Below are positions 1-64,000 of a stretch of DNA of 64,000 bases, piece after piece. This DNA comes from Streptomyces sp. NBC_01445. Lineage in GTDB: Bacteria > Actinomycetota > Actinomycetes > Streptomycetales > Streptomycetaceae. Every line of letters starts with the position of its first letter. Position 1 is the stretch's first letter. Made by a program: the position numbers and the translations under genes. The DNA is taken from contig NZ_CP109485.1 in NCBI RefSeq assembly GCF_035918235.1, forward strand, positions 186,001-250,000. Direction: 5' to 3'. Under the pieces are notes generated by a model that saw only the letters and a list, made by a program, of their open reading frames with translations, was not told the DNA's origin and did not search any database.

Positions 1-83
1 CCTCCCAGGATGCGGCCTGGTCATCGCGGTGGAGGAGGGTGGCCTGCCTGCGGCACAGCCGGCAGATCCCCTGCGCATCCAGG

Positions 84-164
84 AATGATCTGGCCCGTAA
101 CCGCGTGAACCTGAACAAGGTGATCACGCAGTGGCCGGACATGCTGAAGGTCGCCGGTTCCCCG
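84..164 (+). pseudogene. Tn3-family transposase relic
   Basis: A 27-codon stretch reads LARNRVNLNKV followed by QWPDMLKVAGS. This matches my memory of a conserved block in the C-terminal half of Tn3-family TnpA proteins. The frame on either side no longer resembles the family, so this is a small remnant. No terminal repeats or resolvase are visible. Confidence 0.45.
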
Positions 165-486
165 CGTGCGGAGCCCAGCGAGGTCTCGGTGGCCGGAGAG
201 CTGCTGGACGAGGGACGGCACCTCGAGCTCCGCCCGAGGCAGCGCCTGCAGCCCCTCCACGGACACGATCTCGACTGTTGGGCTCAGCACCGCCTGCCGC
301 GTCCGGTTGCCCCGTTCGACCCGTGCGTCCGGCTGTGCCGTGGATATGCCTTTGCCTGCCACGCGGGGAACCTGGTGCGTGGCAGGCAAAGGCTACTCAT
401 CCACGGGGATCTGCGCCCACGGGGCACGAACCGGGGGCGTCCGTCCTTGGGGGCCGTTTGCCCGGCCCCAAGGGGTGCCGCTGAGG
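165..486. other. No recognisable gene
   Basis: All six frames are open over long stretches because of high G+C, but none has residue composition or motifs I recognise. It may be decayed flank of the Tn3 relic. Confidence 0.4.
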
Positions 487-924
487 TCAGAAGTTGAGGA
501 GGCTGCTCTGCCCGACGGTGTCGTTCATTTCGCAGGAGTTCGCAAAGGTGTGTTTCCAGGAGGTGCGGGTGCCCTGCCAGACGCCGTCGACCGTGACGGT
601 GATGGGGGACCACAGTCTCGTGCAGGCCTGGCCGGGCGTGGTGGACAGCAGGGAGTCAGGCCGGCCGTCGGCGGCGCGCAGGTCGGTGCAGGCCGCGGCG
701 GGGTTGGGATGGGTGCCGCTCGCGCCGGGCATGCAGCTCAGTGTGACGGCACGAGCTGCGGTGTCGGTCGATCCGCCGGGCTGGGAGACGGTCAGGACCA
801 GTGCCGAGGGTGCGTACAGACTGGCGGGCGCCGCGGTGGCGGTGACCGAGGTCGCGATGAGTGCTCCGCCGATCAGGGCGGTGGCGGTGGCTGCGGTGGC
901 GGCGAAGCGCATGTTCGTGCGCAT
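487..924 (-). CDS. SSI-family secreted protease inhibitor
   Basis: The 145-residue protein belongs to the Streptomyces subtilisin inhibitor (SSI) family, secreted dimeric inhibitors of serine proteases. A Sec signal peptide covers about residues 1-32 and cleavage after an Ala is likely. The mature part has the SSI hallmark SLYAPSALVLTVS. Four cysteines (64, 79, 101, 131) match the two SSI disulfides, and VDGVWQG lies in the C-terminal half. The reactive loop reads C101-T-R103-L104 where classical SSI has C-P-M-V, so P1 is Arg and trypsin-like targets are expected. GAAGGAG lies 5 nt upstream of the ATG. It is monocistronic, between relics. The family call is very secure; the specificity is inferred from P1 only. 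Confidence 0.95.
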   Translation of the reverse strand: MRTNMRFAATAATATALIGGALIATSVTATAAPASLYAPSALVLTVSQPGGSTDTAARAVTLSCMPGASGTHPNPAAACTDLRAADGRPDSLLSTTPGQACTRLWSPITVTVDGVWQGTRTSWKHTFANSCEMNDTVGQSSLLNF

Positions 925-1264
925 GAGGGCTCCTTCAGGAGGGTCGGGGGCCTTGTGGGCCGGGAGCAGCTTCGCCTAAGCAACGGGGCAAGGCCACTTG
1001 ACTGACCGTGTTTGAGACGTGCCCGACCTGTATGCATGGAGTGAATGCCATGTGTGCAGGTCATGGGGGCTGTGGCGACTCGTGAAGATTTCCAATCAGT
1101 TCGAATAGGTGTGAATCCGACTAGTCTCGAGGAGGTGAAAGGCCAGGTCGCCATGGTCGTCGCACCGCACAAAATGGCCGGAAGCCAGGGCCTTTCTCGC
1201 TGGGGCGGCGGTTCGGTTTGGTTGGAGTACGCTCGCCGTTCACCTGATCGCCGGCCGTGAGGAT
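925..1264. other. Intergenic, no gene seen
   Basis: Upstream region of the SSI gene. It should hold the SSI promoter, but I see no convincing -10/-35 pair. A short open frame at 1045-1260 has no family resemblance. Confidence 0.4.
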
Positions 1265-1500
1265 GTGGTGGTCGTGACCCGGCCCCGTGTGGGTGTCGCC
1301 GTGCTGACCATGGGCGACCGGATCCCTGAGCTGCTGGCCCTGTTGGGGTCGGTTGGCCAAGCAGGACGAACCGGCCGCCCGCATCGTCGTCGTGGGCAAC
1401 GGCACGGCCCTGGAGGGCCTGCCGGACGGTGGGACCGGGGTGGAGCTGGAAGAGAACCTGGGGGTGTCCGGTGGCAGGCACGGGCCAGTGACTCCAGCAG
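1265..1500 (+). pseudogene. Family 2 glycosyltransferase relic
   Basis: The N-terminal signature of GT-A family 2 glycosyltransferases is recognisable as VGVAVLTMGDRIPELLALL in the first frame. After an extra base near 1352 it continues in another frame as ARIVVVGNGTALEG and VELEENLGVSGG, the nucleotide-sugar-binding beta strands. The rest of the enzyme is missing. This is a frameshifted and 3'-truncated gene. Confidence 0.7.
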
Positions 1501-2319
1501 CGCCTGCATGGAGTCAGCAGCCGGGAGAAGTCGGTGAGCTCTCCGACACGGGCGCGGGCGCCCTCGAGGGACTCCATGGTGAAGTCGATGCGTGCAAAGG
1601 CGATGTGATGCAGCAACATCGCGTGTCCTTTCGGTGGCCCCCGACCGGGCTCTGAACAACGCGGTGTTGTTGATTCGAGATCGAACAAGAAAAGGGAGTC
1701 GTCGCGAAGAAGGTTCCCCGGCAACGCCGGCAGGTCGGATAAGACGCCCGGAACCGGCCCCTCGCTCGGGCCAGGCTGAAAGCGACGATCATGTCCCCTG
1801 CCAGCCAACTGCTCCCCCACGCCTACGCACCACCCTCCCGGGTGAAGAACGCACGCAAAGCGTCATGCATCCGCTGCACGTCGAGGAGACCAGCCCTCCA
1901 GCCTGCAGGGGACCACTGCGAACTGCGTGAGCGTCACACGCTCATCCGCTCCCGACCGGTCCATGAACCCCGCTCCCACCCCCGCCAACACGAACCGGTC
2001 CACCAACTCCCCCTCCAAAGCCCCAGATACCCCGAAGCCCGGTCGGCCTCCGGGAAGGACAAGGAACCCACCACCCGCAACGCCACACCCACCACCCCTC
2101 CCCCAGCCCCGTTTAGCTCTCTCCCTCTCATCCTGGATACCGCTCCACCCTCACGAATCCTGAAGCATCCCGAGCCAGGCCAACCGACCCAGTGAACCCC
2201 AACACCCCAGGCCAGACAATAGATCCACGTCTGCTACGCCCCCGCGAACCCAAGCCCCTTCCTACAGCCAAAAGCCATATCGATGCCGGCGGCACACTCC
2301 CCCGCGAGGCGGGTGTTCC
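1501..2319. other. Gene-poor stretch with unassigned fragments
   Basis: On the minus strand 1514-1619 a short frame reads MLLHHIAFARIDFT and might be the start of a lost small gene. From about 1930 to 2200 the DNA is C-rich and low in complexity, and I see no gene there. Confidence 0.3.
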
Positions 2320-2755
2320 GGTCGTGCAGGGCGAAGACCTCGGCGTGTGCGTGCAGGTACAGCGGTTGGGGTGGGACAACCTCGGGGCGGCGCAGCAGTG
2401 GCTGCTGGGACACGTCCTCGGCCTGGAGGCAGCGGGCGAGGACGAGCGGCCGGTACGCCGCACCCGGGACGACAAGTGGATGCTCAACCTGGCGGCTGCC
2501 CGTCAGTTCCACAGTCGGGAGGGGCACCTGAACGTACCCAGGAAACACATCGAGCTAGTGCCCTTGGACGAGGCCGGGGTCGAGGGAGCCGGGGGTCGGG
2601 GGGCGGCGCGAACGGCCAGGATGACGGCGCAGGCGGGGCGCTCATGCAGCTGGGGATGTTCCTCGCCAACACACGCCGACGAGCCAACAAACTCACCGAT
2701 GCACGACGTGCAGACCTCGATGAGCTCGGCATGCGCTGGCAGGCGACAGCGGGAC
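2320..2755 (+). pseudogene. Helicase-associated domain protein relic
   Basis: Two pieces in different frames reconstruct one helicase-associated (HA) repeat. The first has RPVRRTRDDKWMLNLAAARQ and REGHLNVPRKHIE; the second, about 2638-2752, has LGMFLANTRRRANKLT and DELGMRW. Such repeats sit at the C-terminus of large DEAD/SNF2-type proteins common in Streptomyces chromosome arms. No helicase motor motifs remain. A second HA relic lies near 13.1-13.2 kb. Confidence 0.7.
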
Positions 2756-2866
2756 GGTATCGGCATGCTCCGCGGGTGCGGACCTCGCGCTTCCCTATCC
2801 GTGGATCATGCGTAACTCGGTCACCCTGTGCGGGCAGTGGATGTACGACGCCTGCTGGACGCGGAG

Positions 2867-3029
2867 GGCTTCGTGGTCCTTACCCGCCGCTGGGTCGTCG
2901 AACCCTCCTGGTCGTGGATCATGCGAGCCCGACGCCACTGCCGCGGTCACGAACGTCTCCCCGAGATGAGCGAATCGTTGATCACCTGGGCCGCCATCAC
3001 CCTCATGACCAGACGCCTCGCCCGGAAAG
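2867..3029 (+). pseudogene. IS5-family transposase C-terminal relic
   Basis: The frame reads GFVVLTRRWVVEPSWSWIMR and later LITWAAITLMTRRLARKG, the C-terminal end of Streptomyces IS5-family DDE transposases. The VVE segment carries the catalytic Glu. The two catalytic Asp regions upstream are gone. Confidence 0.75.
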
Positions 3030-3133
3030 GCGTGACCTCAGCTGGCCGAGGAAACCGACCGCTGTCGACGGCTGGCCGGCAAAGGTCAGCCGGACGAAAG
3101 AAGCCTCAGCCCATCCACTTGGGCAGGGCAACG

Positions 3134-3946
3134 TCAAGCCTGGCCATGCGCCATCAAGGCTGCGTGAGGCAACGCCAGTACACCGCCCGGACCGGCAAAC
3201 TCCGCGCACAACGACTCAAAGTGGTCCTTGATCTCGGCAACGACCACCGGGTCCTGACTCGTCACAATCTGGCCGATCGTCGCCACTCCGGCGGCCGGCC
3301 CGCTCCACCACTCCTCAAGCGTCGTCCGGTGGTCCCAGGTCAAGGTGTCGCAGAGGACGTCTGTCAGACCCGCCTCACCGAGCAACGCGGCGAAGCCCTG
3401 TTCAGTACGGGGGAAGTCGTCTTCGGGAGCAAGAGCCGGCAGGTGAGCTGGACGGGTGACGCCTGCCGCCTGGACAGCCCTACCCAGCAGGGCCTGCCCG
3501 GCGGCCGTGGGAACCGCCCAGATGGTGACGGCTATCCGCCCGCCAGGACGCGTCACACGCCGCAACTCCCTCAGGGCTTCCCGAGGCCGTCCGACATGGT
3601 TGAGAACGAAGTTGCCGACCACGGCATCGAACTCGTCGTCGGGGAACGGCAAGCAGGGCAGAGCAGCAAGCTGCACGTCAGCTTCCGGAGCCGCCAGCGC
3701 GGCCTGGGCGACCATGCCGGGTTCGGCATCCACCGCCGTCACCTTCGCTCCCCGATCACATGCAACCGCGGCGGCGGTGCCCGTGCCCGTCCCCACATCG
3801 AGGACCCGTACACCCTCCCGGACCCCGGCAGTGTCGAGGAGCCCGGGCACCGGATACGCGCAGAGTTTGGCAAAACTCGCAGCATAGGCATCGGCCTGCC
3901 CCGCCCACTTCCGCCGCTCGGACTCATCAAACGCCGTCTGCACCAC
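3134..3946 (-). CDS. Class I SAM-dependent methyltransferase
   Basis: This 270-residue protein has a Rossmann-type methyltransferase core. Motif I is VLDVGTGTGTAAAVA (about residues 38-52), followed by an acidic VDAEPGM at the end of beta 2 and FDAVVGNFVLNHV for motif IV. The arrangement fits the methyltransferase 11/25 group. The C-terminal third (about 160-270) is a lid of the ubiquinone-methylase/toxin-resistance type that does not fix the substrate. I chose the GTG at 3946 because GGGGAGGGGG precedes it; a second GTG follows directly. The gene stands alone, flanked by relics, and its substrate is unknown. Confidence 0.85.
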   Translation of the reverse strand: MVQTAFDESERRKWAGQADAYAASFAKLCAYPVPGLLDTAGVREGVRVLDVGTGTGTAAAVACDRGAKVTAVDAEPGMVAQAALAAPEADVQLAALPCLPFPDDEFDAVVGNFVLNHVGRPREALRELRRVTRPGGRIAVTIWAVPTAAGQALLGRAVQAAGVTRPAHLPALAPEDDFPRTEQGFAALLGEAGLTDVLCDTLTWDHRTTLEEWWSGPAAGVATIGQIVTSQDPVVVAEIKDHFESLCAEFAGPGGVLALPHAALMAHGQA

Positions 3947-4220
3947 TCGCCCCCTCCCCGGAACAACCACCGCCGCGACAACAACCCGGCGGACCCCGAC
4001 GCTAACCCATAGCTGATCAACAGCGACTACCTGCGCGACTTCTCCCGGGTCGCCGCCGAGCAGGACACAGCGGAAGGCATCGTCACCAGATTGCTCGAAC
4101 TGCTCGGGTTCGGGACAACCCGTACGCGCTCTGGCTCTGACTCCTCGTGCCAGGGCCTGGCAGGAGGTTGTGGGCCCGGTGACGGCCCCAGCGCCACTGC
4201 GGCCTCGTATCCGGCGTTCA
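3947..4220. other. Intergenic with possible fragment
   Basis: On the plus strand about 4015-4110 a frame reads SDYLRDFSRVAAEQDTAEGI, which looks like genuine coding residue but has no start and no assignable family. It may be the end of a lost gene. Confidence 0.3.
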
Positions 4221-5624
4221 TCAGGCAAGTCGAGTGTCGGGTGAAGGGCTGTCGGGCTCTGTGACGGAGATCTTCAGCCGACTGTTGTCGCAGTCAGTGG
4301 CTGTCGGATGTTCCGTGCGCCGATACATTCTGGCTATGGCTGCGCACTGAAGTGCCATGGACAGCGCCATGGCCAGGCAGATGCCGGGCAGCCCCCAACC
4401 CGACAGGCTGTATGCAAGCGCGAGTTGGAGTGCCACGCCGCACACGGTGATCCGCGCGAGGGCCGGGCTGCCACCGCTGCCCTCGAACACCCCGCCCAGC
4501 GCGATGAAGCAAGCGAGAAGCATCAAGTACGGCCCCAAGCAGCGCAGATAGAGCGACCCTGCGTCAGCCACCTCTGCCTCACTGCCGAAGGCCCGCATGA
4601 TCCACGGCGCGGCGGCGAGCAGTGTCAGCAGGGCCGTGAGCCCGAGTGATCCGGCGAGGAGCAACACCTGTCGTCCGATAGCCCGCCGCTCGTCGCGTCC
4701 GGCACCGAGCAGATGGGCGGTGCGGATGGAGGCAGCCTGGCGTATCGCGTAGAAGGCCATGGTCGCGACGTACATCGCCTTCGTCGCGATCCCGTACGCG
4801 GCGACCTCACTGACGCCGATCCGGGCGACGATGGCGACGATGGCTAGCGCCCCCGCCATCCGCACGACGAAGTCGGCCGACATGGGAAGCCCGGTCGCAG
4901 CCGTCCTGCGCGCATCGGCACTGAGCGAACCGGCCCGGTTCGGTGCCGCCTGGGCTGCCTGTCGCAGTACGCCGTTGCGGTGCAGCGCCACAAATCCGCA
5001 AATGAGCGCGACCGTCCGGCCCAGCACTGTGGCGATCGCCGCCCCACGCACCCCGAGGTCGAACCCCAGGATGAAGAAGGGATCCAGCCCGAGAATCAGT
5101 CCGTTCGCGAGGATCGCGAGCTTCATCGGGGTGCGGGTGTCGCCCGCACCTTTGAGGATGCCGTCGACGACGTTGGTGGCGAAGAACACCCCGATTCCTG
5201 GCAAAGCGATCGAGAAATAGCCAATAGTGAGGGGCAGCGAGTCGCCGCCGCTGCCGCCGAGTACGAGGTGCGCGAGCGGTTCGCGGCACAGGTATCCACC
5301 GACGACGACCAAGGGTGTGATGAGCGCCCACAGGACCCATCCGCCGCACACGGCGGAGCGTATAGCTGCCGAATCCTCCGCTCCTCTGGCTCGTGCGACG
5401 AGCACAGTCGTGCCAGAGCCGACGACGAGGATGACGCCGAGCAGCAGGTTCTCGACATTCGTGGCGACAGCCACCGCGGCGACGGCGCCTCCGCCGAGCC
5501 GCGCCACCCAGACCATGTTGATGATCCCGGCCGTGACCCCCGCGAGAAGCTCGAAGTAGACCGGATACGCGAGCGACACCAGGCTGCGCCGGTGTTCTGC
5601 TGCCCTCCCCATGACTGCCCCCAT
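4221..5624 (-). CDS. MATE-family efflux transporter
   Basis: A polytopic membrane protein of up to 467 residues with about 12 hydrophobic segments in two similar halves, typical of MATE cation/drug antiporters. The first half has ELLAGVTAGIINMVWVARLG and later GAGDTRTPMKLAILANG, a conserved MATE segment; the second half begins near residue 235 (TGLPMSADFVVRMAG). Expected role: Na+ or H+-driven export of a toxic compound. The ATG at 5624 lies inside a perfect inverted repeat. The ATG at 5612 (after GGGGGC) is an alternative that would leave the operator fully upstream. It is transcribed away from a PadR regulator that probably represses it. Confidence 0.93.
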   Translation of the reverse strand: MGAVMGRAAEHRRSLVSLAYPVYFELLAGVTAGIINMVWVARLGGGAVAAVAVATNVENLLLGVILVVGSGTTVLVARARGAEDSAAIRSAVCGGWVLWALITPLVVVGGYLCREPLAHLVLGGSGGDSLPLTIGYFSIALPGIGVFFATNVVDGILKGAGDTRTPMKLAILANGLILGLDPFFILGFDLGVRGAAIATVLGRTVALICGFVALHRNGVLRQAAQAAPNRAGSLSADARRTAATGLPMSADFVVRMAGALAIVAIVARIGVSEVAAYGIATKAMYVATMAFYAIRQAASIRTAHLLGAGRDERRAIGRQVLLLAGSLGLTALLTLLAAAPWIMRAFGSEAEVADAGSLYLRCLGPYLMLLACFIALGGVFEGSGGSPALARITVCGVALQLALAYSLSGWGLPGICLAMALSMALQCAAIARMYRRTEHPTATDCDNSRLKISVTEPDSPSPDTRLA

Positions 5625-5662
5625 CTTTTCGCTGTACCTCTAATCGAGGTACAGCGAAAAGA
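5624..5662. promoter_or_regulatory. Perfect inverted repeat, probable PadR operator
   Basis: Two 17-bp arms, TCTTTTCGCTGTACCTC and its exact complement, are separated by 5 bp (TAATC). The repeat fills the gap between the divergent MATE and PadR genes and touches the upstream MATE start codon. It is the best candidate binding site for the PadR protein and would allow control of both genes. Confidence 0.8.
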
Positions 5663-5722
5663 GATAGCATGGCGGGACTGGATGGGCAAGCGCGCCGACA
5701 GGCGCTGGAAGGAGCTCGGGGC

Positions 5723-6247
5723 ATGCTGGAGCTGTCGATTCTGGGTTTCCTCTTCGAGGAGTCCCTGCACGGATACGAGCTGAAAGCCCGTATCCACGGC
5801 CTCAGTGGCCACATCCGCCCGGTAAGTGACGGGGCGCTCTATCCGGCCATCTCCCGGCTCGTGAAAGCGGGTCTGGTCGAGCAGCACACCGAGCCTGGAA
5901 GTGGTGCCGCGCCCCGCCGGATGCTGTCGCTCACCGAGGCGGGCCGCACCGAACTGCTGGCCCGGCTGCGGCACCCGAAGGAGGCCGAAATCACCGACGG
6001 GCAGCGCTTCTTCACTCTGCTTGCCTTCCTGCACCATCTCCCGGACCGTGCCGAGCAGGCTGCGGTGCTGCGTCGTCGCCAGACCTTCCTCAACATCCCG
6101 GCGAGCTTCTTCTACCGTGATGGCGAGCCTGTGCGAGCCGAGGAGGCGCCCGGCCTCTTCCGGCAGGGCATGCTGCGTATCGCTCGCGCCACCGGCACCG
6201 AGGAGAAGAAGTGGCTGGCCGAGGCAATCGGCAGCCTGGAGGGCTGA
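5723..6247 (+). CDS. PadR-family transcriptional regulator
   Basis: The protein starts MLELSILGFLFEESLHGYEL, the classical PadR N-terminal helix, followed by the winged-helix segment GALYPAISRLVKAGLV and the wing RRMLSLTEAGR; length 174. The ATG at 5723 has AAGGAG 8 nt upstream. An in-frame ATG at 5669 would add 18 residues not typical of the family. The C-terminal part (about 90-174) is the dimerisation/ligand region. It is divergent from the MATE gene with the palindrome between, the usual PadR-efflux layout, so I infer drug-responsive repression. Confidence 0.92.
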   Translation: MLELSILGFLFEESLHGYELKARIHGLSGHIRPVSDGALYPAISRLVKAGLVEQHTEPGSGAAPRRMLSLTEAGRTELLARLRHPKEAEITDGQRFFTLLAFLHHLPDRAEQAAVLRRRQTFLNIPASFFYRDGEPVRAEEAPGLFRQGMLRIARATGTEEKKWLAEAIGSLEG

Positions 6248-6409
6248 GCGCGGACCGGTGTCGGCGCCCATCCCGCTAGGCGATGGTCAACGACGAGACG
6301 CCCGTCGGCGCGGGGCAGGAAGACGGGCGACGTTCCCGGACTGCTCGATTTCTCCCCGAGCCCGCGGGAGCTTCCCGCCGACACCGATCCCGGCCCGGCG
6401 CCGCCCGCG

Positions 6410-6975
6410 CGGATGAGGTGGGCGAACGCGCGCTCCACAAACCAGCGTTGGGCGCCGAGTCCGGAGCCGTGTCCGGTGCCCCGGCGGGCGATCAGCGGTT
6501 TCACGCCGAGGCCCCAGACTAGACGGCAGTACTTGTCGTGGTCGTAGCCGCGATCGCCGAGCACGACGTCAGGGCGGCGTCGAGGTCTGCTGCGCTGGCC
6601 CCGCACGGGCGGAACAGCGTGGAGGAGCGGGATCAGCTGGGTGACGTCATTGCGGTTGCCGCCGGTCAGGGTGACGGCGAGCGGGATGCCGGTGGCGTCG
6701 GTGATCAGATGGTGTTTGCTGCCCGTTGCTGCCCGTCTTGCCCCGGTCGACCGTGCTTCGTCCGGCCCTGGGGCCCCCTTTAACGCCGGGATGTGGGAGC
6801 CGTCGACCGCAGCCCGGGAGAAGTCCAGGACGTTCGCGCCGCGGAGCTCGGCAAGGAGAACCTCGTAAAGCCGGGGCCATATGCCGGCCTTGGTCCACTC
6901 GGCCAGGCGGCGTCAGCAGGTCGTGCCCGAGCCGAAGCCGAGTTCCTGCGGCAGGTGTTCCCAGGCGCTCTCGCG
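6410..6975 (-). pseudogene. IS5-family transposase, dead copy
   Basis: Reading backwards from 6975: WEHLPQELGFGSGTTC, an in-frame TGA where Trp is expected, then RRLAEWTKAGIWPRLYEVLL, the DDE residues SRAAVDGSHIP and VLGDRGYDHDKYCRLVWG, and the start of RWFVERAFAHL. There are also frame changes, and the C-terminus is lost. It is the same subgroup as the element at 36.9-37.8 kb, which keeps its -1 frameshift site. Confidence 0.8.
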
Positions 6976-7097
6976 CGCCCAGCACCCGCGAAACTCGTGA
7001 TTCGATCGTCAGCGGACTTGATTCGAGCGTTAGGATCGGACACTGTGCTTGGAACAAGCGCAGCGCCTGCTGTTTGGGTAAGAGTGAGAGGTGCTTC

Positions 7098-7538
7098 ATG
7101 GACGACATCGATCGGGCCATCCTGCGGGAGCTACAGGTCGACGGCCGGATTCCCTATGCAGATCTGGGACCGAAGGTGGGATTGTCGCCCTCGGCTGCGA
7201 GGCTCCGGCTGCAGCGAATGATCGATGCCAAGGCCGTCCAGGTCGTCGGGGTGACCGATCCGATGACGATGGGCCAGCAAGCGATGGCGCTCCTGGGGCT
7301 GCGTGTCGACGGCGATCCCCGGGCGGTGGCCGATGAGCTGTCCCGGCATGAGGAGGTCGTGTACACGGTCCTGACGTCCGGCGGCTTCGATCTGTTCGCG
7401 GAGGTTGTGTGCGCTCAGCCTCGGGATCTTCTGGACTTCATCAACGACGTCGTGCGGCCCGTCGAGGGTGTCGCATCCGTGGAGAACTTCCCCTACTTCG
7501 CGATCCACACCCACCGTTTCCTGTGGCACGTCGACTGA
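7098..7538 (+). CDS. Lrp/AsnC-family transcriptional regulator
   Basis: 146 residues. The N-terminal helix-turn-helix begins MDDIDRAILRELQVDGR and includes GLSPSAARLRLQRM; the C-terminal RAM (amino-acid sensing) domain runs from about 65 to 146. I chose the ATG at 7098 because it starts the standard Lrp sequence and follows GAGAGG. The gene ends 52 nt before the kinase/aminotransferase fusion in the same direction. Lrp/AsnC proteins typically sense an amino acid and control its breakdown gene next door, so the fusion enzyme is the likely target. Confidence 0.93.
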   Translation: MDDIDRAILRELQVDGRIPYADLGPKVGLSPSAARLRLQRMIDAKAVQVVGVTDPMTMGQQAMALLGLRVDGDPRAVADELSRHEEVVYTVLTSGGFDLFAEVVCAQPRDLLDFINDVVRPVEGVASVENFPYFAIHTHRFLWHVD

Positions 7539-7590
7539 GGGCACCGGAGCGTTGCAGCCCAGCCCGCCCGTACGAGCCGAGGAACTCCGC

Positions 7591-10554
7591 ATGTCGCAGG
7601 ACGAGCACCGCACCATCGACTTCTTCACCGAGGACGCCCTTCCCGCACCGCGGGTGACGCCGGCCGACGCCGAGCGCATCGCTGGTCAGGACCTTGGGTT
7701 CGACGCACACGCGGCAGCGCTGGGAAGCCAGCAGGACGCCAACTTCCTGCTGCGCGACGAGAACGGGGCGGACCTGGCCGTTCTGAAGATCGCCAACCCC
7801 GCCTTCGGCGCTGTGGAGATCGAAGCCCAGGACGCTGCCGCTGACCTGGTCTCATCGGCGCACCCGGAACTGCGCGTCGCCACCGTCCTGCGGCGTCCTG
7901 ACGGCTCCCCGCGTCGTACGGCGGTGGACACCGAGAGCGGGCCGGCCGTCGCAAGACTGCTGCGGCATCTGCCCGGCGGGACGCTCTCGGGACCCCGGCA
8001 CCTCTCCGCCAGCACCGTGGCGGCCATGGGCACGATCGTCGGAAAAGTCAGCACCGCGCTGCGGGACTTCCGGCACCCGGGCCTCGACCGTGTACTCCAA
8101 TGGGACCTGCGGTACGCCGACCGCGTCGTCGCCAAGCTCGCCGGGCACATCGGCGAGCCCGAGCGGCGCGCCGCCGTACGCGCCGCGACCGCCGAAGCGT
8201 GGGCACGCGTCCAGCAGGTTGCCGACGTACTGCCGTCCCAGGCCGTGCACCTGGACCTCACCGACGACAATCTGATCCGTACGCCCGACAGTCGGCCCCC
8301 CATGCCGGACGGCGTCATCGACTTCGGTGACGTGACCGCCAGCTGGGCGGTCGGCGAACTCGCCGTGTCGCTCTCCTCGATGCTCCACCACGACGGGGTC
8401 GAACCCCACCACGTGCTGCCGGCCATCCGCGCCTTCCACGCCGTCCGGCCGCTCTCCCCGCAGGAGGCGGAGGCGTTGTGGCCACTCGTGGTCCTGCGCG
8501 CCGCCGGCCTGGTCGCCAGCGGGCGCCACCAGGTCGCCGTCGACGGGGACAACGCCTATGCCAAGGCGGCGCTCGACCGCGAGTGGCGCATATTCGAGCA
8601 GGCCACCTGCCTGCCCCTTCCGGTGATGATCCACCTCGTCAAGGACGCGACCGGCCTGGCCGGGGTACCCGATCGGGCCGATTCACCGCCGCAGCCGCTT
8701 CTCCGGGACCTCGCCGCCGCCGACATCGTCCTCGTCGATCTGTCCACCGACGCCGATGCCATGGACGACGGAGCCTGGATCGACTCCGGCACCGAAGCCC
8801 GGCTGGTGACCACCGCGCTCGCGGACGGCGCGGCCGCAGTCGCCACACGGTATGCCCAGGCGCGACTCACCCAGGCCCCGGCACTGTCAGCCGTTTCCGC
8901 AGCCACAGTGCCCACCGGTATCGACCTGTGGCTCGGTCGGGCCACCGTGGCACAGGCTCCCGCTGTGGGTGAGGTCCTCGTGGCGGACTGGGGCCAGGTC
9001 GAGATCGCCCACGGCTCACGGGTGCTGACCCTGTCCTTCCCGCCTACGGTGCGACCTCTCCTCTCTGTCGGCGCATCAGTCCAGGCGCGTGAGGACATCG
9101 CGCACCTCCCCTCTGGAGCCTCGATCCACGTCTCGCTGCGTGCCGCTGCCGGTCCCGCGGTCCCTGCGCTGGTGCGTCCCGAGTACGCCGCAGGCTGGCT
9201 GCCGCTCACCACCGACCCCGCACCGCTCCTCGGCCTCGCAGCCACCGGTCTCGCTGAGGGGACGGACCTGCTCGACCGGCGCGACGCCGTGTTCGCGACC
9301 GTGCAGGAGCACTACTACGCCAACCCTCCCCGCATCGAGCGTGGTTGGCGCCATCATCTCTTGTCCACCGACGGCCGCGCGTACCTCGACATCGTCAACA
9401 ACGTCACCCCCTTGGGCCACGCCCATCCCCGCGTCGAGCGGGCGGTCTCCCGGCAGCTGCGACGGCTCAACACCAACTCTCGGTTCCACTACGCCTCGGT
9501 GGTGAAGTTCACCGAACGCCTCGCCGGCCTCCTTCCCGAACCTCTGGACACGGTGTTCCTGGTCAACTCCGGTTCCGAGGCGGTGGATCTGGGCCTCCGG
9601 CTGGCCATCGGCGCCTCCGGACAGCACGATGTCGTCGCACTGCGCGAGGCATACCACGGCTGGACGTACGCCTCCGACGCGGTCTCCACCTCGCTCCAGG
9701 ACAACCCGAACGCCCTGGCCACCCGCCCCAGCTGGGTCCACACCGTGGACTCGCCCAACTCCTACCGCGGTCGGCACCGCGGCGCCGACGCCCTGCGCTA
9801 CGGGCCCGAAGCCGCCGCGGTCATCGACGAGCTGGCCGCCGCGGGCCGCCCGGCAGGAGCGTTCATCGGCGAGACCTTCTACGGCAACGCCGGAGGAGTC
9901 GCCCTTCCCGACGGCTACCTCGCGCAGGTGTACGCCGCGGTGCGCCGTCACGGCGGCCTCGCCGTCGCCGACGAGGTCCAAGTCGGTTACGGCCGCCTGG
10001 GGAACTGGTTCTGGGGCTTCGAACAGCAGGAGGTCATCCCCGACATCGTGTGTGTGGCCAAGGCAATGGGCAACGGGCACCCCCTCGGTGCCGTCATCAC
10101 CTCCAAGACGGTCGCCGATCGCTACCGCGAGCAGGGCTACTTCTTCTCCTCCACCGGCGGCAGTCCGGTCTCCAGCATCGTCGGCCTCACCGTCCTGGAC
10201 ACCCTGCGCGACGAGGACCTCCAGGGCAACGCGGTCCGCGTCGGCGGCCATCTGAAGCGCCGGATGGAGGCACTGGCCGACCGCTACGGCATCATCGGCG
10301 CCGTCCACGGCTCGGGCCTCTACCTCGGCCTCGAACTCGTCAGGGGCCGCACCACCCTGGAACCGGCCACCGAAGAGACCGCCGAGCTCTGCAACCGCAT
10401 GCTCGACCTCGGCGTCATCGTCCAGCCCACCGGAGACCACCTCAACATCCTCAAGATCAAGCCGCCGCTGTGCATCGACACCACCGCCGCCGACTTCTTC
10501 GCCGACATGCTCGACCTGGCCCTCACCCAACTCGGCCACGGCCACACCTGCTGA
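7591..10554 (+). CDS. Fused kinase / class III PLP enzyme (probable phospho-lyase)
   Basis: A 987-residue fusion. Residues about 25-340 form an APH/choline-kinase-like fold with the catalytic loop HLDLTDDN (His220, Asp222) and the metal-binding IDFGD (Asp244). Residues about 470-590 are a beta-rich linker resembling the degenerate M23-like domain of such fusions. Residues about 600-985 are a class III aminotransferase fold with NSGSEAVDLGLRLA, the cofactor Asp in ADEVQVGYGR (Asp794) and the PLP lysine in AKAMGNG (Lys824). Related fusions were the clue that linked human hydroxylysine kinase to the AGXT2L phospho-lyases; by analogy this enzyme phosphorylates a hydroxylated amine or amino acid and then eliminates phosphate. 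Transamination remains possible. GAGGAA precedes the ATG. An Lrp regulator lies just upstream. Confidence 0.9.
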   Translation: MSQDEHRTIDFFTEDALPAPRVTPADAERIAGQDLGFDAHAAALGSQQDANFLLRDENGADLAVLKIANPAFGAVEIEAQDAAADLVSSAHPELRVATVLRRPDGSPRRTAVDTESGPAVARLLRHLPGGTLSGPRHLSASTVAAMGTIVGKVSTALRDFRHPGLDRVLQWDLRYADRVVAKLAGHIGEPERRAAVRAATAEAWARVQQVADVLPSQAVHLDLTDDNLIRTPDSRPPMPDGVIDFGDVTASWAVGELAVSLSSMLHHDGVEPHHVLPAIRAFHAVRPLSPQEAEALWPLVVLRAAGLVASGRHQVAVDGDNAYAKAALDREWRIFEQATCLPLPVMIHLVKDATGLAGVPDRADSPPQPLLRDLAAADIVLVDLSTDADAMDDGAWIDSGTEARLVTTALADGAAAVATRYAQARLTQAPALSAVSAATVPTGIDLWLGRATVAQAPAVGEVLVADWGQVEIAHGSRVLTLSFPPTVRPLLSVGASVQAREDIAHLPSGASIHVSLRAAAGPAVPALVRPEYAAGWLPLTTDPAPLLGLAATGLAEGTDLLDRRDAVFATVQEHYYANPPRIERGWRHHLLSTDGRAYLDIVNNVTPLGHAHPRVERAVSRQLRRLNTNSRFHYASVVKFTERLAGLLPEPLDTVFLVNSGSEAVDLGLRLAIGASGQHDVVALREAYHGWTYASDAVSTSLQDNPNALATRPSWVHTVDSPNSYRGRHRGADALRYGPEAAAVIDELAAAGRPAGAFIGETFYGNAGGVALPDGYLAQVYAAVRRHGGLAVADEVQVGYGRLGNWFWGFEQQEVIPDIVCVAKAMGNGHPLGAVITSKTVADRYREQGYFFSSTGGSPVSSIVGLTVLDTLRDEDLQGNAVRVGGHLKRRMEALADRYGIIGAVHGSGLYLGLELVRGRTTLEPATEETAELCNRMLDLGVIVQPTGDHLNILKIKPPLCIDTTAADFFADMLDLALTQLGHGHTC

Positions 10555-10561
10555 CACCGGG

Positions 10562-10594
10562 CTCGGCGTCGGCGCTTCGCGAATCGGCGCCGAG
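10562..10594 (+). terminator. Hairpin after the fusion gene
   Basis: CTCGGCGTCG and CGGCGCCGAG pair with one mismatch around a 13-nt loop, beginning 7 nt after the stop codon. There is no U tract, as is common for actinomycete terminators. Confidence 0.5.
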
Positions 10595-10753
10595 GTGAAA
10601 CTCGATCTGCCGGCCGGCCACCGCACCACCCTCGACCCCGTACGCCGCAAACCGCTGCCCTTTTGGCCCGCGCCAACCGCACCGTCGACGGCACGCCTGC
10701 CTCCGACAGCCGACACGCAGATCCGACTTTGAGATCCCTGGAGAAGAGAGAAG

Positions 10754-11044
10754 ATGATGGACACGATCGTCGTCGGCGCGGGAATCGCCGGCATCACCGC
10801 AGCTCGACTGCTTCACGCCGCAGGACAACGCGTGGTCGTGCTTGAGGCGCGGGACCGTGTCGGTGGGCGGATCTGGACGGACCGCACAGCAGGGTTCTCC
10901 GTCGACCGCGGCGCCTCATGGATCCATGGCCTCACCGGCAACCCACTCACGGAACTTGTCACCGCGCTCGAGATGGAAACACACGAGTTCACAGTCGGGA
11001 GCTTCCAGGCCGGCGGACGGCCCATCGCCGACTACGACGAATCG
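10754..11044 (+). pseudogene. Flavin amine oxidase, N-terminal fragment
   Basis: The first ~97 residues are excellent: TIVVGAGIAGITAARLLHAAG is the FAD-binding Rossmann motif, followed by LEARDRVGGRIWTD and GASWIHGLTGNPL as in monoamine oxidases. The frame then runs into foreign DNA near 11045, where a minus-strand transposase relic begins. The remaining ~350 residues are absent from the window. AGAGAAG precedes the ATG. It was once possibly the third gene of the Lrp/fusion group, oxidising an amine. Confidence 0.85.
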
Positions 11045-11047
11045 CGG

Positions 11048-11225
11048 GTTCGTACTTCGGCCCGGCCCCCGCCTCCCGCCTCCCGCCTCCCGCCTCCCGC
11101 CGACGGTTGCCCTCACGTCGCCCATGGCGCCCGGACTCACAGCGCGCCACCCAGCGCGGGGCAAGTCCCGCGACCAACTCGCCCAGATGTTGGCGCGACA
11201 GCCCGCAGAAGGCAGGATGGGACAT
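11048..11225 (-). pseudogene. Transposase N-terminal relic inside the amine oxidase gene
   Basis: The frame reads MSHPAFCGLSRQHLGELVAG, then LAPRWVARCESGRHGRR and EAGAGPKYE. This is the N-terminal region of a Streptomyces DDE transposase group (IS5-like, from memory). Only ~60 codons survive; the DDE domain is missing. The junction with the amine oxidase lies at about 11045. The segment contains a heptamer expansion. Confidence 0.55.
11071..11101. repeat. GCCTCCC heptamer tandem repeat
   Basis: Four perfect copies of GCCTCCC followed by GCC. On the minus strand they encode the repeated Arg-Glu-Ala-Gly residues of the transposase relic, so this is probably replication-slippage expansion. Confidence 0.85.
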
Positions 11226-11299
11226 GGCCGCGCGGACCTGTTTGATCTTCACACACCAGACAACTCGCGCGGGTGTCTCTATGTCCCCACACTCACCGA

Positions 11300-11323
11300 C
11301 CAAGATCAATCGCAGGTCGGCCC
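11300..11323 (+). repeat. 24-bp direct repeat, copy 1
   Basis: Matches 12055-12078 at 21 of 24 positions and shares CCAAGATCAATCGC exactly. It lies 15 bp upstream of the PPOX start codon, the second copy 57 bp after its stop. It may be an operator pair or duplicated insertion-site flank. Confidence 0.5.
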
Positions 11324-11338
11324 ATTAGTGTCGGAGGC

Positions 11339-11998
11339 ATGACGACACCCCTTGCCAGCAGCGCTTTCGACTCGCTCCGCCTCGACGCCGTGCCCGACCA
11401 GGAGGCGCTGCGCCGGGCCTACGCACTCCCCGGCGACGCGGCCATGCGCAAGCAGATGACCGAACTCACCGAACAGACTCAGCGGTTGATCGGCTGCTCA
11501 TCGCTGGTCCTGGTCGCCAGCACGGACGCCGAGGGCAACTGTGACGTCTCCCCGCGCGGCGGCCCCGCCGGGTTCGTCGCCGTCCTGGACGCACGGACGG
11601 TGGCGATACCGGACGCGACCGGCAACAAGCGTCTGGACACCCTGCAGAACATCGTCGCCACCGGACGGGCCGGGCTGCTGTTCGTCATCCCGGGACGCAC
11701 CACGACGCTCAGGGTAAACGGCCGGGCCTGCGTCTCCACCCGCCCAGAGCTGCTGTCGCAGCTGACCGCCGTGGGCAAGCCGCCGGCCAGCGCGCTGGTG
11801 CTGGGGATCGAAGAGGTCTACCCGCACTGCCCCAAGTCGCTCCTGCGCAGCGGGGCCTGGAAGCCGGAGCAGTGGCTGCCAGCGGACGCCCAGCCGGCCT
11901 CGGCCGAGGTGACGCTGGCCCAACTGGGGATGCCGGAGCTGACGATCGCCGACATCGAGCAGGCGGAGGCGGACTCGCTGAAGTACCGGTACGAGTAA
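11339..11998 (+). CDS. PPOX-type FMN-dependent flavoprotein
   Basis: 219 residues with the split-barrel fold of pyridoxamine-phosphate-oxidase-like proteins. The signature runs TDAEGNCDVSPRGGPAGFVAV, then VAIPDATGNKRLDTLQNI and GLLFVIPGRTTTLRVNGRA; the C-terminal part has PHCPKSLLRSGAWKPEQW. These match the MSMEG_1061-type group of FMN/F420-linked oxidoreductases, whose substrates are mostly unknown. A TAGTGT hexamer ends 7 nt before the ATG, and the only SD-like sequence is too close, so the mRNA may be leaderless. It stands alone. Confidence 0.88.
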   Translation: MTTPLASSAFDSLRLDAVPDQEALRRAYALPGDAAMRKQMTELTEQTQRLIGCSSLVLVASTDAEGNCDVSPRGGPAGFVAVLDARTVAIPDATGNKRLDTLQNIVATGRAGLLFVIPGRTTTLRVNGRACVSTRPELLSQLTAVGKPPASALVLGIEEVYPHCPKSLLRSGAWKPEQWLPADAQPASAEVTLAQLGMPELTIADIEQAEADSLKYRYE

Positions 11999-12054
11999 CG
12001 GGCCGACGAGCGATTGCTGAACCACCAACCAGCCGAACCCCAGGCCGGCACACC

Positions 12055-12078
12055 CCAAGATCAATCGCGGGGCAGCCC
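12055..12078 (+). repeat. 24-bp direct repeat, copy 2
   Basis: Second copy of the repeat at 11300-11323 (three mismatches). No gene obviously starts after it. Confidence 0.5.
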
Positions 12079-12137
12079 GTAAGCTGCTGGCCTGAGTATC
12101 TCTAGGTGTGCCATCTCATGACATTGGTTCCTCGCGG

Positions 12138-12332
12138 TCAGGCTTGGCGGGCGTAGGACGCGAGGCGATCGGCGAGCTCGATGACGAGGTCGCGCAGTTC
12201 ATCGGGGCGCTCGATGACGAACGGCCGGTCGAGTGAGGCCAGTACCGGAGGCAACTAGTCGAGCCGCTCCGCCCGCAGCTCGACGCGTAGCCAGCGCTCG
12301 GTTGCCCGGTCCTCGCCTGCCGCGGGCTCGTG
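12138..12332 (-). pseudogene. WYL-type regulator, C-terminal relic
   Basis: The frame reads WLRVELRAERLD, a stop, LPPVLASLDRPFVIERPDEL, then ELADRLASYARQA and a natural stop. This is the C-terminal end of HTH/WYL (YafY-like) regulators. Trp is expected at the stop, so TGG has become TAG. Upstream the frame joins directly to an unrelated decarboxylase fragment, giving a deletion junction near 12332. Confidence 0.6.
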
Positions 12333-12660
12333 CTCCCGCAGGCTCGCCGAGTCACTGGGCGATGGTGTCAGGGGCCTGGTCAGCGGTGCGGCGTCCACCC
12401 GGGCGTCGGTGAGGTCGGCCGGGACAGCCAGGTAGCCGGGCTGCATCCGGTCGAGGGCTACCGTCAGGACATGGTCAATCTGGCAGCCGGCATCCTGCCG
12501 CGTCAGGATCTCTCCCGCGGTGACGACCTCCAGGTACGCGCGATAGAAGTGCTCGAAGTCTCCGTCGAGGAGCATGTGATGTACCAAGTCGCTGTTACGG
12601 GCGGACGACGTGGCCGGCGAGCCGGTGATCTGCACCAGGGTCCGGCGCTAATGAGCAGCT
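12333..12660 (-). pseudogene. TPP-dependent 2-oxoacid decarboxylase fragment
   Basis: About 100 codons survive: ITGSPATSSARNSDLVHHML, then DFEHFYRAYLEVVTAGEILT and GYLAVPADLTD. This is the region linking the N-terminal TPP-binding domain and the central domain of pyruvate/indolepyruvate decarboxylases. Both ends are lost and the 3' end is fused to a WYL-regulator fragment. Confidence 0.75.
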
Positions 12661-12950
12661 GTTTCTGATTTCTTGATCAGTCGTTAGCCATGTCGTGGAT
12701 GATCGCGGTGACCTCCCTGTGCCCTTTGCAGCCTTGCTGGGGGCGTACTGGCTGGAATCTGAGTCCGATGATCAGCGCGGTGCGGCGGAGTGTAAAGGCG
12801 TCACCGATCTGCTGCCGTCTCGGACCGGCCGGGCTGTCATAGTCGCTCTCGCTGCGGTCACCGTGGTTGCCGCGGTGGTGGCGGCCATGGTGTAAGCCAT
12901 CCAGCGGACGCGCGCCGACAGTGGTGGGGTGAGGAGCGGACGGACAGGGT
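12661..12950. other. No recognisable gene
   Basis: Open frames here lack family features. The region lies between the decarboxylase fragment and the IS5 remnant and is probably decayed DNA. Confidence 0.4.
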
Positions 12951-12954
12951 CCTT

Positions 12955-13017
12955 CTTGCTCCGGGGGAGGCACCTGGTCATGAGAGTGATAGCAGCCCAG
13001 GTGATCAGGGTTTCGGA
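12955..13017 (-). pseudogene. IS5-family transposase tail relic
   Basis: SETLITWAAITLMTRCLPRS is the C-terminal signature of the same IS5 group as the relic at 2.9-3.0 kb. Only ~20 codons remain. Confidence 0.55.
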
Positions 13018-13109
13018 GTTCTAGACGAGCCGCTCCACCCGACCGTCGACCATTCCAGCCACTCGGCGGCCTGCTTGGGTTCGGCAGCGGAGGGACACAG
13101 GGTCCAGGG

Positions 13110-13225
13110 AGGTCGTGCACGCTCCAGACCATGCCCAGCGCGTCCAACTGCCGTACCCGCTCGGCCTTGAGCCGCCCGAAAGGTCCGCGCCGCAGCCCAC
13201 GGGTGGCGGCCGGGACCCGGATCAC
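13110..13225 (-). pseudogene. Helicase-associated domain fragment
   Basis: FGRLKAERVRQLDALGMVWS is the end of a helicase-associated repeat. It is a second relic of the family seen at 2.3-2.8 kb, in opposite orientation, and has no intact partner. Confidence 0.55.
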
Positions 13226-13246
13226 GATGACTGCGTTCAGGCGAGT

Positions 13247-13618
13247 TCAGGCGGGCACGAAGACGTCCTCATCGGCCCCGTCGAGGATGAACCCGTTGTC
13301 GAAGCGGACCCGTACGCTCACGTGAGGCGCCCGTTCCTGGAAGGCGGTCCACGCGGGTTCCAGAGAGCCAACCTTCTCTTCGAGCTGCCTCCTGCTATCC
13401 GTGGGCATGTCGAGTCCGAAGGCGTCGAGCAGCGACTTGAGCCGCTCGTACTCGCGCACGTCCTCGCTCTCGTCCTGGTGGTCGGTCACCCGCTCGATGG
13501 TCCCGCCGGTGCCCGCCGCCAGAGACAGAAACCCGACGACGACCCCCGACACCTCAACCGAATCGGTCAGCCTGGTGTCGGCTGCCAGCTCCACCCGCTG
13601 GCCTTCCTTCAGAGCCAT
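13247..13618 (-). CDS. Hypothetical protein
   Basis: 123 residues starting MALKEGQRVELAADTRLTDS, soluble and acidic, with a predicted beta-rich N-terminus (SVEVSGVVVGFLSLA) and a helical middle (REYERLKSLLDAFGLD). The ending SVRVRFDNGFILDGADEDVF suggests a second small beta motif. Codon and residue usage look like a true gene. I chose the ATG at 13618 (GGGGAG precedes it); an ATG at 13642 is possible. No domain is recognised and no neighbour hints at function. Confidence 0.65.
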   Translation of the reverse strand: MALKEGQRVELAADTRLTDSVEVSGVVVGFLSLAAGTGGTIERVTDHQDESEDVREYERLKSLLDAFGLDMPTDSRRQLEEKVGSLEPAWTAFQERAPHVSVRVRFDNGFILDGADEDVFVPA

Positions 13619-13699
13619 CGACTCCCCATCTCTCCTACACACTGTTCGCTGGCCGCAAACCCGCTGCGAAACGGGCGTCCGCTGAGGCTATATCGGCAG

Positions 13700-14035
13700 C
13701 AGGCTCGCACGTCGAAGTGGCCCAAGGCGACCCGGAAGATCACTGATGACGTCGACGAGCTGCTGGCGTTCTATGATTTCCCCGCCGAGCACTGGGTCCA
13801 TCTGCGCACGACGAATCCGATCGAGTCGACCTTCGCGACCGTCCGGCTGAGAACCAAGGTCACCCGCGGCGCCGGCAGCGCGGCCGCCGCCCTCGCCATG
13901 GTCTTCAAGCTCGTCGAGTCCGCCCAGGCCCGCTGGCGAGCCGTGAACGCACCCCACCTCGTCGCACTCGTCCGCGCCGGCGCCCGCTTCGAACGCGGCC
14001 ACCTCGTCGATCGCCCCGAGACCCTAGCGGCCTGA
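13700..14035 (+). pseudogene. IS256-family transposase, C-terminal part
   Basis: About 110 codons in one frame to a natural stop: SKWPKATRKITDDVDELLAF, then HWVHLRTTNPIESTFATVRL and TKVTRGAGSAAAALAMVFKL. Glu of NPIESTF is the last residue of the IS256 DDE triad. The N-terminal two thirds, with both catalytic Asp residues, are missing, as is the left end. Confidence 0.88.
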
Positions 14036-14070
14036 ACAGCTTCACTCTGTCCGCAGAAGACGAATGGATC

Positions 14071-14637
14071 TCAGGAATCCGTGCGCCGTATGTGCAGATG
14101 GCCATCGAGAGGGAAGGAGGGCGGCGCTGCGGGCAGGACTCTGTCGAACTCGTAACCGCTCTTCTGCGCAACGCGGCACGATGCCCGATTGTCTTCCTGG
14201 TGAAGGAGTTCGAGACGTTCCAGCCCGTGCGCGCCGAAGGTGTCGAAGGCCCAGTAGGTGAGAACCTCAAGAGCGCGCGGCGCCACACTCCGTCCCCGCG
14301 CATGGGCTGCTGTCCAATATCCCACCTCAGCAGAGGGTTTGCCGGACGCGACTTCCTTGAGGACCACGTTGCCCACCAACTGTCCGTGAGCCACGTCGGG
14401 TTGTGCCTCAAGGACGGCAAAGCCGAACCGGTTCCCTGCTACCCAACCACGCTGCTGGTCCCGCACCCACCGTGCCCCGTCAGCATCATTCTCCACGGGC
14501 GTGCTCGTCCAGTGGCGCAAAGCGGAGTCCTGGAACGCCCCGACCAGCGCATCAACGTCCTCCGCGCACCAGGGCCGAAGAACGAGAGCGGGAGCGGACG
14601 GTGTCGGGACTGCATGCAGTGTGGCGGCGGAGTTCAC
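14071..14637 (-). CDS. GNAT acetyltransferase (RimJ/RimL-like)
   Basis: 188 residues with the GNAT fold: LVLRPWCAEDVDAL at the N-terminus, GNVVLKEVASGKPSAEVGYW for beta 4-5, HARGRSVAPRALEVL as the acetyl-CoA pyrophosphate loop, and QEDNRASCRVAQKSGYE at the C-terminal end. This is the RimJ/RimL-like subgroup that acetylates N-termini or small amines. The GTG at 14637 has no Shine-Dalgarno sequence but TATGAT lies 6 nt upstream, so a leaderless transcript is likely. Its tail meets the IS256 relic. Substrate unknown. Confidence 0.9.
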   Translation of the reverse strand: MNSAATLHAVPTPSAPALVLRPWCAEDVDALVGAFQDSALRHWTSTPVENDADGARWVRDQQRGWVAGNRFGFAVLEAQPDVAHGQLVGNVVLKEVASGKPSAEVGYWTAAHARGRSVAPRALEVLTYWAFDTFGAHGLERLELLHQEDNRASCRVAQKSGYEFDRVLPAAPPSFPLDGHLHIRRTDS

Positions 14638-14643
14638 GAGCTG

Positions 14644-14649
14644 ATCATA
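14644..14649 (-). promoter_or_regulatory. -10 element of the GNAT gene
   Basis: TATGAT on the minus strand, 6 nt from the GTG start. No good -35 was found at 16-18 bp. Confidence 0.5.
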
Positions 14650-14783
14650 TGCGGCGGCGTTCTATGCCAGGGCAGCCAAGAATCCTTATCCACAAGTCTT
14701 GACTATTACTCCCCTCAGAGCGTTCTGCAGCGGTATGGTACGGCCCTCAACCAAGATCGAGAACATGTTCAAAGAAGCGCGTA

Positions 14784-15686
14784 TCAAACGCCCTTCAGAA
14801 CACGATCAAGTGCCGCCCGGCCTGCAGGCCCCCAGTTCGGCTTGCCGCCGGGAAGGCCCCGATCTCCGTTCTGCCCCATGAGCATGAGGAAGAGGCTCTT
14901 CATTGCGGCCAGCCCGCGGGCGCGCCGGATCGCCTCCTCGTCTGCATGCGCGTACATGTCGAAGAACCGTGAGGCCGTGCCCGCGGGGAGCAGCACCCAT
15001 GCGGCGGCGAGGTCCCACGCTGGGTCGCCGGCGAACATGTCACCGAAGTCGACGATGCCCGAGAGCGTTCCGTCCGAGACGACGACGTTCGCGGGATGGA
15101 GGTCGCCGTGCACCCACACTGGCGGGCCCTCCCACGCGTCGGCCGCAACGGCGTCGTCCCAGACGGCCCGGACGTCGGCAGCGATGTCGTCGGGGGCGAC
15201 GGCCTGGAAGAAGTTCTCGAAGCCATCCCTGCAGTTCCTGGGATGGGCACCGCGGTCCGTAGCGATCGGCGCCTCGGCGGGCGCCTCCACATGGAGCGCC
15301 CGGAGGAAACCCGCCAGTGTGTCGGCCGCGTGGGCGCCGCGGCTGATCGAGCCGTGGTCCAGCGGCTCGCCGGGAACCCACGTCATGACAGTCCAGTGCT
15401 TGGGGAAGCGCTCGGACGGTTCGCCGAACCGCACCGGGGTCGGCACCGGGAGCGGCAGGTGCGGGGCCAGCACAGGTAGCCACCGCCGCTCCTTTAGCTG
15501 GAGTTCCGGGGTGGGGTCCATGCGCTGCATGCGCACGGCCAACTCGTCCCCGAGGCGCCACATCTGGTTGCCCCAGCCGCCCGCGACCTCGCGGATGGCC
15601 AGCCCTGCAAGGTCTGGATGTTGCTCCTGCAGCAGGTTATGGACCAGATCTGCGGTGATCTCGATCTCGGTGTCGGTGTCGGTCAT
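14784..15686 (-). CDS. Aminoglycoside phosphotransferase-like kinase
   Basis: 300 residues with the APH/choline-kinase fold. A nucleotide-binding N-lobe contains GGWGNQMWRLGDELAVRM with the ATP-binding Arg/Met strand. The hinge is WTVMTWVPGEPLDH, the catalytic loop VWVHGDLHPANVVV and the Mg-binding IVDFGDMFAGDPAWDLA. Close relatives are annotated as APH or viomycin/macrolide phosphotransferases, but many act on primary metabolites. TACTGT sits 8 nt before the ATG and no SD is seen. Resistance cannot be claimed from sequence. Confidence 0.9.
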   Translation of the reverse strand: MTDTDTEIEITADLVHNLLQEQHPDLAGLAIREVAGGWGNQMWRLGDELAVRMQRMDPTPELQLKERRWLPVLAPHLPLPVPTPVRFGEPSERFPKHWTVMTWVPGEPLDHGSISRGAHAADTLAGFLRALHVEAPAEAPIATDRGAHPRNCRDGFENFFQAVAPDDIAADVRAVWDDAVAADAWEGPPVWVHGDLHPANVVVSDGTLSGIVDFGDMFAGDPAWDLAAAWVLLPAGTASRFFDMYAHADEEAIRRARGLAAMKSLFLMLMGQNGDRGLPGGKPNWGPAGRAALDRVLKGV

Positions 15687-15853
15687 GCGAAGTCACAGTA
15701 CTGCGGCGGCAGGCGGAGCGGCTCTCGCTCAGGCGATCTGGTCGAAGGCTGGCATGCCGAGGTTGACCGCATTGGATCGGCGGGACGCATCGGTATCGAG
15801 CTGCTCGAGCTTGTCCTGGCGCCGGAGGCAAAAAAGACCTCTCCAACTGCAGA

Positions 15854-16603
15854 CTAAGGCTTGCGCGATGCGCCGCGCATGGCGTGGTGGACGCCGTCTC
15901 CCTTGAGGCGACAATCACGCAGAATCTCCCAGCACTTCATGCGGGCGAAGACGTGCTCGACGCGAGCTCTCACCTGCTTGTGGGACGTGTTGTGTGCGAC
16001 CTTCCAGTCGGGAAGTTCCTCGCCCGTGCGGCGGCGGTGCGGCATCACCAGGCCGGTACCCGGATAGCCGCCGTCCGCGATCGTCGTGGTGGCACCAACC
16101 GCGTCCCTGGCGCCGGATTCCGCCCATGCCTTGCAGTCATTGCGGTTGCCCGGAAGAGGCCGGCCGACCACGACGACAAGTCGGCTGTCGGCGTCGATGA
16201 CGACTTGGTGGTTGGTGGAGTACCGATAGTTCTTGGACTGCTCCGCGACTGAGTGGTCACGGGTGGGGACCAGGGTACCGTCCACGATGAGGACGGCACC
16301 CTTGGCGAACCGCTCGCGCTGCCGCAGCGCGAGTTTCGGGCCGAGGTGGTCGATGACCCGGTCGGCGGAAGACTTCGACACCCCGAACAGCGGGGCCAGT
16401 TGTCGCAGCGTGAGGTTGGTGCGCCAGTAAGCGGCCACCAGCAGCAGGCGATCCTCCAGCGGCAGCTTCCATGGCCGCCCCCGGACCGGGGCGTCCGCTT
16501 CCCCTCGGCGTAGCTGCTTCACCAACTTCCCAAAGACCCGCGGGCTCAGCCCGCTGAAACGGGCTATCCAAGTCGGCTCCGACGCCGTGATCACACCAGC
16601 CAC
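15854..16603 (-). CDS. IS5-family transposase (DDE_Tnp_4 type)
   Basis: 249 residues. The helix-turn-helix part has LTLRQLAPLFGVSKSSADRV; the DDE residues appear as LIVDGTLVPTRDH, TIADGGYPGTGLVM and RARVEHVFARMKCWEIL. All three acidic residues are present, so it may be active. The C-terminus ends MRGASRKP, which departs from the usual MRGIA end; a late frameshift that trims ~10 residues is likely. I could not define terminal repeats with confidence. Confidence 0.88.
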   Translation of the reverse strand: MAGVITASEPTWIARFSGLSPRVFGKLVKQLRRGEADAPVRGRPWKLPLEDRLLLVAAYWRTNLTLRQLAPLFGVSKSSADRVIDHLGPKLALRQRERFAKGAVLIVDGTLVPTRDHSVAEQSKNYRYSTNHQVVIDADSRLVVVVGRPLPGNRNDCKAWAESGARDAVGATTTIADGGYPGTGLVMPHRRRTGEELPDWKVAHNTSHKQVRARVEHVFARMKCWEILRDCRLKGDGVHHAMRGASRKP

Positions 16604-16651
16604 ATCAAGATCATCCCAAGGGGGACGGCTCGACCTCGATCACCCAGTCCT

Positions 16652-17152
16652 TCAGCTAAGGACCTTGACGTACCAGTGATCCGCCTTGCCATGCCCTTCG
16701 TAGGGTCCGGTTTCCTCGTAGCCGTACCTGGTGTACAAAGCCCGCGCCTCAGTGAGTTGGGTGTTGGTCTCGCACACGATCCGGGCAGCGCCCAGCCTCC
16801 TAGCTGATTGCTCGACGGCGAGGAGGAGGCCCCGGCCCAACCCCGCTCCCCGCCCAGCGGGGCGCACGAACATCCGCTTGAGCTCCGCAGTCTCCGGAGC
16901 GCCTCTGAGCAGCCGCAACCCTGCGCAGCCCAGGAACTCACCCTCATCCCCGCGCGCAACGAGAAACTCGCCGTCGGGCGGGCTGAGCACATGGTGAGGA
17001 TCTTCAACAAGCACCGCTTGCAGCTCTGCCTCTGTACCTGGGCGCCCCAGCACCCGCCGCCCCATCTCGGTGAAGTACTCCCGCATCACCTCATCGACAC
17101 CCGCGCCAATGACAGGCTCCGCCTTGATAGTCCACGTTGGCATGCAGGCCAT
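16652..17152 (-). CDS. GNAT-family N-acetyltransferase
   Basis: About 166 residues. The GNAT core is visible as GEFLVARGDEGEFLGCAGLR, then ELKRMFVRPAGRGAGLGRGL (the R/Q-x-x-G-x-G/A acetyl-CoA loop) and ARALYTRYGYEETGPYEGHG at the C-terminus. This is the general small-molecule GNAT type. The start is uncertain: ATGs lie at 17152 and 17143, while the frame stays open to 17218 and runs into the 33-bp dispersed repeat. Substrate unknown. Confidence 0.85.
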   Translation of the reverse strand: MACMPTWTIKAEPVIGAGVDEVMREYFTEMGRRVLGRPGTEAELQAVLVEDPHHVLSPPDGEFLVARGDEGEFLGCAGLRLLRGAPETAELKRMFVRPAGRGAGLGRGLLLAVEQSARRLGAARIVCETNTQLTEARALYTRYGYEETGPYEGHGKADHWYVKVLS

Positions 17153-17201
17153 GGTCCCCGAGCAACCTGTGGCCGTCCACCGTCCTCCCAACAGGTTTCC
17201 A

Positions 17202-17234
17202 ACCAACCACCACGCCACAGAGATCGTTTACGGG
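17202..17234 (+). repeat. 33-bp dispersed repeat, copy A
   Basis: Perfectly identical, in inverted orientation, to 34138-34170. It begins ACCAACCACCACGCC and ends GAGATCGTTTACGGG. It lies 8 bp left of the IS701-type element. No other copy was noticed in the window. Confidence 0.9.
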
Positions 17235-17241
17235 ACAAGCC

Positions 17242-18854
17242 TTAGCTTGATCTTTAACCTGTGCGGCGTGGTCGTGGGGTGGTTGACTTCGTCGTTCTCT
17301 TTTTCGCTGCCGCTGTTTTGCGGGGTGTATGCACGTCGTGGCGGGGTGTGGGTCGTGTGTTCTTTTGGCCCGGCGGCCGTCCGGGGCCAGGGCGCGAAGG
17401 TTTCGGTGCTTGGGCTGGACAGGCCGATTGCGGGCGGATGTGCCGGAAGTCGCGGCGGACTCGGGCGGGGGTGAGTCTGTCCGGCGGGGTGGGTTTCTCC
17501 CAGGGACGGCGCCGGTCGGCTGCGAGTGGGCGGGCGAGCCGCAGTTGGGTGTAGGCAGCGAGGATCAGCCAGGTCCATCGGTCGGCTGCCTCGGGGGTGC
17601 GGAGCTTTGGGGAGGTCCAGCCGAGGGTCTGTTTGAACAGGCGGAAGGTGTGCTCGATGTCGAAGCGCCGGAGATATGCCTGCCAGAGGCGGTCGGCGTC
17701 GTCCGGGGTCGCATCGGTGTCTGACCACCACAGCCAGACCGGCTTGGGTGTTGCTCCGCTGGGCAGATGGCCGATGTCCAGGCGGATCACCGTTCCTTCC
17801 ACGATCGGGAGGGTGCCGTCTGCGGCTGCCCAGGAAGAACGGTGGGTCAGCTTGGGGTGCAGCCGGTTCCAGGACCGGGCCCTGGCAGTGCCGTAGAGGC
17901 GGGTGTCGGTGATGGTTTCGGTGTCCGGGATGCTCCAGGTGTTGGGCTGTCCGAAGACGAACTCGCCGCCGTGCCGGGGCGGTCGGCCCTGAGTGTGTGG
18001 CAGCCGTGGTGGGACCGCTCTGCGCAGGACGCGGTCGGATCGCATCCTGGCCAGCACCTGGACCGGCAGGTCACCCAGGAGGAAGCCGAGGCGGGGCGCT
18101 TCGTATCCGGCGTCCGCGACGATGAGGATGTCGGGGTCGCCCGCCTGCCACTGCCCTGCTGCGATGAGTCGCTGCAGCAGATCGCGCAGTTGCCGGGCGG
18201 TGACGGTTGCGGTGTCGTCGCCAGGCTTCAGACGCAGCGCGTCCAGCGGCGCCGTCCATGAGCTACGGCCCGGCTCGAGCGCGCAGACGATCGAGTAGGG
18301 CCAGCCGGGGACCGGGATGTGCTGGTCCTTGCCCCGGCCATAGGTGTGACACAAAATCCGCTCGGGTGAGGTGTGGGCGTCGGGCCGCAGCCAGCAGGTG
18401 ACATCGATCGCCAGGACCAGCCGGCCGTCGGCAGACCGCGGCAGTGGCACCTCTGCCAGTGCCCGCCGCAGCCGGCCGTCATCGATGCGTCCACGGGCCA
18501 TGGCTGAGTAGAGCCCTCCATGGCCGCGGCGGTGCTCACCCACCAACGACAGTTCGGCCAGCGACCTCACCGGCCCGTCGCCGCACAGAACAGCATCAGC
18601 CAGCTCGAACAACACGTCCGAACGGGAGGTCAGGCAGGCATAGAACTCGCCCCGGAAGCATGACAGTTGTGCGAGCGACTCTCGCCGGGCGTCGTGATGC
18701 AGCAGACTCATCCTCACGGCCTTCGTGCTGAATGTGTGTGTTCCTTGGTCGGAGCACATGTTCAGACGAAGGCCGCCTTCATGTCCGGCAGATACCAAAC
18801 CGAGTGATCAAGTTCGACGGACCATTCGACGCCGCACGTTAAAGATCAAGTTAG
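17242..18854 (-). mobile_element. IS701-type insertion sequence
   Basis: A 1.6-kb element with 17-bp terminal inverted repeats at 17242-17258 and 18838-18854 (15 of 17 identical; shared core CTTGATCTTTAAC). It carries one transposase gene. No clear identical target duplication is seen next to these ends. Confidence 0.85.
17254..18711 (-). CDS. IS701-like transposase
   Basis: 485 residues from MSLLHHDARRESLAQLSCFR. Features are LVLAIDVTCWLRPDAHTSPE with the first catalytic Asp, DILIVADAGYEAPRLGFLL with the second, and FDIEHTFRLFKQTLGW with the Glu. The C-terminal ~50 residues are very basic and Pro-rich. All DDE residues are present and the frame is intact, so the element may still move. I chose the ATG at 18711 because it opens the conserved sequence; the frame is open to 18798. 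Confidence 0.9.
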   Translation of the reverse strand: MSLLHHDARRESLAQLSCFRGEFYACLTSRSDVLFELADAVLCGDGPVRSLAELSLVGEHRRGHGGLYSAMARGRIDDGRLRRALAEVPLPRSADGRLVLAIDVTCWLRPDAHTSPERILCHTYGRGKDQHIPVPGWPYSIVCALEPGRSSWTAPLDALRLKPGDDTATVTARQLRDLLQRLIAAGQWQAGDPDILIVADAGYEAPRLGFLLGDLPVQVLARMRSDRVLRRAVPPRLPHTQGRPPRHGGEFVFGQPNTWSIPDTETITDTRLYGTARARSWNRLHPKLTHRSSWAAADGTLPIVEGTVIRLDIGHLPSGATPKPVWLWWSDTDATPDDADRLWQAYLRRFDIEHTFRLFKQTLGWTSPKLRTPEAADRWTWLILAAYTQLRLARPLAADRRRPWEKPTPPDRLTPARVRRDFRHIRPQSACPAQAPKPSRPGPGRPPGQKNTRPTPRHDVHTPRKTAAAKKRTTKSTTPRPRRTG

Positions 18855-19110
18855 GTGAGCGCTGGCACCTACTAACAGGACTACAGTCCCGGCCGTACAC
18901 GAATCCAAGCGGGTCAGAAGCCACATGCCATACCGGTCTGCACGGGAATGACGCCGACTTTCGTCACTCGCATCACAGGAAGCAGAGGGCGTCAGCGTCT
19001 TCTCCCAGTTCAGGGCAGGTTCCCCACTGACACCTCAGTGACGATCGGCAACTGCCAATTTCATGCAGCCCATCACTTCGGGCGTTGCAGGGAGCCGAGG
19101 ACTGGCCGGC
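18855..19110. other. Intergenic, no gene seen
   Basis: Right flank of the IS701-type element. Nothing recognisable. Confidence 0.4.
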
Positions 19111-19265
19111 CACGGCGGCACCGAGCTGCTGCGGCTGGTGCGCGCGGGGGAGGGCGCGCAGGCGGCCGATCTCGTCGAGAAGCACATCCGTGTTCCACGG
19201 CACGCTGGTCGACGAGATGCGTGAGGCCCATGAGGAACGCAGGGCCCACGAGGAGCGCCGGGTGA
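19111..19265 (+). pseudogene. Possible GntR/FCD regulator tail
   Basis: HGGTELLRLVRAGEGAQAAD and VEKHIR, then in another frame GTLVDEMREAHEERR, resemble the last helices of FCD-domain GntR regulators with a frameshift near 19197. The rest of the gene is absent. It is a relic at the left edge of the catabolic cluster. Confidence 0.4.
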
Positions 19266-19457
19266 GGACGCCGGCGGCCCGCCGCCGTGGCAGAGGACTG
19301 GAGGTCGGCAGCCGAAGGGGCGGCGGGCGGCGCGTGCCGGGGCACGCCATGCACCGCCGCCCTGCTCGGGCGGCGGTGACCGCCTCCCCGACCGCGGAGG
19401 CGGCCAGGAGGTGAAGGATGGCGAAGGTCGGCGTGCGTGGGGCAGAATCCCGGACAT

Positions 19458-20414
19458 ATGAGCCCACGGCAGTCCCGTCCCACGCACCTCGCGAACCTCG
19501 ATCTCAACCTCCTGGTGACGCTGCGAGCGCTGCTGCGCGAGCGGAACGTCACCCGGGCCGCCCGGAACCTCGGCGTCACCCAGCCCGCCGTCAGCGCCGC
19601 GCTGTCCCGGCTGCGCCGACATTTCGGGGACGAGCTGCTCGCCCGGGTGCAGGGTGCCTACGTCCTGACGCCGCTCGCCGCGCAGCTGGCCGGGCAGGTC
19701 GAGACCGTGTGCGCGGCCGCCGAGAGGCTCTTCGCGACAGGCAGGGCGTTCGACCCCGACACCACCGAGCGGGAGTTCACGCTGCTGATGGCCGACTACC
19801 AGGCGACGGTCCTCGGCCCCGCGCTGTCACGGCTGTTCGACCGCGAGGCGCCGCATGCGGCGCTCCACGTCCAGCTCATCAGGGAGACCCTGGGCAGTGG
19901 CGCGGGCGACGCGATCCGGCTCGTCGACGCCATGGTCTCCCCGCCGCTGGGCCACTTCCGCACCCCAGGTGTCCACTCGGCTCCGCTCTTCCAGGACCGG
20001 TGGGTCTGTCTGGTGTCCGCCGACCACCCGCTGTGCGGGACCGAGTCGTTCGGCATCGAGGACCTGGCACGGCTGCCGTGGGTGGTGCCCTACCACCGGG
20101 ACGAGGGCTACCCGTCGGCCGCTCCGGCGACCCGGCAGCTGAGCACCCTGGGCATCCGGCCACGGATCGCCGTACGCGTGGAGAGCTACCGGGCCGTGCC
20201 CGACTTCATCTCCGGAACGCGGCGGGTGGCGCTCGTTCCGGAGCGGCTCGCCGCGCCGCTGAGGTCCGCGCACGGGCTGCGCACGCTCGCCTGCCCGGTA
20301 TCGCTCGATCCGCTGGAAGAGCATCTCTGGTGGGACGCGAGCCACGACGAGGACCCGGCGCACAGCTGGCTGCGTGACCTGGTGGCCCGGGCGGCGGCCC
20401 GCCTTGGACCATAA
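19458..20414 (+). CDS. LysR-family regulator (NodD/NahR-like)
   Basis: 318 residues. The N-terminal HTH reads LDLNLLVTLRALLRERNVTR and PAVSAALSRLRRHFGDELL; the effector-binding domain (about 95-318) has the NodD/NahR-type region FTLLMADYQATVLGPALSRL. Members of this branch usually activate aromatic or organic-acid catabolism. The gene points toward the MFS/dehydratase operon 490 bp downstream and probably controls it. I chose the ATG at 19458; no strong SD is seen. Confidence 0.92.
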   Translation: MSPRQSRPTHLANLDLNLLVTLRALLRERNVTRAARNLGVTQPAVSAALSRLRRHFGDELLARVQGAYVLTPLAAQLAGQVETVCAAAERLFATGRAFDPDTTEREFTLLMADYQATVLGPALSRLFDREAPHAALHVQLIRETLGSGAGDAIRLVDAMVSPPLGHFRTPGVHSAPLFQDRWVCLVSADHPLCGTESFGIEDLARLPWVVPYHRDEGYPSAAPATRQLSTLGIRPRIAVRVESYRAVPDFISGTRRVALVPERLAAPLRSAHGLRTLACPVSLDPLEEHLWWDASHDEDPAHSWLRDLVARAAARLGP

Positions 20415-20653
20415 ACGGAATTGATACCTCCCAGTCGAACGCTCTATTGACCTGGGCATTCCCTCCGGCGAGACGGTCCGCCTACGGTGCGGGGCATGCA
20501 GTGAGAGCCGCGGTCGCGGCACAACCCCCTTCCACAGGAGCCCTCGATGCCCCATGTCCTGACCATGGCGCAGGTCACATCTGATCGACGGCCTGCCCAT
20601 GCTCGGCGAGCATGTGGGGAGCTCCCTGATCGGCCCGTTCTTCCGGAGCGGCG
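20415..20653. other. Intergenic before the importer gene
   Basis: It contains TTGACC at about 20447 and probably the cluster promoter, but no convincing -10 at the right distance. No gene is recognised. Confidence 0.3.
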
Positions 20654-20860
20654 GGCTTCTTCCAGGCGACCCGGCTCGCCGGCGCCGCACCCCTCGGCAT
20701 GGCCTTCGCGGCCATGACCGGAACAGCCGCGCTCGGCGCGGTCGTCACCCGCGTCCCCACCGTGACCGGTACGGACCGGGACCCGCTGACCGACATCCGA
20801 ACCGGGGACCGGGGCAGCGTCGACGCCGGCCAGGGCATCGCCACGGCCCGCATCGACCCC
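20654..20860 (+). pseudogene. Aconitase X small-subunit (DUF126) relic
   Basis: GFFQATRLAGAAPLGMAFAA followed by TAALGAVVTRVPTVTGTDRD and IRTGDRGSVDA matches the C-terminal half of the intact small subunit at 26709-27164 (GFFQSTRLMGTAPLAMVFTN and AALGAIVTRVPTVTELDDDP). The N-terminal half is missing. This is a decayed duplicate just before the importer gene. Confidence 0.8.
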
Positions 20861-20901
20861 GCACCCCGCCCCGCCCTCCCCTCAATGATGAGGAGACGTC
20901 C

Positions 20902-22320
20902 ATGAGCGCCACACCACACCTCGTGGAACTGGCCCCGATCATCGAGCGTCAGCGAGCGAACCGCCGCTGGCTGTTGATGTACGCGGTCTGCTGTCTGATC
21001 ACCTTCCTCGACGGCTTCGACTTCCAGATCCTGTCGTTCGCCGCCACCTACCTCAAGAAGGACTTCGGGCTCACCGAGACGCAGCTCGGCACCCTGGGCA
21101 CGGTCGGCCTCTTCGGCACCATGATCGGTGCGCTGATCATGGGTTATCTGGCGGACCGGATGGGACGCCGTCCCACCATCATCGTGTCGGTCGCCGGATT
21201 CGGCGTCTTCATGCTCGGTTTCGCCCAGGCGGACACCTACGCACACCTGTTCGCCCTGCGCTTCATATCCGGGCTCTTCCTCGGCGGCGTACTCCCGCTG
21301 ACCTGGGCCCTGGCGGCCGAGTACGCGCCGAAGCGGTTCCGGGTGACCGCCGTCTCCATCATCATGTGCGGCTACACGCTCGGCGGCGCCGCCGGCGGTC
21401 CCGTCTCCAACTGGCTGATCCCCGACTACGGCTGGCGATCGGTGTTCGTCGTCGGCGGTGTCTGCTCCCTGCTCACCGTCCTCGCGGTGCTGCCGCTGCT
21501 GCCCGAGTCGGTGAAGTTCCTGGCGCTGAAGGCCCGCCCCGACAGCGACGAGCGCATCTCCCGCATCCTGAGCCGCTTCCAGCCGGGCCTGTCCATCGAG
21601 CCCGGGACCCGCTTCACCACCGAGGCCCAGGAGCAGGCGCACTCGGGCAAGCGGTTCACCCCCGCCCAGCTCTTCCGCGGCCACCTCGCCGCCATCACTC
21701 CCCTGCTGTGGGTCGTCTACCTCCTCTCCTCGGCGCTGATCTACTTCCTGGTCTTCTGGACCCCAATGATCAACGAGCGGATGGGCTTCAGCGTGAGCGC
21801 GGCCGCCACCATCGCCGCCCTGGCGAGCGTCGCGGGCGCCGTCGCGCAGCTGTTCATCAGCCGGTTCGTCGACCGCAAGGGCGCGGGCATCATCCTGTGG
21901 ATGCCGCTCGCAGCCGTCGTCTGCATGGTGACGCTGGGCAGCGGAGCTCTCGCCCCGGCCGTCTACGTCGCCTTCGTCATCGGCGCCAAGATGTTCGTCA
22001 ACGGCGGTCATGGCGGTATCACCAGCATCGCCGGCACCTTCTACCCGACGGCGATCCGTGCCAACGGTGCCGCCTGGGCGTCCTCGGTCGCCAAGATCGG
22101 TGCGATGGTCGGTCCCTGGCTCGGCGGTGTCATCCTCGACGCCGGTCTCGGGGCACAAGGCGCGTTCACCGTGTTCGCGGTCTGCCCGGCCGTGATGGTG
22201 GTGGTGCTGTTCGTGTTCGGCCGGGTCCAGCGTCGGCTGCCGGCCGAGGCCGAGGGAGCGATCTCCGTGGAGACACCCACGACCGGCGTGGCGCCGGTGA
22301 AGACGGCGGCCGCCTCCTGA
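20902..22320 (+). CDS. MFS transporter, aromatic-acid:H+ symporter type
   Basis: 472 residues, 12 transmembrane segments. The MFS signature between TM2 and TM3 is GYLADRMGRRPTIIVSVAGF. The N-terminal LITFLDGFDFQILSFAATYL carries the DGFD/DxxD motif of the AAHS (BenK/PcaK-like) group. AGGAGA lies 6 nt before the ATG. It is first in a run with the dehydratase, FAD enzyme and aconitase X genes, so it probably imports their organic-acid substrate. Orientation and spacing (65 bp to the next gene) suggest one transcript. Confidence 0.92.
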   Translation: MSATPHLVELAPIIERQRANRRWLLMYAVCCLITFLDGFDFQILSFAATYLKKDFGLTETQLGTLGTVGLFGTMIGALIMGYLADRMGRRPTIIVSVAGFGVFMLGFAQADTYAHLFALRFISGLFLGGVLPLTWALAAEYAPKRFRVTAVSIIMCGYTLGGAAGGPVSNWLIPDYGWRSVFVVGGVCSLLTVLAVLPLLPESVKFLALKARPDSDERISRILSRFQPGLSIEPGTRFTTEAQEQAHSGKRFTPAQLFRGHLAAITPLLWVVYLLSSALIYFLVFWTPMINERMGFSVSAAATIAALASVAGAVAQLFISRFVDRKGAGIILWMPLAAVVCMVTLGSGALAPAVYVAFVIGAKMFVNGGHGGITSIAGTFYPTAIRANGAAWASSVAKIGAMVGPWLGGVILDAGLGAQGAFTVFAVCPAVMVVVLFVFGRVQRRLPAEAEGAISVETPTTGVAPVKTAAAS

Positions 22321-22385
22321 TGACGGACGCCCGCCTCAGTCACTTCGCACAGAACCACCAGCAACAACCAGGAAAGAGTCAAGCG

Positions 22386-24080
22386 GTGTCCACAGAGCTG
22401 CGGAGCAACCATCCGATCGGGTCTTCCCGCTGGGCGACGACCCGCACGCAGTGGAAGGCGCTGGGTTACAACGACGAGGAGATCCGTCGGCCCAAGATCG
22501 CCATCGTCAACTCCTCCTCCGGGCTGGCGCCGTGCTTCGCCCACCTCGACAAGGTCGCGGAGGCCGTCCGCCAGTCGGTGTACGACGCCGGCGGGCTGGG
22601 CTTCGAGATCCGCACCGTCGCGCCGACGGACTTCAGCATGGCCGCCGGCCGGGGCGGCGGATATGTGCTCTCGGGCCGCGACCTGGTGTCCTACGACATC
22701 GAGTCGGTGGTCGAGGGCGCGAAGCTCGACGGAATGATCTGCCTGGCGTCGTGCGACAAGACGACGCCCGGCCAGCTGATGGCGGCCGCGCGGACCGACG
22801 TCCCCACCGTGATCGTCGCCTGCGGATACCAGAGCTGCGGTGTCCTCGACAACGGTCGCCGTGTCGACATCGAGGAGGTCTTCGTCGACGCCGGCAAGCT
22901 CGCCGCGGGCGCCATCAGCTTCGACGACCTCTGCCAGATGTCCGACCGCGCCATCACCGGCCCCGGCGTCTGCCAGGGGATGGGCACCGCCAACACCATG
23001 CACATCGTCGCCGAGGCGCTCGGGATGGCGCTGCCCGGCTCCACCCCGACCCAGGCCAACAGCGAGACGATGTGGGCGGCCGCGAAGGCCGCCGGCCCGG
23101 TCGTCATGGCGGCGATCGAGGCGGACCGGCGCCCCAGCACGGTGATGACCCCCGCCGCGTTCCGCAACGCGGTGACGGCGGTCATCGCGGTCAGCGGCTC
23201 GATCAACGCGGTCAAGCATCTGGAGGCGATCGCCGCGGAGTCGCCGTACGACATCGATGTCCACCGGCTCTTCGAGGAGATCGGGCGGGAGGTCGGGCCG
23301 ATCGCGGCCGTCCAGCCCAACGGGCCCACGACGATCGACGAGTTCGACGCCGCAGGCGGCGCTCGCGGCGTGCTCCGGCAGCTCGGCGACAGGATCGACG
23401 GCTCCGCCATGACGGTCACGGGCAAGCCGATGGCCGAGGCCGTCGCCGGCGCCCCCGTCGACGCGGAGGTGATCCGCGCCGAGCCGATGCGCGCCGAGTC
23501 CACCATCGTCCTGATGCGCGGCAACCTGTGCCCCGACTCCGGCATCGTGAAGCTGTCGGTGACGGAGAACCGGGCCCGCACCTTCCGCGGCACGGCGCGT
23601 GTCTTCGAGGCAGCGCCCGAGGCCACCGAGGCGATCGAGCGCGGCGAGGTGCTGCCGGGCGAGGTCCTCGTGCTGCGGGGGCTTGGCGTCACCGGAACAC
23701 CGGGGATGGGGATGGCCTCCAACGTGGTCTTCGCGCTGAACGGCGCCGGCCTGAGCGAGCAGGTGGCGTTCGTGACCGACGGGCAGCTCTCGGGGCTCGT
23801 CAACAAGGGCATCGTCGTCGGCGAGATCTCGCCCGAGGCAGGCGTGCCCGGCCCGCTGGGCGTCGTCCGCACCGGTGACGAGATCGCGATCGACGTCCCG
23901 AACCGGACCGTCGACCTGCTGATCGACGACGAAGAGCTGAACCGCCGGATCGAGGCGTACGCCGAAACACGCGCGCCGCAGACCTGGCCGGCGCGGCCCG
24001 GCTCCTGGCTCGGCGTGTACGCCGACGCCGTGGAGCCGCTCGACCGGGGCGCCACGCTGCGCCGGACCGCCGCCAACTGA
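22386..24080 (+). CDS. IlvD/Edd-family Fe-S dehydratase
   Basis: 564 residues. IlvD/Edd enzymes remove water from 2,3-dihydroxy acids or sugar acids using an Fe-S cluster. The three ligand cysteines are in place: Cys50 (GLAPCFAHL), Cys123 (LASCDKTTPGQLMAAAR) and Cys196 (GVCQGMGTANTM). The C-terminal swivel domain has MRGNLCPDSGIVKLSV and VTDGQLSGLVNKG. It is not housekeeping IlvD: the N-terminal motif is NSSSGLAPC rather than NSWNDITPC. The GTG at 22386 follows GGAAAGAG. It sits between importer and FAD oxidoreductase in one operon, so a catabolic dehydration step is likely. Confidence 0.93.
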   Translation: MSTELRSNHPIGSSRWATTRTQWKALGYNDEEIRRPKIAIVNSSSGLAPCFAHLDKVAEAVRQSVYDAGGLGFEIRTVAPTDFSMAAGRGGGYVLSGRDLVSYDIESVVEGAKLDGMICLASCDKTTPGQLMAAARTDVPTVIVACGYQSCGVLDNGRRVDIEEVFVDAGKLAAGAISFDDLCQMSDRAITGPGVCQGMGTANTMHIVAEALGMALPGSTPTQANSETMWAAAKAAGPVVMAAIEADRRPSTVMTPAAFRNAVTAVIAVSGSINAVKHLEAIAAESPYDIDVHRLFEEIGREVGPIAAVQPNGPTTIDEFDAAGGARGVLRQLGDRIDGSAMTVTGKPMAEAVAGAPVDAEVIRAEPMRAESTIVLMRGNLCPDSGIVKLSVTENRARTFRGTARVFEAAPEATEAIERGEVLPGEVLVLRGLGVTGTPGMGMASNVVFALNGAGLSEQVAFVTDGQLSGLVNKGIVVGEISPEAGVPGPLGVVRTGDEIAIDVPNRTVDLLIDDEELNRRIEAYAETRAPQTWPARPGSWLGVYADAVEPLDRGATLRRTAAN

Positions 24081-24110
24081 CCAACGCTCTCAAGAAAGAC
24101 GAACGACACC

Positions 24111-25400
24111 ATGCCCCACGCCCTTTCCGATCTCGTCGTCCACACGGTCACCAAGCCGGCCGACCATCCGGCCGAACGGCTCGACGCCGACATCCTCGTC
24201 GTCGGTGCCGGCATCGCCGGGCTCTCGGCGGCCATCCAGGCGCGCCGCCTCGGCCGCGACGTCGTCCTCGTCGACGCGCTCCCGGTCCTCGGCGGCCAGT
24301 GCGTCAACTCGATGATCGGGCTCTTCTGCGGGATCTACGGCAACGCGCCCGACTACCGCCAGCTGACCTACGGGATCTTCGGCGAGCTCTTCGAGGCGAT
24401 GGAGAAGACCAACGACATCTACTACCGCCGTACTCACACCCAGACGGTGGTCTACGACGAGGTGGCCCTCGGCCGCTGGTTCGAGAACATCGTCCAGGAG
24501 CTCGGCATCCGGGTGGTCCTCGGCGCCTCCGTCAGCGGCGTGGGGATCGAGGGCGGCGTCATCGAGCGGGTCGACTTCGCCACCCGCTTCGGCCCCGTGA
24601 GCGTCACCGCCCGCGGTGTCGTCGACACGACCGGCGACGCTGCGCTCGCCTGGGAGGCGGGGCTGCCCTGCCAGGTCCCCGACCGTACCGTCTGGGGCTC
24701 CCAGCAGATCCGCCTGGAGGGACTCGACGAGTCCGGCAATCCGGAGCCCGCCGAGCTGGTGGCCCGGGTCGACGAGAAGGCCGGCGAGTACGGCCTCGTC
24801 CGCCGCGACGGGCTCGCGTTCTTCTTCCCGGGCCGCAACACCGCGGTGATGAACATGACCCACGTCGAGGCTCCCCTGACCGCCGTCGAGGCCACCGACG
24901 CGCAGCTGCGGGGCCGCGCCCAGGCGGACCGGGTCGTGAAGTTCCTCCGGCAGGAGTTCCCGAAGGCGTTCAAGAACGCCAAGGTCCAGGCCTACGGATT
25001 CCCGGGGCGGCGGCAGGCCCGCTGGCTCGCCGCCTCCCACCAGCTGACCCTCGACGAGGTACGGCAGGAGACGAAGTTCGACGACGCCATCGCCCGGACG
25101 GCCTGGCCGGTCGAGCTGCACGACCGGGTCGAGGGCTACGTATGGGAGACCTTCGGCCCCGACCACGTCCACTACGTCCCGCTGCGCAGCATGCTCTCGC
25201 CGCAGGCGCACAACCTCGTGGCCGCGGGCCGCTGTGTCGACGGGGACGCCGCCGCCCTCTCCAGCGTCCGGGTGATGGGCCCTTGCTCGGCGATGGGCCT
25301 CGCCGCCGCGCACGCCCTCGACCTGACCCTGGGCGAGGACGTCCACCAAGTCGACCTCGGGGCGCTGCGCGACCGCGTCCGTGAGAACGTCGAGGACTGA
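24111..25400 (+). CDS. FAD-dependent oxidoreductase
   Basis: 429 residues. The dinucleotide-binding motif DILVVGAGIAGLSAAIQARR lies at about 25-45, followed by an acidic VLVDALPVLGGQC. The GGQC and GLFCGIYG segments are typical of the FAD_oxidored (PF12831) family. The C-terminal FAD contact is AGRCVDGDAAALSSVRVMGP. Expected to oxidise a hydroxy or saturated intermediate of the pathway. It starts 30 bp after the dehydratase and ends 10 bp before aconitase X. Substrate unknown. Confidence 0.9.
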   Translation: MPHALSDLVVHTVTKPADHPAERLDADILVVGAGIAGLSAAIQARRLGRDVVLVDALPVLGGQCVNSMIGLFCGIYGNAPDYRQLTYGIFGELFEAMEKTNDIYYRRTHTQTVVYDEVALGRWFENIVQELGIRVVLGASVSGVGIEGGVIERVDFATRFGPVSVTARGVVDTTGDAALAWEAGLPCQVPDRTVWGSQQIRLEGLDESGNPEPAELVARVDEKAGEYGLVRRDGLAFFFPGRNTAVMNMTHVEAPLTAVEATDAQLRGRAQADRVVKFLRQEFPKAFKNAKVQAYGFPGRRQARWLAASHQLTLDEVRQETKFDDAIARTAWPVELHDRVEGYVWETFGPDHVHYVPLRSMLSPQAHNLVAAGRCVDGDAAALSSVRVMGPCSAMGLAAAHALDLTLGEDVHQVDLGALRDRVRENVED

Positions 25401-25410
25401 GGAGGAGCCG

Positions 25411-26712
25411 ATGGTCGCTCTGACCGACGAAGAGAAGTCCATGCGCGACGGCCGTGACGGCGACGCCGTCGCGGCGGCGATGGACCTGCTCATCAGGTAC
25501 GCCGACGCCCTGGGCGCCGAGCACCTGTGCGAGACACGCAATGTGGCGGGGACCAACACCCAGCCCTCGCCCGCCAAGACGAAGCTGTTCGAGGAGGGCG
25601 GCTGGTCGAAGGCGTTCGCGGTGATCAGCCTCGACTGCGACGACGACATCACGGTGCCGCAGATGAAGGTGCCGACCTGCCAGCTCCAGCACGGCTTCGG
25701 CAACGACGCGCTGGGGATCATGCCGTACTCCGAGCGCAACATCGAGCTGCAGGCCGACGCCGAGTCGTTCTACAGCTCCAAGGGCGTCAACGTCCTGGCC
25801 ACGTGCACTCCGTACCAGGTGGGCAACCTGCCGACCTACGGCGAGCACGTCGCCTGGATGGAGTCCTCGGCGGTGGTGTACGCCAACTCGGTCCTCGGCG
25901 CGCGCACCAACTGCGAAGGGGGCGCCTCGACCGGGTCGGCGAGCATCACCGGCCGGATCCCCTGCTGGGGCAACCACCTGGTGGAGAACCGGTACGGCAC
26001 CCATCTGATCGAGTCCGGGCTGCGGATGACCGGCTTCCAGGACTGGGGCATGTTCGGCTACTTCGTTGGCGACGCGGTCATGGAGGCGCGGCCGGTCATG
26101 GTCGGCGACCTCGGCCAGCCCGACCTGGCGGACCTGAAGCACTTCGGTGCGGCCGCCGCCTCCTCGGGCGGCGTCGAGATGTACCACATCCCTGGACGCA
26201 CCCCCGACGCGCCGACCCTGGAGGCCGCCTTCGGCGGCGCCGCCCCGCCCGAGCCGCTGCACTACGGCGAGGCGGAGCGCCGCGCGATGTACGACTCGCT
26301 CAACTCCATCGGGAACAGCGAGGACGTCGACTTCGTGCTGATCGGCTGCCCGCACGCCTCGCTCGAGCAGATCGGCCGGGTCGCGCGGGCGCTCGAGGGC
26401 CGCACCCTGTCGGCCGGGACCGAACTGTGGGTCATGACGCCGCGCGCGCTGCGTTCCGTCGCGGACCGCAACGGGTGGACGGCCACCATCGAGGGCGCCG
26501 GGGGACGGGTCCTGACCGACTCCTGCCCGGCCATGTCGCGGGTGGCGCCGGCGGGCACCAAGGTGTTCGCCACGGACTCGGCCAAGCAGGCCCACTACCT
26601 GCCGGCGATCCTCGGCATCGAGGCCTGGTTCGGCACCACCGAGGAGTGCGTCGACGCCGCCGTGACCGGCCGCTGGCGCGGCTCGCTGGCCCCCGCGGCG
26701 GTGGTCCGATGA
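25411..26712 (+). CDS. Aconitase X, large (catalytic) subunit
   Basis: 433 residues of the aconitase X (DUF521) catalytic family. The three Fe-S ligand cysteines are present: Cys168 (RTNCEGGASTGSASI), Cys313 (LIGCPHASLEQIG) and Cys372 (LTDSCPAMSRV). Characterised relatives are cis-3-hydroxy-L-proline dehydratase in bacteria and phosphomevalonate dehydratase in archaea. GGAGGAG lies just before the ATG. The stop overlaps the small-subunit start (ATGA), so both are co-translated. It probably acts after or before the IlvD-type dehydratase in the same pathway. Confidence 0.94.
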   Translation: MVALTDEEKSMRDGRDGDAVAAAMDLLIRYADALGAEHLCETRNVAGTNTQPSPAKTKLFEEGGWSKAFAVISLDCDDDITVPQMKVPTCQLQHGFGNDALGIMPYSERNIELQADAESFYSSKGVNVLATCTPYQVGNLPTYGEHVAWMESSAVVYANSVLGARTNCEGGASTGSASITGRIPCWGNHLVENRYGTHLIESGLRMTGFQDWGMFGYFVGDAVMEARPVMVGDLGQPDLADLKHFGAAAASSGGVEMYHIPGRTPDAPTLEAAFGGAAPPEPLHYGEAERRAMYDSLNSIGNSEDVDFVLIGCPHASLEQIGRVARALEGRTLSAGTELWVMTPRALRSVADRNGWTATIEGAGGRVLTDSCPAMSRVAPAGTKVFATDSAKQAHYLPAILGIEAWFGTTEECVDAAVTGRWRGSLAPAAVVR

Positions 26713-27164
26713 CCAGCGTCGCAGAACCCCGGCGGCTTGTGCTCCGCGGCCGCGGCATCGTGCCGGGGCGCGTCGAGGGCGAGGCCCTGGTCTCCCACGA
26801 GACCATCTCCGGCTGGGGCGGGATCGATCCGGCCACTGGCACCATCGTCGAGCGCAGGCACGAGCTCTACGGCGTCTGCTTCACCGGCAAGGTGCTGGTC
26901 TTCCCGGGGGCGAAGGGCTCCTCAGGCTGGTCCGGCTTCTTCCAGTCGACCCGCCTCATGGGCACCGCACCGCTGGCGATGGTCTTCACCAACCTGACCA
27001 CCAAGGCCGCCCTGGGCGCGATCGTGACCCGCGTCCCCACGGTGACCGAGCTCGACGACGACCCGGTCGCCAGGATCGCGACCGGCGACCGCGTCGAGGT
27101 CGACGCCGACAACGGGCTGGTGGTGGTGCACGGCCCGTGGCCGCGGGCAGATCATCCGCGGTGA
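26709..27164 (+). CDS. Aconitase X, small (swivel) subunit
   Basis: 151 residues, the DUF126 swivel domain. Motifs are GEALVSHETISGWGGIDPAT, GKVLVFPGAKGSSGWSGFFQ and ALGAIVTRVPTVTELDD. The SGW and PGAKGSSGW loops contribute to the active site at the subunit interface. The four-base ATGA overlap with the large subunit fixes the start. A relic of the same domain lies at 20654-20860. It is the last gene before a strong terminator. Confidence 0.93.
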   Translation: MTSVAEPRRLVLRGRGIVPGRVEGEALVSHETISGWGGIDPATGTIVERRHELYGVCFTGKVLVFPGAKGSSGWSGFFQSTRLMGTAPLAMVFTNLTTKAALGAIVTRVPTVTELDDDPVARIATGDRVEVDADNGLVVVHGPWPRADHPR

Positions 27165-27186
27165 CGAGTCCGCGCCCCGCCCGCGG

Positions 27187-27227
27187 CTCGGGGGCCGTCA
27201 CCGACTTCACCGGTGACGGCCCCCGAG
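27187..27227 (+). terminator. Strong hairpin after the aconitase X genes
   Basis: A perfect 17-bp stem (CTCGGGGGCCGTCACCG with its complement) with a 7-nt loop, 22 bp after the small-subunit stop codon. It should end the importer-to-aconitase operon and separate it from the IclR gene. Confidence 0.85.
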
Positions 27228-27388
27228 GCGCGGGTGACCGGTCGGACACCCTCGGCCCGCCCCGCCCCGGCGACCTGGGCGGGGCCGTACGGTAGCCCTC
27301 ATATCGCCCCGCGCCCGCCCGTACACGATCGGGCGCGCCTTGCTCCCGGCCCTCTCCCGCCAGGAGCCCGAGCATCCCGGAGCCGCCG

Positions 27389-28201
27389 GTGCCTGGTAAA
27401 AGCGCAGCGACGGGTGGGCGCGACGCCCGTTCCCTCAGCGTCCGCACACTCGACGTGCTGGGCGCTTTCGGCGCCGCCCGCCCGCGGCTCACCCTCTCCG
27501 AGGTGTCCCGGGCGAGCGGCCTCTCCCTCACGACCACCCACCGCATCGTCACCGACCTCATCGAGTGGGGCGCGCTGGAAGAGGCCGACGGCGGCTACCA
27601 GATCGGACTCCGGCTCTGGGAGGCGGCGTGCGCGGCGCCCCGCGGGCTCGCCCTGCGGGAGACCGCGCTGCCCGCGATGGAGGACCTCTACGAGGCGACC
27701 CACGAGAACGTGCAGCTGGCCGTGCGCGAGGGGCTCGAGGTCGTCTACGTGGAGCGCATCACCGGCCGTGGCGCGATCCGGGTCCTCACCAAGGTCGGCG
27801 GGCGCTTCGCCCTGCCGGCCACCGGCGTCGGACTCGTCCTGCTGGCACACGCTCCTCGGGTGGTCCAGGAGCGGGTGCTGGCCGAGCCGTTGCGGCGCTG
27901 GACGCCGTACACCGTCACCGACCCCGCGGTGCTCCGCAAGATGCTCGCCGAAGTGCGTGGCGCCGGGTCGGCCCTCAGCGACCGTCAGGTGACCGAGGAC
28001 GCGTTGTCGGTCGCCTGCCCCGTGCGTGGCGCGGGCGGCGAGGTGGTGGCGGCGCTCTCCGTCGTGGTCCGCTCCGACGGCCCCCTCACCCTGACGGCGC
28101 TGACCCCCGCGGTACAGGCGGCGAGCCGCAGCATCTCCCGCGCCCTGGGCTGGGAACCGACCCGGCCGACCCGTGGCCGGCGTCTGCTGGACGCGGGCTG
28201 A
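27389..28201 (+). CDS. IclR-family regulator
   Basis: 270 residues. The winged helix (about 15-75) reads SVRTLDVLGAFGAARPRLTL and SGLSLTTTHRIVTDLIEWGA; the GAF-like effector domain (about 90-260) has VREGLEVVYVERITGRGAIR and CPVRGAGGEVVAALSVVV. IclR proteins commonly sense the first acid of a catabolic route. It lies between the two enzyme groups and is probably the regulator of the Rieske operon that follows. GTG start with GGAG 6 nt upstream. Confidence 0.93.
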   Translation: MPGKSAATGGRDARSLSVRTLDVLGAFGAARPRLTLSEVSRASGLSLTTTHRIVTDLIEWGALEEADGGYQIGLRLWEAACAAPRGLALRETALPAMEDLYEATHENVQLAVREGLEVVYVERITGRGAIRVLTKVGGRFALPATGVGLVLLAHAPRVVQERVLAEPLRRWTPYTVTDPAVLRKMLAEVRGAGSALSDRQVTEDALSVACPVRGAGGEVVAALSVVVRSDGPLTLTALTPAVQAASRSISRALGWEPTRPTRGRRLLDAG

Positions 28202-28253
28202 GGTCCGTGGGCGTGGGCTGAGAGCCCGTCAGGCGCGAGCTGAAATTCCTTTC

Positions 28254-28270
28254 CTTCCGTACATCGGAAG
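28254..28270. promoter_or_regulatory. Candidate IclR operator
   Basis: CTTCCG and CGGAAG flank a 5-bp centre (TACAT), 106 bp upstream of the Rieske oxygenase start. Size and symmetry fit an IclR site. There is no direct evidence of binding. Confidence 0.4.
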
Positions 28271-28376
28271 TGCCCTGGGCCGCAGAGGGCCGCGTCGGTC
28301 AACGTGAGGCAACCCGGTCGTCGCACCGGACCCCGGACGGGGTTCGGCCGGGCGAGAGACACACAAGGAGACACCG

Positions 28377-29444
28377 ATGCCCAGTTGGCCTGTGAACCAG
28401 TGGTACGTCGCCGCCTACAGTGAAGAGATCGGCGACGGCCTGCTCGGACGCACGATCTGCGGAGAGCCGCTCGTCTTCTACCGGACCGGCGAGGGCGAGG
28501 TCGTCGCGCTGGCCGACCGGTGCGTGCACCGCCGGTACCCGCTGTCGCTCAGCCACCTCAAGGACGACCAGATCGTCTGCGGCTACCACGGCTTCACCTA
28601 CGACAAGACCGGCGCCTGCGTCGCCGCACCGGCCCAGAAGCGGATCCCGCGCACGGCCCGCGTCCCCGCCTGGACGGTCCGCGAGCAGGACTCGCTGGTG
28701 TGGGTCTGGATCGGTGACCAGGAGCTGGCCGACGAGGCGCTGATCCCGCGGGCGCCGTGGCTGGACTCGCCCAACTACACGGTCGTCCGCGGCATGGAGC
28801 CGCTCAAGGCGCGCTACAGCCTGCTGGTCGACAACCTGATGGACCTTTCCCACGAGACCTACCTCCACGGCGGCTACATCGGCACGCCGGAGGTCGCCGA
28901 GACGCCGATCACGACCGAGGTCGACGAGGACGCCAACGTCGTCTACGTGAGCCGCCACATGGACGACGCCGAGTGCCCGCCGTTCTACTCCAAGTCCACG
29001 GGCATCGATGGCCGGATCACCCGCTGGCAGGACGTCGAGTACCACGCGCCGTGCCTCTACCTGCTGCACAGCCGGATCGCCCCGGCCGGCGTCCTGCCGC
29101 CGCAGGAGGGCCCGGACGACAAGGCCTTCCACGTCGAGGTGACCTACGGGATCACCCCGTCGACCGAGCACGAGACCCTGGACTTCTGGATGGTCTCGCG
29201 TGACTTCGCGCTCGACGACGAGGAGGTCACCGAGTTCCTCGCGACCAACAACCACACGGTGGTCATGCAGGACGTCGTTGCGCTCGACCTGCTCGAAAAG
29301 GTCGTCGAGGGCGAGAAGGAGAACTACCAGGAGCTGTCGATCAACATCGACACCGGCGCCCTGGCCGCCCGCCGGATCCTCACCAAGCTGGTCGCCCAGG
29401 GCGAGGAGAGGACGGCCGCGGCGAAGGCGGTGACCGCGCCATGA
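28377..29444 (+). CDS. Rieske oxygenase, VanA-like
   Basis: 355 residues. The N-terminal Rieske [2Fe-2S] domain has C49-x-H51 (RCVHRRYPLS) and C68-x2-H71 (CGYHGFTYD). The catalytic domain has the mononuclear iron site D156-x2-H159-x4-H164 (LMDLSHETYLHGG). Length and MPSWPVNQWYVAAY at the start match vanillate O-demethylase-type oxygenases, which remove O- or N-methyl groups or hydroxylate. AAGGAGA precedes the ATG. The stop overlaps the next start (ATGA); the electron donor is the VanB-type reductase two genes on. Confidence 0.93.
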   Translation: MPSWPVNQWYVAAYSEEIGDGLLGRTICGEPLVFYRTGEGEVVALADRCVHRRYPLSLSHLKDDQIVCGYHGFTYDKTGACVAAPAQKRIPRTARVPAWTVREQDSLVWVWIGDQELADEALIPRAPWLDSPNYTVVRGMEPLKARYSLLVDNLMDLSHETYLHGGYIGTPEVAETPITTEVDEDANVVYVSRHMDDAECPPFYSKSTGIDGRITRWQDVEYHAPCLYLLHSRIAPAGVLPPQEGPDDKAFHVEVTYGITPSTEHETLDFWMVSRDFALDDEEVTEFLATNNHTVVMQDVVALDLLEKVVEGEKENYQELSINIDTGALAARRILTKLVAQGEERTAAAKAVTAP

Positions 29445-29707
29445 GCAGCCCCAACCAGGCCGGTCCCGCCGCCCCCGTGCGCGCGGACCTGCCGGCGCCG
29501 ACCAAGATGCTCAAGGGGCGGACCGTCTACCGGGTGGTGTGGAAGCTCAACACCGACGTGCTCGTCGGCTACTGCTGGTGCGGCACCGCCCACGAGGACA
29601 CCGACCCCATCGCCCTGTGGGAGTGGCTCCTGGCGCACCCGGACACGCACGGCGGCCGGACCGACTCCGCCGTACCCGACCCCGAGCCGGAGCTGGTGGA
29701 CGCGTGA
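29441..29707 (+). CDS. Small CxC protein of unknown function
   Basis: 88 residues, overlapping the oxygenase stop by ATGA and the reductase start by GTGA, so it is translated in step with both. The middle reads VYRVVWKLNTDVLVGYCWCG, then HEDTDPIALWEWLLAHP. It has a Cys-Trp-Cys pair and one nearby His, too few for a normal Rieske or ferredoxin site. N- and C-termini are disordered. It may assemble with, or protect, the oxygenase. No known family is recognised. Confidence 0.8.
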   Translation: MSSPNQAGPAAPVRADLPAPTKMLKGRTVYRVVWKLNTDVLVGYCWCGTAHEDTDPIALWEWLLAHPDTHGGRTDSAVPDPEPELVDA

Positions 29708-30663
29708 ACACTGAGATCGAGCTGGAGCTGGTCGTCGCGGCCGCCACGGAGCCCGCCGCGGACGTCCGGCTACTCGAACTGCGCAGCCCCGACGGGGCCG
29801 AGCTGCCTGCCTGGTGTGCCGGGGCCCACATCGACCTGCTGCTCGACGACGGGCTGGTGCGGCAGTACTCGCTGTGCGGCGATCCGGACGACCGCAGCAG
29901 CTGGCAGGTCGCCGTGCTGCGCGAGCCGGAAAGCCGCGGCGGTTCGGCGCACGTCCACGACAAGCTCGGCGTGGGCGATCCGATCAAGGCACGCGGTCCG
30001 CGCAACAACTTCGAGCTGGAGCCGGCGGCGGCATACGTCTTCGTGGCGGGCGGCATCGGCATCACGCCGATCCTCCCGATGCTCGCCTCGGCCGACGCAG
30101 CCGGTGCCGACTGGCGGCTCTACTACGGTGGCCGCACCCGGGGCTCGATGGCCTTCGTGGACGACCTTGTGGCGCGCCACGGCGACCGCGTCGTCGTCCG
30201 CCCGCAGGACGAGACCGGACTCCTCGACCTGGCCGGGATCGTCGCAGGCCGTCCGGATGGCGCGCCGATCTACTGCTGCGGGCCGGCGCCGCTCCTCGAT
30301 GCCCTGGAGTGCGTGTGCACGCCCCTGCCGTCCGGCACGCTGCGCACCGAACGGTTCACGGCGCTCGAGGCCGACCCGGACGCCGTCTTTGAGGGTTTCG
30401 AGGTCGAGCTGACCGACTCCGGACAGGTTCTACAGGTGCCTGCCGACAAAACGATCCTCGACGTGATGGAGGAGGCCGGCATCGAGGTCCTCTCCTCCTG
30501 CCGGGAAGGCACCTGCGGCACCTGCGAGACCGGCGTCCTGTCGGGCACGATCGACCACCGCGACGTCCTGCTGACGCCCGACGAGCGAGCGGCCAACGAT
30601 GTGATGTTCGTCTGCGTCTCCCGGGCCGCCCCCGGCTGCTCGAGGCTGGTCCTCGAACGCTGA
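29704..30663 (+). CDS. VanB-type oxygenase reductase
   Basis: 319 residues of the phthalate-dioxygenase-reductase/VanB family. An FMN-binding barrel (RQYSLCGDPDD at about 55-65) is followed by the NAD domain (FVAGGIGITPILPML at about 110-125, CCGPAPLLDALE). The C-terminal plant-type [2Fe-2S] domain has Cys266-x4-Cys271-x2-Cys274-x29-Cys304. It passes electrons from NADH through FMN to the Rieske oxygenase. The GTG start overlaps the 88-aa gene's stop. It is the last gene of the operon. Confidence 0.94.
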   Translation: MNTEIELELVVAAATEPAADVRLLELRSPDGAELPAWCAGAHIDLLLDDGLVRQYSLCGDPDDRSSWQVAVLREPESRGGSAHVHDKLGVGDPIKARGPRNNFELEPAAAYVFVAGGIGITPILPMLASADAAGADWRLYYGGRTRGSMAFVDDLVARHGDRVVVRPQDETGLLDLAGIVAGRPDGAPIYCCGPAPLLDALECVCTPLPSGTLRTERFTALEADPDAVFEGFEVELTDSGQVLQVPADKTILDVMEEAGIEVLSSCREGTCGTCETGVLSGTIDHRDVLLTPDERAANDVMFVCVSRAAPGCSRLVLER

Positions 30664-30689
30664 CGGCGGTCACCGCAGCCACGGAACGA

Positions 30690-30836
30690 CGAAGGTCGAC
30701 GTACGGGATGCACTCGGCCGGCGGGTGGTCGGTATCCGTGTCGAGGTAGTGCTCGGAGAGGTCATGGAAGACCCGGAGAACTGCTGCTTCGGCGAGGGTG
30801 CGGAGGATCTGGTGTTGGCGAACTCCCTGACACGCT
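30690..30836 (-). other. Possible coding relic
   Basis: A minus-strand frame reads HQILRTLAEAAVLRVFHDLS and EHYLDTDTDHPPAECIPYV, which looks like genuine protein but has no start and no stop in a sensible place. Family not recognised. Confidence 0.3.
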
Positions 30837-31793
30837 CTACTCGACACGCGCGTGATCGATGAACGCGGTCAACGCGTCCACGGTCGCGTCGGGCTGCTCG
30901 TCGGGAATGAAGTGCCCGGCTTCCGGGATGACGACGCCGGTCACGTTCTCTGCCCAGGGACTGAGGGAGGCGGCCATGTCGGGGATCGAGCCGTGGGAGC
31001 TGGAGATTCCCAGGACCGGGATGGTCAAGTGCCCTCGTCCGGAAGCGAGAGCGTCCTGGTTCTTGCGCGCTGATTCCGTGGCGTCGCGGAAGTAGGCGAG
31101 AGCCGCCCGGAGCCCTCCCTCGGCTGCGATGGAGGCGGCGTAGTGGTCGATGTCGGTGCTGTCAAACGTGTCCGGAGACAGTGTCTTGGCCCTCAGGAAC
31201 CAGGCCACGTAGTCACGCTCGCGGCCGGTGATCAGCGTCTCGGGCAGTTCGGGCAACACGTGGAATGCCAAGTGCCAGGTTTTCCAGGCCTGTTCGGGAT
31301 CCGTTGGGATGGCGTCCGGGAGGGTGATTCCGGGAATGCCGGCGTCGAGCAGGGCCACGCCGTGCAGGCGGTCTTGGTACCTCAGGGCGAGCGAGAAGGC
31401 GACGCAGGCCCCGATGTCGTGGGCGACGAGCCAGTACTTCGGCACGTTGAGCGCGGTCAACGCGGCCTGTATGCGCGAAGCGACGGTGTGAGTGTCGTAG
31501 CCCCCTTGGGGGCGATCGGAGTGGCCCTGTCCCGGCAGGTCGATCGCGATCACGCGGAAGCGCTCGGCAAGGCGCGGCATCGCCTTGTGCCAAGCCCACC
31601 AGGTCTGCGGGAATCCGGCGAGCAGCACGACGGTGGGGCCGCTCGACCGACCGCCTTCCACGGCGTGAAGCCGGACTCCTTCCGCATCGACCCAGCGGTG
31701 GGCGAAGCCCGCGAGGTCACGCAGCGGCAGCCCAGAGACCTGGCTCTGACCGGGAGAGCCGTTCGGGCCGATGGCGGTGTCGGGGTCGGTCAT
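30837..31793 (-). CDS. Alpha/beta hydrolase, epoxide-hydrolase-like
   Basis: 318 residues. The oxyanion region is VVLLAGFPQTWWAWHKAMP; the nucleophile elbow VAHDIGACVAFSLALRY has Asp rather than Ser, as in epoxide hydrolases and haloacetate dehalogenases. The catalytic His is in VVIPEAGHFIPDEQP. A lid domain spans about 165-240. It is divergent from a TetR regulator 90 bp away, which probably represses it. TAGACT lies 6 nt before the ATG and there is no SD, so a leaderless mRNA is likely. Confidence 0.92.
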   Translation of the reverse strand: MTDPDTAIGPNGSPGQSQVSGLPLRDLAGFAHRWVDAEGVRLHAVEGGRSSGPTVVLLAGFPQTWWAWHKAMPRLAERFRVIAIDLPGQGHSDRPQGGYDTHTVASRIQAALTALNVPKYWLVAHDIGACVAFSLALRYQDRLHGVALLDAGIPGITLPDAIPTDPEQAWKTWHLAFHVLPELPETLITGRERDYVAWFLRAKTLSPDTFDSTDIDHYAASIAAEGGLRAALAYFRDATESARKNQDALASGRGHLTIPVLGISSSHGSIPDMAASLSPWAENVTGVVIPEAGHFIPDEQPDATVDALTAFIDHARVE

Positions 31794-31799
31794 GCCCCG

Positions 31800-31805
31800 A
31801 GTCTA
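31800..31805 (-). promoter_or_regulatory. -10 element of the hydrolase gene
   Basis: TAGACT, 6 nt upstream of the ATG. An imperfect palindrome (CTAT...ATAG) about 20 bp further upstream may be the TetR operator. Confidence 0.5.
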
Positions 31806-31883
31806 ACAAATCTTGGACTATTCAGTTCAGGATAGGATGAACAAGGCCACGCTGGACTGGCTCAAGAACGGGGTGTATGCGGT

Positions 31884-32477
31884 ATGGCCGGAAAGAAGCA
31901 GTTCGACGTGGACATCGTGCTCGACGCGGCGATGTTCCAGTTCTGGCGGGCCGGGTACGCCGACACCTCACTCGACGACGTCTGCAGGGCGACCGGACTG
32001 AACCGAAGTTCCATCTACTCCTCGTTCGGCGACAAGGACTCGCTCTACCTGCGCTGCCTGGACCGTTATGCCGTCCGGTATGGAGACAGGTACCAACAGG
32101 CGCTTTCCTCCGGCGCGTCCGGGGAACCGCTGCTGGCGATACGGGCGTTTTTTGAAGTCACCCTCAAACGCATCGCCGACCCCGACGTGCCGGACGGATG
32201 CCTGGTCGCTCAGACCGCGATGGCGACTCCAGTACTCAGCCCCGCTATCGCCACGCGTGCGATCGAAGCCGTGGGGCTTCAGCGTGCGCGGCTGCAGACC
32301 GCCTTGAACACCGCAGAGTTGGCCGAGGGCGACGCCGAGAACTACGCCACTCACATCACGGCGGTCAACCAATCCCTGGCTGTGATGAGCAGGGCCGGGG
32401 CGAGCCAGAAGCATCTCAGCGCGATCGTCGACATCAGCATGAGCGCGCTCTCACAGGCTTTGCACAACCAGGGCTAG
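31884..32477 (+). CDS. TetR/AcrR-family regulator
   Basis: 197 residues. The HTH (about 10-55) reads FWRAGYADTSLDDVCRATGL followed by NRSSIYSSFGDKDSLYLRCL; the ligand domain has LVAQTAMATPVLSPAIATRA. It looks like the AcrR/NemR-type branch with a C-terminal TetR_C_6-like region. It faces the hydrolase gene, and a single-target repressor of that gene is the simplest reading. The ATG at 31884 opens the conserved sequence; SD is weak. Confidence 0.92.
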   Translation: MAGKKQFDVDIVLDAAMFQFWRAGYADTSLDDVCRATGLNRSSIYSSFGDKDSLYLRCLDRYAVRYGDRYQQALSSGASGEPLLAIRAFFEVTLKRIADPDVPDGCLVAQTAMATPVLSPAIATRAIEAVGLQRARLQTALNTAELAEGDAENYATHITAVNQSLAVMSRAGASQKHLSAIVDISMSALSQALHNQG

Positions 32478-32667
32478 CTAGGCGCGGGCGGCGAAAGGCC
32501 CCTCCGCCCGACGCGATCACCTCCGAATACGCCGCGGGCCCAAACCACAAAATGCTCCTTGGCCCTCCCGACGCCGGCCGACCGGCATGCCGCCGCCGGC
32601 TACCCGGCGGCACGGGAAGGTGCCCCGAACCGGCGCGCGGTTCGGGGCCCCTTGCCACGAGTGGGCG

Positions 32668-32870
32668 ATCACAGCTCGATGTCGAGTCGTTCCACGTCGG
32701 TGAATTCCACCCCGAGGCCGTGTGCCCGGGAGTTGTACGCGCGGAAGTACATCTGCGCGAGGCCGTCGGCCGCAATCTGCTGGAGCTGCTGCTCGTTGGC
32801 TCCTTGCTCGTGGACGGTGAACAGGCGGTCGTCGTACTCGGGCGGCAGGGCCTGGGTGATGGCGCAACCC
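32668..32870 (-). pseudogene. Hypothetical protein, C-terminal fragment
   Basis: A frame without a start reads ITQALPPEYDDRLFTVHEQG, then LQQIAADGLAQMYFRAYNSR and FTDVERLDIEL before a natural stop. Residue usage looks real. The N-terminus is cut off at about 32875, where a truncated GNAT begins on the other strand. Family not recognised. Confidence 0.5.
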
Positions 32871-32888
32871 CCGTCTTAGGCCGACTGC

Positions 32889-33590
32889 AGTCAAGAGGTG
32901 AAGTCCACGCGGTCTTCTATCTCACTCCGGGCGGCCGCCTGGGCCTCACTGCCCTCTCTGTGGAGCAGGCCGACGCCCTCGCCGCTCACCTGGCCGGCCT
33001 CGGCCACTCGCCGTCCAACGTCATCGCGGACCGCGACACTGCCGACGCTTTCGCCGAGTCCTGGCAGCGGCACACGAGCGCGGCGCCGGTACCGCCTTTC
33101 TGGCGGACGCATCTCTACCGCCTCGGCACACTCACCCCACCGCAGCCGCGCCCGGAGGACCGGGGCGCCTCACGGGCGGGCAGGACCGTGAGCAAGTCGT
33201 GCACTGGTGCCTTGAGTTCTGTGTCGACGTCGGGAAGCAGCCCTCCATCGACTTGATTGACGCCGGCTCCTGGGACGACTCTCGTTTCGGCGACAGGCAC
33301 TTCACGTTCTGGGAGACCCCGGACGGCACCCCCGTCGCGATGGCGGCCGCGACCTCGATGGTCGGCGGCATGGACAGGGTGGACCCCGTCTACGCCCCGA
33401 CCCACCTCCGGGGTCGCGGCTACGCGGGCGCCGTGACGGTCGAGGCGAGCCGGGCAGCACTGGCTGCGGGCGCGACGGATGTCGTCCTGTTCACGGACCC
33501 GGACAACCCCACCAGCAATGCCCTCTACCAGCGCATCGGGTACGTCCACGTCGCCGACTTCGCCGGGTACAGGTTCTCCGGCCTTCACAG
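32889..33590 (+). pseudogene. GNAT acetyltransferase, truncated and frameshifted
   Basis: First frame: FYLTPGGRLGLTALSVEQAD, then IADRDTADAFAESWQRHTSA. Second frame after about 33170: WCLEFCVDVGKQPSIDLIDA, DDSRFGDRHFTFWETPDGTP and HLRGRGYAGAVTVEASRAAL, then DPDNPTSNALYQRIGYVHVA. This is a two-domain GNAT whose C-terminal half is complete. The start is missing and one frameshift separates the halves, so it cannot be functional as it stands. Confidence 0.8.
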
Positions 33591-33836
33591 CAGGGTCGGC
33601 GACGCTCGTAGCTCTCGCCTTCCTGTTCGGGGCGCGCAGCACAGCCAAGAGGGGCTCCCGCCCGAGCCCCCTGCAGGAACCGCTTCAACCGCGAGTCCAT
33701 CGACGGCCGTCGACGGAACGCCGCCCAGCACCCCAGCGGACTGACGCCGAACACCGTTTATGAACGCCCTCTTCCGATGCACAGACAGCTGCCAGGCTGA
33801 ACAGCTGAACCCCATCCCTCCCCCTTGGAGAGCACC

Positions 33837-34090
33837 GTGGATCTGAGCGCCAGCGGCGAACCCGTCATCGTGCAGGAGGAGACTCAGGTCGACGTCGGCG
33901 TCCGCCTTCGGCCGGGCACTGTCACCCTCACCCAGAATGGCAAGGACTTCGATGCGTACCACGCCCTGGTTAAGTTCGCTTCTGTCCAGAAGCAACCCTG
34001 GACAGCGCAGAAGGTCAAGTTCTCGGCCACGGGGACGGACGGCAAATCCGTGGGACTCACCGTGGATCTACTCCTCCTCGCCATGTCGAG
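33837..34090 (+). CDS. Hypothetical protein, possibly truncated
   Basis: GTG start after GGAGAG. The sequence VDLSASGEPVIVQEETQVDV, then FDAYHALVKFASVQKQPWTA, looks like a small beta-rich domain. Real residue usage fades near 34090, 48 bp before the 33-bp dispersed repeat, although the frame remains open to 34271. The 3' end may have been replaced by a rearrangement. Family not recognised. Confidence 0.45.
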
Positions 34091-34137
34091 CGGCCAGAGG
34101 GATCCGCCATCCCGCCCATGTCAGACTCCCACCGGGC

Positions 34138-34170
34138 CCCGTAAACGATCTCTGTGGCGTGGTGGTTGGT
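34138..34170 (-). repeat. 33-bp dispersed repeat, copy B
   Basis: Exact inverse copy of 17202-17234. Together they bracket 16.9 kb holding the IS701-type element, the catabolic cluster and the hydrolase/TetR pair. Confidence 0.9.
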
Positions 34171-34269
34171 GCGTGAGTGGCCGATCCGGGTACCGTCCCG
34201 TCAGGATGATGGTCGATCCAGGACAGGCCCCCAGGTCGAGCCGCATGCGGGTACGGGTCACCGCGACAT

Positions 34270-34520
34270 AGGCAAGCGTGAGTCGACCCAGATTGCGCGC
34301 GGCATCGCTCACGCTCATGGCCTGGAGGTTGACGTCGACTACGAGGTGAACTACCTGATCACTGTCAACGACAGCGACCAGGCCGCCTTCGTGGCCCGCA
34401 CGGTGGGCGAAGTTTTCGGCCAGGATCGCTACCGGGAGGCGCCACGGGCCGGCATCGGTGCCGGAGGATTTCAGCTACGTCGCGGAACGCGTTCCCCCGG
34501 CCTTCGTGACGCCGAGCACC
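34270..34520 (+). pseudogene. M20-family amidohydrolase fragment
   Basis: ARGIAHAHGLEVDVDYEVNY followed by LITVNDSDQAAFVARTVGEV and, one frame over, EDFSYVAERVPPAF, is the C-terminal part of hippurate-hydrolase-like M20 amidohydrolases. The Glu-Asp pair of the metal site is in EDFSY. N- and C-termini are missing and a frameshift lies at about 34465. Confidence 0.7.
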
Positions 34521-34689
34521 TGCCCCTCCTCGCGAACCACAACGTCATAAACCACCAGGAGGACGCGTTCGCTGTGCGGGCCTGCTTGCTTGGTCCCACC
34601 GGCGACGCCGCCACCAGGCCCGATCCCAGGCCAGCCACTATCAGCGACAGGCCGCCCAGGCACGAAGATCGCGATCTACAGCTGGAGCA

Positions 34690-35303
34690 TTAGGAGCTCT
34701 TCGCGAGGAAGGCTTCAAGGAGGCGCTGGGCCGACTGATGATCGCAACGCATGGCAATTTCCATCGGAGTTTCTCCGTCAACGCACGGAAGAGAAGGATC
34801 GGCCCCATAAGCCAACACGATGGCGGTCAAGGCAGAATGCAACGGTATCCGGTCTGCAGGTTGGAATCACCCTCCAAATCAATCGCGTGCGCCAACAGCG
34901 CCATACCGAAGCAGATTTCGTTCGGGTCCGCTCCAGAACCCAGAAGAACAGCAAGTTCTTCATATTCATTCATCTCGACAGCTTGATGCACAGGCGACCA
35001 TGACTCACTCACGGAGCCAACTGAATCAATCACAATTTCATCCATTGTCAAATCTCCAGTACCGAGCGACGGTAATTCAATACTGGCACACTCATCTTCC
35101 GCACCACTAATAGAGAATGGACGACTGGGAACCAGGTCGATGGCCCCCATCAGTTCGGCAAGCAGCCCTCTATCGTCCACGGACTCCGCAGAGAAGGGGA
35201 GCTGCTTGATGTCGACCCACCGAAACCCGTGCTCTTTCGGATCTGGGACGTAGCGTCGAAAGTTGATGAAGGCGCTTCCCTCGTGAGAGAGCCCGTTGTC
35301 CAT
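34690..35303 (-). pseudogene. Ankyrin-repeat protein with one frameshift
   Basis: The N-terminal ~95 residues (FINFRRYVPDPKEHGFRWVD and so on) are not recognised. Ankyrin repeats follow: SPVHQAVEMNEYEELAVLLG, SGADPNEICFGMALLAHAID. A one-base deletion near 34843 breaks the frame; in the next frame the third repeat continues LHSALTAIVLAYGADPSLPC and ETPMEIAMRCDHQSAQRLLE to a natural stop at 34690. Without the deletion the protein would be ~204 residues. A single error could be a sequencing artefact. Confidence 0.75.
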
Positions 35304-35444
35304 GGCGCCAGCCTAGAAGGCAGGCAACGGGCCCTGGTGATCCACCGGACAGACCCTGACCACCGATGCCCTTCACTACTCCAGCGTCAGCGCGCTGCAC
35401 GCGCACTCTTCCTCGCCAGGCAGAAGACTCCTGACAAGCCCTGG
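35304..35444. other. Intergenic
   Basis: Short region between ankyrin and MFS genes. Nothing recognised. Confidence 0.4.
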
Positions 35445-36695
35445 TCATCCCGTCCCTTCCGCAGTAACGCCCGGCTGCGGCCGGGTTCGCGTGCCCCAGC
35501 GGGCAAGAGAGGGGCCGACAGCGCCCAGCGCCGCGAAGAACAACGCCAGCAGCAGCCAGCCCGCCGTCCCGAGGCCGAGCACCACCGTGGTGAGGATCGC
35601 GGGGGCAAGAGCCTGGCCCGCGCTGAAGCCGAGGCCGAGGACACCTTGGTACTGACCCTGGGCATGGTCGGGGGCAAGACCGAAACCCAGGGCGAAGCTG
35701 GCCGAGGACTCCCAGACCTCTCCCAGGCTATGGACGAAGATCGCTGCCAGGACCAGTCCCGCCGCCGCCCAGACAGGGGTGTACGCCGCCAGCGCCATCA
35801 TCGGGCAGCTGACGAGGAAAAGCAGCCCCGCAGTGCGAAACGCCCTGCCACCGTCGTGCAGGGTTTCGATACGGGAGCCGATCCTGGTCTGCATCAGCAC
35901 GCAGAAGGCGGCATTGACGGCGAACAGCGCGGCCACCGTCCAGCGCGGCACTTCGGTGTGTTCGGAGATCCAGATCGGCAGGAGCAGGGAGACCACCGGG
36001 TACTGCAGCCCCATGGCCCCGTAGAGGGCGGTGAACGTCAGGAACGGACGGTCCTTGAAAGCGAGCCAACGGCACTGCTGCGGCGGCGCTGCCAGCACCG
36101 GATAACGGGGCAGCAGAAGCAGAAACACCGCGCACAGGGCGAAGCTCGCCGCGTTGCCGAGGATCAGCGTGACATAGGCGCCACGGGTGTCCGCGGCCAG
36201 CGCCAGCCCGGCACCCACCGTTCCGAGAATGACGCCAAGATTGACGAAGGTTCGCAACCTCGCCCGGAACAGGGCCGGGCGATCACCCCCCACCCGGACC
36301 ACCAGAACGCCCCAGGCCGCCCCACCAGCCGCCGCGGCCATCTGATCGACCGTCGCGATGATCGTGAGCGCGGCCCAGCTCTCGACGACGACGAGGGCCG
36401 CCATCGACATCGCCTGGACCGCGAGGGCCAGCATCATGATCGTGCGTGCCCCGCGCCGGTCGGCGAGATGCCCTCCGGGGATCCCCGCGCACAAGCCGAT
36501 CACTCCGGCGATGGTGAGCGCGGCGCCGACCTGCACCGCGGGCAGGCCCACGACCAAGGTGAAATAGAGCGCCGACGCCGCGTTGAACAGACCGTTGCCG
36601 ACCCGGTTGACGAAACTGGCGCCGATCAGCACGCGCTCCGGCCCGTTGTCCCCTGCCATGCGGCCTATTCGGCCTGCCAGGCCGCCCTTGATCAC
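35445..36695 (-). CDS. MFS transporter, drug-efflux type
   Basis: 416 residues from GTG at 36695, 12 transmembrane segments. It opens VIKGGLAGRIGRMAG, then FVNRVGNGLFNAASALYFTL. The MFS loop 2-3 signature is GGHLADRRGARTIMMLALAV, and SLGEVWESSASFALGFGLAP is typical of actinomycete multidrug exporters of this branch. An ATG at 36659 is an alternative start; the conserved N-terminus favours the GTG. No regulator is adjacent. Substrate unknown. Confidence 0.88.
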   Translation of the reverse strand: MIKGGLAGRIGRMAGDNGPERVLIGASFVNRVGNGLFNAASALYFTLVVGLPAVQVGAALTIAGVIGLCAGIPGGHLADRRGARTIMMLALAVQAMSMAALVVVESWAALTIIATVDQMAAAAGGAAWGVLVVRVGGDRPALFRARLRTFVNLGVILGTVGAGLALAADTRGAYVTLILGNAASFALCAVFLLLLPRYPVLAAPPQQCRWLAFKDRPFLTFTALYGAMGLQYPVVSLLLPIWISEHTEVPRWTVAALFAVNAAFCVLMQTRIGSRIETLHDGGRAFRTAGLLFLVSCPMMALAAYTPVWAAAGLVLAAIFVHSLGEVWESSASFALGFGLAPDHAQGQYQGVLGLGFSAGQALAPAILTTVVLGLGTAGWLLLALFFAALGAVGPSLARWGTRTRPQPGVTAEGTG

Positions 36696-36823
36696 GGACG
36701 GCAGGCTAGCAGCGGCCGCAGAACCCGCCGCAGTCGTACCAAGATCGCGTGCCCCAACCGCGAGGCGGGCCCCGACGAATGCTCCATCCCGAAGGCCGTG
36801 TCGACAAATGAAGGCACCCTCAA

Positions 36824-36930
36824 GTGACCTGCGCGGTCGCGGCATCGGGCTCGCCCCAAGTGGCCGACCTGGTGAAGCGCAGCTCCTTGCCGTGGTTCGG
36901 CGGCCGCCCACCCTGCGGCGGTGCAGGCTT
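36824..36930 (-). pseudogene. IS701-type transposase fragment
   Basis: GGRPPNHGKELRFTRSATWG followed by EPDAATAQVT matches the segment RPPRHGGEFVFGQPNTWSIP of the IS701-type transposase at 17-18.7 kb, but from a different subgroup. About 35 codons survive, next to the IS5 element. Confidence 0.5.
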
Positions 36931-37820
36931 AGAAGCACTAACAGAAGTCGTTGATCATGTGACTTTCGGCTTGTTCGGTCGTTGGTCTCGGTGTGGGAAA
37001 GCGTCAAGCGCGGCCGTGGGTCGTGTCGGATGAACTGTGGTCGCTGATCGAGCCGTTATTGCCCGAGCCGGGCCCGAAGCTGGTGGCGGGCCGGCCGCGG
37101 GTGCCGGACCGGCAGGCGTTGTGCGGGATCTTGTTCGTGCTGCATACGGGCATCCAATGGGAGTACCTGCCCCAGGAGTTGGGCTTCGGCTCGGGCATGA
37201 CCTGCTGGCGACGCCTGGCCGCCTGGAACGAGGCCGGCGTGTGGGACCAGCTGCATGTCGTGCTGCTGAGGAAACTGCGGGCCTCGAACAAGTTGGACTG
37301 GTCGCGGGCGGTGATCGACTCCTCCCACGTCAGGGCAGCTCGGCGCGGCCCAAAAGCGGGCCCAGCCCGGTCGACCGCGCGCGACCAGGCAGCAAGCATC
37401 ACGTCATCACCGACGGCCAGGGCATCCCACTCGCGGTGTCGCTGACCGGCGGAAACCGCAACGACGTCACTCAACTGCTGCCCCTGCTCGACAAGATCCC
37501 ACCCGTCGCTGGTGTTGTCGGCCGACCGCGACGGCGACCGGACATGCTCTTCGCCGACCGCGGCTACGACCACGACAAGTACCGGCGGCTCCTCTGGCAG
37601 CGCGGTATCCGCCCGGTTATCGCCGAGCGGGGCTACCCGCACGGCACCGGCCTGGGCGTCTTCCGCTGGGTCGTCGAACGCACCATCTCCTGGCTGCACG
37701 GCTTCCGCCGCCTACGCATCCGCTGGGAACGCCGCGACGACATCCACGAGGCCTTCCTCGGACTTGCCACCTGCCTCATCACCCACCGCCACGTCCAGCG
37801 CCTTTGTTAGGACCTCTTAA
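36929..37820 (+). mobile_element. IS5-family insertion sequence with two frames
   Basis: A 0.9-kb element. The ends carry imperfect inverted repeats (CTAACAGAAG on the left; CTAACAAAG on the right, complement strand). It encodes a transposase in two overlapping frames. A diverged dead copy lies at 6.4-7.0 kb. Confidence 0.8.
36993..37810 (+). CDS. IS5 transposase made by -1 frameshift
   Basis: The first frame (36993-37445) starts MGKRQARPWVVSDELWSLIE and contains QEYLPQEL-type helix-turn-helix and the first Asp in SRAVIDSSHVRAARRGPKAG. The second frame, to 37810, continues PGSKHHVITDGQGIPLAVSL, then MLFADRGYDHDKYRRLLWQR with the second Asp, and FRWVVERTISWLHGFRRLRI with the Glu. The slippery heptamer C CCA AAA at 37349-37355 lies exactly in the overlap and would shift ribosomes by -1 to give one ~272-residue DDE protein. 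Probably active. Confidence 0.88.
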
Positions 37821-38126
37821 GCAGACACCCAACCAGCCCCGGCGCGGAGCTGGTTGCGTGCCGAGGTGGAGGAGTGAGCGCAGCAAGGGATGGCCTGGGC
37901 GCCCCTCCCCTACCATGCAGGCGTGATCAAGCCCATTGAACTCTTGATATTTGACTGTGACGGCGTTCTGGTGGACAGCGAGCGCATCGCAGTACGCGTG
38001 GACGCGAGGAGCCTGGCGTTGCTCGGCTGGCCGCTCAGCGAGGCTGAGATCGTCGGGGCCTCCCCCTGAGTGGTGGACACGCTGATACTGGATCTGCTTG
38101 ATCCGGAGGAAGCGAGAAGACCGCCG

Positions 38127-38471
38127 ATGGCGATGAAGGACTACTCGGACGAGTTCAAGGCCGATGCCGTGGCCCTGTACGAGTCCACACCCGGGGCGAC
38201 CTACAAGAGCATCGCCGCTGACCTGGGCGTCAACCGGGCGACCCTGCGTGAGTGGGTGCTGCGGGACCGCGAACGCCGTGGCGCCGGCGCCGCGGCTGCG
38301 AAGCCGGGCACCCGGCCTCGGGAGGCGGTGCCGTCCGCTGATCCGGACGAGCGGGTCCGGCAGCTGGAGGCCCGGGTGGCCGAACTCGAGGCGAGTGAGC
38401 GCAAGCTGGCCACCGAGCGGGACATCCTCCGCAAGGCGGCCAAGTATTTCGCCGGAGAGACGAACTGGTGA
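38127..38471 (+). CDS. IS3 OrfA (helix-turn-helix protein)
   Basis: 114 residues. MAMKDYSDEFKADAVALYES and SIAADLGVNRATLREWVLRD form the HTH_Tnp_1 DNA-binding part; RVRQLEARVAELEASERKLA is a coiled coil, and the end ILRKAAKYFAGETNW is the standard OrfA tail. The ATG at 38127 opens the conserved sequence. The stop overlaps the orfB start by GTGA. Confidence 0.92.
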   Translation: MAMKDYSDEFKADAVALYESTPGATYKSIAADLGVNRATLREWVLRDRERRGAGAAAAKPGTRPREAVPSADPDERVRQLEARVAELEASERKLATERDILRKAAKYFAGETNW

Positions 38472-39364
38472 GGAGCCGCTTCCAGTTCGTTGACGACCAC
38501 CGGGACACCTACGAGGTGAAGCGGCTCTGCCAGGTCCTGGACGTGAACCGGTCCAGCTACTACAAGTGGCTCGCCGGCGCCGAGGCCCGGGCCACCCGGC
38601 AGCACCAGGACCGGCTCCTGGCCGAGGAGATCCGCGAGGTCCACGGCGAGTCCGGCGGCGCCTACGGCTCCCCGCGAGTGACCGCCGAGCTCCGCGAGAA
38701 AGGACGGCGGGTCAACGAGAAGCGCATCGCCCGGATCATGCGGACGTTCTCCATCACCGGTATCCGCCTGCGCAGACACGTGCGCACCACCGTCCCGGAC
38801 CCGGCAGCCTCACCGGTCCCGGACCTGTTCCAGCGGGACTTCACCGCCACCGGACCCGGACTGAAATACATGGGCGACATCACGTATCTCCCCCTGGAAA
38901 ACGGGCAGTTCCTCTATCTGGCGACCGTGCTGGACTGCTTCAGCCGCAAGGTCGTCGGCTGGTCCATCGCCGACCACATGCGCACCAGCCTGGTCGCCGA
39001 CGCACTGCGGATGGCAGCGGCGACCCGCGGCAGCCTGGAGGGCGCCGTGTTCCACTCCGACCACGGGGCCCAATACGGCTCCCGGGCCTTCGCCGGCCTC
39101 TGCGACCAGCTCGGGGTCACCCGGTCGATGGGCGCGGTCGGCACCAGTGCCGACAATGCGGCCTGCGAAAGCTTCCACGCCTCCCTGAAACGCGAGACCC
39201 TCCAGGGCGCCCACGACTACGGCGACTCCGGCACCTGCCGCAGGACCGTCTTCGCCTGGCTGACCCGCTACAACACCCGCCGCCGGCACTCCGCCAACGG
39301 CCACCTCAGCCCCAACGAATACGAACACCGACACCACACCGCTAAACTCACGCTCGCCGCGTGA
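38468..39364 (+). CDS. IS3 OrfB (integrase-core transposase)
   Basis: 298 residues, GTG start in a GTGA overlap with orfA. An HTH_21 region (ESGGAYGSPRVTAELREKGR) precedes the rve integrase core with the DDE residues in YMGDITYLPL, FHSDHGAQYGS and AACESFHASLKRE. Intact, so the element should be able to move. Confidence 0.94.
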   Translation: MRSRFQFVDDHRDTYEVKRLCQVLDVNRSSYYKWLAGAEARATRQHQDRLLAEEIREVHGESGGAYGSPRVTAELREKGRRVNEKRIARIMRTFSITGIRLRRHVRTTVPDPAASPVPDLFQRDFTATGPGLKYMGDITYLPLENGQFLYLATVLDCFSRKVVGWSIADHMRTSLVADALRMAAATRGSLEGAVFHSDHGAQYGSRAFAGLCDQLGVTRSMGAVGTSADNAACESFHASLKRETLQGAHDYGDSGTCRRTVFAWLTRYNTRRRHSANGHLSPNEYEHRHHTAKLTLAA

Positions 39365-40040
39365 TCAATAACCGCGTGCCCACCTTCACGGGGGAAGGCC
39401 CGTCGAACGCTTTGTAGGCCGCTCACACGCCGACATGATCACCGAGGTCGAGAAGCACCTCGGCTACCGGCTCCGGGACGGGTGCGAGGCGGAGCAGCAC
39501 CGGTTGTACCGTCAGGCCATGGAAGCCGAACTCACCACCGTCGACGGCGTGGTGGAGGCCCTCGACGAGATCCAGTTGCCCACCTGTGTAGCCTCCAGCA
39601 GTACGCATGCCGGTCTTCGCCACACTCTGGGTCTGACCGGGCTGTACCCGCGCTTCAAAGGTCGCATCTACAGCGCGGCGGAAGTGGCCCACGGCAAGCC
39701 GGCACCCGACCTCTTCCTCCACGCGGCACGGCGAATGGGATTCGACCCTGAGGTCTGCGCCGTGGTCGAGGACAGCCGCTATGGTGTGCAGGCTGCCCGC
39801 GCCGCTGGCATGCGCGCGTTCGGCTACTGCGGCGGGCTCACCCCGGCAGAGTGGCTGCACGGGCCGGGCACAGTGGTCTTTGATGACATGCGTAACCTGC
39901 CGGCTCTCCTCTCCCAGGCGTGATCGTCGAATGTTGATCACGGGCTGCGGCCGCACGACCTCAAGGCTGCGGTTACTTACCGCATCCTCGGCTGGCTCAC
40001 CCGGATGATCACCGGCCCGCTCGTGCTCTGACAAGGAGGG

Positions 40041-40069
40041 TTCACCGGTTGGCGTGCACACCGTAGCCT
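40041..40069 (+). promoter_or_regulatory. Promoter of the DUF402 gene
   Basis: TTCACC, a 17-bp spacer, then TAGCCT, which ends 6 nt before the ATG at 40076. This arrangement predicts transcription starting at the A of the start codon, a leaderless mRNA. Confidence 0.6.
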
Positions 40070-40075
40070 CCCTCC

Positions 40076-40588
40076 ATGGGTGAAGGAGAGGTTCGGGTCG
40101 TCGTGCGCAAGTTCGACGGCAGTCTGCACTGGCACCACACCATGGTGCGGCTGGGAGAGGACGAGTACGGGGTCTGGCTCGGTGAGTCGATCGGGACGAT
40201 CTACGGCAAGGGCGAACAGTCCGAGGTCTACGCCACTCAAGAGCCACGCGTCATGCTCTTTCCCCGTGACGCCTGGTGGACGGCCATGTTCCAGGAGGCA
40301 CCTGCGCAGCTGGATGTGTACTGCGACGTCACCACGCCGCCAAAGTGGGTACACACGGGTGGAGTCACCACGGTCGACCTGGACCTGGACGTCTGCCGGA
40401 CACGTGCAGACGGATCCGTCCACATCGCCGATGAGGATGAGTTCGCCACCCATCAGGGCCGCTACGGCTACCCGCAGCACGTCATCAGCCACGCAGAGAA
40501 CACCGCGGAGTGGCTGTCAGCAGCGCTGCGCGACGGCACCGAACCTTTCGCTACCCGCTACCGCGCGTGGCTTGCCCAAATTCGTTGA
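40076..40588 (+). CDS. DUF402-family protein
   Basis: 170 residues, DUF402/FomD-like. Conserved segments are GSLHWHHTMVRLGEDEYGVW near the start, AQLDVYCDVTTPPKWVHTGG and TTVDLDLDVCRTRADGSVHI, then EDEFATHQGRYGYPQHVISH. The Asp/Glu residues in VDLDLDV and DEDEF bind metal in characterised relatives, which hydrolyse nucleotide or phosphonate diphosphate bonds. No operon partners. Transcript probably leaderless. Confidence 0.85.
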   Translation: MGEGEVRVVVRKFDGSLHWHHTMVRLGEDEYGVWLGESIGTIYGKGEQSEVYATQEPRVMLFPRDAWWTAMFQEAPAQLDVYCDVTTPPKWVHTGGVTTVDLDLDVCRTRADGSVHIADEDEFATHQGRYGYPQHVISHAENTAEWLSAALRDGTEPFATRYRAWLAQIR

Positions 40589-40686
40589 GCTCAGCAGACC
40601 TGATGCGGCACCACAACCGCACTTCACACCAGCGTCTGTGGACGATCACGTAATTCCCCGCAGCTAGAGATCTTCAATGGCTGAGG

Positions 40687-40850
40687 TTACGGCGGTTGGA
40701 AGTCGAGGCCAGTCTTGGCGATGAGGCCGGGTCGGTACTGCATCCGTTTGAGCCGGGTCTTCACGAGCGTGGTGAGCTGGTCGAGGCTGTGTTTGGTGAG
40801 GTTGGCCAGGGACCACTTCAGAAGGCTTCCGCTTTCCGAACGTGATCGTT
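40687..40850 (-). pseudogene. IS630-family transposase tail
   Basis: LLKWSLANLTKHSLDQLTTL followed by VKTRLKRMQYRPGLIAKTGL and a stop matches the C-terminal end of Streptomyces IS630/Tc1-like transposases. The catalytic part is missing. Confidence 0.7.
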
Positions 40851-40938
40851 TGGTTGGGGCTTGGCGGGCATGAACGGCGGTTGATGGCGGGAGAGATGGG
40901 GTGGTTCGTCCGCTCGTACTCGCTCGTGGAGGTGGCTG

Positions 40939-41414
40939 ATGCCGTCGGTGCTGGGACTGCTGGAGGCCCGGGAGAAGAAGATCCGGGAAGAGGTCGCGCA
41001 GCTGCGGGAGGAGGCCGAGCGGGTGCAGGCTGCGCTGGCTGCGGCGGAAGATGCCGTGGAGCGGCTGGCGGGGGCCCGGGCGGCGGTGGCCGAGGTGCTG
41101 GCCGAAGCTCCGGCCGGGGACGCGGGGTCGGTGCGCGGCGCGGTGGCGGGCTCGGTGGTGCCGCACCGGGCCGATGGTGTCGGTGTGGAGGCCCTCGCGG
41201 CCGAGTATCAGCAGATCCTGACGGTGCTTGCCGCGCCGCGCGCTGCCGAGGCATGCGGGCGAAGCAGATCGCTCTGGCGTTGGGCTGGGACACGACGCCC
41301 GCCAGGGTGGAGGGAGTGCGCGGCCGGGTGAAGCGGCTGGCCGCCCGGGGATGGGCCACCGAGGTCGAGCCGGGAGTATTCGGCGCGGTCAGTGCAGTGT
41401 CGGCCGCGGGGTGA
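40939..41414 (+). pseudogene. Conserved Streptomyces coiled-coil protein, frameshifted
   Basis: The first frame starts MPSVLGLLEAREKKIREEVA and continues as a long coiled coil (QLREEAERVQAALAAAEDAV), then VEALAAEYQQILTVLAA. After about 41253 the second frame gives MRAKQIALALGWDTTPARVE and VRGRVKRLAARGW, a small winged-helix-like end. The two halves belong to one protein that I know as a frequent companion of insertion sequences in Streptomyces; its role is unknown. A frameshift makes this copy dead. The 3' end overlaps the IS5 transposase stop region. Confidence 0.7.
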
Positions 41415-42327
41415 AGGCGTCGCGGCGGCGTCCGGCCAGCCGGCTGCCCATCAGCATGGTCATGGACCACTGCACCATCGCCTCATGCATGGCGGTCAGC
41501 ACCTCGTAGTCGCGCACCAGACGACGCGAACGCACCAGCCAGCTCAGCGTGCGTTCCACCACCCATCGCCTCGGCAGCACCACGAACCCCGCAGTGTCGT
41601 CCGAACGTTTGACGATCTCCAGGGTGAGCTGGAGCTCCTCGCTCGCCCAGTCGACCAGCCGCCCTGCGTAACCGCCGTCCGCCCACACCAGCCGGATCGA
41701 GAAGTACCCTTCCCGCAGCCGGGACAGTAACGGCACGCCCGCATCGCGGTCCTGCACGCTCGCCGCCGTCACCAACACCACCAGCAGCAGCCCCAGCGCG
41801 TCCACGGCCAGGTGCCGCTTGCGGCCGCCCACCTTCTTCCCGCCGTCCCAGCCCGACGTGGTGCGCGGCACGCTCGCCGCCGCCCGCAGCGACTGCGAGT
41901 CCACGATCGCCGCCGTCGGATCGACCTTGCGGCCCTCCTTGACCCGGACCGCGTCACGCAGCCGGTCGTGCAGCTCGGTCAGCAGCCCGCAGACCTGCCA
42001 GCGGCGGGCGAAGGCATGGACCCGCCGAAACGGCGGAAAGTCCGCCGGCAGATTCCGCCACTTCACCCCGTTGTCCACGACATACCGCACAGCGTCGATC
42101 ATGATGCGGTGGCAGTAGCCCTCCGGCCGCCCGCCCCGGCCCTCCAGCCAGGCCGGCACTGGCAACGCAGCCCGCACCACTTGCCACTCCGCCTCCGTCA
42201 TATCCGAGCCGTAGCATGGCAGCCGGTTCGGATGGTCCGCCGCGTTGCCGAACCGGTGCACGAGACAGTCACACGACCGCGCCGACGAGCTGGCCTCCAC
42301 GGACATCGACACGGCAGACTGCGACAA
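41389..42327 (-). CDS. IS5-family transposase
   Basis: Up to 312 residues. The helical N-terminus has YGSDMTEAEWQVVRAALPVP, followed by DAVRYVVDNGVKWRNLPADF. The DDE residues are AAIVDSQSLRAAASVPR, LVWADGGYAGRLVDWA and RRWVVERTLSWLVRSRRLVR. The C-terminus is typical (HEAMVQWSMTMLMGSRLAG). Intact and possibly active. The start is uncertain: ATGs at 42327 and 42306 give N-terminal extensions usual in this subgroup. Confidence 0.9.
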   Translation of the reverse strand: MSQSAVSMSVEASSSARSCDCLVHRFGNAADHPNRLPCYGSDMTEAEWQVVRAALPVPAWLEGRGGRPEGYCHRIMIDAVRYVVDNGVKWRNLPADFPPFRRVHAFARRWQVCGLLTELHDRLRDAVRVKEGRKVDPTAAIVDSQSLRAAASVPRTTSGWDGGKKVGGRKRHLAVDALGLLLVVLVTAASVQDRDAGVPLLSRLREGYFSIRLVWADGGYAGRLVDWASEELQLTLEIVKRSDDTAGFVVLPRRWVVERTLSWLVRSRRLVRDYEVLTAMHEAMVQWSMTMLMGSRLAGRRRDAFTPRPTLH

Positions 42328-42439
42328 CAGGGCCCTCTCCTGGTACTCGGATCGGTTCGCACCTCCGAACTACCAAGAGGCCCTGCCGTCATGCCCCGGC
42401 ACCGCCAGCATCACCCCATCAGGGACCTCGTTCGACTGA

Positions 42440-42823
42440 TCAAGACCGCCGAACGGCAAGCGGACGCCTTCCGAGCGGCGGCGTGCAGCGGCCGGCGGGA
42501 GGTTTTGGGCGACGGCGGTTCTCCGAGGGGATGCGCGCGGCGATCTCCCGGGCGAACCACTCGGCTTCCTCGGACAGCTCGTCCAGGCCCTCCGCAGCGA
42601 CCAGTTGAAGAAGACGTAGCAGGTCGTGGGCTTCGTCGAGGGTAAGCATCTCCAGACGGATCGCTGTGGTGTCCTGCGCCGGGATCAGACTGATGGCATC
42701 CGAGTTCATGTCCTGGAGAACGACCGCCAGAGCCAAGAGGATCTGAAAGAGCTGCCCGAGCACCCGCACGGCCCTACCCATATCCGTGCACCCGCCGGGC
42801 TGGACCCTGACGGCGAAGATCAA
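42440..42823 (-). CDS. Hypothetical protein
   Basis: Up to 127 residues; the convincing part is MNSDAISLIPAQDTTAIRLE, then TLDEAHDLLRLLQLVAAEGL and DELSEEAEWFAREIAARIP. This is a helical, acidic small domain. An ATG at 42709 is a likely start, since the preceding residues look less natural. No family recognised. Confidence 0.5.
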   Translation of the reverse strand: MIFAVRVQPGGCTDMGRAVRVLGQLFQILLALAVVLQDMNSDAISLIPAQDTTAIRLEMLTLDEAHDLLRLLQLVAAEGLDELSEEAEWFAREIAARIPSENRRRPKPPAGRCTPPLGRRPLAVRRS

Positions 42824-43270
42824 CGGTCGATCGGCTGAACCCGGTCCAGCCCGGTCTCGCGCACGATGCGCGCCACGGTCCCCTCCAGCGTGCTGCTCGC
42901 GTGAATCACCGTCTCGATTCCGCTGGGCAGCAGATCTCGCTCCCGGTATCAGCCCTGAAGGTGTTGCTCGGTGACCTGGGTCAGATAGTCGAGGTCGGGC
43001 TTGGTCGCATGCCGCGCGAGCGTTTCCGCCAAGGGCACGTCCAGGTAGTAGCAGCGGGAGACACCCCGATGCTCGCCGACCAGGTCCTCGAGCATCGGCC
43101 CGTACCGGTCCGCATACATGATGCCCTCGACCACGACGTGGTAGCCGGCGTCGAGCGAATAGCGGGCCACCGTATTGATCAGCCCGATGTTCTTGCCGCC
43201 GGCCACATCCCGCTCACGCCGCACGATCCTGGGGAGGTTGTCCTGAGCGACCAGAGCCAGGCCCCGGCCG
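42820..43270 (-). pseudogene. P-loop kinase-like gene, truncated, with in-frame stop
   Basis: ARYSLDAGYHVVVEGIMYAD, then GVSRCYYLDVPLAETLARHA and DYLTQVTEQHLQG stop YRERDLLPSG, IETVIHASSTLEGTVARIV. This is the C-terminal two thirds of an AAA/zeta-toxin-like small-molecule kinase. A TGA stands where Trp is expected (D-W-Y in relatives). The P-loop N-terminus is missing at the junction with the monooxygenase gene (about 43270). Non-functional. Confidence 0.7.
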
Positions 43271-43285
43271 AGGACGGGCTGGAGT

Positions 43286-44494
43286 TCAGGTGAGCGGGGC
43301 CGCCTTCGCGTTCCAGTCGATGTGGTGGTCGAACTGCCAGGCCATCTTCTCCGGGTTGATCAGCTTCATGGCCGCCGGCATCACGAGGTCGCGCAGTACG
43401 CGGCCGACCGGGCCCGCGGTCTTGTTGCTGTTCGTGCGGGCGCCGAGTTTGATGATGCGTTCGACGCGGGGGCGGCGCAGTTGTTCGTACGCCCGGAAAG
43501 CCTGGTCGTAGGGCAGGTCCCTGAGGCAGCGCGCCAGTTCAACGGCGCTTTCGGTGGCGATGGAGGCGCCCTGACCGGAGCTGGACGAGGCGGCGTGGGC
43601 CGCGTCGCCGATCAGGGTCATGTGGCCGCGGGCCCAGGTCGGGACCCTTGGCATGTTCTCCATCGGGCCGGTGGTGAGGAGCTGGCTGGGGTCGGTACGG
43701 CTGATCATCTCGAGGGCGGGGGTGCGGTCGTCGGCGAAGGCGGTCTGCAGGGTACGCATCCACTCCTTCGCACCGATCGCCTGGGCCTCGGCGACTGTCA
43801 TCGGGAGGGCGTGGGGCAGGTTCACGAACCACATCGCCGAGGAGTCGTCGAAGACCTGGTAGCCGAAGAAGGCGCGCTTGCCGAAGCACATGTACATGAC
43901 GCCGTTGGTGGAGGGAAGTCCGGATTGGTGCATCCGGGCTCCGAAGCAGACCAGGCCGGCGTAGTTCGGCTGTGGCGCGAGCGGGTCGATGAGGGGGCGG
44001 ACCGTGGAGCGGATGCCGTCGGCGCCGATCAGGATGTCGGCGCTGGCCTGCGTACCGTCCGCGAAGTGTGCGGTGACGCCGGAGTCGGTGTCCGTCGTGC
44101 CGGTCAGCCGCTTGCCGTGGTGGATGGGTACCGAGCGGCGCTCCGCCTCGTCGTAGATCGCACGGTAGAGATCGGCGCGCCAGGCGAATTGCAGCGACGG
44201 GAGGCGGGAGGGCGGGGCGAACTGTGCGAGGTGCTTGCCCGTCCAGCTCCGCAGACCCATGGCGGTGACCGGTGTACCGATGGCGCGGACGAGGTCGCCC
44301 GCGCCGATCGCGTCGAGGGCGTTCTGGCCGTTCGGGGCGATGGTCATGGCTCCTCCGGCCCCGTCGGCCGTGGAGTCGTACGCCTCGTAGACGGCGGCCT
44401 CGATACCTGCGTGGTGGAGGGCCATCGCGGCGACGGGGCCCGCGATACCGCCGCCGATGATGAGCGCTGTGCGGGCTTTGCTCGTGCGGGTCAT
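43286..44494 (-). CDS. FAD-dependent monooxygenase (PF01494 type)
   Basis: 402 residues of the p-hydroxybenzoate-hydroxylase fold. GxGxxG FAD motif: TALIIGGGIAGPVAAMALHH (about 8-30). The DG motif is ADILIGADGIRSTVRPLIDP; the GD motif is GHMTLIGDAAHAASSSSGQG. Expected to hydroxylate or oxidise a small aromatic or tetracycline-like compound with NAD(P)H and O2. The ATG overlaps the stop of the upstream 156-aa gene (ATGA). A divergent PadR regulator controls the pair, pointing to an inducible detoxification unit. Confidence 0.92.
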   Translation of the reverse strand: MTRTSKARTALIIGGGIAGPVAAMALHHAGIEAAVYEAYDSTADGAGGAMTIAPNGQNALDAIGAGDLVRAIGTPVTAMGLRSWTGKHLAQFAPPSRLPSLQFAWRADLYRAIYDEAERRSVPIHHGKRLTGTTDTDSGVTAHFADGTQASADILIGADGIRSTVRPLIDPLAPQPNYAGLVCFGARMHQSGLPSTNGVMYMCFGKRAFFGYQVFDDSSAMWFVNLPHALPMTVAEAQAIGAKEWMRTLQTAFADDRTPALEMISRTDPSQLLTTGPMENMPRVPTWARGHMTLIGDAAHAASSSSGQGASIATESAVELARCLRDLPYDQAFRAYEQLRRPRVERIIKLGARTNSNKTAGPVGRVLRDLVMPAAMKLINPEKMAWQFDHHIDWNAKAAPLT

Positions 44495-44958
44495 GACTGG
44501 TGCCCCCTGGTCGGGTCGTCGATCGTCGGTACGCCGCCGGTCTTGTTGGCGCGGCCCACATCCTGGACGTATGCGCGGGAAAACATCGCCGACAGGATCG
44601 CGATGCCACCGCGGTGGATGCGGATCTCGCTGTTCGTCGCAGAACCGGACAGATGGATACGGCGGCCGGTCTCTTTGTCGCCGGTGGACGAGGACTGGGG
44701 CCGGGAGTCCTTGATCTTGCCGCGGGCGGTCCACCTCAGGTTCCAGTGGTCAATGGCGGTGCTGTCGTCGACGAGCAGCTTGACCATGGCCCGGTCCATG
44801 TCGACGTGAATCTCGATGTCGCCGGGGAGGCCGGGGGAACGAAGGTCGAGGACAGCGGCCCCGTGGCGGGCCTTGACCGAGAAGCGGCTGGCCGCGGTCC
44901 AGCTTCCCAGGTGCTTGACGAGGTCGTGGTCGCAGTGGATGCGCTCGGTGAGGGACAT
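44491..44958 (-). CDS. Monooxygenase partner protein, unknown function
   Basis: 155 residues: MSLTERIHCDHDLVKHLGSW, then FSVKARHGAAVLDLRSPGLP, DIEIHVDMDRAMVKLLVDDS and RIHLSGSATNSEIRIHRGGI. It is beta-rich, reminiscent of short immunoglobulin-like or adhesin-type domains ("DUF1707-end" type), with no catalytic motif. The ATG at 44958 has AGAGGAACC upstream. It is co-translated with the monooxygenase and first in the operon. Family not recognised. Confidence 0.8.
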   Translation of the reverse strand: MSLTERIHCDHDLVKHLGSWTAASRFSVKARHGAAVLDLRSPGLPGDIEIHVDMDRAMVKLLVDDSTAIDHWNLRWTARGKIKDSRPQSSSTGDKETGRRIHLSGSATNSEIRIHRGGIAILSAMFSRAYVQDVGRANKTGGVPTIDDPTRGHQS

Positions 44959-45013
44959 CTCGGTGGTTCCTCTCTGGATGGGGTTGCGCCGACCATTTGA
45001 TAGTTGCACTGAA

Positions 45014-45034
45014 ACTAGTATCACGTCAACTAGT
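45014..45034. promoter_or_regulatory. Candidate PadR operator (paired ACTAGT)
   Basis: Two ACTAGT palindromes 9 bp apart (15-bp centre spacing) lie in the 100-bp gap between the divergent monooxygenase operon and the PadR gene. Confidence 0.5.
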
Positions 45035-45058
45035 TCGTCTGAGGCTAGAGTGGAGTCC

Positions 45059-45673
45059 ATGAGTTCATCTGCTCCCCGTAGCTCGCCCCTCGCCCTGACC
45101 GTCCTGGCCCTGCTGCACTACCAGCCGCTGCACCCATACGGCATCCAGCGCCTGGTCAAGGACTGGGGCAAAGAACAGGTCGTCAACGTCAGGCAGCGTG
45201 CGAGCCTCTACCGCACGATCGAGCGACTCAATGACGACGGACTGATCGCGGTCCGCGAGACAGAGCGCGATCAGCAATACCCCGAGCGGACCGTGTACGA
45301 AGTCACTGACACGGGGCGCGAGACCGCCCGCGCCTGGCTGGAAGAGATGCTCTCCGCACCCAGACAGGAATTCCCGGAGTTCCCGGCCGCCCTGTCAAAT
45401 CTGCTGCTGCTCACGCCGGAAGAGATGGCGAACGTACTGGAGCTGCGAGCCGGCGCACTCACGGAGAAGCTCGACGGACTGGAAGCGGCCATGGCCGCAG
45501 AGGCGGACCGGGGGCTGCCGCGCATCACCCGCCTGGAGACCGAGTACCTGCGAGCCGTAACGGCCGCGGAGCTGGAGTGGGTGCGCACGGTGGTCGGAGA
45601 CCTGCGAGCCGGCGGGCTCACGTGGTCGAAGGACCAGCTCGACGCCCTCGCGGCGGGGCCGATGCATCAGTGA
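45059..45673 (+). CDS. PadR-family regulator
   Basis: 204 residues. The winged helix reads LALTVLALLHYQPLHPYGIQ, then ASLYRTIERLNDDGLIAV with the wing RTVYEVTDTGRETAR. A C-terminal Vir_AcrR_like part (EFPAALSNLLLLTPEEMANV) follows. GGAG lies just before the ATG at 45059. It is divergent from the monooxygenase pair and probably represses it until a substrate binds. Confidence 0.93.
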   Translation: MSSSAPRSSPLALTVLALLHYQPLHPYGIQRLVKDWGKEQVVNVRQRASLYRTIERLNDDGLIAVRETERDQQYPERTVYEVTDTGRETARAWLEEMLSAPRQEFPEFPAALSNLLLLTPEEMANVLELRAGALTEKLDGLEAAMAAEADRGLPRITRLETEYLRAVTAAELEWVRTVVGDLRAGGLTWSKDQLDALAAGPMHQ

Positions 45674-45733
45674 GCCCGCCCCCGGAGGTCCCGGGGACGG
45701 CCCGAAGCGTTGCGCTCTCGCGGGGTCAAACGG

Positions 45734-45876
45734 GTCCTCCGCACGGTTGCCGGGAGGACGCCGCGACGCTCCGCGTCGGAACCACCAGACTCGCTTCACC
45801 ACCGGGCTGAAGCCCGATGCACTGCGAATGAATTCCGGTAGCGCCAAGTGAACGACATACAAGCCCCTTCCGGGGC
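45734..45876 (+). other. Hairpin-rich non-coding block, IS605-end/omega-RNA-like
   Basis: Four stem-loops follow one another: 45734-45759 (GTCCTCC/GGAGGAC, 12-nt loop), 45764-45778 (CGACGC/GCGTCG), 45803-45816 (CGGGCT/AGCCCG) and 45863-45876 (GCCCC/GGGGC). The DNA between, with GAATGAATTCC, resembles right ends of IS200/IS605 elements as I remember them. No TnpA or TnpB gene is present. It could be a solo element end that still encodes a structured RNA. Confidence 0.4.
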
Positions 45877-46031
45877 GGAGCATGACGCGAACAGCCACAA
45901 TCCGCCCGCCTCCTGATCAGCGCCAAGGGGGCGACAGGTGCCGCTGTTCACCCGAAATCCTGAGGACTGGCTCATATGGCCTGTGCGAGGGTGGATTGCC
46001 CAATTCGGTTGGATTGTTGGGAGGCTGGCGC

Positions 46032-46541
46032 GTGTTGGTGAACGAGGTCCGGTGGGTGGAGGCGTGGCCGCCGCCGACGACCGCTGAAGTCCGGCAGGTG
46101 TACGGGATCGTCTTCGAATCCGTCAGCGGAGCGGTGGTCGTGCAGGACGACGGGGGCCGGTACAACCTCCCCGGCGGCACACCCGAACCCGAGGACTCGG
46201 GCGATCTGCTCGCGACCCTCCGCCGAGAGGTGCATGAGGAGAGCCAGCTCGCCCTCGCCGACTGGGCACCGGTGGGCTACCAGCTGGTGAGCGAGGACGG
46301 ACGGGCCCCGTACGTCCAGGTCCGCTACGCCGCGCTGTTGGAGAAGGCCGACCCGATCGCGCCGGACCCATGCACAGGCCGGGCCTATGGGCGGATGCTG
46401 GTGTCACCGGTGGACGCTGCCGAGCTGCTGGGGTGGGGCGAACGGGGCGCGGCCCAGCTTGCGGCTGCCGCCCGTGTCGCTGCCGAGCGGTGGGGCCTGA
46501 CGGTCGCTGCGGCAGGAACGGCGCGGCAGGATCTGGTCTAG
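46032..46541 (+). CDS. NUDIX hydrolase
   Basis: 169 residues. The NUDIX box is LPGGTPEPEDSGDLLATLRR-EVHEESQLALADW: Gly, Glu, Arg-Glu and Glu-Glu are in place, and the usual Gly after EE is Ser. Such enzymes hydrolyse nucleoside diphosphate-linked compounds. The GTG at 46032 follows GGGAGG with 7-nt spacing. It stands alone after the hairpin block. Substrate unknown. Confidence 0.88.
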   Translation: MLVNEVRWVEAWPPPTTAEVRQVYGIVFESVSGAVVVQDDGGRYNLPGGTPEPEDSGDLLATLRREVHEESQLALADWAPVGYQLVSEDGRAPYVQVRYAALLEKADPIAPDPCTGRAYGRMLVSPVDAAELLGWGERGAAQLAAAARVAAERWGLTVAAAGTARQDLV

Positions 46542-46621
46542 TCGCGCGGCTGTGTACGCCAGCGCCACCACCGTGGCTCGGCCTGGGTCAGCGTGCATGG
46601 CGTGGTCATCCCGCCGCCGGC

Positions 46622-46810
46622 CTACGCCGGTACCTCGGCGTGCAGGATGTTCGCGAACTTCTCCAGGCCGACGGATTTGGACGCCTTGACCAAAACCACG
46701 TCTCCGCTCTTGAGCAGGCGGTTCAGGAGCGGTAGCAGTACGTCGGGGTCGTCGGCCGACTCGATGCGCAGCGGTGAGGCGGGGCGGGCGGCGTCGGCGA
46801 GCGCGGTCAT
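46622..46810 (-). pseudogene. MurF-like ligase, C-terminal fragment
   Basis: DPDVLLPLLNRLLKSGDVVL followed by VKASKSVGLEKFANIL is the very end of the Mur ligase C-terminal domain, as in MurF (GDVVLVKASR...GLE). The ATP-binding and substrate domains are missing, so this is a relic of an extra copy. Confidence 0.7.
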
Positions 46811-46892
46811 CTCATCGGTGGTGCCGAGGCAGCGGCGGGCGGCAGGGCGCAGCCGGCCGGGTCAAGGTCAGTAAGCCGCCCCGTGACCCAGC

Positions 46893-47777
46893 TCAGCCCG
46901 ACAGAACGTCCTCAAGTTCCACCAGCTCCTGCGTGTTCAGCGTGAGCTCAACGGCGCTGGCGGAGTCGGTGATGGAGGCCGGGCGGCTGGCTCCCGGTAC
47001 CGGGATCACTGCCGGGGAGCAGGCGAGCAGCCAGGCCAGGGCGATCTGCTGTGGGCTGACGCCGCGTTCGGCAGCGATGCGGTGGAAGGCTGTGCCGATG
47101 GAGGTGGGGCCGGAGGGGCCGTCAAGGGAACTGCGGGAGATTCCGCCGAGTGGGCTCCAGGGCAGGAAGGCCAGCCCCAGCTGTTCACTCAGCTGCAGCT
47201 CGAGCTCGCTGTCGCGGACAGCGGGCGAGTACTGGTTTTGTACGGAGACGAGCCCGTTGCCGAGGATCTGATGTGCCTGGCGGATCTGGGCGGTGGTGAC
47301 GTTGGAGATGCCGGCGGCGCGGATTGTGCCGGCGTCGAGAAGCTCGCGCAGCGCGCCGACGGATTCCGCCCAGGGCACGGTCGGGTCCGGTTTGTGCAGC
47401 TGGTACAGGCCGATCGCGTCGACGCCCAGGCGCTTGGCGGAGGCTTCAGCGGCTTGCTTGAGGTGGGCGGGGGTGGCGGTGACGGTCCAGCTGCCGTCGC
47501 CGGGGCGGCCGCGGCCGCCCTTGGTAGCCACCAGGACATTGGAGGTGTCGCCGCCGTAGCGGGCCAGGGCGCGGGCGATCAGCATCTCGTTGTGGCCCGC
47601 CTCGTCGGCGTGCCAGTGGTAGCTGTCGGCGGTGTCGATAAGGGTGACACCGGCGTCGAGGGCGGCGTGGACGGTGGCGATGGCCCGCGTCTCGTCCGGG
47701 CGGTGCTCGATGGACAGCGGCATGGCGCCCAGGCCGATGGCGCTGACGGTGGTGTGGGCGATGGTGCGGTACTGCAT
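46893..47777 (-). CDS. Aldo/keto reductase
   Basis: 294 residues, TIM-barrel aldo/keto reductase. The catalytic tetrad region is TLIDTADSYHWHADEAGHNE (Asp, Tyr), VLVATKGGRG (Lys) and LYQLHKPDPTVPWAE (His). The NADPH-binding end is AWLLACSPAVIPVPGASRPA. AAGGAAC is 8 nt before the ATG. It follows an epimerase gene by 11 bp in the same direction, so they form an operon, with a divergent LysR gene beyond. Likely reduces a sugar-like or aromatic aldehyde. Substrate unknown. Confidence 0.93.
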   Translation of the reverse strand: MQYRTIAHTTVSAIGLGAMPLSIEHRPDETRAIATVHAALDAGVTLIDTADSYHWHADEAGHNEMLIARALARYGGDTSNVLVATKGGRGRPGDGSWTVTATPAHLKQAAEASAKRLGVDAIGLYQLHKPDPTVPWAESVGALRELLDAGTIRAAGISNVTTAQIRQAHQILGNGLVSVQNQYSPAVRDSELELQLSEQLGLAFLPWSPLGGISRSSLDGPSGPTSIGTAFHRIAAERGVSPQQIALAWLLACSPAVIPVPGASRPASITDSASAVELTLNTQELVELEDVLSG

Positions 47778-47788
47778 GGCCTTGTTCC

Positions 47789-48727
47789 TTAATCGGTGGG
47801 AGCGGCGGACATGGCGAGGGCTTCGGCGACGGCGCCGGGCAGCCAGTCGGTGGTGCGGGAGAAGGAGAAGCCCAGCACCTTCGCGCGGGCGTTGCTCATG
47901 GCGTAGTGGCGGTCGAAGGAGAACGGCGAAGCCTCCTCGCCCGCTGGGACGGTCCGGTAGACGGCCTCCCGGCCGGCCTGCGTGGCGACGATCTCGGCGA
48001 GGTCGTGCACATCGAGCGGGCCGTCGGAGCAGGCGTTAACCGGGCCGGTGAAGTCGGCTGCGGTCGCCCACAACAGCAGGTCCGCCAGCTCCTCGTAGTG
48101 GATGAAGACCGTGGGCAGCGCCTTCGCGTGCACAGTGATCTCTTCGCCCTGGGTCATGCGCCCGGCATAGTGCGCCAGCCTGCCGGTGAATTCCTGCGCG
48201 CCGCCCCCGAGCACATGGGCGCTGCGCACAGTGGCGAAGGCAAAGCTGCTGGCGTGGGCGAAGACGGCCTCGGCCTGCCGCTTGCCCTCGGCGTAGTGCG
48301 CCTCCAGGTAGGCGTCGTCGTGCCAGGGCAGGTCCATGGCCACCTGCCAGGTGGTCGGGTCCACGCTCTCCTCTGACACGGGCGTCCCCGAGGGCACGGC
48401 CGGCAGGGCGGCGGTCGCGGGGTCGTAGACCTCGATCGTGGAGGTCATGACGTAGCGCCGGGTGCGGCCGGCAAAGGCGCGGGCGGCGATAGCGGCCTGT
48501 ACTGGGGTGTAGCAGACCTGGTCCACCACGACGTCGAAGGTGCGGGCGTCGAGCGCGGCCGTCAGTGCGGCCTCGTCGTTGCGGTCGACGACGAGGTGCT
48601 CGACGCCGGCCGGCGGCGGGGTGGAGCCGCGGTTGATCACAGTGACCTGGTGGCCCGCCGCCTGCAGGCGCTCTACCAGGATCTTTCCGAAGTACCGGCT
48701 TCCGCCGATGACGCAGATCTTTTGCAT
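47789..48727 (-). CDS. NAD-dependent epimerase/dehydratase family protein
   Basis: 312 residues. The Rossmann motif is QKICVIGGSRYFGKILVERL (GGxxxxG) at the start, with an Arg for cofactor binding in VINRGS. The YxxxK motif is degenerate (HYAEGKRQAE). This is an extended-SDR atypical group seen in actinomycetes next to LysR genes. I chose the ATG at 48727; one at 48754 is possible. First gene of the epimerase/reductase pair, 70 bp from the divergent LysR start. Confidence 0.9.
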   Translation of the reverse strand: MQKICVIGGSRYFGKILVERLQAAGHQVTVINRGSTPPPAGVEHLVVDRNDEAALTAALDARTFDVVVDQVCYTPVQAAIAARAFAGRTRRYVMTSTIEVYDPATAALPAVPSGTPVSEESVDPTTWQVAMDLPWHDDAYLEAHYAEGKRQAEAVFAHASSFAFATVRSAHVLGGGAQEFTGRLAHYAGRMTQGEEITVHAKALPTVFIHYEELADLLLWATAADFTGPVNACSDGPLDVHDLAEIVATQAGREAVYRTVPAGEEASPFSFDRHYAMSNARAKVLGFSFSRTTDWLPGAVAEALAMSAAPTD

Positions 48728-48797
48728 GCCCCCATCCTGGAGACCTATCGTCATCAGCAGAAGTCCTGGCTTACTGGGTACGTATTAAGGAAAACTG

Positions 48798-49706
48798 TTG
48801 ATCGATGTGCAGCGGCTCCGCGTCCTGCGGGCGGTGGCGAAGCACGGCAGCTTCAACCAGGCGGCCGCGGCTCTCCGCCTCACCCCCTCGGCCGTCTCCC
48901 AGCAGGTGGCTGCCCTGGAACGCAGCCTCGGTGCCCAGGTCGTCGCGCGCAGCACCCGAGGCGTCACCCTCACACAGGCCGGCCAGATCATGGTCGGCGC
49001 CGCCGAATCCGTCGCCGCGGAGCTCGAACATGCACAACAGCAGATCGTCGAGCTCAGCACTGGCCGCACCCAGCTCGCCGTCGCCACTTTCACCAGCGGC
49101 GGCAGGCTCCTGCTGCCCGCCGCTCTCACCCAGCTCATGACAGCCCATCCCCGCACCGTTCTCCACGTCAGGGAGGGCGAACCCGAGGACACCCTTCCAC
49201 TCGTCCGTCAAGGCGCCGTGGACCTCGCCCTCGCCTACCACTTCGACGGCCCGCTCCCCGTCGGACCGGGCCCCAGCTCCAGCCTCGAGTGGACGCCGCT
49301 CCTGGAAGACCCCCTGCACGTCGTCCTGCCGCAGGGGCACCGACTCGCCAACCACGACGCGCTCGACCTCGCCGATCTGGCAGCCGAACCCTGGGTGCTC
49401 GGCTGCCTGAAGACCGAGGCATACCTGCGCCGCATCGCCGAGCACGCCGGCTTCGATCCGGAAATCCGCGGGACCACCACCGACTACTTCTTCGCCCGCT
49501 CCCTCGTCGCCGCAGGCCTGGGAATCTCCCTGATCCCCTCTATCGCACTCGCCCCCGAGATCCCGGGTCTAAGCACCCTCCCGATCAAGTCGCCGGGCCC
49601 GATCCGGCACATCGGCGTCGCCACAATCAGCGGCCGTGACCGGCCCCACGTCACGACGTTCATTCACGCTCTTCGCGAGCAAGCGATTCAGCACAACGGG
49701 AATTGA
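48798..49706 (+). CDS. LysR-family regulator
   Basis: 302 residues. The HTH is DVQRLRVLRAVAKHGSFNQA and PSAVSQQVAALERSLGAQVV; the effector domain has LAVATFTSGGRLLLPAALTQ. The TTG start at 48798 with AAGGAAA 6-7 nt upstream gives the standard family N-terminus; a GTG at 48807 would cut it. It faces the epimerase/reductase operon and probably controls it. Confidence 0.92.
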   Translation: MIDVQRLRVLRAVAKHGSFNQAAAALRLTPSAVSQQVAALERSLGAQVVARSTRGVTLTQAGQIMVGAAESVAAELEHAQQQIVELSTGRTQLAVATFTSGGRLLLPAALTQLMTAHPRTVLHVREGEPEDTLPLVRQGAVDLALAYHFDGPLPVGPGPSSSLEWTPLLEDPLHVVLPQGHRLANHDALDLADLAAEPWVLGCLKTEAYLRRIAEHAGFDPEIRGTTTDYFFARSLVAAGLGISLIPSIALAPEIPGLSTLPIKSPGPIRHIGVATISGRDRPHVTTFIHALREQAIQHNGN

Positions 49707-49830
49707 TCCGCCACGGGTCCGCCGAACGCCGACGGGGCGGCGTTTCATTGTCGTCCTTGAAGGCCGGACAGCCCCGCGCCGGCCCGCCGGGACGGAGTAG
49801 GGCCCAAGGACACGGCGCGCGGAGGCCATC

Positions 49831-50232
49831 ATGCTGACCAGCCACAGCGTCGACGGCGACGCCCTGCACGTGACGCTGCACAACTCCCGGGCCGCGGCCG
49901 CCGTTGAGATCGAGGCCCTCGTCCACACCCACCGGCCCCGCCGCGTCACCGTCCAGGTCATTGCAGGGGAAACGACGCCCACCACGCTCAGCGTCGTCGT
50001 CCGCGCCCATCGCATGTGCAAGAGCCTCGGCATCCCCCTCAGCCCGACCGGAGCCACCACGGCGGCACAACGCCTTTCACCGCCAACACCGCCTAGACAC
50101 CGGTCTCGCGTGGTAACCCCCACGAGCCACCAGCCGTTGAACCCACGTGACCACAACGGCAGTGCGACTCGCCCCCACGATCGGCACACAGCAACACAGC
50201 GGCGAAGAACCGGTTCCCCGCTCCGCACTTGA
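49831..50232 (+). CDS. Small STAS-like protein
   Basis: Up to 133 residues. MLTSHSVDGDALHVTLHNSR, then EIEALVHTHRPRRVTVQVIA and TLSVVVRAHRMCKSLGIPLS, resembles the small STAS/anti-sigma-antagonist-like proteins widespread in Streptomyces. The last ~40 residues look unnatural and overlap the next gene's start, so a frameshift or extended C-terminus is likely. The true end may be near 50095. Function unknown. Confidence 0.55.
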   Translation: MLTSHSVDGDALHVTLHNSRAAAAVEIEALVHTHRPRRVTVQVIAGETTPTTLSVVVRAHRMCKSLGIPLSPTGATTAAQRLSPPTPPRHRSRVVTPTSHQPLNPRDHNGSATRPHDRHTATQRRRTGSPLRT

Positions 50233-50347
50233 GCCGATCTACACCCAGCTCGCCCGGCAGTGGGAGACCGACGGCCGCCTCGTCCCCGGCCGACCGGATG
50301 AGCAATGGACGCGACTCACCCGCCGGTGTCCCTGGCCCGGTCGCTGA
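50147..50347 (+). CDS. Short conserved protein, paralogue of 56955-57134
   Basis: 66 residues from GTG: an N-terminal variable part, then LEPIYTQLARQWETDGRLVP, RPDEQWTRLTRRCPWPGR. The second half matches the protein at 56955-57134 (PIFAALAARWQAQGRVVPGQ, VDREWAKLADSCPWPSS). Two copies with shared VTT- start indicate a real family. Function unknown. Confidence 0.65.
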   Translation: MTTTAVRLAPTIGTQQHSGEEPVPRSALEPIYTQLARQWETDGRLVPGRPDEQWTRLTRRCPWPGR

Positions 50348-51106
50348 CCCCCACGCACACACAGCGCCACATGTCCCTGAACGGCGGGCACCCGAGGCCG
50401 GCACGGCGGCCGGTGAGGATCGGCGTTGCCCACAGTGAGCCCTACCCGGTCACTGCCACCTGGGACTTCCCGCATCCCCGGCGTCTTCGGGAGGGGGCGC
50501 CTTGCGGGAGGCCCGGGGGAAGCCGTCCCGCAAGGCGCTCGTGGCCCGCACCCGAGGCGGATGGGAGTACAAACCCCCGGCCACGGCCGTCACCCACACC
50601 GCGGCGAGGGCAGAGCCCGCGGCGACGGCCAGTCTCGCGGCCCGGCCCACCCGCCAGCGGCGCGACGCAGCCACCCTTGACCCAGATGGCCGCCTCTTTC
50701 GCTGCTGCCCAGATCCCGTTGGTCCCATGATGCGACGCCGTTTGACTGTTCCGGGCGGCACCGCCCGCAAAGCGACCGAGCAGGAGAGTCGACCATCAGC
50801 CAGTACGCATCCAGCAGCGCGGCCGGAACAGCAGGATCCAAGACGCCGTCACCCTTCTCGCCTTGCCCCATGCCCGGGCAACGAGCCCAGCACGGCAGAG
50901 AAACGGCCGCGGGCCGTTTGGGAGCAGGGGCTGCGGACGAGGACGTCCGGGGCGAGAAGGCCGCCCTCGAACTGGGCGTCACCGGGGACAGGTCACGTCT
51001 TGAAAGTGTCCCTTGAAGTGCCCGCACCCGGCGGCGGGAGTCTTCAGCCGGCCTGGCCTGCAGTCTGATCTGCTGGCGGCGTCTGAGGAGAGCCACCTCC
51101 TGATCG
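50348..51106. other. No convincing gene in 760 bp
   Basis: Several open frames exist (for example 50502-51068 on the plus strand), but residue composition is Arg/Pro/Ala-biased and no motif appears. Probably decayed DNA. Confidence 0.45.
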
Positions 51107-51442
51107 CTAAGGCTTGGTCGAGCGCGAGCCGTACGCAGGCCCGAACACCACGAGCAGCACCAGGTCTTCGGCCACTTCTGTGAATCGATGTTCTTCACCT
51201 GCCGGCACGAAGATCACCGTCCCGGGACTCACCTCGTCCGTTCGGCCTGGTGTTTCGATCTTGGCGCGTCCGGCTGTGACGACATAGATCTCATCCTCGG
51301 TGTGCGGGCTCTGGGCATCACGCCCGCCGACCGGGATGCAGTACGTTCCCACCGACAGATCCGACGTCCGTAGCTGCTCGATCCAGTCATGGCCCGCTTC
51401 GCCGGGGTGCGTCCACACGCCTGCACCCTTGATGATCTCCAT
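51107..51442 (-). CDS. Cupin-domain protein
   Basis: 111 residues, single cupin barrel. Motif 1 is QSPHTEDEIYVVTAGRAKIE (with HxxxDE), motif 2 is PGTVIFVPAGEEHRFTEV. Both metal-ligand His residues are present. Cupins of this size are metal-dependent isomerases, dioxygenases or sensor domains. TAGGGT lies 6 nt before the ATG without SD, so the mRNA is probably leaderless. Confidence 0.9.
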   Translation of the reverse strand: MEIIKGAGVWTHPGEAGHDWIEQLRTSDLSVGTYCIPVGGRDAQSPHTEDEIYVVTAGRAKIETPGRTDEVSPGTVIFVPAGEEHRFTEVAEDLVLLVVFGPAYGSRSTKP

Positions 51443-51448
51443 GACGGG

Positions 51449-51454
51449 ACCCTA
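51449..51454 (-). promoter_or_regulatory. -10 element of the cupin gene
   Basis: TAGGGT; a TTGCGC hexamer lies 16 bp upstream as possible -35. Confidence 0.45.
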
Positions 51455-52031
51455 ACGCTGAGCCCGGGGAGCGCAACACCCGTGATCCTGTGACGAGCTC
51501 TATGGGGACCGCTGTCCGAGAACTTCGGGGCGCCTCAACTTCACCCGTCTCGACGACATGGTCCGCAACCTGATGAGCCCGCGGCGACGGGTTCTTCTTG
51601 CTGATACCTGTGCTGCGTCCTGGCCGGCGGGCCCGGCGACACCGGCAAGAGTCCAGGCGACACAAAGCCGTCGCACTCCCCGTCGGCCCCGGCGAGCCAA
51701 CACCGGTAAACCTCCACGCACATGACGAAAGGCCCCGTCATTTCCGACGGGGCCTGCTGCTGTCCAGGCGACGACGCGCGGGCCGGGAACGGCGAATACG
51801 CGGATCACGGCGCCGATGACGACGCCAGGGTTGCGTGCGGCGATGGCACGGGCGAGGAACGGCTGGGTGATGGGCCTCGGCTTCGGGATGGTGGACGGAT
51901 TCGACGTCAACGAGGTGATCGAAGCGGCATGAGCTGCACCCCGTTTCGTGGAGTCCCCGGCCTGCCCCGGATCCCGTGTCGTACGGTCTGACGTCGCGGT
52001 CGCCCACCGTCCGCAACGGATCTCACCGAAC
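51455..52031. other. Gene-poor stretch with one hairpin
   Basis: No gene recognised. A plus-strand frame ending at 51932 (FGMVDGFDVNEVIEAA) might be the end of a lost small gene. Confidence 0.35.
51731..51754. terminator. Strong hairpin
   Basis: A perfect 9-bp stem (GGCCCCGTC with its complement) with a 6-nt loop. On the minus strand it is followed by TTTCGTC. Which gene it terminates is unclear. Confidence 0.6.
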
Positions 52032-52047
52032 CCGGCGGTGCCGCCGG
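52032..52047 (-). terminator. Hairpin after the desaturase gene
   Basis: CCGGCGG and CCGCCGG with a 2-nt loop, 24 bp downstream of the desaturase stop. Weak but in the right place. Confidence 0.4.
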
Positions 52048-52070
52048 TACGGCTGAACCAATACCGGGAA

Positions 52071-53189
52071 TCAGGCGGCGACGAGCTCCTGCTCGCGGTC
52101 CGGCGTTTTGACCTTGGGCTTGTTGTTCGGCAGCGAGAGCCGGAAGACCTTGCGCCACGCGGAGAACACCTGCTTGGGCAGCGGGCCGGTGACGTACTCC
52201 AGCTCGTACTTCTCGAACAGCGCGCGCACCTTCACCGCGACCTCGGCGTACCGGTTGCTCGGCAGGTCCGGGAACAGGTGGTGCTCGATCTGGTGCGACA
52301 GGTTGCCGGTCATGAAGTGCATGGCCTTGCTGCCGCTGATGTTCGCCGAGCCCATCATCTGTCGCAGGTACCACTGGCCGCGCGTCTCGCCCCTGATCGA
52401 CCGGCGCTCGAAGACCTGCACCCCCTCGGGGAAGTGCCCGCACATGATCACCGAGTGGGTCCAGATGTTGCGGACCAGGTTCGCGGTGAACGTGGCGGCG
52501 AGCGTGGGGAGGAACGACGGGCCCGACAGCAGCGGGTGGATCACGTAGTCCTTGAGCACCTGCTTGCGGATCTTGCGGCCCACGGCCTTGGCCCGCGCGC
52601 GGAACTCCGGGTTCTTGCGGCGGCGCTTGTGCAGGTTCTTGCCGAGCTCCAGGTCGTACGCCGCGATGCCGTACTCGAAGAAGCAGGCGTTGAGGAAGTT
52701 CCACAGCGGCTGGCCGAGGTGGAACGGGTGCCACCTCTGGTCCTCGTCGACGCGCATGATGCCGTAGCCGAGGTCGTTGTCCTTGCCGATCACGTTGGTG
52801 TACGTGTGGTGCAGCTCGTTGTGCGAGTGCTTCCACTGCTCGGAAGGGGAGACGTGATCCCATTCCCAGGTGGTGGAGTGGATCTTCGGGTCCCGCATCC
52901 AGTCCCACTGGCCGTGCAGGATGTTGTGGCCGATCTCCATGTTGTCCATGATCTTCGCCACGGACAGCCCGGCGGTGCCGAGCAACCACGCGGGCGGGAA
53001 GATCGAGAACAGCAGCACGCCCCTGCTGACCAGCTCGAGCTTGCGCTGCGCCGAGATGACCTTGCGGATGTACGCGGCGTCCTTCTCGCCGCGGTCGGCG
53101 ATCACCTCGTCGCGGATCGCGTCCAGCTCGCGCCCCAGCTGTTCGATCTGCTCCGCGGTCAGGTGGGCGGTGGGGTCGATGGCGGTCAA
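52071..53189 (-). CDS. Acyl-lipid fatty acid desaturase, DesA3-like
   Basis: 372 residues. Membrane diiron desaturase with three histidine boxes: EIGHNILHGQ, WKHSHNELHHTYTN and SHQIEHHLFPDLPSN, and two pairs of hydrophobic segments. It inserts a double bond in membrane-lipid acyl chains. The best start is TTG at 53189, 4 nt after TAGGAG; an upstream extension would overlap the reductase gene. The upstream partner is an NADPH/2Fe-2S reductase, as in the DesA3-Rv3230c pair of mycobacteria. Likely role: membrane fluidity. Confidence 0.93.
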   Translation of the reverse strand: MTAIDPTAHLTAEQIEQLGRELDAIRDEVIADRGEKDAAYIRKVISAQRKLELVSRGVLLFSIFPPAWLLGTAGLSVAKIMDNMEIGHNILHGQWDWMRDPKIHSTTWEWDHVSPSEQWKHSHNELHHTYTNVIGKDNDLGYGIMRVDEDQRWHPFHLGQPLWNFLNACFFEYGIAAYDLELGKNLHKRRRKNPEFRARAKAVGRKIRKQVLKDYVIHPLLSGPSFLPTLAATFTANLVRNIWTHSVIMCGHFPEGVQVFERRSIRGETRGQWYLRQMMGSANISGSKAMHFMTGNLSHQIEHHLFPDLPSNRYAEVAVKVRALFEKYELEYVTGPLPKQVFSAWRKVFRLSLPNNKPKVKTPDREQELVAA

Positions 53190-53196
53190 GGTGCTC

Positions 53197-54252
53197 CTAC
53201 CGTTCGATGTCGCAAGGGCCCGCCGCGGCGGACACACAGGTCTGGATGAGGACGCCCGGCTCGGCCTCGGTGATCTCGCCGGTGCGCAGGTCGCGGACGG
53301 CGCCCGACTTGAGCGGCGTGACGCAGCCGAAGCAGATGCCCATGCGGCACCCGGAGGGCATGAGCACGCCCGCCTCCTCGCCGACGTCCAGCAACGGCGT
53401 GGCGCCGTCCGCGTCGACGGTCTTGCCGGTGGCGCTGAACGTGACCTCGCCGCCGTCGCCGGCGACGACGATGCTGGGGCGGAAGCGTTCGGTGTGCAGG
53501 CGCTCTTGGACGCCGAACTCGGTCCAGTGCTCTTCGGCGGCGTCGAGCAGGCCCGCGGGCCCGCAAGCCCAGGTCTCGCGCTCGGCCCAGTCGGGCACGA
53601 GTCCGTCGAGACGGGCGATGTCGAGCATGCCGTCTGTGTCGGTGTGCACCTCGGTGAGCCGCAGCTTCTTGTCCGCGACCAGGTCGTGCAGTTCGTTGCG
53701 GAAGATCACGTCTTGCGGCTGTGGCGCGCAGTGGACCATGACGACGTCGTCGAACTCGATGTCGCGCAGCATGCCCATCACGGGCGTGATGCCGCTGCCG
53801 GCCGTCAGGTAGAGCACCTTGGCGGGCTTGGCCTGCGGCAGCACGAAGTCACCGGTCGGCTGGTCGAGCTGGATCAGCGTGCCCGGTTTCGCCCTGCGGA
53901 CCAGGTGGTTGCTGACCTTGCCGTCCGGGATCGCCTTCACCGTGATCGTGACGCGGCCGTCCTGGCGGTTTGTCGGCGAGGTGATGGAGTAGGCACGCCA
54001 CAGGCGCACCCCGTTGACGTCGACCCCGATCCGCATGTACTGACCGGCTGTGTGGCCGCGCCAGCCCCGTCCCGGCCTGATCACGATAGTCGCGGCGTCA
54101 CCCGTCTCGGGGTGCACGGCCTCGATGCGCCCACGAAGGTCAGCGCCCGCACGCAGCGGGCTGACCAGGTCGAGGTAGTCCGACGGCAGCAGCGGCGTCG
54201 TGACCATCTCCAGCAGTTTCCACGCCCTGCTGCGGAGGGCTGTACTCGTCAT
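53197..54252 (-). CDS. Desaturase electron-transfer reductase
   Basis: 351 residues, Rv3230c-like. FAD domain motif RAYSITS (about 102-108), NAD(P)H domain LYLTAGSGITPVMGMLRDI and ETWACGPAGLLDAAEEHW, and a C-terminal plant-type [2Fe-2S] site with GCRMGICFGCVTPLKSG and a final Cys in IQTCVSAA. It delivers electrons from NAD(P)H to the desaturase encoded 7 bp downstream. It starts at ATG 54252 and faces a PucR-type regulator. Confidence 0.93.
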   Translation of the reverse strand: MTSTALRSRAWKLLEMVTTPLLPSDYLDLVSPLRAGADLRGRIEAVHPETGDAATIVIRPGRGWRGHTAGQYMRIGVDVNGVRLWRAYSITSPTNRQDGRVTITVKAIPDGKVSNHLVRRAKPGTLIQLDQPTGDFVLPQAKPAKVLYLTAGSGITPVMGMLRDIEFDDVVMVHCAPQPQDVIFRNELHDLVADKKLRLTEVHTDTDGMLDIARLDGLVPDWAERETWACGPAGLLDAAEEHWTEFGVQERLHTERFRPSIVVAGDGGEVTFSATGKTVDADGATPLLDVGEEAGVLMPSGCRMGICFGCVTPLKSGAVRDLRTGEITEAEPGVLIQTCVSAAAGPCDIER

Positions 54253-54339
54253 GGCTCCAGCTTGGTGCGCCGCAAGGCGTAAAGTCCTGACCGCAGGACG
54301 TAAATCTGGCTGGCTGAATTGTTCGCAGGGAACAAAAAC

Positions 54340-55479
54340 GTGAACCATGCAATCCGGAGGGCCAGCGAACTGGCCCTGGACGAGACGACGGTCACCGCAC
54401 TTCGGGCCGCGCTGAAGACCACCGCCGACGAGATCGTCCAGGCGATCATCGACGAGGTCCCTCCCTACGCCAACGCCCTTTCGGGCCGCATGGGCGCCAC
54501 CATCCGCCGAGCAGTCCGCACCGCCCTGGGGCACTATCTGGACCTCGCGAGCGGGAACGCCACAGGCGGCGACGGCGGTGACGCGGCCTACGAGTTGGGC
54601 CGCGGCGAGGTGCGCGACGGCCGTTCGATGGACGCCCTCCTCAGCGCCTACCGCGTCGGCGCCCGCGTGGCCTGGCGATGCCTGGCAGCGGGTGCCGTAC
54701 CCGCAGGTCTGCCCGCCGCCGAGGTCGCCAAGTTCGCCGAGCTGACCTTCGCCTACATCGACGAGCTCTCCGCCGCGAGCGCCGCGGGCCACGCCGACGA
54801 ACTGGCCGCCCGGGGCAGGGCCCACGAGCGCCACCTGGAACACCTGGCCCGCGACCTCCTCGCCGGGGCGAGCCTGGACGTGCTGCTGGCCTCTGTACAA
54901 CGGGCCGGGTGGCAGCCTCCGGATTCGCTGACCGCGGTCCTGCTGCCCGCCGCCCAGGCCCGGCCTGCCTATCGCACGCTCGACCCGAGCACCCTCGTCC
55001 TCGACGATCTGCCGGACGCCACCGGTGTGCTGCTCGTCCCCGATGCCGACCGGTCACGTCTCTTGCGGCAGCTGACCGAGCGCACCGCCGTGGTCGGCCC
55101 GGCCCGGCCATGGGCCCGTGCGTCCGCCTCGTACGCACGAGCCGTACGCGCGCGCTCCCTCTCCTCTGATATTCGCGACACCGAGGACCACCTGCCCGAG
55201 CTGGTGCTGAGCGCCGACGTGGACGCGTTCGCAGACCTGCGTGCCCGAGCCCTCGCACCGTTGCGGACCTTGCCTGTCGCGACCGCACGGCGGCTGGAGG
55301 AGACGTTGCGGGCGTGGCTGCTGCACCAGGGCAGGCGGGACGAGGTGGCGGCGGCGTTGTTCGTCCATCCCCAGACAGTCCGGTACCGGATGTCGCAGCT
55401 GCGGGAGCTGTTTCCGGATCTCGCATCGCCACACCGGGTCCTTGAACTGACGCTGGCGGTCGGTCTTCAGGTCAGCTGA
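54340..55479 (+). CDS. PucR-type helix-turn-helix regulator
   Basis: 379 residues. The N-terminal ~160 are helical (RsbR/GGDEF-like sensor region: AIRRAVRTALGHYLDLASGN); the C-terminal HTH_30 reads LHQGRRDEVAAALFVHPQTV followed by RYRMSQLRELFPDLASPHRV. GTG at 54340 has AGGGAA 7 nt upstream; a TTG at 54319 is an alternative. It is divergent from the reductase/desaturase pair. Such PucR regulators are commonly next to this pair in actinomycetes, so control of desaturation is likely. Confidence 0.9.
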   Translation: MNHAIRRASELALDETTVTALRAALKTTADEIVQAIIDEVPPYANALSGRMGATIRRAVRTALGHYLDLASGNATGGDGGDAAYELGRGEVRDGRSMDALLSAYRVGARVAWRCLAAGAVPAGLPAAEVAKFAELTFAYIDELSAASAAGHADELAARGRAHERHLEHLARDLLAGASLDVLLASVQRAGWQPPDSLTAVLLPAAQARPAYRTLDPSTLVLDDLPDATGVLLVPDADRSRLLRQLTERTAVVGPARPWARASASYARAVRARSLSSDIRDTEDHLPELVLSADVDAFADLRARALAPLRTLPVATARRLEETLRAWLLHQGRRDEVAAALFVHPQTVRYRMSQLRELFPDLASPHRVLELTLAVGLQVS

Positions 55480-56040
55480 CGCGTACTTCGACCGTCCACG
55501 ACCGCGTCCGCGAGCGGTCCAAGAATCGCGCCTCGTTCTCGGTGCCATCAGCTGGCTCGTGCGGCCCGGGGAAGAGCGGTATGAGCCAGCTGAGACCGGG
55601 GGTTGATGTGAAGACCAGACAAGGCCTCGGGAAGCCCGTCGGGGGCGCTGTCTCTGAGAAGCGCGGTGGCGGATACGGTCGACTGGATCCGGTGGACGAT
55701 GCGCACCCGCCCGCTCGTCGACGCGCTCGTCGAGCATCTGGTCGGTGATCTGGGCCGCTATGCCTTGGAAAACAGCTTTCATGTCGTCGTGGAGGGCGCT
55801 GTCCTGGCACGAGCTGACTCACGGGCGCGCGGCGGGCTGCAGCTGGGTGACCGGCGGGGAGGCCAGGCCGGGTCACCAGGGGCGGGGGGCCGGGCCGCTC
55901 GCGCCGGGGATCACCGTGGTTCTGCGACGGCCCCGTGCCTTCCTTCCGACAGGTCAGCCGGACGACCGACCGGGCCGGCCTGGCGCACCGCGCGAGGGAT
56001 GATGAGGATGGAATGACGGAACGTGAGGTCAGGAGCTTTC
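55480..56040. other. Mostly empty; possible kinase relic
   Basis: Plus-strand 55669-55800 reads VDALVEHLVGDLGRYALENS and FHVVVEGAVL, similar to RYSLDAGYHVVVEGIMY of the kinase pseudogene at 42.8-43.3 kb. The remainder holds nothing recognisable. Confidence 0.35.
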
Positions 56041-56379
56041 ATGGCGAAGCGGGTTCACCGACCCCGTGAGGATGCGGAGTTCAATTTCATCCTCGGGATG
56101 AGCGGAGTTCCGGTCTTCGCATATTTCACCGGGGCATGGCCCAAGGCAATAGAGCCCTGCCGGGTGATGGACATCGTCGTGGGTGGCATCGCCGACGACT
56201 ACATGGGCCGCCTGACGGCCGTCCGCACCGACATCACGCGTTGTCCGGCCGCAACCGAGCGATACGGGATCACCGGAGCCCCGTCCTACGTCCTGCTGAA
56301 GGAGGGAGAGGCGGTGGCGCACGGCGCGGGGCCCATGACCATTGCCGAGGTACGGAAGTTCCTGGACGGTCATCTCTGA
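56041..56379 (+). CDS. Thioredoxin-fold protein without CxxC
   Basis: 112 residues. The strand-loop-strand pattern of thioredoxin is clear: VPVFAYFTGAWPKAIEPC, VRTDITRCPAATERYGITGA, then the cis-Pro loop APSYVLLKEGEAV and IAEVRKFLDGHL. The WCGPC site is replaced by WPKAIEPC, so only one Cys remains and ordinary disulfide exchange is unlikely. Expected role: a chaperone-like or single-Cys redox function. AGGAG lies 5 nt upstream of the ATG. It stands alone. Confidence 0.85.
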   Translation: MAKRVHRPREDAEFNFILGMSGVPVFAYFTGAWPKAIEPCRVMDIVVGGIADDYMGRLTAVRTDITRCPAATERYGITGAPSYVLLKEGEAVAHGAGPMTIAEVRKFLDGHL

Positions 56380-56474
56380 GCGGCCGCTGCGGCACGTGGC
56401 CGCGACGCCCGTCACGTCTCGTCTAGGAGAGCTGCGCCGCCTGAGACACCTTGGGGCTGAGACACCCCCACAGG

Positions 56475-56708
56475 TCACATAACGCCGTCGAAGACCGTGC
56501 CGGGGCGTAGCGAGTTCATGCCGGCCACGGCCAGATCCATCCACGCTGAGGTGACCGTCCGCCCGGACCGGGCCTGTAGCCGGACGGTCTCGGCGTCGCG
56601 CCACAGGACGGTGCGGTGCCCGTCGAACTTGATCTCGTACCACCAGCCCTTGCCGCGGGGCAGCGTCGGCACGGCTTCGGCGAGGGCGACAGCGACGGGG
56701 TACTCCAC
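56475..56708 (-). pseudogene. ATP-dependent DNA ligase, N-terminal fragment
   Basis: VEYPVAVALAEAVPTLPRGK, then WWYEIKFDGHRTVLWRDAET: EIKFDGHR is ligase motif I with the AMP-accepting lysine. RLQARSGRTVTSAWMDL follows, and the frame ends after RPGTVFDGVM, where the family has many more residues. It looks like an LigC/LigD-type actinomycete ligase; truncated and dead. Confidence 0.75.
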
Positions 56709-56954
56709 AGGGCCAGCCTGCGGCGGCCGAGCCGGGGATGCGCGCTGGCCCACGCTGCGCGGAGAGGCCCGGCGGTGCGCCCTATGTCCGGCCGATGCTG
56801 CTGCCGGGCCGCTCCCCTACTGCTGGCGGGCTTCGGTGTTCTCCCGGATGGCATGCGCGACGTCCAGCAGCGCGTACGCGACGGCCGCCAGGCCCTCGCC
56901 GATCGCGTCGGTGCCGCCACGGTGACCACAGGCGGATTCGCGCGTTAGGACTGC
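56709..56954 (-). other. Possible small hypothetical fragment
   Basis: A minus-strand frame reads DAIGEGLAAVAYALLDVAHA IRENTEARQQ and stop, with residue usage of a real small helical protein, but no start codon in frame. Confidence 0.3.
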
Positions 56955-57134
56955 GTGACCACGATGACGCCCCGGCCTGCGCCGGTCACCCGCGACAAAA
57001 CTCCGCCCACGTCTGGTGCGCCGATCTTCGCGGCGCTGGCCGCCCGCTGGCAGGCGCAGGGGCGTGTCGTGCCGGGGCAGGTGGACCGGGAATGGGCCAA
57101 GCTGGCTGACAGCTGCCCGTGGCCCAGCTCATAG
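56955..57134 (+). CDS. Short conserved protein, paralogue of 50147-50347
   Basis: 59 residues from GTG (VTTMTPRPAPVTRDK...), then PIFAALAARWQAQGRVVPGQ and VDREWAKLADSCPWPSS. It shares the pattern I-x3-LA-x2-W-x3-GR-VPG-x4-W-x2-L-x3-CPWP with the copy near 50.2 kb. Too small for any enzyme; possibly a regulator or partner of the neighbouring HTH protein. Function unknown. Confidence 0.65.
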   Translation: MTTMTPRPAPVTRDKTPPTSGAPIFAALAARWQAQGRVVPGQVDREWAKLADSCPWPSS

Positions 57135-57234
57135 ACCAGCGTGGTGCGTGCCCCTCCACCCCGTGCCCGCACCCGCTGTACCGGCCGGCAGCCTCGACCG
57201 CCTGCCCGGCCACCGAGGCTGCCGGACCGGCCGG

Positions 57235-57975
57235 TCAGGTTGGGCCCCTCCCGGTCCGGCGGCCTGCACCCGGTGCCTGTTGGGCCAGTGTCTTGCGCAG
57301 GAGTTGCATCTGGTGCTGGTCGAGCTGGATCTCCCACTGGCCGTCCACCTTGCAGTCGAGGGGGTCGGGGCGGTGAAAGCCCGGAAGGCGGGCGACGATG
57401 GCGGTGTTGCGGTCCTGAGGGACGGTCTCGGTCGGCCCGACGCGGACCCAGTGCTCGAGGCGCAGGGTCTCGCAGGCCTTCACGGCGGCGGCAACATCCG
57501 GGTGAATACGGATGACTCGAGTCAGCTCGCCGTATCCCAGTTGGCCCACCAGGACCCCGTAGGCGGGGTCTTTGGCCGCGGCGCGGTGTACATCGGCCGC
57601 GTACAGGCCGAGGGTGACGGTGGCCGCCTCCATGGGCTCGTCAGGCTCGGCGAGCGGGGCGAAGGGGTCGAGGGCACGCACGCGGTCGGCGACCGCCTGC
57701 TTGCTCAGGCCGAGAACCCGCCCGACCTGTTCCAGGGAGTGTGGGGCCTTGCCGAAGGCGTCCGGTTGCCGGGTCCGCAGGGTGAGGGCGTTGACGAGGC
57801 CGAGGCAGGCTTCGCGCAGGTAGTCGGCCCGGCCCAGGGTGCACAGCAGGTCTCCGCACTCCCAGGCTGTTTCGAGGTCGATCAGCAGCACCCGCAATCG
57901 TGCGATTTTGTGCTGCTCCGGGGTTTCTTGTCCGCGTCGATCCGCAGCACACGTTCCCCGCGATCGTGCGCTCAT
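57235..57975 (-). CDS. Hypothetical protein with HTH segment
   Basis: 246 residues. Helical throughout the first half (ADYLREACLGLVNALTLRTR) with a plausible helix-turn-helix SLEQVGRVLGLSKQAVADRV (about 80-100). The second half has YGVLVGQLGYGELTRVIRIH and WVRVGPTETVPQDRN. The HTH suggests DNA binding; no known family is recognised. ATG at 57975. Function unknown. Confidence 0.7.
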   Translation of the reverse strand: MSARSRGTCAADRRGQETPEQHKIARLRVLLIDLETAWECGDLLCTLGRADYLREACLGLVNALTLRTRQPDAFGKAPHSLEQVGRVLGLSKQAVADRVRALDPFAPLAEPDEPMEAATVTLGLYAADVHRAAAKDPAYGVLVGQLGYGELTRVIRIHPDVAAAVKACETLRLEHWVRVGPTETVPQDRNTAIVARLPGFHRPDPLDCKVDGQWEIQLDQHQMQLLRKTLAQQAPGAGRRTGRGPT

Positions 57976-58437
57976 CTGGCATAGTGGGCGGTCATTTCCG
58001 GCGAACTAGACGCCAGACGCAACAAGTGCGGCATATAAGACAGATTCACCCCGACCGGCGACACTTCGTGCTCATGTGCGGTGATCTTTCCGCACGGTGC
58101 GGGCACAGCCCCACCGCACCCGCACCGCACCCCCAGGAGCCCGCAGGCGCCCGTCGGCGGCGCGCTCCAGGGCTGCCGGACCGTGGTGGCTGGTACCCGC
58201 CGGTCGGGCAGCCCCACCAGTCCACCATCTCGGCCGGTCCGCAGGAACAGCGCCCGCAGCGCGAAGCCCCGGCCGCGCCCCTGAGGGGGAGAGGCCAGGG
58301 CTGTCGGTCACGCGGTCCGGGGAAGGGGAACCGGGGCGGCCGTTGTCGCGCACCATCTCAACGATTGCTTTGCCCGCGTGGACACGCTCCGCGTCCACGC
58401 GGCGCGCCTTTGTCTGCCTCCTAGGAGGATGCTTGTC
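57976..58437. other. Intergenic, no convincing gene
   Basis: Promoter regions of the HTH protein (left) and the 84-aa protein (right) are expected here. Open frames in between are Arg/Pro-rich and not family-like. Confidence 0.4.
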
Positions 58438-58692
58438 ATGGAGCCGCTGCCGACGCCCTGCCCTGCCGACCGGATCCCGGACGCGACCGGACTCGCCGCG
58501 TTCGAGGCCGCATGCAAGGAGGCCAAAGAGCAGCGCGTCGCGTTCATCGCAGTCGAGCAACAGGGCCCGCTGTGGGCGGTCAAGGCCGACGCGCTCACCG
58601 CCCCGCAGCACACCATCACCACCACCGCCCATGACGTCAGCTGTGGTTCAGGGACCACACGACCTGGTCCTCGTACCAGCGGGCGGCACTGA
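58438..58692 (+). CDS. Small hypothetical protein
   Basis: 84 residues. A near-perfect Shine-Dalgarno (AGGAGG) lies 9 nt before the ATG. MEPLPTPCPADRIPDATGLA, then FEAACKEAKEQRVAFIAVEQ and GPLWAVKADALTAPQHTITT, looks like a real small alpha/beta protein. The last ~18 codons overlap the tandem repeats of the opposite-strand gene, so the original end may be lost. Function unknown. Confidence 0.55.
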   Translation: MEPLPTPCPADRIPDATGLAAFEAACKEAKEQRVAFIAVEQQGPLWAVKADALTAPQHTITTTAHDVSCGSGTTRPGPRTSGRH

Positions 58693-59065
58693 CACCGTGC
58701 CACGAGGCCGCCGCGTCGACCTGGTCCTCGTACCAGCGGGCAGCACTGACACCGTGCCACGAGGCCACTTCGTCGACCTGGTCCTCGTACCAGCGGGCAG
58801 CACTGACGCCGCGCCACGAGGCCGCTTCGCCCTCGTGGTCCGCAGCCCGTACGTAGCGCACAGTGTCCTGCCCACGGTGGTCGTCGTCCGTGTGGTGGCC
58901 GGCTTGCTCGCTGCTGGTCGCGGAGGTGGCGGACGCGTCCTGCGCGTGCTGCACGGGCACCGAAGTCGTGGCTGCCGACGCCGAGCCGCCGGCTCCGAGA
59001 AGGACTCCGCCGGCCAGAGCCGTGGTGGCGAGTGCGATCGAGACGCGCTTGGTCATGCTGTTCAT
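58637..59065 (-). CDS. Secreted protein with three 19-residue repeats
   Basis: 142 residues. A Sec signal peptide (SMTKRVSIALATTALAGGVL) ends at about 32 with an Ala-rich cleavage site. A short Ser/Thr/His-rich part follows, then three tandem copies of a 19-residue unit around ASWHGVSAARWYEDQV and the end VWSLNHS. I chose the ATG at 59065 with AAGGGAA upstream; ATGs at 59071 and 59056 are possible. Aromatic repeats in a small secreted protein suggest a binding or aggregation role. No family recognised. Confidence 0.7.
   Translation of the reverse strand: MNSMTKRVSIALATTALAGGVLLGAGGSASAATTSVPVQHAQDASATSATSSEQAGHHTDDDHRGQDTVRYVRAADHEGEAASWRGVSAARWYEDQVDEVASWHGVSAARWYEDQVDAAASWHGVSAARWYEDQVVWSLNHS
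58661..58831 (-). repeat. 57-bp tandem repeat, three copies
   Basis: Units 58661-58717, 58718-58774 and 58775-58831, each beginning GACCTGGTCCTCGTACCAG on the plus strand, with only a few substitutions. They encode the 19-residue repeats of the secreted protein. Confidence 0.95.
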
Positions 59066-59176
59066 GGTCATTTCCCTTGCGAGACTGCCGCGGTTTCGCC
59101 GAACTGGCGGCCGCCGCTTCTAGGTGAACCGAGATCCGGAAATCCCGGGTCAGTCGGCTTGCCGCAAGGTCATCCG

Positions 59177-59316
59177 GAGGGGTGCCTCACATTCGGCTCT
59201 GCCACCGTACCCGAGGGGGGCCTCATGTTTGCGGTGAGGCTCATCACAGCACGTCGGAGGGGCGAGATTGCGATCGGAAACATGACAACAACCGAATTCG
59301 AGGGGGGCCTCATGTT
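59177..59316. promoter_or_regulatory. Three operator-like repeats upstream of a TetR gene
   Basis: GAGGGGGGCCTCATGTT occurs exactly at 59213-59229 and 59300-59316 (87 bp apart), and a 14/17 match lies at 59177-59193. The core GAGG-n4-CCTC is symmetric. The third copy lies 12 bp before the TetR ATG, a typical autoregulation site. Confidence 0.7.
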
Positions 59317-59327
59317 ACGCTCGAGCC

Positions 59328-60023
59328 ATGAGCCACCACCACGCCCCGTCCGCGAGGGAGACACCGACGAAACCCCTGCGCCGTGACGCACAGCGCAACA
59401 GGGACGCGATCGTGGCCGCCGCCCGCACGGCCTTCTCCGAGCAGGGCCTCGGGGCGTCCCTGGAGGGCGTCGCCCGCGAGGCCGGCGTCGCGATCGGCAC
59501 GCTCTACCGCCACTTCCCCACCCGGCTCGACCTGGTCGAAGCACTCTTCAACGCGAAGTACACGGAACTGCTCACCGCCGCGGAAGAAGCCGCGGCCATG
59601 GACGATGCCTGGGAGGGGTTCTGCCGCTACCTGGAGAAGCTCTGCAAGCTGCAGGCCTGCGACCGCGCCTTCAACGACCTGGTCTCGGCACGGCTGCCCC
59701 TTCACGTGGCCGGCCGCGAGATGTACGAACGCACCAAGGAACTCTGCATCCAGATCATGCGCAACGCCCAGGAACAGGGCGTCCTGCGCGGCGACGTCAC
59801 CGCGCAGGACATCGCCTTCGTGATCTGGTCCCAGGCCGGGATCATCCAGGCCACACGCACCATCGCCCCCCAAGCCTGGCGCCGCCACCTCCACCTGATG
59901 CTCGACGCCTTCCGCACCGAGGGCGCCCACGAACTGCCCGAACCTCCTCTGACCAGCCAGCAGGTCGACCAGACCCTCGTCACTCTCGAGTGCACCGAAG
60001 AGGGCTGCCGCGAGCAGTCCTGA
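59328..60023 (+). CDS. TetR/AcrR-family regulator
   Basis: 231 residues. The HTH reads RNRDAIVAAARTAFSEQGLG, then VAREAGVAIGTLYRHFPTRL; the C-terminal part (AQDIAFVIWSQAGIIQATRT) belongs to the branch common in Streptomyces with SDR or MFS targets. Here the normal divergent target gene is missing; only the secreted repeat protein lies upstream. The operator-like repeats suggest autoregulation. The ATG at 59328 has no strong SD. Confidence 0.92.
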   Translation: MSHHHAPSARETPTKPLRRDAQRNRDAIVAAARTAFSEQGLGASLEGVAREAGVAIGTLYRHFPTRLDLVEALFNAKYTELLTAAEEAAAMDDAWEGFCRYLEKLCKLQACDRAFNDLVSARLPLHVAGREMYERTKELCIQIMRNAQEQGVLRGDVTAQDIAFVIWSQAGIIQATRTIAPQAWRRHLHLMLDAFRTEGAHELPEPPLTSQQVDQTLVTLECTEEGCREQS

Positions 60024-61009
60024 CCACACGAGAGCCGAGGCCGCCGACCACAGCTGCGCATCACACCGGACCGGCGCCACACCGGACCGGTACCTCGGCC
60101 GACCGGCCGGGAAGACCCCGAACAGCACTCCGGGCAGCAGGACCACGCGCCGTCCGACCGCCGTCTCCGGCTGCCCCGGCCCGTCCTGTCACACACCGCC
60201 CGCATCTCACAGGGCATCCACAGACGCCGGTGGCTGAAGACGCCTTCACCGTTCATGGCATCAGCGATGCGATGGTCGCGGATGCGTCGACCTGGAACCA
60301 AGTCGATCTGCGAGCCGGCGTAGGTACCGGTGGCTTGAAGAGTTGTTCGTCTGCCTCGACGTATCCGAAGGGGTCTGATGCAGGGTTGGGTGACAGGTTG
60401 ACCTGCCCCACCTCTCAGGTTCCAGTTCAACCAACAGCATCACGTTCGGCGGGGCCGGGCTACTTGCTGCGCGAGCGCCGTCCGAAGACCGCTTGGCGCA
60501 GGGGTGGGTACTACTGGCGCAGGTCGGTGCGGCAGGAGGGACAGTGCCGGCCGTCCTCCGACGGGGCGGACTCAAGATCGTATCCAGGTGGACCGGTGAT
60601 CGGCCCTTTGCACCACTCACACGGAGCGGCATCAGGGCCGGCCCGGGACCCGGGTCAGGTTCCTGCGCCCAGCCTTTCCCTCTCCGCCGCCCACTCCTCG
60701 TGTTGCCTCTCGCGCTCTTCCTCACGTCGGGGGCAGCGTTGCTCGTCGCCGACCTACCAGGCGTCATGGTCCGCGGGGGTTGGCGAGGGCGCGACCGTCA
60801 GGGGCGTGCGGAACAGCGGACGGTCGTCATGAGTCCGACCAGGGCCGAGGACGCCGCCGAGGAATCTGGCTCAGGTACCCGGCGCTTCGCCATCGAGATC
60901 CCCGGCGGAGTCCCGAACTGATGCCAGGGTCAGGTGTCGGCCTGCGCGTCGTCGTCGTGCAGGTTTTCCGGAGTCGTCCCTGCGGTCGGCACGTCGATGC
61001 CTGGAGATC
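60024..61009. other. Gene-poor kilobase; zinc-ribbon relic
   Basis: On the minus strand, about 60760-60530, pieces in shifting frames read RCPRREEERERQHEEWAAER and PCEWCKGPITGPPGYDLESA, GRHCPSCRTDLRQ: a coiled-coil then a CxxC...CxxC zinc ribbon with stops between. The rest holds nothing I can identify. Confidence 0.4.
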
Positions 61010-61795
61010 ATGGTGAGTACTGTTCCTTCTGTTCCTCGCCGTCTGCCGCTGGCTCGTGTCGCCGACGAGTTCGTGCTCACCACGGTCCTGCTGTTCCTGG
61101 CCGTGACGGTCGTCCGGTGGCTACGTGATCCGGACTCCCCCCTCTACATCGCCGATCTGAACACCGCACTCGCCGTCATCGGCGTCCTCAGCGGAGCCAT
61201 CCTCACCGGGCTGATCTTCACGCCGCCCGGCAGGCGCAGCGGGGGTCACATGAATCCCGCCGTGACGGTTGCCCTGTGGCTGGTGGACGCCTTCCCCGGT
61301 CGCAGCGTCGCGCCCTACATCCTCGCCCAACTCGCCGGCTCCGCAGCCGGCACGGGCCTGGCACGCCTGGTGTGGGGCCCTGCGGTCTCCCTCCCGTCGG
61401 TCGCCCACGGCGCGATCAGACCCGCGCCCACCTGGGAGCCCGCAGCCGTCTTCCTCGCCGAGGCAGGAGCCATGGCGGCCCTGATCCTCGTCGTCGGCTA
61501 CTTCCTGGCCCACCCCCGCTTCACTCGCCTGCTGCCCTACGTCATCGGAATCTCCGTGGCCACGGTGATCGCCCTCCTCGGCCCCCTCAGCGGAGGCTCC
61601 ATCAACCCCGCCCGTCAACTCGGCCCCGCCGCGCTCTCCGGCCAGACCAAGGACCTGTGGATCTATCTCATCGTGCCAGTCCTGGGAGCAGTCATCGGAG
61701 CCGCGATCTATCACCTGTTCATCTGGCGGTTCAACGCGTGCCGACCCCTGACCTACAAGCTGACGGGCGACGAAGCGCGCGAGGCAAACGACTGA
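61010..61795 (+). CDS. Aquaporin (MIP family channel)
   Basis: 261 residues, six transmembrane segments. Both NPA pore motifs are present: GGHMNPAVTVALWLVDAFPG and GGSINPARQLGPAALSG (Arg after the second NPA is part of the selectivity filter). Facilitates water or small neutral solute flow across the membrane. GGAG lies just upstream; a GTG at 61013 is an alternative start. No neighbour clarifies the substrate. Confidence 0.93.
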   Translation: MVSTVPSVPRRLPLARVADEFVLTTVLLFLAVTVVRWLRDPDSPLYIADLNTALAVIGVLSGAILTGLIFTPPGRRSGGHMNPAVTVALWLVDAFPGRSVAPYILAQLAGSAAGTGLARLVWGPAVSLPSVAHGAIRPAPTWEPAAVFLAEAGAMAALILVVGYFLAHPRFTRLLPYVIGISVATVIALLGPLSGGSINPARQLGPAALSGQTKDLWIYLIVPVLGAVIGAAIYHLFIWRFNACRPLTYKLTGDEAREAND

Positions 61796-62052
61796 AATCG
61801 GTATCCCGGCCATCGCCATGCGCCGGCGGTCCTCCCGTCCGACACCAGTCGCGACACCGGCACCGGCGGGGACCACAGCCGGACGGCCGGCCCGAGCACG
61901 CGGATCGCCCGGTCCGAGCGACAGCCAAGGCGGTCGTCGACTTGAGCCACGTCAACACTGTCCATATTCGAGACCTTTGATCCGATATCGCTAAGCTTGC
62001 CTCGATTCGCTTCTAGGCGGATTTCCGGAACAAGCGGAGGACGGAAACTTCC
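61796..62052. other. Intergenic
   Basis: Promoter region of the epimerase gene. No gene recognised. Confidence 0.4.
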
Positions 62053-62925
62053 ATGCGCGTCTTCGTTGCCGGTGCGACCGGTGCGGTTGGCCGACTGCTC
62101 GTTCCGCTGCTGTTGGACGCGGGGCACCAGGTCACCGGAATCTCCCGCTCGCTTGCGGGGACCGACCGCGTACTGCGTCAAGGCGCGTCAGCCGTTCAAG
62201 CAGACGTACTCGACCGGGACGTTGTCCGCCAAGTAGTGGCAACGGCCGCACCTGACGCGGTGATCGACCAGCTCACCGACCTGTCGGACGCAGATGGGGA
62301 GGCAACCAACCGGCTGCGCCGGGAGGGGACGCGCAATCTGGTGGACGCGGCCAAGGCCGCCGGCGTGCCGAGGATTGTCGCCCAGTCAATCTCCTGGGCG
62401 TACGCGCCGGGCGAGCAGCCGGCCGACGAGACCGTCCCCCTCGACCTCGGGGCTCCGCAGCCGCGAGGGGGGATGGTGGACGGTATCCAGGCGCTCGAGG
62501 AAACAGCGGCCGAGTTGGACACGGCGGTACTGCTGCGGTACGGCGTCCTGTACGGCCCCGCCACCTGGTACGCGCCTGGCGGCCCCGCAGCCGCAGCCCT
62601 GTCCGGAGATCCGGCCGCCCGTTTTCTCGGGAGCGTCGAGGCGGATCTCTCCGTGATCTCGTTCGTTCACGTTGCCGATGCGGCACGGGCCGCCGTCGAG
62701 GCCCTCGACTGGCCGACTGGGCCGGTCAACATCGTGGACGACGAACCCGCGCAAGCTCGCGAGTGGGTGCCCGTCTTGGCCAGCGCCCTCGGCGTGCCCG
62801 CACCAGAACCCACATCAGGCCAGCAAAGCTGGGCCCGAGGAGCTTTCAACGGCCTGGCCCGCTCACGTGGATGGCAACCCGCGCATCCGACGTGGCGGTC
62901 CGGCTTCGCAGCGCAACTCGCCTAG
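62053..62925 (+). CDS. NAD(P)-dependent epimerase/reductase
   Basis: 290 residues. The Rossmann motif is MRVFVAGATGAVGRLLVPLL (GxxGxxG); the active-site Ser/Tyr region is QSISWAYAPGEQ; later RYGVLYGPATWY and FVHVADAARAAVEAL are typical of atypical extended SDRs. GGAGGA lies in the leader 12-13 nt before the ATG. Likely a reductase of a carbonyl or sugar nucleotide. Stands alone; substrate unknown. Confidence 0.9.
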   Translation: MRVFVAGATGAVGRLLVPLLLDAGHQVTGISRSLAGTDRVLRQGASAVQADVLDRDVVRQVVATAAPDAVIDQLTDLSDADGEATNRLRREGTRNLVDAAKAAGVPRIVAQSISWAYAPGEQPADETVPLDLGAPQPRGGMVDGIQALEETAAELDTAVLLRYGVLYGPATWYAPGGPAAAALSGDPAARFLGSVEADLSVISFVHVADAARAAVEALDWPTGPVNIVDDEPAQAREWVPVLASALGVPAPEPTSGQQSWARGAFNGLARSRGWQPAHPTWRSGFAAQLA

Positions 62926-62939
62926 GTTCTGTCCGGTCG

Positions 62940-63070
62940 GACCAGGCGCACGCCTGGTGAGACAGCTGCTGGTCGGTGAAGTGTCGGTCGGCGGCCAGGC
63001 GCCTGGCCGCTCCCTCGATCGCGCCGCTGCCAATCGGCCAAGAGCGGCGGGGCTGGGTTCGCTGATTCCC
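62940..63070 (-). pseudogene. ISKra4-like transposase fragment
   Basis: RSWPIGSGAIEGAARRLAAD followed by a diverged tail matches the PI-x-G-x-IEGA-R-L-x-x-DR segment of ISKra4-type transposases. Only ~40 codons remain. Confidence 0.5.
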
Positions 63071-63228
63071 TGCAACTGGTCCGGGACGCGGGAGGAACCG
63101 CAGGTGAGCCGCTGTGGCTTCTTGCCCCGAAACCCATACACGGGGGCCGGTAGCGACGGAGCCCCTCCGGTGTCGCACGAAGGGTAAGATCCCCGCAATT
63201 CCGGGGCTGGGATCCATTGGGGGCGGGA

Positions 63229-63945
63229 ATGAAACGTGCGCTGCTGGTCGGGGTGGGAGTTGTGCTGGTGCTGGTCACCGGGTGCACGGACAGTGGATCG
63301 CCGCAGGCTTCCCGGACTTCCCGTGCGCCCTCGTCGTCACCTTCACCGTCAACGAAGGCTCCCGTGCCACCGGAGCCGGGTCCGGCCAAACCGCTCGGTA
63401 GGGCAGCGGTCGGCAAGCGGGACGGGAAGCTGGTGGACTCCTTCACCGAGTTCATCGAGGAGTCGGACCTGGACACACGCATCGAGCCCGAACTCCCGGA
63501 AGTTGCCGTGCTGCAACGCCTTACCCCCACGGGCACGGGCGACCTGGTATGGATGCCGGACGCCGATACGTACTGTCTGACGACGATCCGGTCCAGCCTG
63601 AAGAGCCATCGGTGCTACGGACTCGCGCCGAAGCGCCCGGCGCGTGGCTATGTACAGGTGGGAGACCCCACGCCGCGCGGCGTGGGGTCGACGTACTCGA
63701 AGCAGGACTGGCTGTCGGTCAGTGTTGTGGAGAATGCCCAAGGGCCCTTCACGTTTACCGGTGATCGGCCGAAGGGCACCAGCGCGGTGCGCCAGGCCAC
63801 GCTGCGCTTCACCTCGGGCCGGACCGTGACATTCCTCGCCTATAGCCAGACAGATTCGAGGATTCCGCAGAACACCAAGATTTGTGGGCCCCACCACAAG
63901 GTCTGCTTCGATCCCTACGACCGTGATCTCGGGCGTGCCACTTAA
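63229..63945 (+). CDS. Lipoprotein of unknown function
   Basis: 238 residues. A short signal with the lipobox LVTGC (Cys at about 19) predicts a membrane-anchored lipoprotein. A Ser/Pro-rich linker (about 25-55) precedes a soluble domain with LVDSFTEFIEESDLDTRIEP and WMPDADTYCLTTIRSSL, with four Cys residues in the later part. GGGGGCGGGA precedes the ATG. Family not recognised. Confidence 0.8.
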   Translation: MKRALLVGVGVVLVLVTGCTDSGSPQASRTSRAPSSSPSPSTKAPVPPEPGPAKPLGRAAVGKRDGKLVDSFTEFIEESDLDTRIEPELPEVAVLQRLTPTGTGDLVWMPDADTYCLTTIRSSLKSHRCYGLAPKRPARGYVQVGDPTPRGVGSTYSKQDWLSVSVVENAQGPFTFTGDRPKGTSAVRQATLRFTSGRTVTFLAYSQTDSRIPQNTKICGPHHKVCFDPYDRDLGRAT

Positions 63946-64000
63946 GTCGTTGGTCATGCGCGTTCCGACACCGGCGGTCAGGCTGTTCGGACGCAGAAGG

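Follow-up and report, generated by a model that had tools for sequence, protein, structure and literature searches.

What substrate is served by a gene string that sets two Fe-S dehydratases and a flavoprotein beside a Rieske oxygenase is the question raised by this locus, which lies in a 64,000-nucleotide stretch of Streptomyces sp. NBC_01445 (hereafter the window). A sequence-only reading of the DNA had held that the combination is not known from a described pathway, and no matching pathway was found in the open-access papers searched. The locus consists of two modules: A, with a LysR regulator, an AAHS-like transporter, an IlvD paralogue, a PF12831 flavoprotein and a two-subunit aconitase X (AcnX), and B, with an IclR regulator, a Rieske oxygenase, a small protein and VanB. 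The chances seem to us evenly balanced that the locus is a composite, in which an uncharacterised catabolic module of wide conservation (A) has a separate VanAB-type O-demethylase (B) standing beside it, with oxygenases as interchangeable add-ons. In the interpretation that we prefer, A would be a so far undescribed pathway for a hydroxy-carboxylate, which the oxygenases would open to alkylated or unhydroxylated precursors.

Gene content of the locus

Profile searches (Pfam and NCBIfam) upheld every gene named in the locus and confirmed the names given in the sequence-only reading (MFS, IlvD/Edd, FAD, AcnX pair, Rieske/VanB, LysR and IclR). On the forward strand, module A comprises the LysR regulator (19458..20414; PF03466/PF00126), an MFS transporter of the aromatic acid:H+ symporter type (AAHS-like; 20902..22320; TIGR00895), an IlvD/EDD-type Fe-S dehydratase paralogue (22386..24080, with a possible upstream start at 22317; PF00920/PF24877), an FAD-dependent oxidoreductase (24111..25400; PF12831, FAD_oxidored) and the large (AcnX-L; 25411..26712; PF04412, 355.6 bits) and small, or swivel, (AcnX-S; 26709..27164; PF01989) subunits of aconitase X. 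Module B follows on the same strand with the IclR regulator (27389..28201; PF09339/PF01614), a VanA-like Rieske oxygenase (28377..29444; PF00355/PF19112, the latter VanA_C), an 88-aa protein of no known family with the motif CxC...H...WEWLLAHP (29441..29707) and a VanB-like reductase with a C-terminal [2Fe-2S] ferredoxin (Fer2) domain (29704..30663; PF00111).

The extent first given to the cluster needs some adjustment, though its genes are real. Its start at 20654 sits in a decayed duplicate of AcnX-S that covers the C-terminal portion (20654..20905, forward strand). This duplicate is no intact gene, has no Pfam match, shares 52% identity over 61 aa with AcnX-S and can be read upstream to about 20654, and the transporter begins near 20902. 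The segment 20564-20889 is missing from two near relatives (L008 and L009). The LysR gene is also real but lies just outside that interval, and the 88-aa ORF had been overlooked in an otherwise correct gene list.

Conservation and distribution of module A

Locus counts are based on 80 loci gathered via the flavoprotein. The flavoprotein and both AcnX subunits (the core) occur together in 65 of these, spread over four phyla, and a Treponema locus (L084) adds a fifth phylum by tblastn; AcnX-L is directly followed by AcnX-S in 66/68. The IlvD paralogue is present in 46 of the 65 cores and missing from the fetched stretch of the other 19, and the same LysR and transporter clusters recur in 26/80 and 25/80 loci, respectively. 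Comparison with L007–L009 revealed purifying selection on module A genes (dN/dS of 0.10-0.14 for AcnX-L, 0.14-0.20 for IlvD and 0.18-0.30 for the FAD oxidoreductase); as called, the transporter and LysR of L008 are not full length. The same cluster is found in Streptomyces sp. CB01635 (L051) at 99.3% identity over 8,839 bp and 98.8% over 2,462 bp, with an insertion separating the two matching stretches. The two-subunit AcnX of two plasmids (L127 and L128) was compared by tblastn.

The active site of aconitase X

The window AcnX belongs to the AcnX family by PF04412, PF01989 and its catalytic Ser, Glu, Lys and Tyr. Cys132, Cys313 and Cys372, as three Cys ligands for a [4Fe-4S] cluster, and the catalytic residues E151, S152, K392 and Y396 are kept in all 26 aligned AcnX-L rows, and Trp36 and Ser71-Ser72-Gly73 in all 24 aligned AcnX-S rows.

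The sequence-only reading had proposed a hydroxyproline or other proline derivative as substrate, and catabolism of hydroxyproline or proline betaine, with AcnX as a cis-3-hydroxyproline dehydratase, would agree with the activity of AcnX types I and IIa, both cis-3-hydroxy-L-proline dehydratases according to PMC8184944 and PMC5144071. The window AcnX shares with those enzymes the family, the Ser base, the Glu-Ser pair, the Lys, the Tyr and the ring-packing Trp (24/24 rows), and its subunits are separate, as in type IIa and unlike type I. Its third Cys, however, stands in a GCPH context, without the second Cys of the CxC pair, and the residues that bind the substrate nitrogen are absent: no Asp occurs in AcnX-L columns 44-55 in 26/26 rows, with an ambiguous gap placement near Asp203, and Gly73 is found in all 24 AcnX-S rows, with no counterpart of Thr72. 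The NCBIfam model for hydroxyproline-type AcnX gave 215.3 bits against a cut-off of 700, a comparison in which a separate subunit would score low in any case as the model describes the fused type I chain. The surroundings differ as well. No hydroxyproline gene was found by Pfam among the window genes between 14.8 and 33.7 kb, the checked neighbours include no proline racemase or pyrroline-2-carboxylate reductase, and the loci instead carry uptake genes of the AAHS-like, NMT1, TRAP and TctC types. With a two-subunit, three-Cys AcnX outside a hydroxyproline cluster, we regard this substrate as very improbable.

The two-subunit organization and the three-Cys pattern are shared with AcnX type IIb, the archaeal mevalonate-5-phosphate dehydratase, and the best solved match is archaeal (7cnr). 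Nevertheless, the same activity in the window is barely credible. The phosphate-binding stretch of TkAcnX is Gly48-Asn53 (PMC8184944), and in the 26 rows no conserved Asn follows Gly47 at the Asn53 counterpart, while the counterpart of Asn79 falls outside the aligned stretch. In addition, the window has Trp36 and an SSGW loop where type IIb has Leu and STVG, and it places AcnX in a bacterial catabolic gene string. Judged from these alignments, the dehydratase active site of the window AcnX is diverged. A two-subunit bacterial enzyme with the landmark residues of neither known activity resembles types IIc-IIf, subclasses to which PMC8184944 assigns no known function.

The IlvD paralogue, the flavoprotein and the transporter

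With the housekeeping dihydroxy-acid dehydratase (DHAD) IlvD, the window paralogue has in common the family, the Fe-S Cys motifs and a Ser in the base loop. The loop itself is non-canonical, reading TDGQLSGLVNKG in place of the TDGRFSGGT of canonical DHAD; the form TDG[QH]xSGL is found in 51/51 members of the IlvD cluster and TDGRFSGGT in 0/51, the latter being present in L132 of the same genome and in 6ovt. The score against the DHAD equivalog TIGR00110 (427 bits) is below the cut-off of 618.15, and the genome holds two further IlvD-like matches. A uronate or sugar-acid substrate was rejected, as the models for arabinonate, xylonate and phosphogluconate dehydratases score lower than DHAD and the genera that carry module A include non-saccharolytic ones. 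Carnitine-type betaines were also set aside on account of the uptake genes, which we take to be unsuited to such compounds.

Because the fold search with the flavoprotein model (AlphaFold, pLDDT 87.9) returned only generic flavoproteins (geranylgeranyl-reductase-like, EtfABCX, FasV and sarcosine oxidase), its reaction cannot be read from structure. For the transporter, TIGR00895 is by far the best family, and the 355 bits obtained are below the cut-off of 418.55, making it AAHS-like and not a certified member.

In the route that we favor, A would turn a hydroxy-carboxylate into a 2-oxo acid, with an oxygenase as a front end that would dealkylate or hydroxylate a precursor. The [4Fe-4S] cluster of AcnX would act as Lewis acid and its Ser as base, such that water is lost or added at the beta carbon of a carboxylate that would carry no protonated ring nitrogen. 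The flavoprotein would oxidise a C-OH or C-C bond, and IlvD would dehydrate a 2,3-dihydroxy acid to the 2-oxo acid.

The AAHS-like transporter, together with a module B IclR that matches the PcaR/PcaU/PobR subfamily model best (134 bits, below the cut-off of 284.75), would also suit a lower pathway for the ring-fission acids of methoxylated aromatics, in which the oxygenase demethylates, the ring is cleaved elsewhere and FAD oxidoreductase, AcnX and IlvD take an unsaturated or hydroxylated polycarboxylate. Several loci have neighbours of this kind. In L068, a pair of intradiol dioxygenase (PF00775) genes lies 7-9 kb upstream of the core; in Variovorax L004, the 44% identical flavoprotein is accompanied by a 3-HPP-type hydroxylase, a fumarylacetoacetate hydrolase and a VOC protein; and in L038, A is adjoined by genes for a PcaJ-like CoA transferase and for a member of the glyoxalase/dioxygenase superfamily (VOC). 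The window cluster, however, has no ring-cleavage gene, and in the Treponema locus the core stands alongside TRAP transporter genes with no aromatic gene seen in 12 kb, making such a role for A improbable.

Module B as a probable VanAB-type O-demethylase

The sequence-only reading had taken the Rieske pair to be of the demethylating type, which agrees with the family assignment here: CxH..CxxH, DxxHxxxxH, VanA_C and the C-terminal [2Fe-2S] domain of the reductase are all present, as predicted for a VanAB-type Rieske O-demethylase. Both metal motifs are kept in 6/6 members of the Rieske cluster, including the 99% identical L051 copy, and the best solved relative is the dicamba O-demethylase DdmC. 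NCBIfam matches of VanB to the reductases of other oxygenases are all below cut-off. Wherever a Rieske of at least 66% identity is paired with VanB, the 88-aa ORF lies between the two genes (16 of 16 distinct places); its product has no Pfam or NCBIfam match, and 37 such proteins were found by a word-based search, which misses distant ones.

Module B also occurs alone. In one case, a Streptomyces plasmid (L125), the Rieske is 67.5% identical and, together with an IclR and VanB, adjoins a convergent pobA/pca gene set; a PcaH homologue (78%) is encoded in the window's own genome at C1:2.71 Mb. The published account of S. scabies describes a vanillate monooxygenase locus that includes an IclR and is overexpressed in the presence of ferulic or p-coumaric acid. 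The S. scabies SCAB_15301 primers have 1 and 3 mismatches to the window Rieske gene, and in gene content module B shares the IclR, Rieske, small ORF and VanB of the Streptomyces VanAB vanillate O-demethylase locus; it differs in adjoining the AcnX module. By analogy with the pca linkage and the S. scabies locus, module B may demethylate vanillate.

Alternative oxygenases beside module A

Other oxygenases adjoin the same core in relatives. A TauD-type dioxygenase accompanies A in 9/80 loci and touches a core gene in all nine, and proteins of a PF04909 oxygenase cluster, assigned to the AibH type from one representative, occur in 12/80 loci, ten of them with a ferredoxin. These homologues of the amidohydrolase-related dinuclear oxygenases AibH1H2/SfbO adjoin the core mostly with a Rieske ferredoxin; none is found in the window. 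Front-end oxygenation is not general across the cores, as in 41 of the 65 the fetched stretch holds no member of any of the three oxygenase clusters. A sulfonate substrate, suggested by TauD, an SsuA-like binding protein and SfbO, was set aside on the same count and because methoxy acids are the substrates suggested by VanAB. Of the steps that the oxygenases might have in common, dealkylation is the most probable, since the three unrelated families (VanA-type Rieske, TauD/TfdA-type and AibH/SfbO-type) all include dealkylating enzymes.

Among cores whose fetched stretch lacks IlvD, 10/19 carry the PF04909 oxygenase, against 1/46 of those with IlvD, an anti-association (1/45/10/9, P 5e-6) on which related Pseudonocardiales weigh. 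IlvD may not be a fixed step of the route, as it is missing from 19/65 cores and anti-associated with this oxygenase.

A bolder version of the favored reading can be held only tentatively: AcnX with a new function, the flavoprotein and a re-purposed IlvD would form a pathway, in at least five phyla, for some plant or soil acid that is common and either O-alkylated or hydroxylatable, and to this pathway aerobes would have independently added at least three unrelated oxygenases that unmask the same intermediate, with the small module B protein as a new, perhaps metal-binding, subunit. Should the pathway serve an abundant methylated acid, a gap in soil carbon turnover would be filled, and bacteria would be seen to extend one core route in modular fashion by interchangeable dealkylases. 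An AcnX fitting the description of types IIc-IIf sits here among transporter and regulator genes in a short gene string, making its substrate testable by ordinary genetics.

Pairing of the two modules and their regulators

The sequence-only reading would have been undermined had the two gene groups never co-occurred elsewhere, and they do: a Rieske (at least 69% identity) and VanB (at least 58%) adjoin A in 5/51 actinobacterial loci, in four arrangements. At most 0.12 such pairings are expected, and P for at least four is 8e-6 under a generous bound, though the loci are non-independent and L051 is nearly the window itself. The A-linked Rieskes form no clade, with well supported branches forcing at least two changes, which argues for more than one recruitment of B. 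No support for the pairing comes from a sixth Rieske counted among the loci, that of L069, which lies beyond the LysR gene and has 35% identity.

A single inseparable pathway is not supported. A has no B beside it in L008 and L009, the B beside A in L007 is decayed, with no IclR and little of the Rieske gene left, and seven of the eight other genomes with a close Rieske lack the core, with no flavoprotein at E 1e-90. The absence of B in L008 and L009 at this place and of the core in those seven genomes, like the pobA/pca linkage, the PcaH homologue and the S. scabies locus with its fitting primers, would fit A and B as independent pathways and neighbours by chance, B converting vanillate to protocatechuate for a beta-ketoadipate pathway encoded elsewhere and A serving another acid. 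We consider this unlikely, though a serious contender, as the pairing recurs in four arrangements far above chance and through more than one recruitment, in other loci the A genes have different oxygenases set among them, and the IclR regulators of A and B are related. Fourteen A-operon IclRs are 45-52% identical to the window B IclR, exceeding 19/21 other IclR matches of the genome, and a tree sets the A and B IclRs apart from 8/12 other rows; the upstream IclR of an A-like operon in L027 is just 33% identical.

Against the joint reading of A and B, module B is equipped with a regulator of its own and is found next to pca genes as well, and the nearest Streptomyces relatives do without a complete B at this place.

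Within its own genome, the closest intact relative of the window B IclR (59%) lies beside a second Rieske/VanB pair. That pair is adjoined by a further module, C (SDR, PF04909 amidohydrolase, CoA ligase and MaoC), which also adjoins A in L014.

The catabolic locus and its relatives

The gene set comprising a LysR regulator, an AAHS-like MFS transporter, an IlvD paralogue, a PF12831 flavoprotein and a two-subunit aconitase X (AcnL and AcnS), here module A, is a real, conserved and undescribed catabolic module, and its VanAB companion (module B: an IclR regulator, a VanA-like Rieske oxygenase, an 88-aa protein and a VanB-like reductase) is recurrent but dispensable. The cluster lies on the plus strand within the 186–250 kb region of a 10.43-Mb contig in an 11.47-Mb Streptomyces genome. 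Gene identities named in the sequence-only reading were borne out by Pfam and NCBIfam, and the list has been extended by the LysR gene upstream and by the 88-aa gene between the Rieske and reductase genes (29441–29707, plus strand). The interval of that reading begins within a decayed duplicate of the AcnX small-subunit gene (~20654–20905), situated between LysR and the transporter and mostly in a segment absent from two Streptomyces relatives (L008 and L009); this relic is probably the trace of an earlier rearrangement. Transposase genes (15854–16594 and 17254–18798) occur upstream of the cluster. The flavoprotein is rare. Within the genus it was detected in 2 of 150 genomes at E 1e-100, own genome included, and across the phylum in 2 of 396 at 1e-90; AcnL was found in 8 of 394 genomes of the class (1e-100, own genome included). 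The region has the appearance of an accessory and perhaps mobile catabolic locus.

GTDB contigs were scanned with a three-sequence flavoprotein alignment, which returned 113 confirmed loci, the best 80 of which were used. Genes were called with a codon model, in close agreement with the annotation of locus L003, then clustered and mapped, with cluster names based on window genes or one representative per cluster. The sample was drawn via the flavoprotein and is no census, and absences are uncertain because contig ends cut some loci. Among these best 80 of 113 loci, the flavoprotein cluster occurred in 79 (the 80th, from Treponema, was positive by tblastn), AcnL in 68, AcnS in 67, IlvD in 51, an NMT1-type binding protein in 26, the AAHS-like transporter in 25, PF04909 oxygenase proteins in 12, a Rieske ferredoxin in 10, TauD in 9, and Rieske and VanB in 6 each. 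AcnS immediately followed AcnL in 66 of 68 loci. The core of flavoprotein, AcnL and AcnS was complete in 65 loci, 46 of which also held IlvD, and 41 of the 65 lacked the Rieske, TauD and PF04909 clusters altogether. By record title, these cores belong to the Actinomycetota (n = 44), Pseudomonadota (n = 15), Acidobacteriota (n = 4) and Bacillota (n = 2). The Treponema locus adds a fifth phylum by tblastn, and its setting, with the core beside a TRAP transporter (DctP, DctQ, DctM), suggests that oxygen is not required by the core as such.

A recurrent but dispensable companion

Co-occurrence elsewhere had been named as a check on the idea of a single joint cluster, and the two modules do adjoin in 5 of 51 actinobacterial loci (L014, L015, L026, L029 and L051; 975,090 bases; Rieske at least 69% identical, with VanB). 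Four arrangements are represented. The pair lies downstream in two of them, convergent in one and placed as in the window in the other (L051, a near-identical locus); of the two with the pair upstream, one has it behind a reversed IclR (L026 and L029). The chance expectation of such linkage is 0.005 for genomes taken to be 5 Mb long, and 0.12 on the supposition that every genome held a copy per 8 Mb; under this generous assumption P(≥4) is 8e-6, a figure to be taken as a guide as the loci are mutually related. The A-linked Rieske proteins form no clade, requiring five parsimony changes, at least two of them forced by well supported branches. Label shuffling gave 5.8 changes, with 152 of 500 shuffles as low, and thus the A-linkage label is not clustered on the tree (in which L069 carried the A-linked label and sits, like L126, on a long branch). 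This lack of clustering and the forced changes would fit recruitment of module B beside module A more than once. The L014 Rieske groups with the Rieske of a Streptomyces plasmid, L125 (100/99), where a convergent pobA/pca gene set adjoins the Rieske/VanB pair.

The near relatives show module A without an intact partner. L008 and L009 align at ~92.5% from the transporter to the end of AcnS, where the alignment stops, and have no module B at the corresponding place. L007 lacks 27495–29340, a stretch spanning IclR and the greater part of the Rieske gene, and its match to VanB breaks off early. Module A is under purifying selection in L007–L009, and the L008 transporter and LysR fall short of full length in the gene calls. 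In L051, from Streptomyces sp. CB01635, an IS605 OrfB/TnpB-like gene (14131–15384) sits between IclR and Rieske in a cluster otherwise 99% identical. Module B is an add-on and no fixed part of module A; the recurrent pairing speaks for the joint cluster, but module B is dispensable, being missing or broken at this place in L007–L009.

Module B is autonomous. At E 1e-90 the Rieske protein was found in 9 of 396 Actinomycetota genomes, twice in its own, at 66–73% identity (the query itself aside), and one of the eight other genomes carried the flavoprotein at 1e-90, on a separate contig. An NMT1-type ABC transporter surrounds the Rieske gene in L111 (Pfam), with L112 and L114 looking alike; VanB and the small gene were not found beside the L114 Rieske. 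A set of SDR, PF04909 amidohydrolase, acyl-CoA ligase and MaoC genes surrounds it in L107 and in the genome's own second copy (L113, 3701–7529), and some surroundings have neither. In L014 this set (16807–20616; 75–87% identical to that of L113) and the Rieske pair both adjoin module A. The SDR/amidohydrolase/ligase/MaoC set is an uncharacterised companion pathway.

Fourteen IclRs heading module A operons share 45–52% identity with the window IclR (a fifteenth, in L027, 33%), closer than 19 of 21 other IclR matches in its own genome. Of the two nearer ones, each at 59%, one lies beside the second Rieske/VanB pair and the other is a broken gene on the second contig (G000:C2:213178–213651). On the IclR tree the module A and B regulators separate from 8 of 12 other rows, with deep forks open and some own-genome rows long-branched.

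A vanillate monooxygenase locus of S. scabies, described as overexpressed with ferulic or p-coumaric acid, includes SCAB_15301 (alpha subunit), SCAB_15321 (Fe-S oxidoreductase) and SCAB_15331 (IclR) (PMC6904314). The SCAB_15301 primers match the window Rieske gene in correct orientation, one primer with 1 mismatch and the other with 3, and match L112 and L115 perfectly; those of SCAB_15321 and SCAB_15331 did not fit as a pair. Module B is thus of the Streptomyces vanillate-monooxygenase kind, and by analogy may demethylate vanillate.

In all 16 distinct places with a Rieske of at least 66% paired with VanB (14, counting the window once, plus L124 and L125), the 88-aa gene sits between the two; it is absent from that position in L126 (Rieske 56%) and L069 (35%). 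Its product has the motif CxC..H..WEWLLAHP, matches nothing in Pfam or NCBIfam and is possibly a third, metal-binding component. In L007, where it lacks its Rieske partner, dN/dS is 0.70 (88 codons).

Active sites and a candidate route

AcnX rows were picked below 82% identity from 68 AcnL and 67 AcnS sequences. Cys132, Cys313, Cys372, Glu151, Ser152, Lys392 and Tyr396 of the large subunit are kept in 26 of 26 rows and Trp36, Ser71-Ser72-Gly73 and Lys99 of the small subunit in 24 of 24, a pattern that predicts a working [4Fe-4S] hydro-lyase. Unlike cis-3-hydroxy-L-proline dehydratase, in which Thr72 and Asp203 contact the substrate nitrogen (PMC8184944), the window AcnX has no counterparts of these residues, and it differs from archaeal AcnX in lacking the phosphate-binding Asn53. 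The proline derivative earlier suggested as a substrate is therefore unlikely. The enzyme fits the description of subclasses IIc–IIf, which according to PMC8184944 have no landmark residue of either activity. By pattern matching, the three Cys motifs of IlvD are kept in 50, 50 and 46 of 51 rows, and the base loop TDG[QH]xSGL in all 51, whereas another IlvD of the same genome (L132) and 6ovt have TDGRFSGGT.

Both AcnX and IlvD-type dehydratases remove a beta-hydroxyl after alpha-proton abstraction; IlvD requires an alpha-hydroxyl and yields a 2-oxo acid, while AcnX has no such requirement. For AcnX this chemistry is set out in PMC8184944. The presence of the flavoprotein beside both dehydratases would suit a route in which a hydroxy acid is converted by AcnX and the FAD enzyme to a dihydroxy acid and then by IlvD to a 2-oxo acid, the order and substrate being guesses.

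Two other oxygenases accompany the core in other loci. A TauD/TfdA-family dioxygenase (PF02668) adjoins a core gene in each of its nine loci, from Burkholderia, Pandoraea, Paraburkholderia and Rhodobacterales. The PF04909 representative, from L047, matches amidohydrolase-related oxygenases of the AibH1H2 and SfbO types (best E 2e-81), and 10 of the 12 PF04909 loci hold a small Rieske ferredoxin, resembling that described with such oxygenases in PMC10811679. Within the 65 cores PF04909 and IlvD are anti-associated (1 core with both, 45 with IlvD alone, 10 with the oxygenase alone and 9 with neither; Fisher P 5e-6), an effect that relatedness among the Pseudonocardiales may exaggerate. The VanA and TfdA families include dealkylating enzymes. 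So does the SfbO family (PMC10811679), and because all three do, dealkylation may be their common step; a methoxylated acid is a good candidate precursor.

Aldehyde dehydrogenase genes adjoin or lie near the AcnX core in L010 (5463–6938), L034 (8369–9841) and L035 (13021–14475); neither of the two that were scored reached an NCBIfam equivalog cut-off. Two intradiol dioxygenase (PF00775) genes (L068, 1349–2601) lie 7–9 kb upstream of a Terriglobia core. A Sporomusa termitida plasmid (L088, 792–8939) encodes a different two-subunit AcnX, neighboured by LysR, another FAD-dependent oxidoreductase, an MFS transporter and ETF/acyl-CoA dehydrogenase genes.
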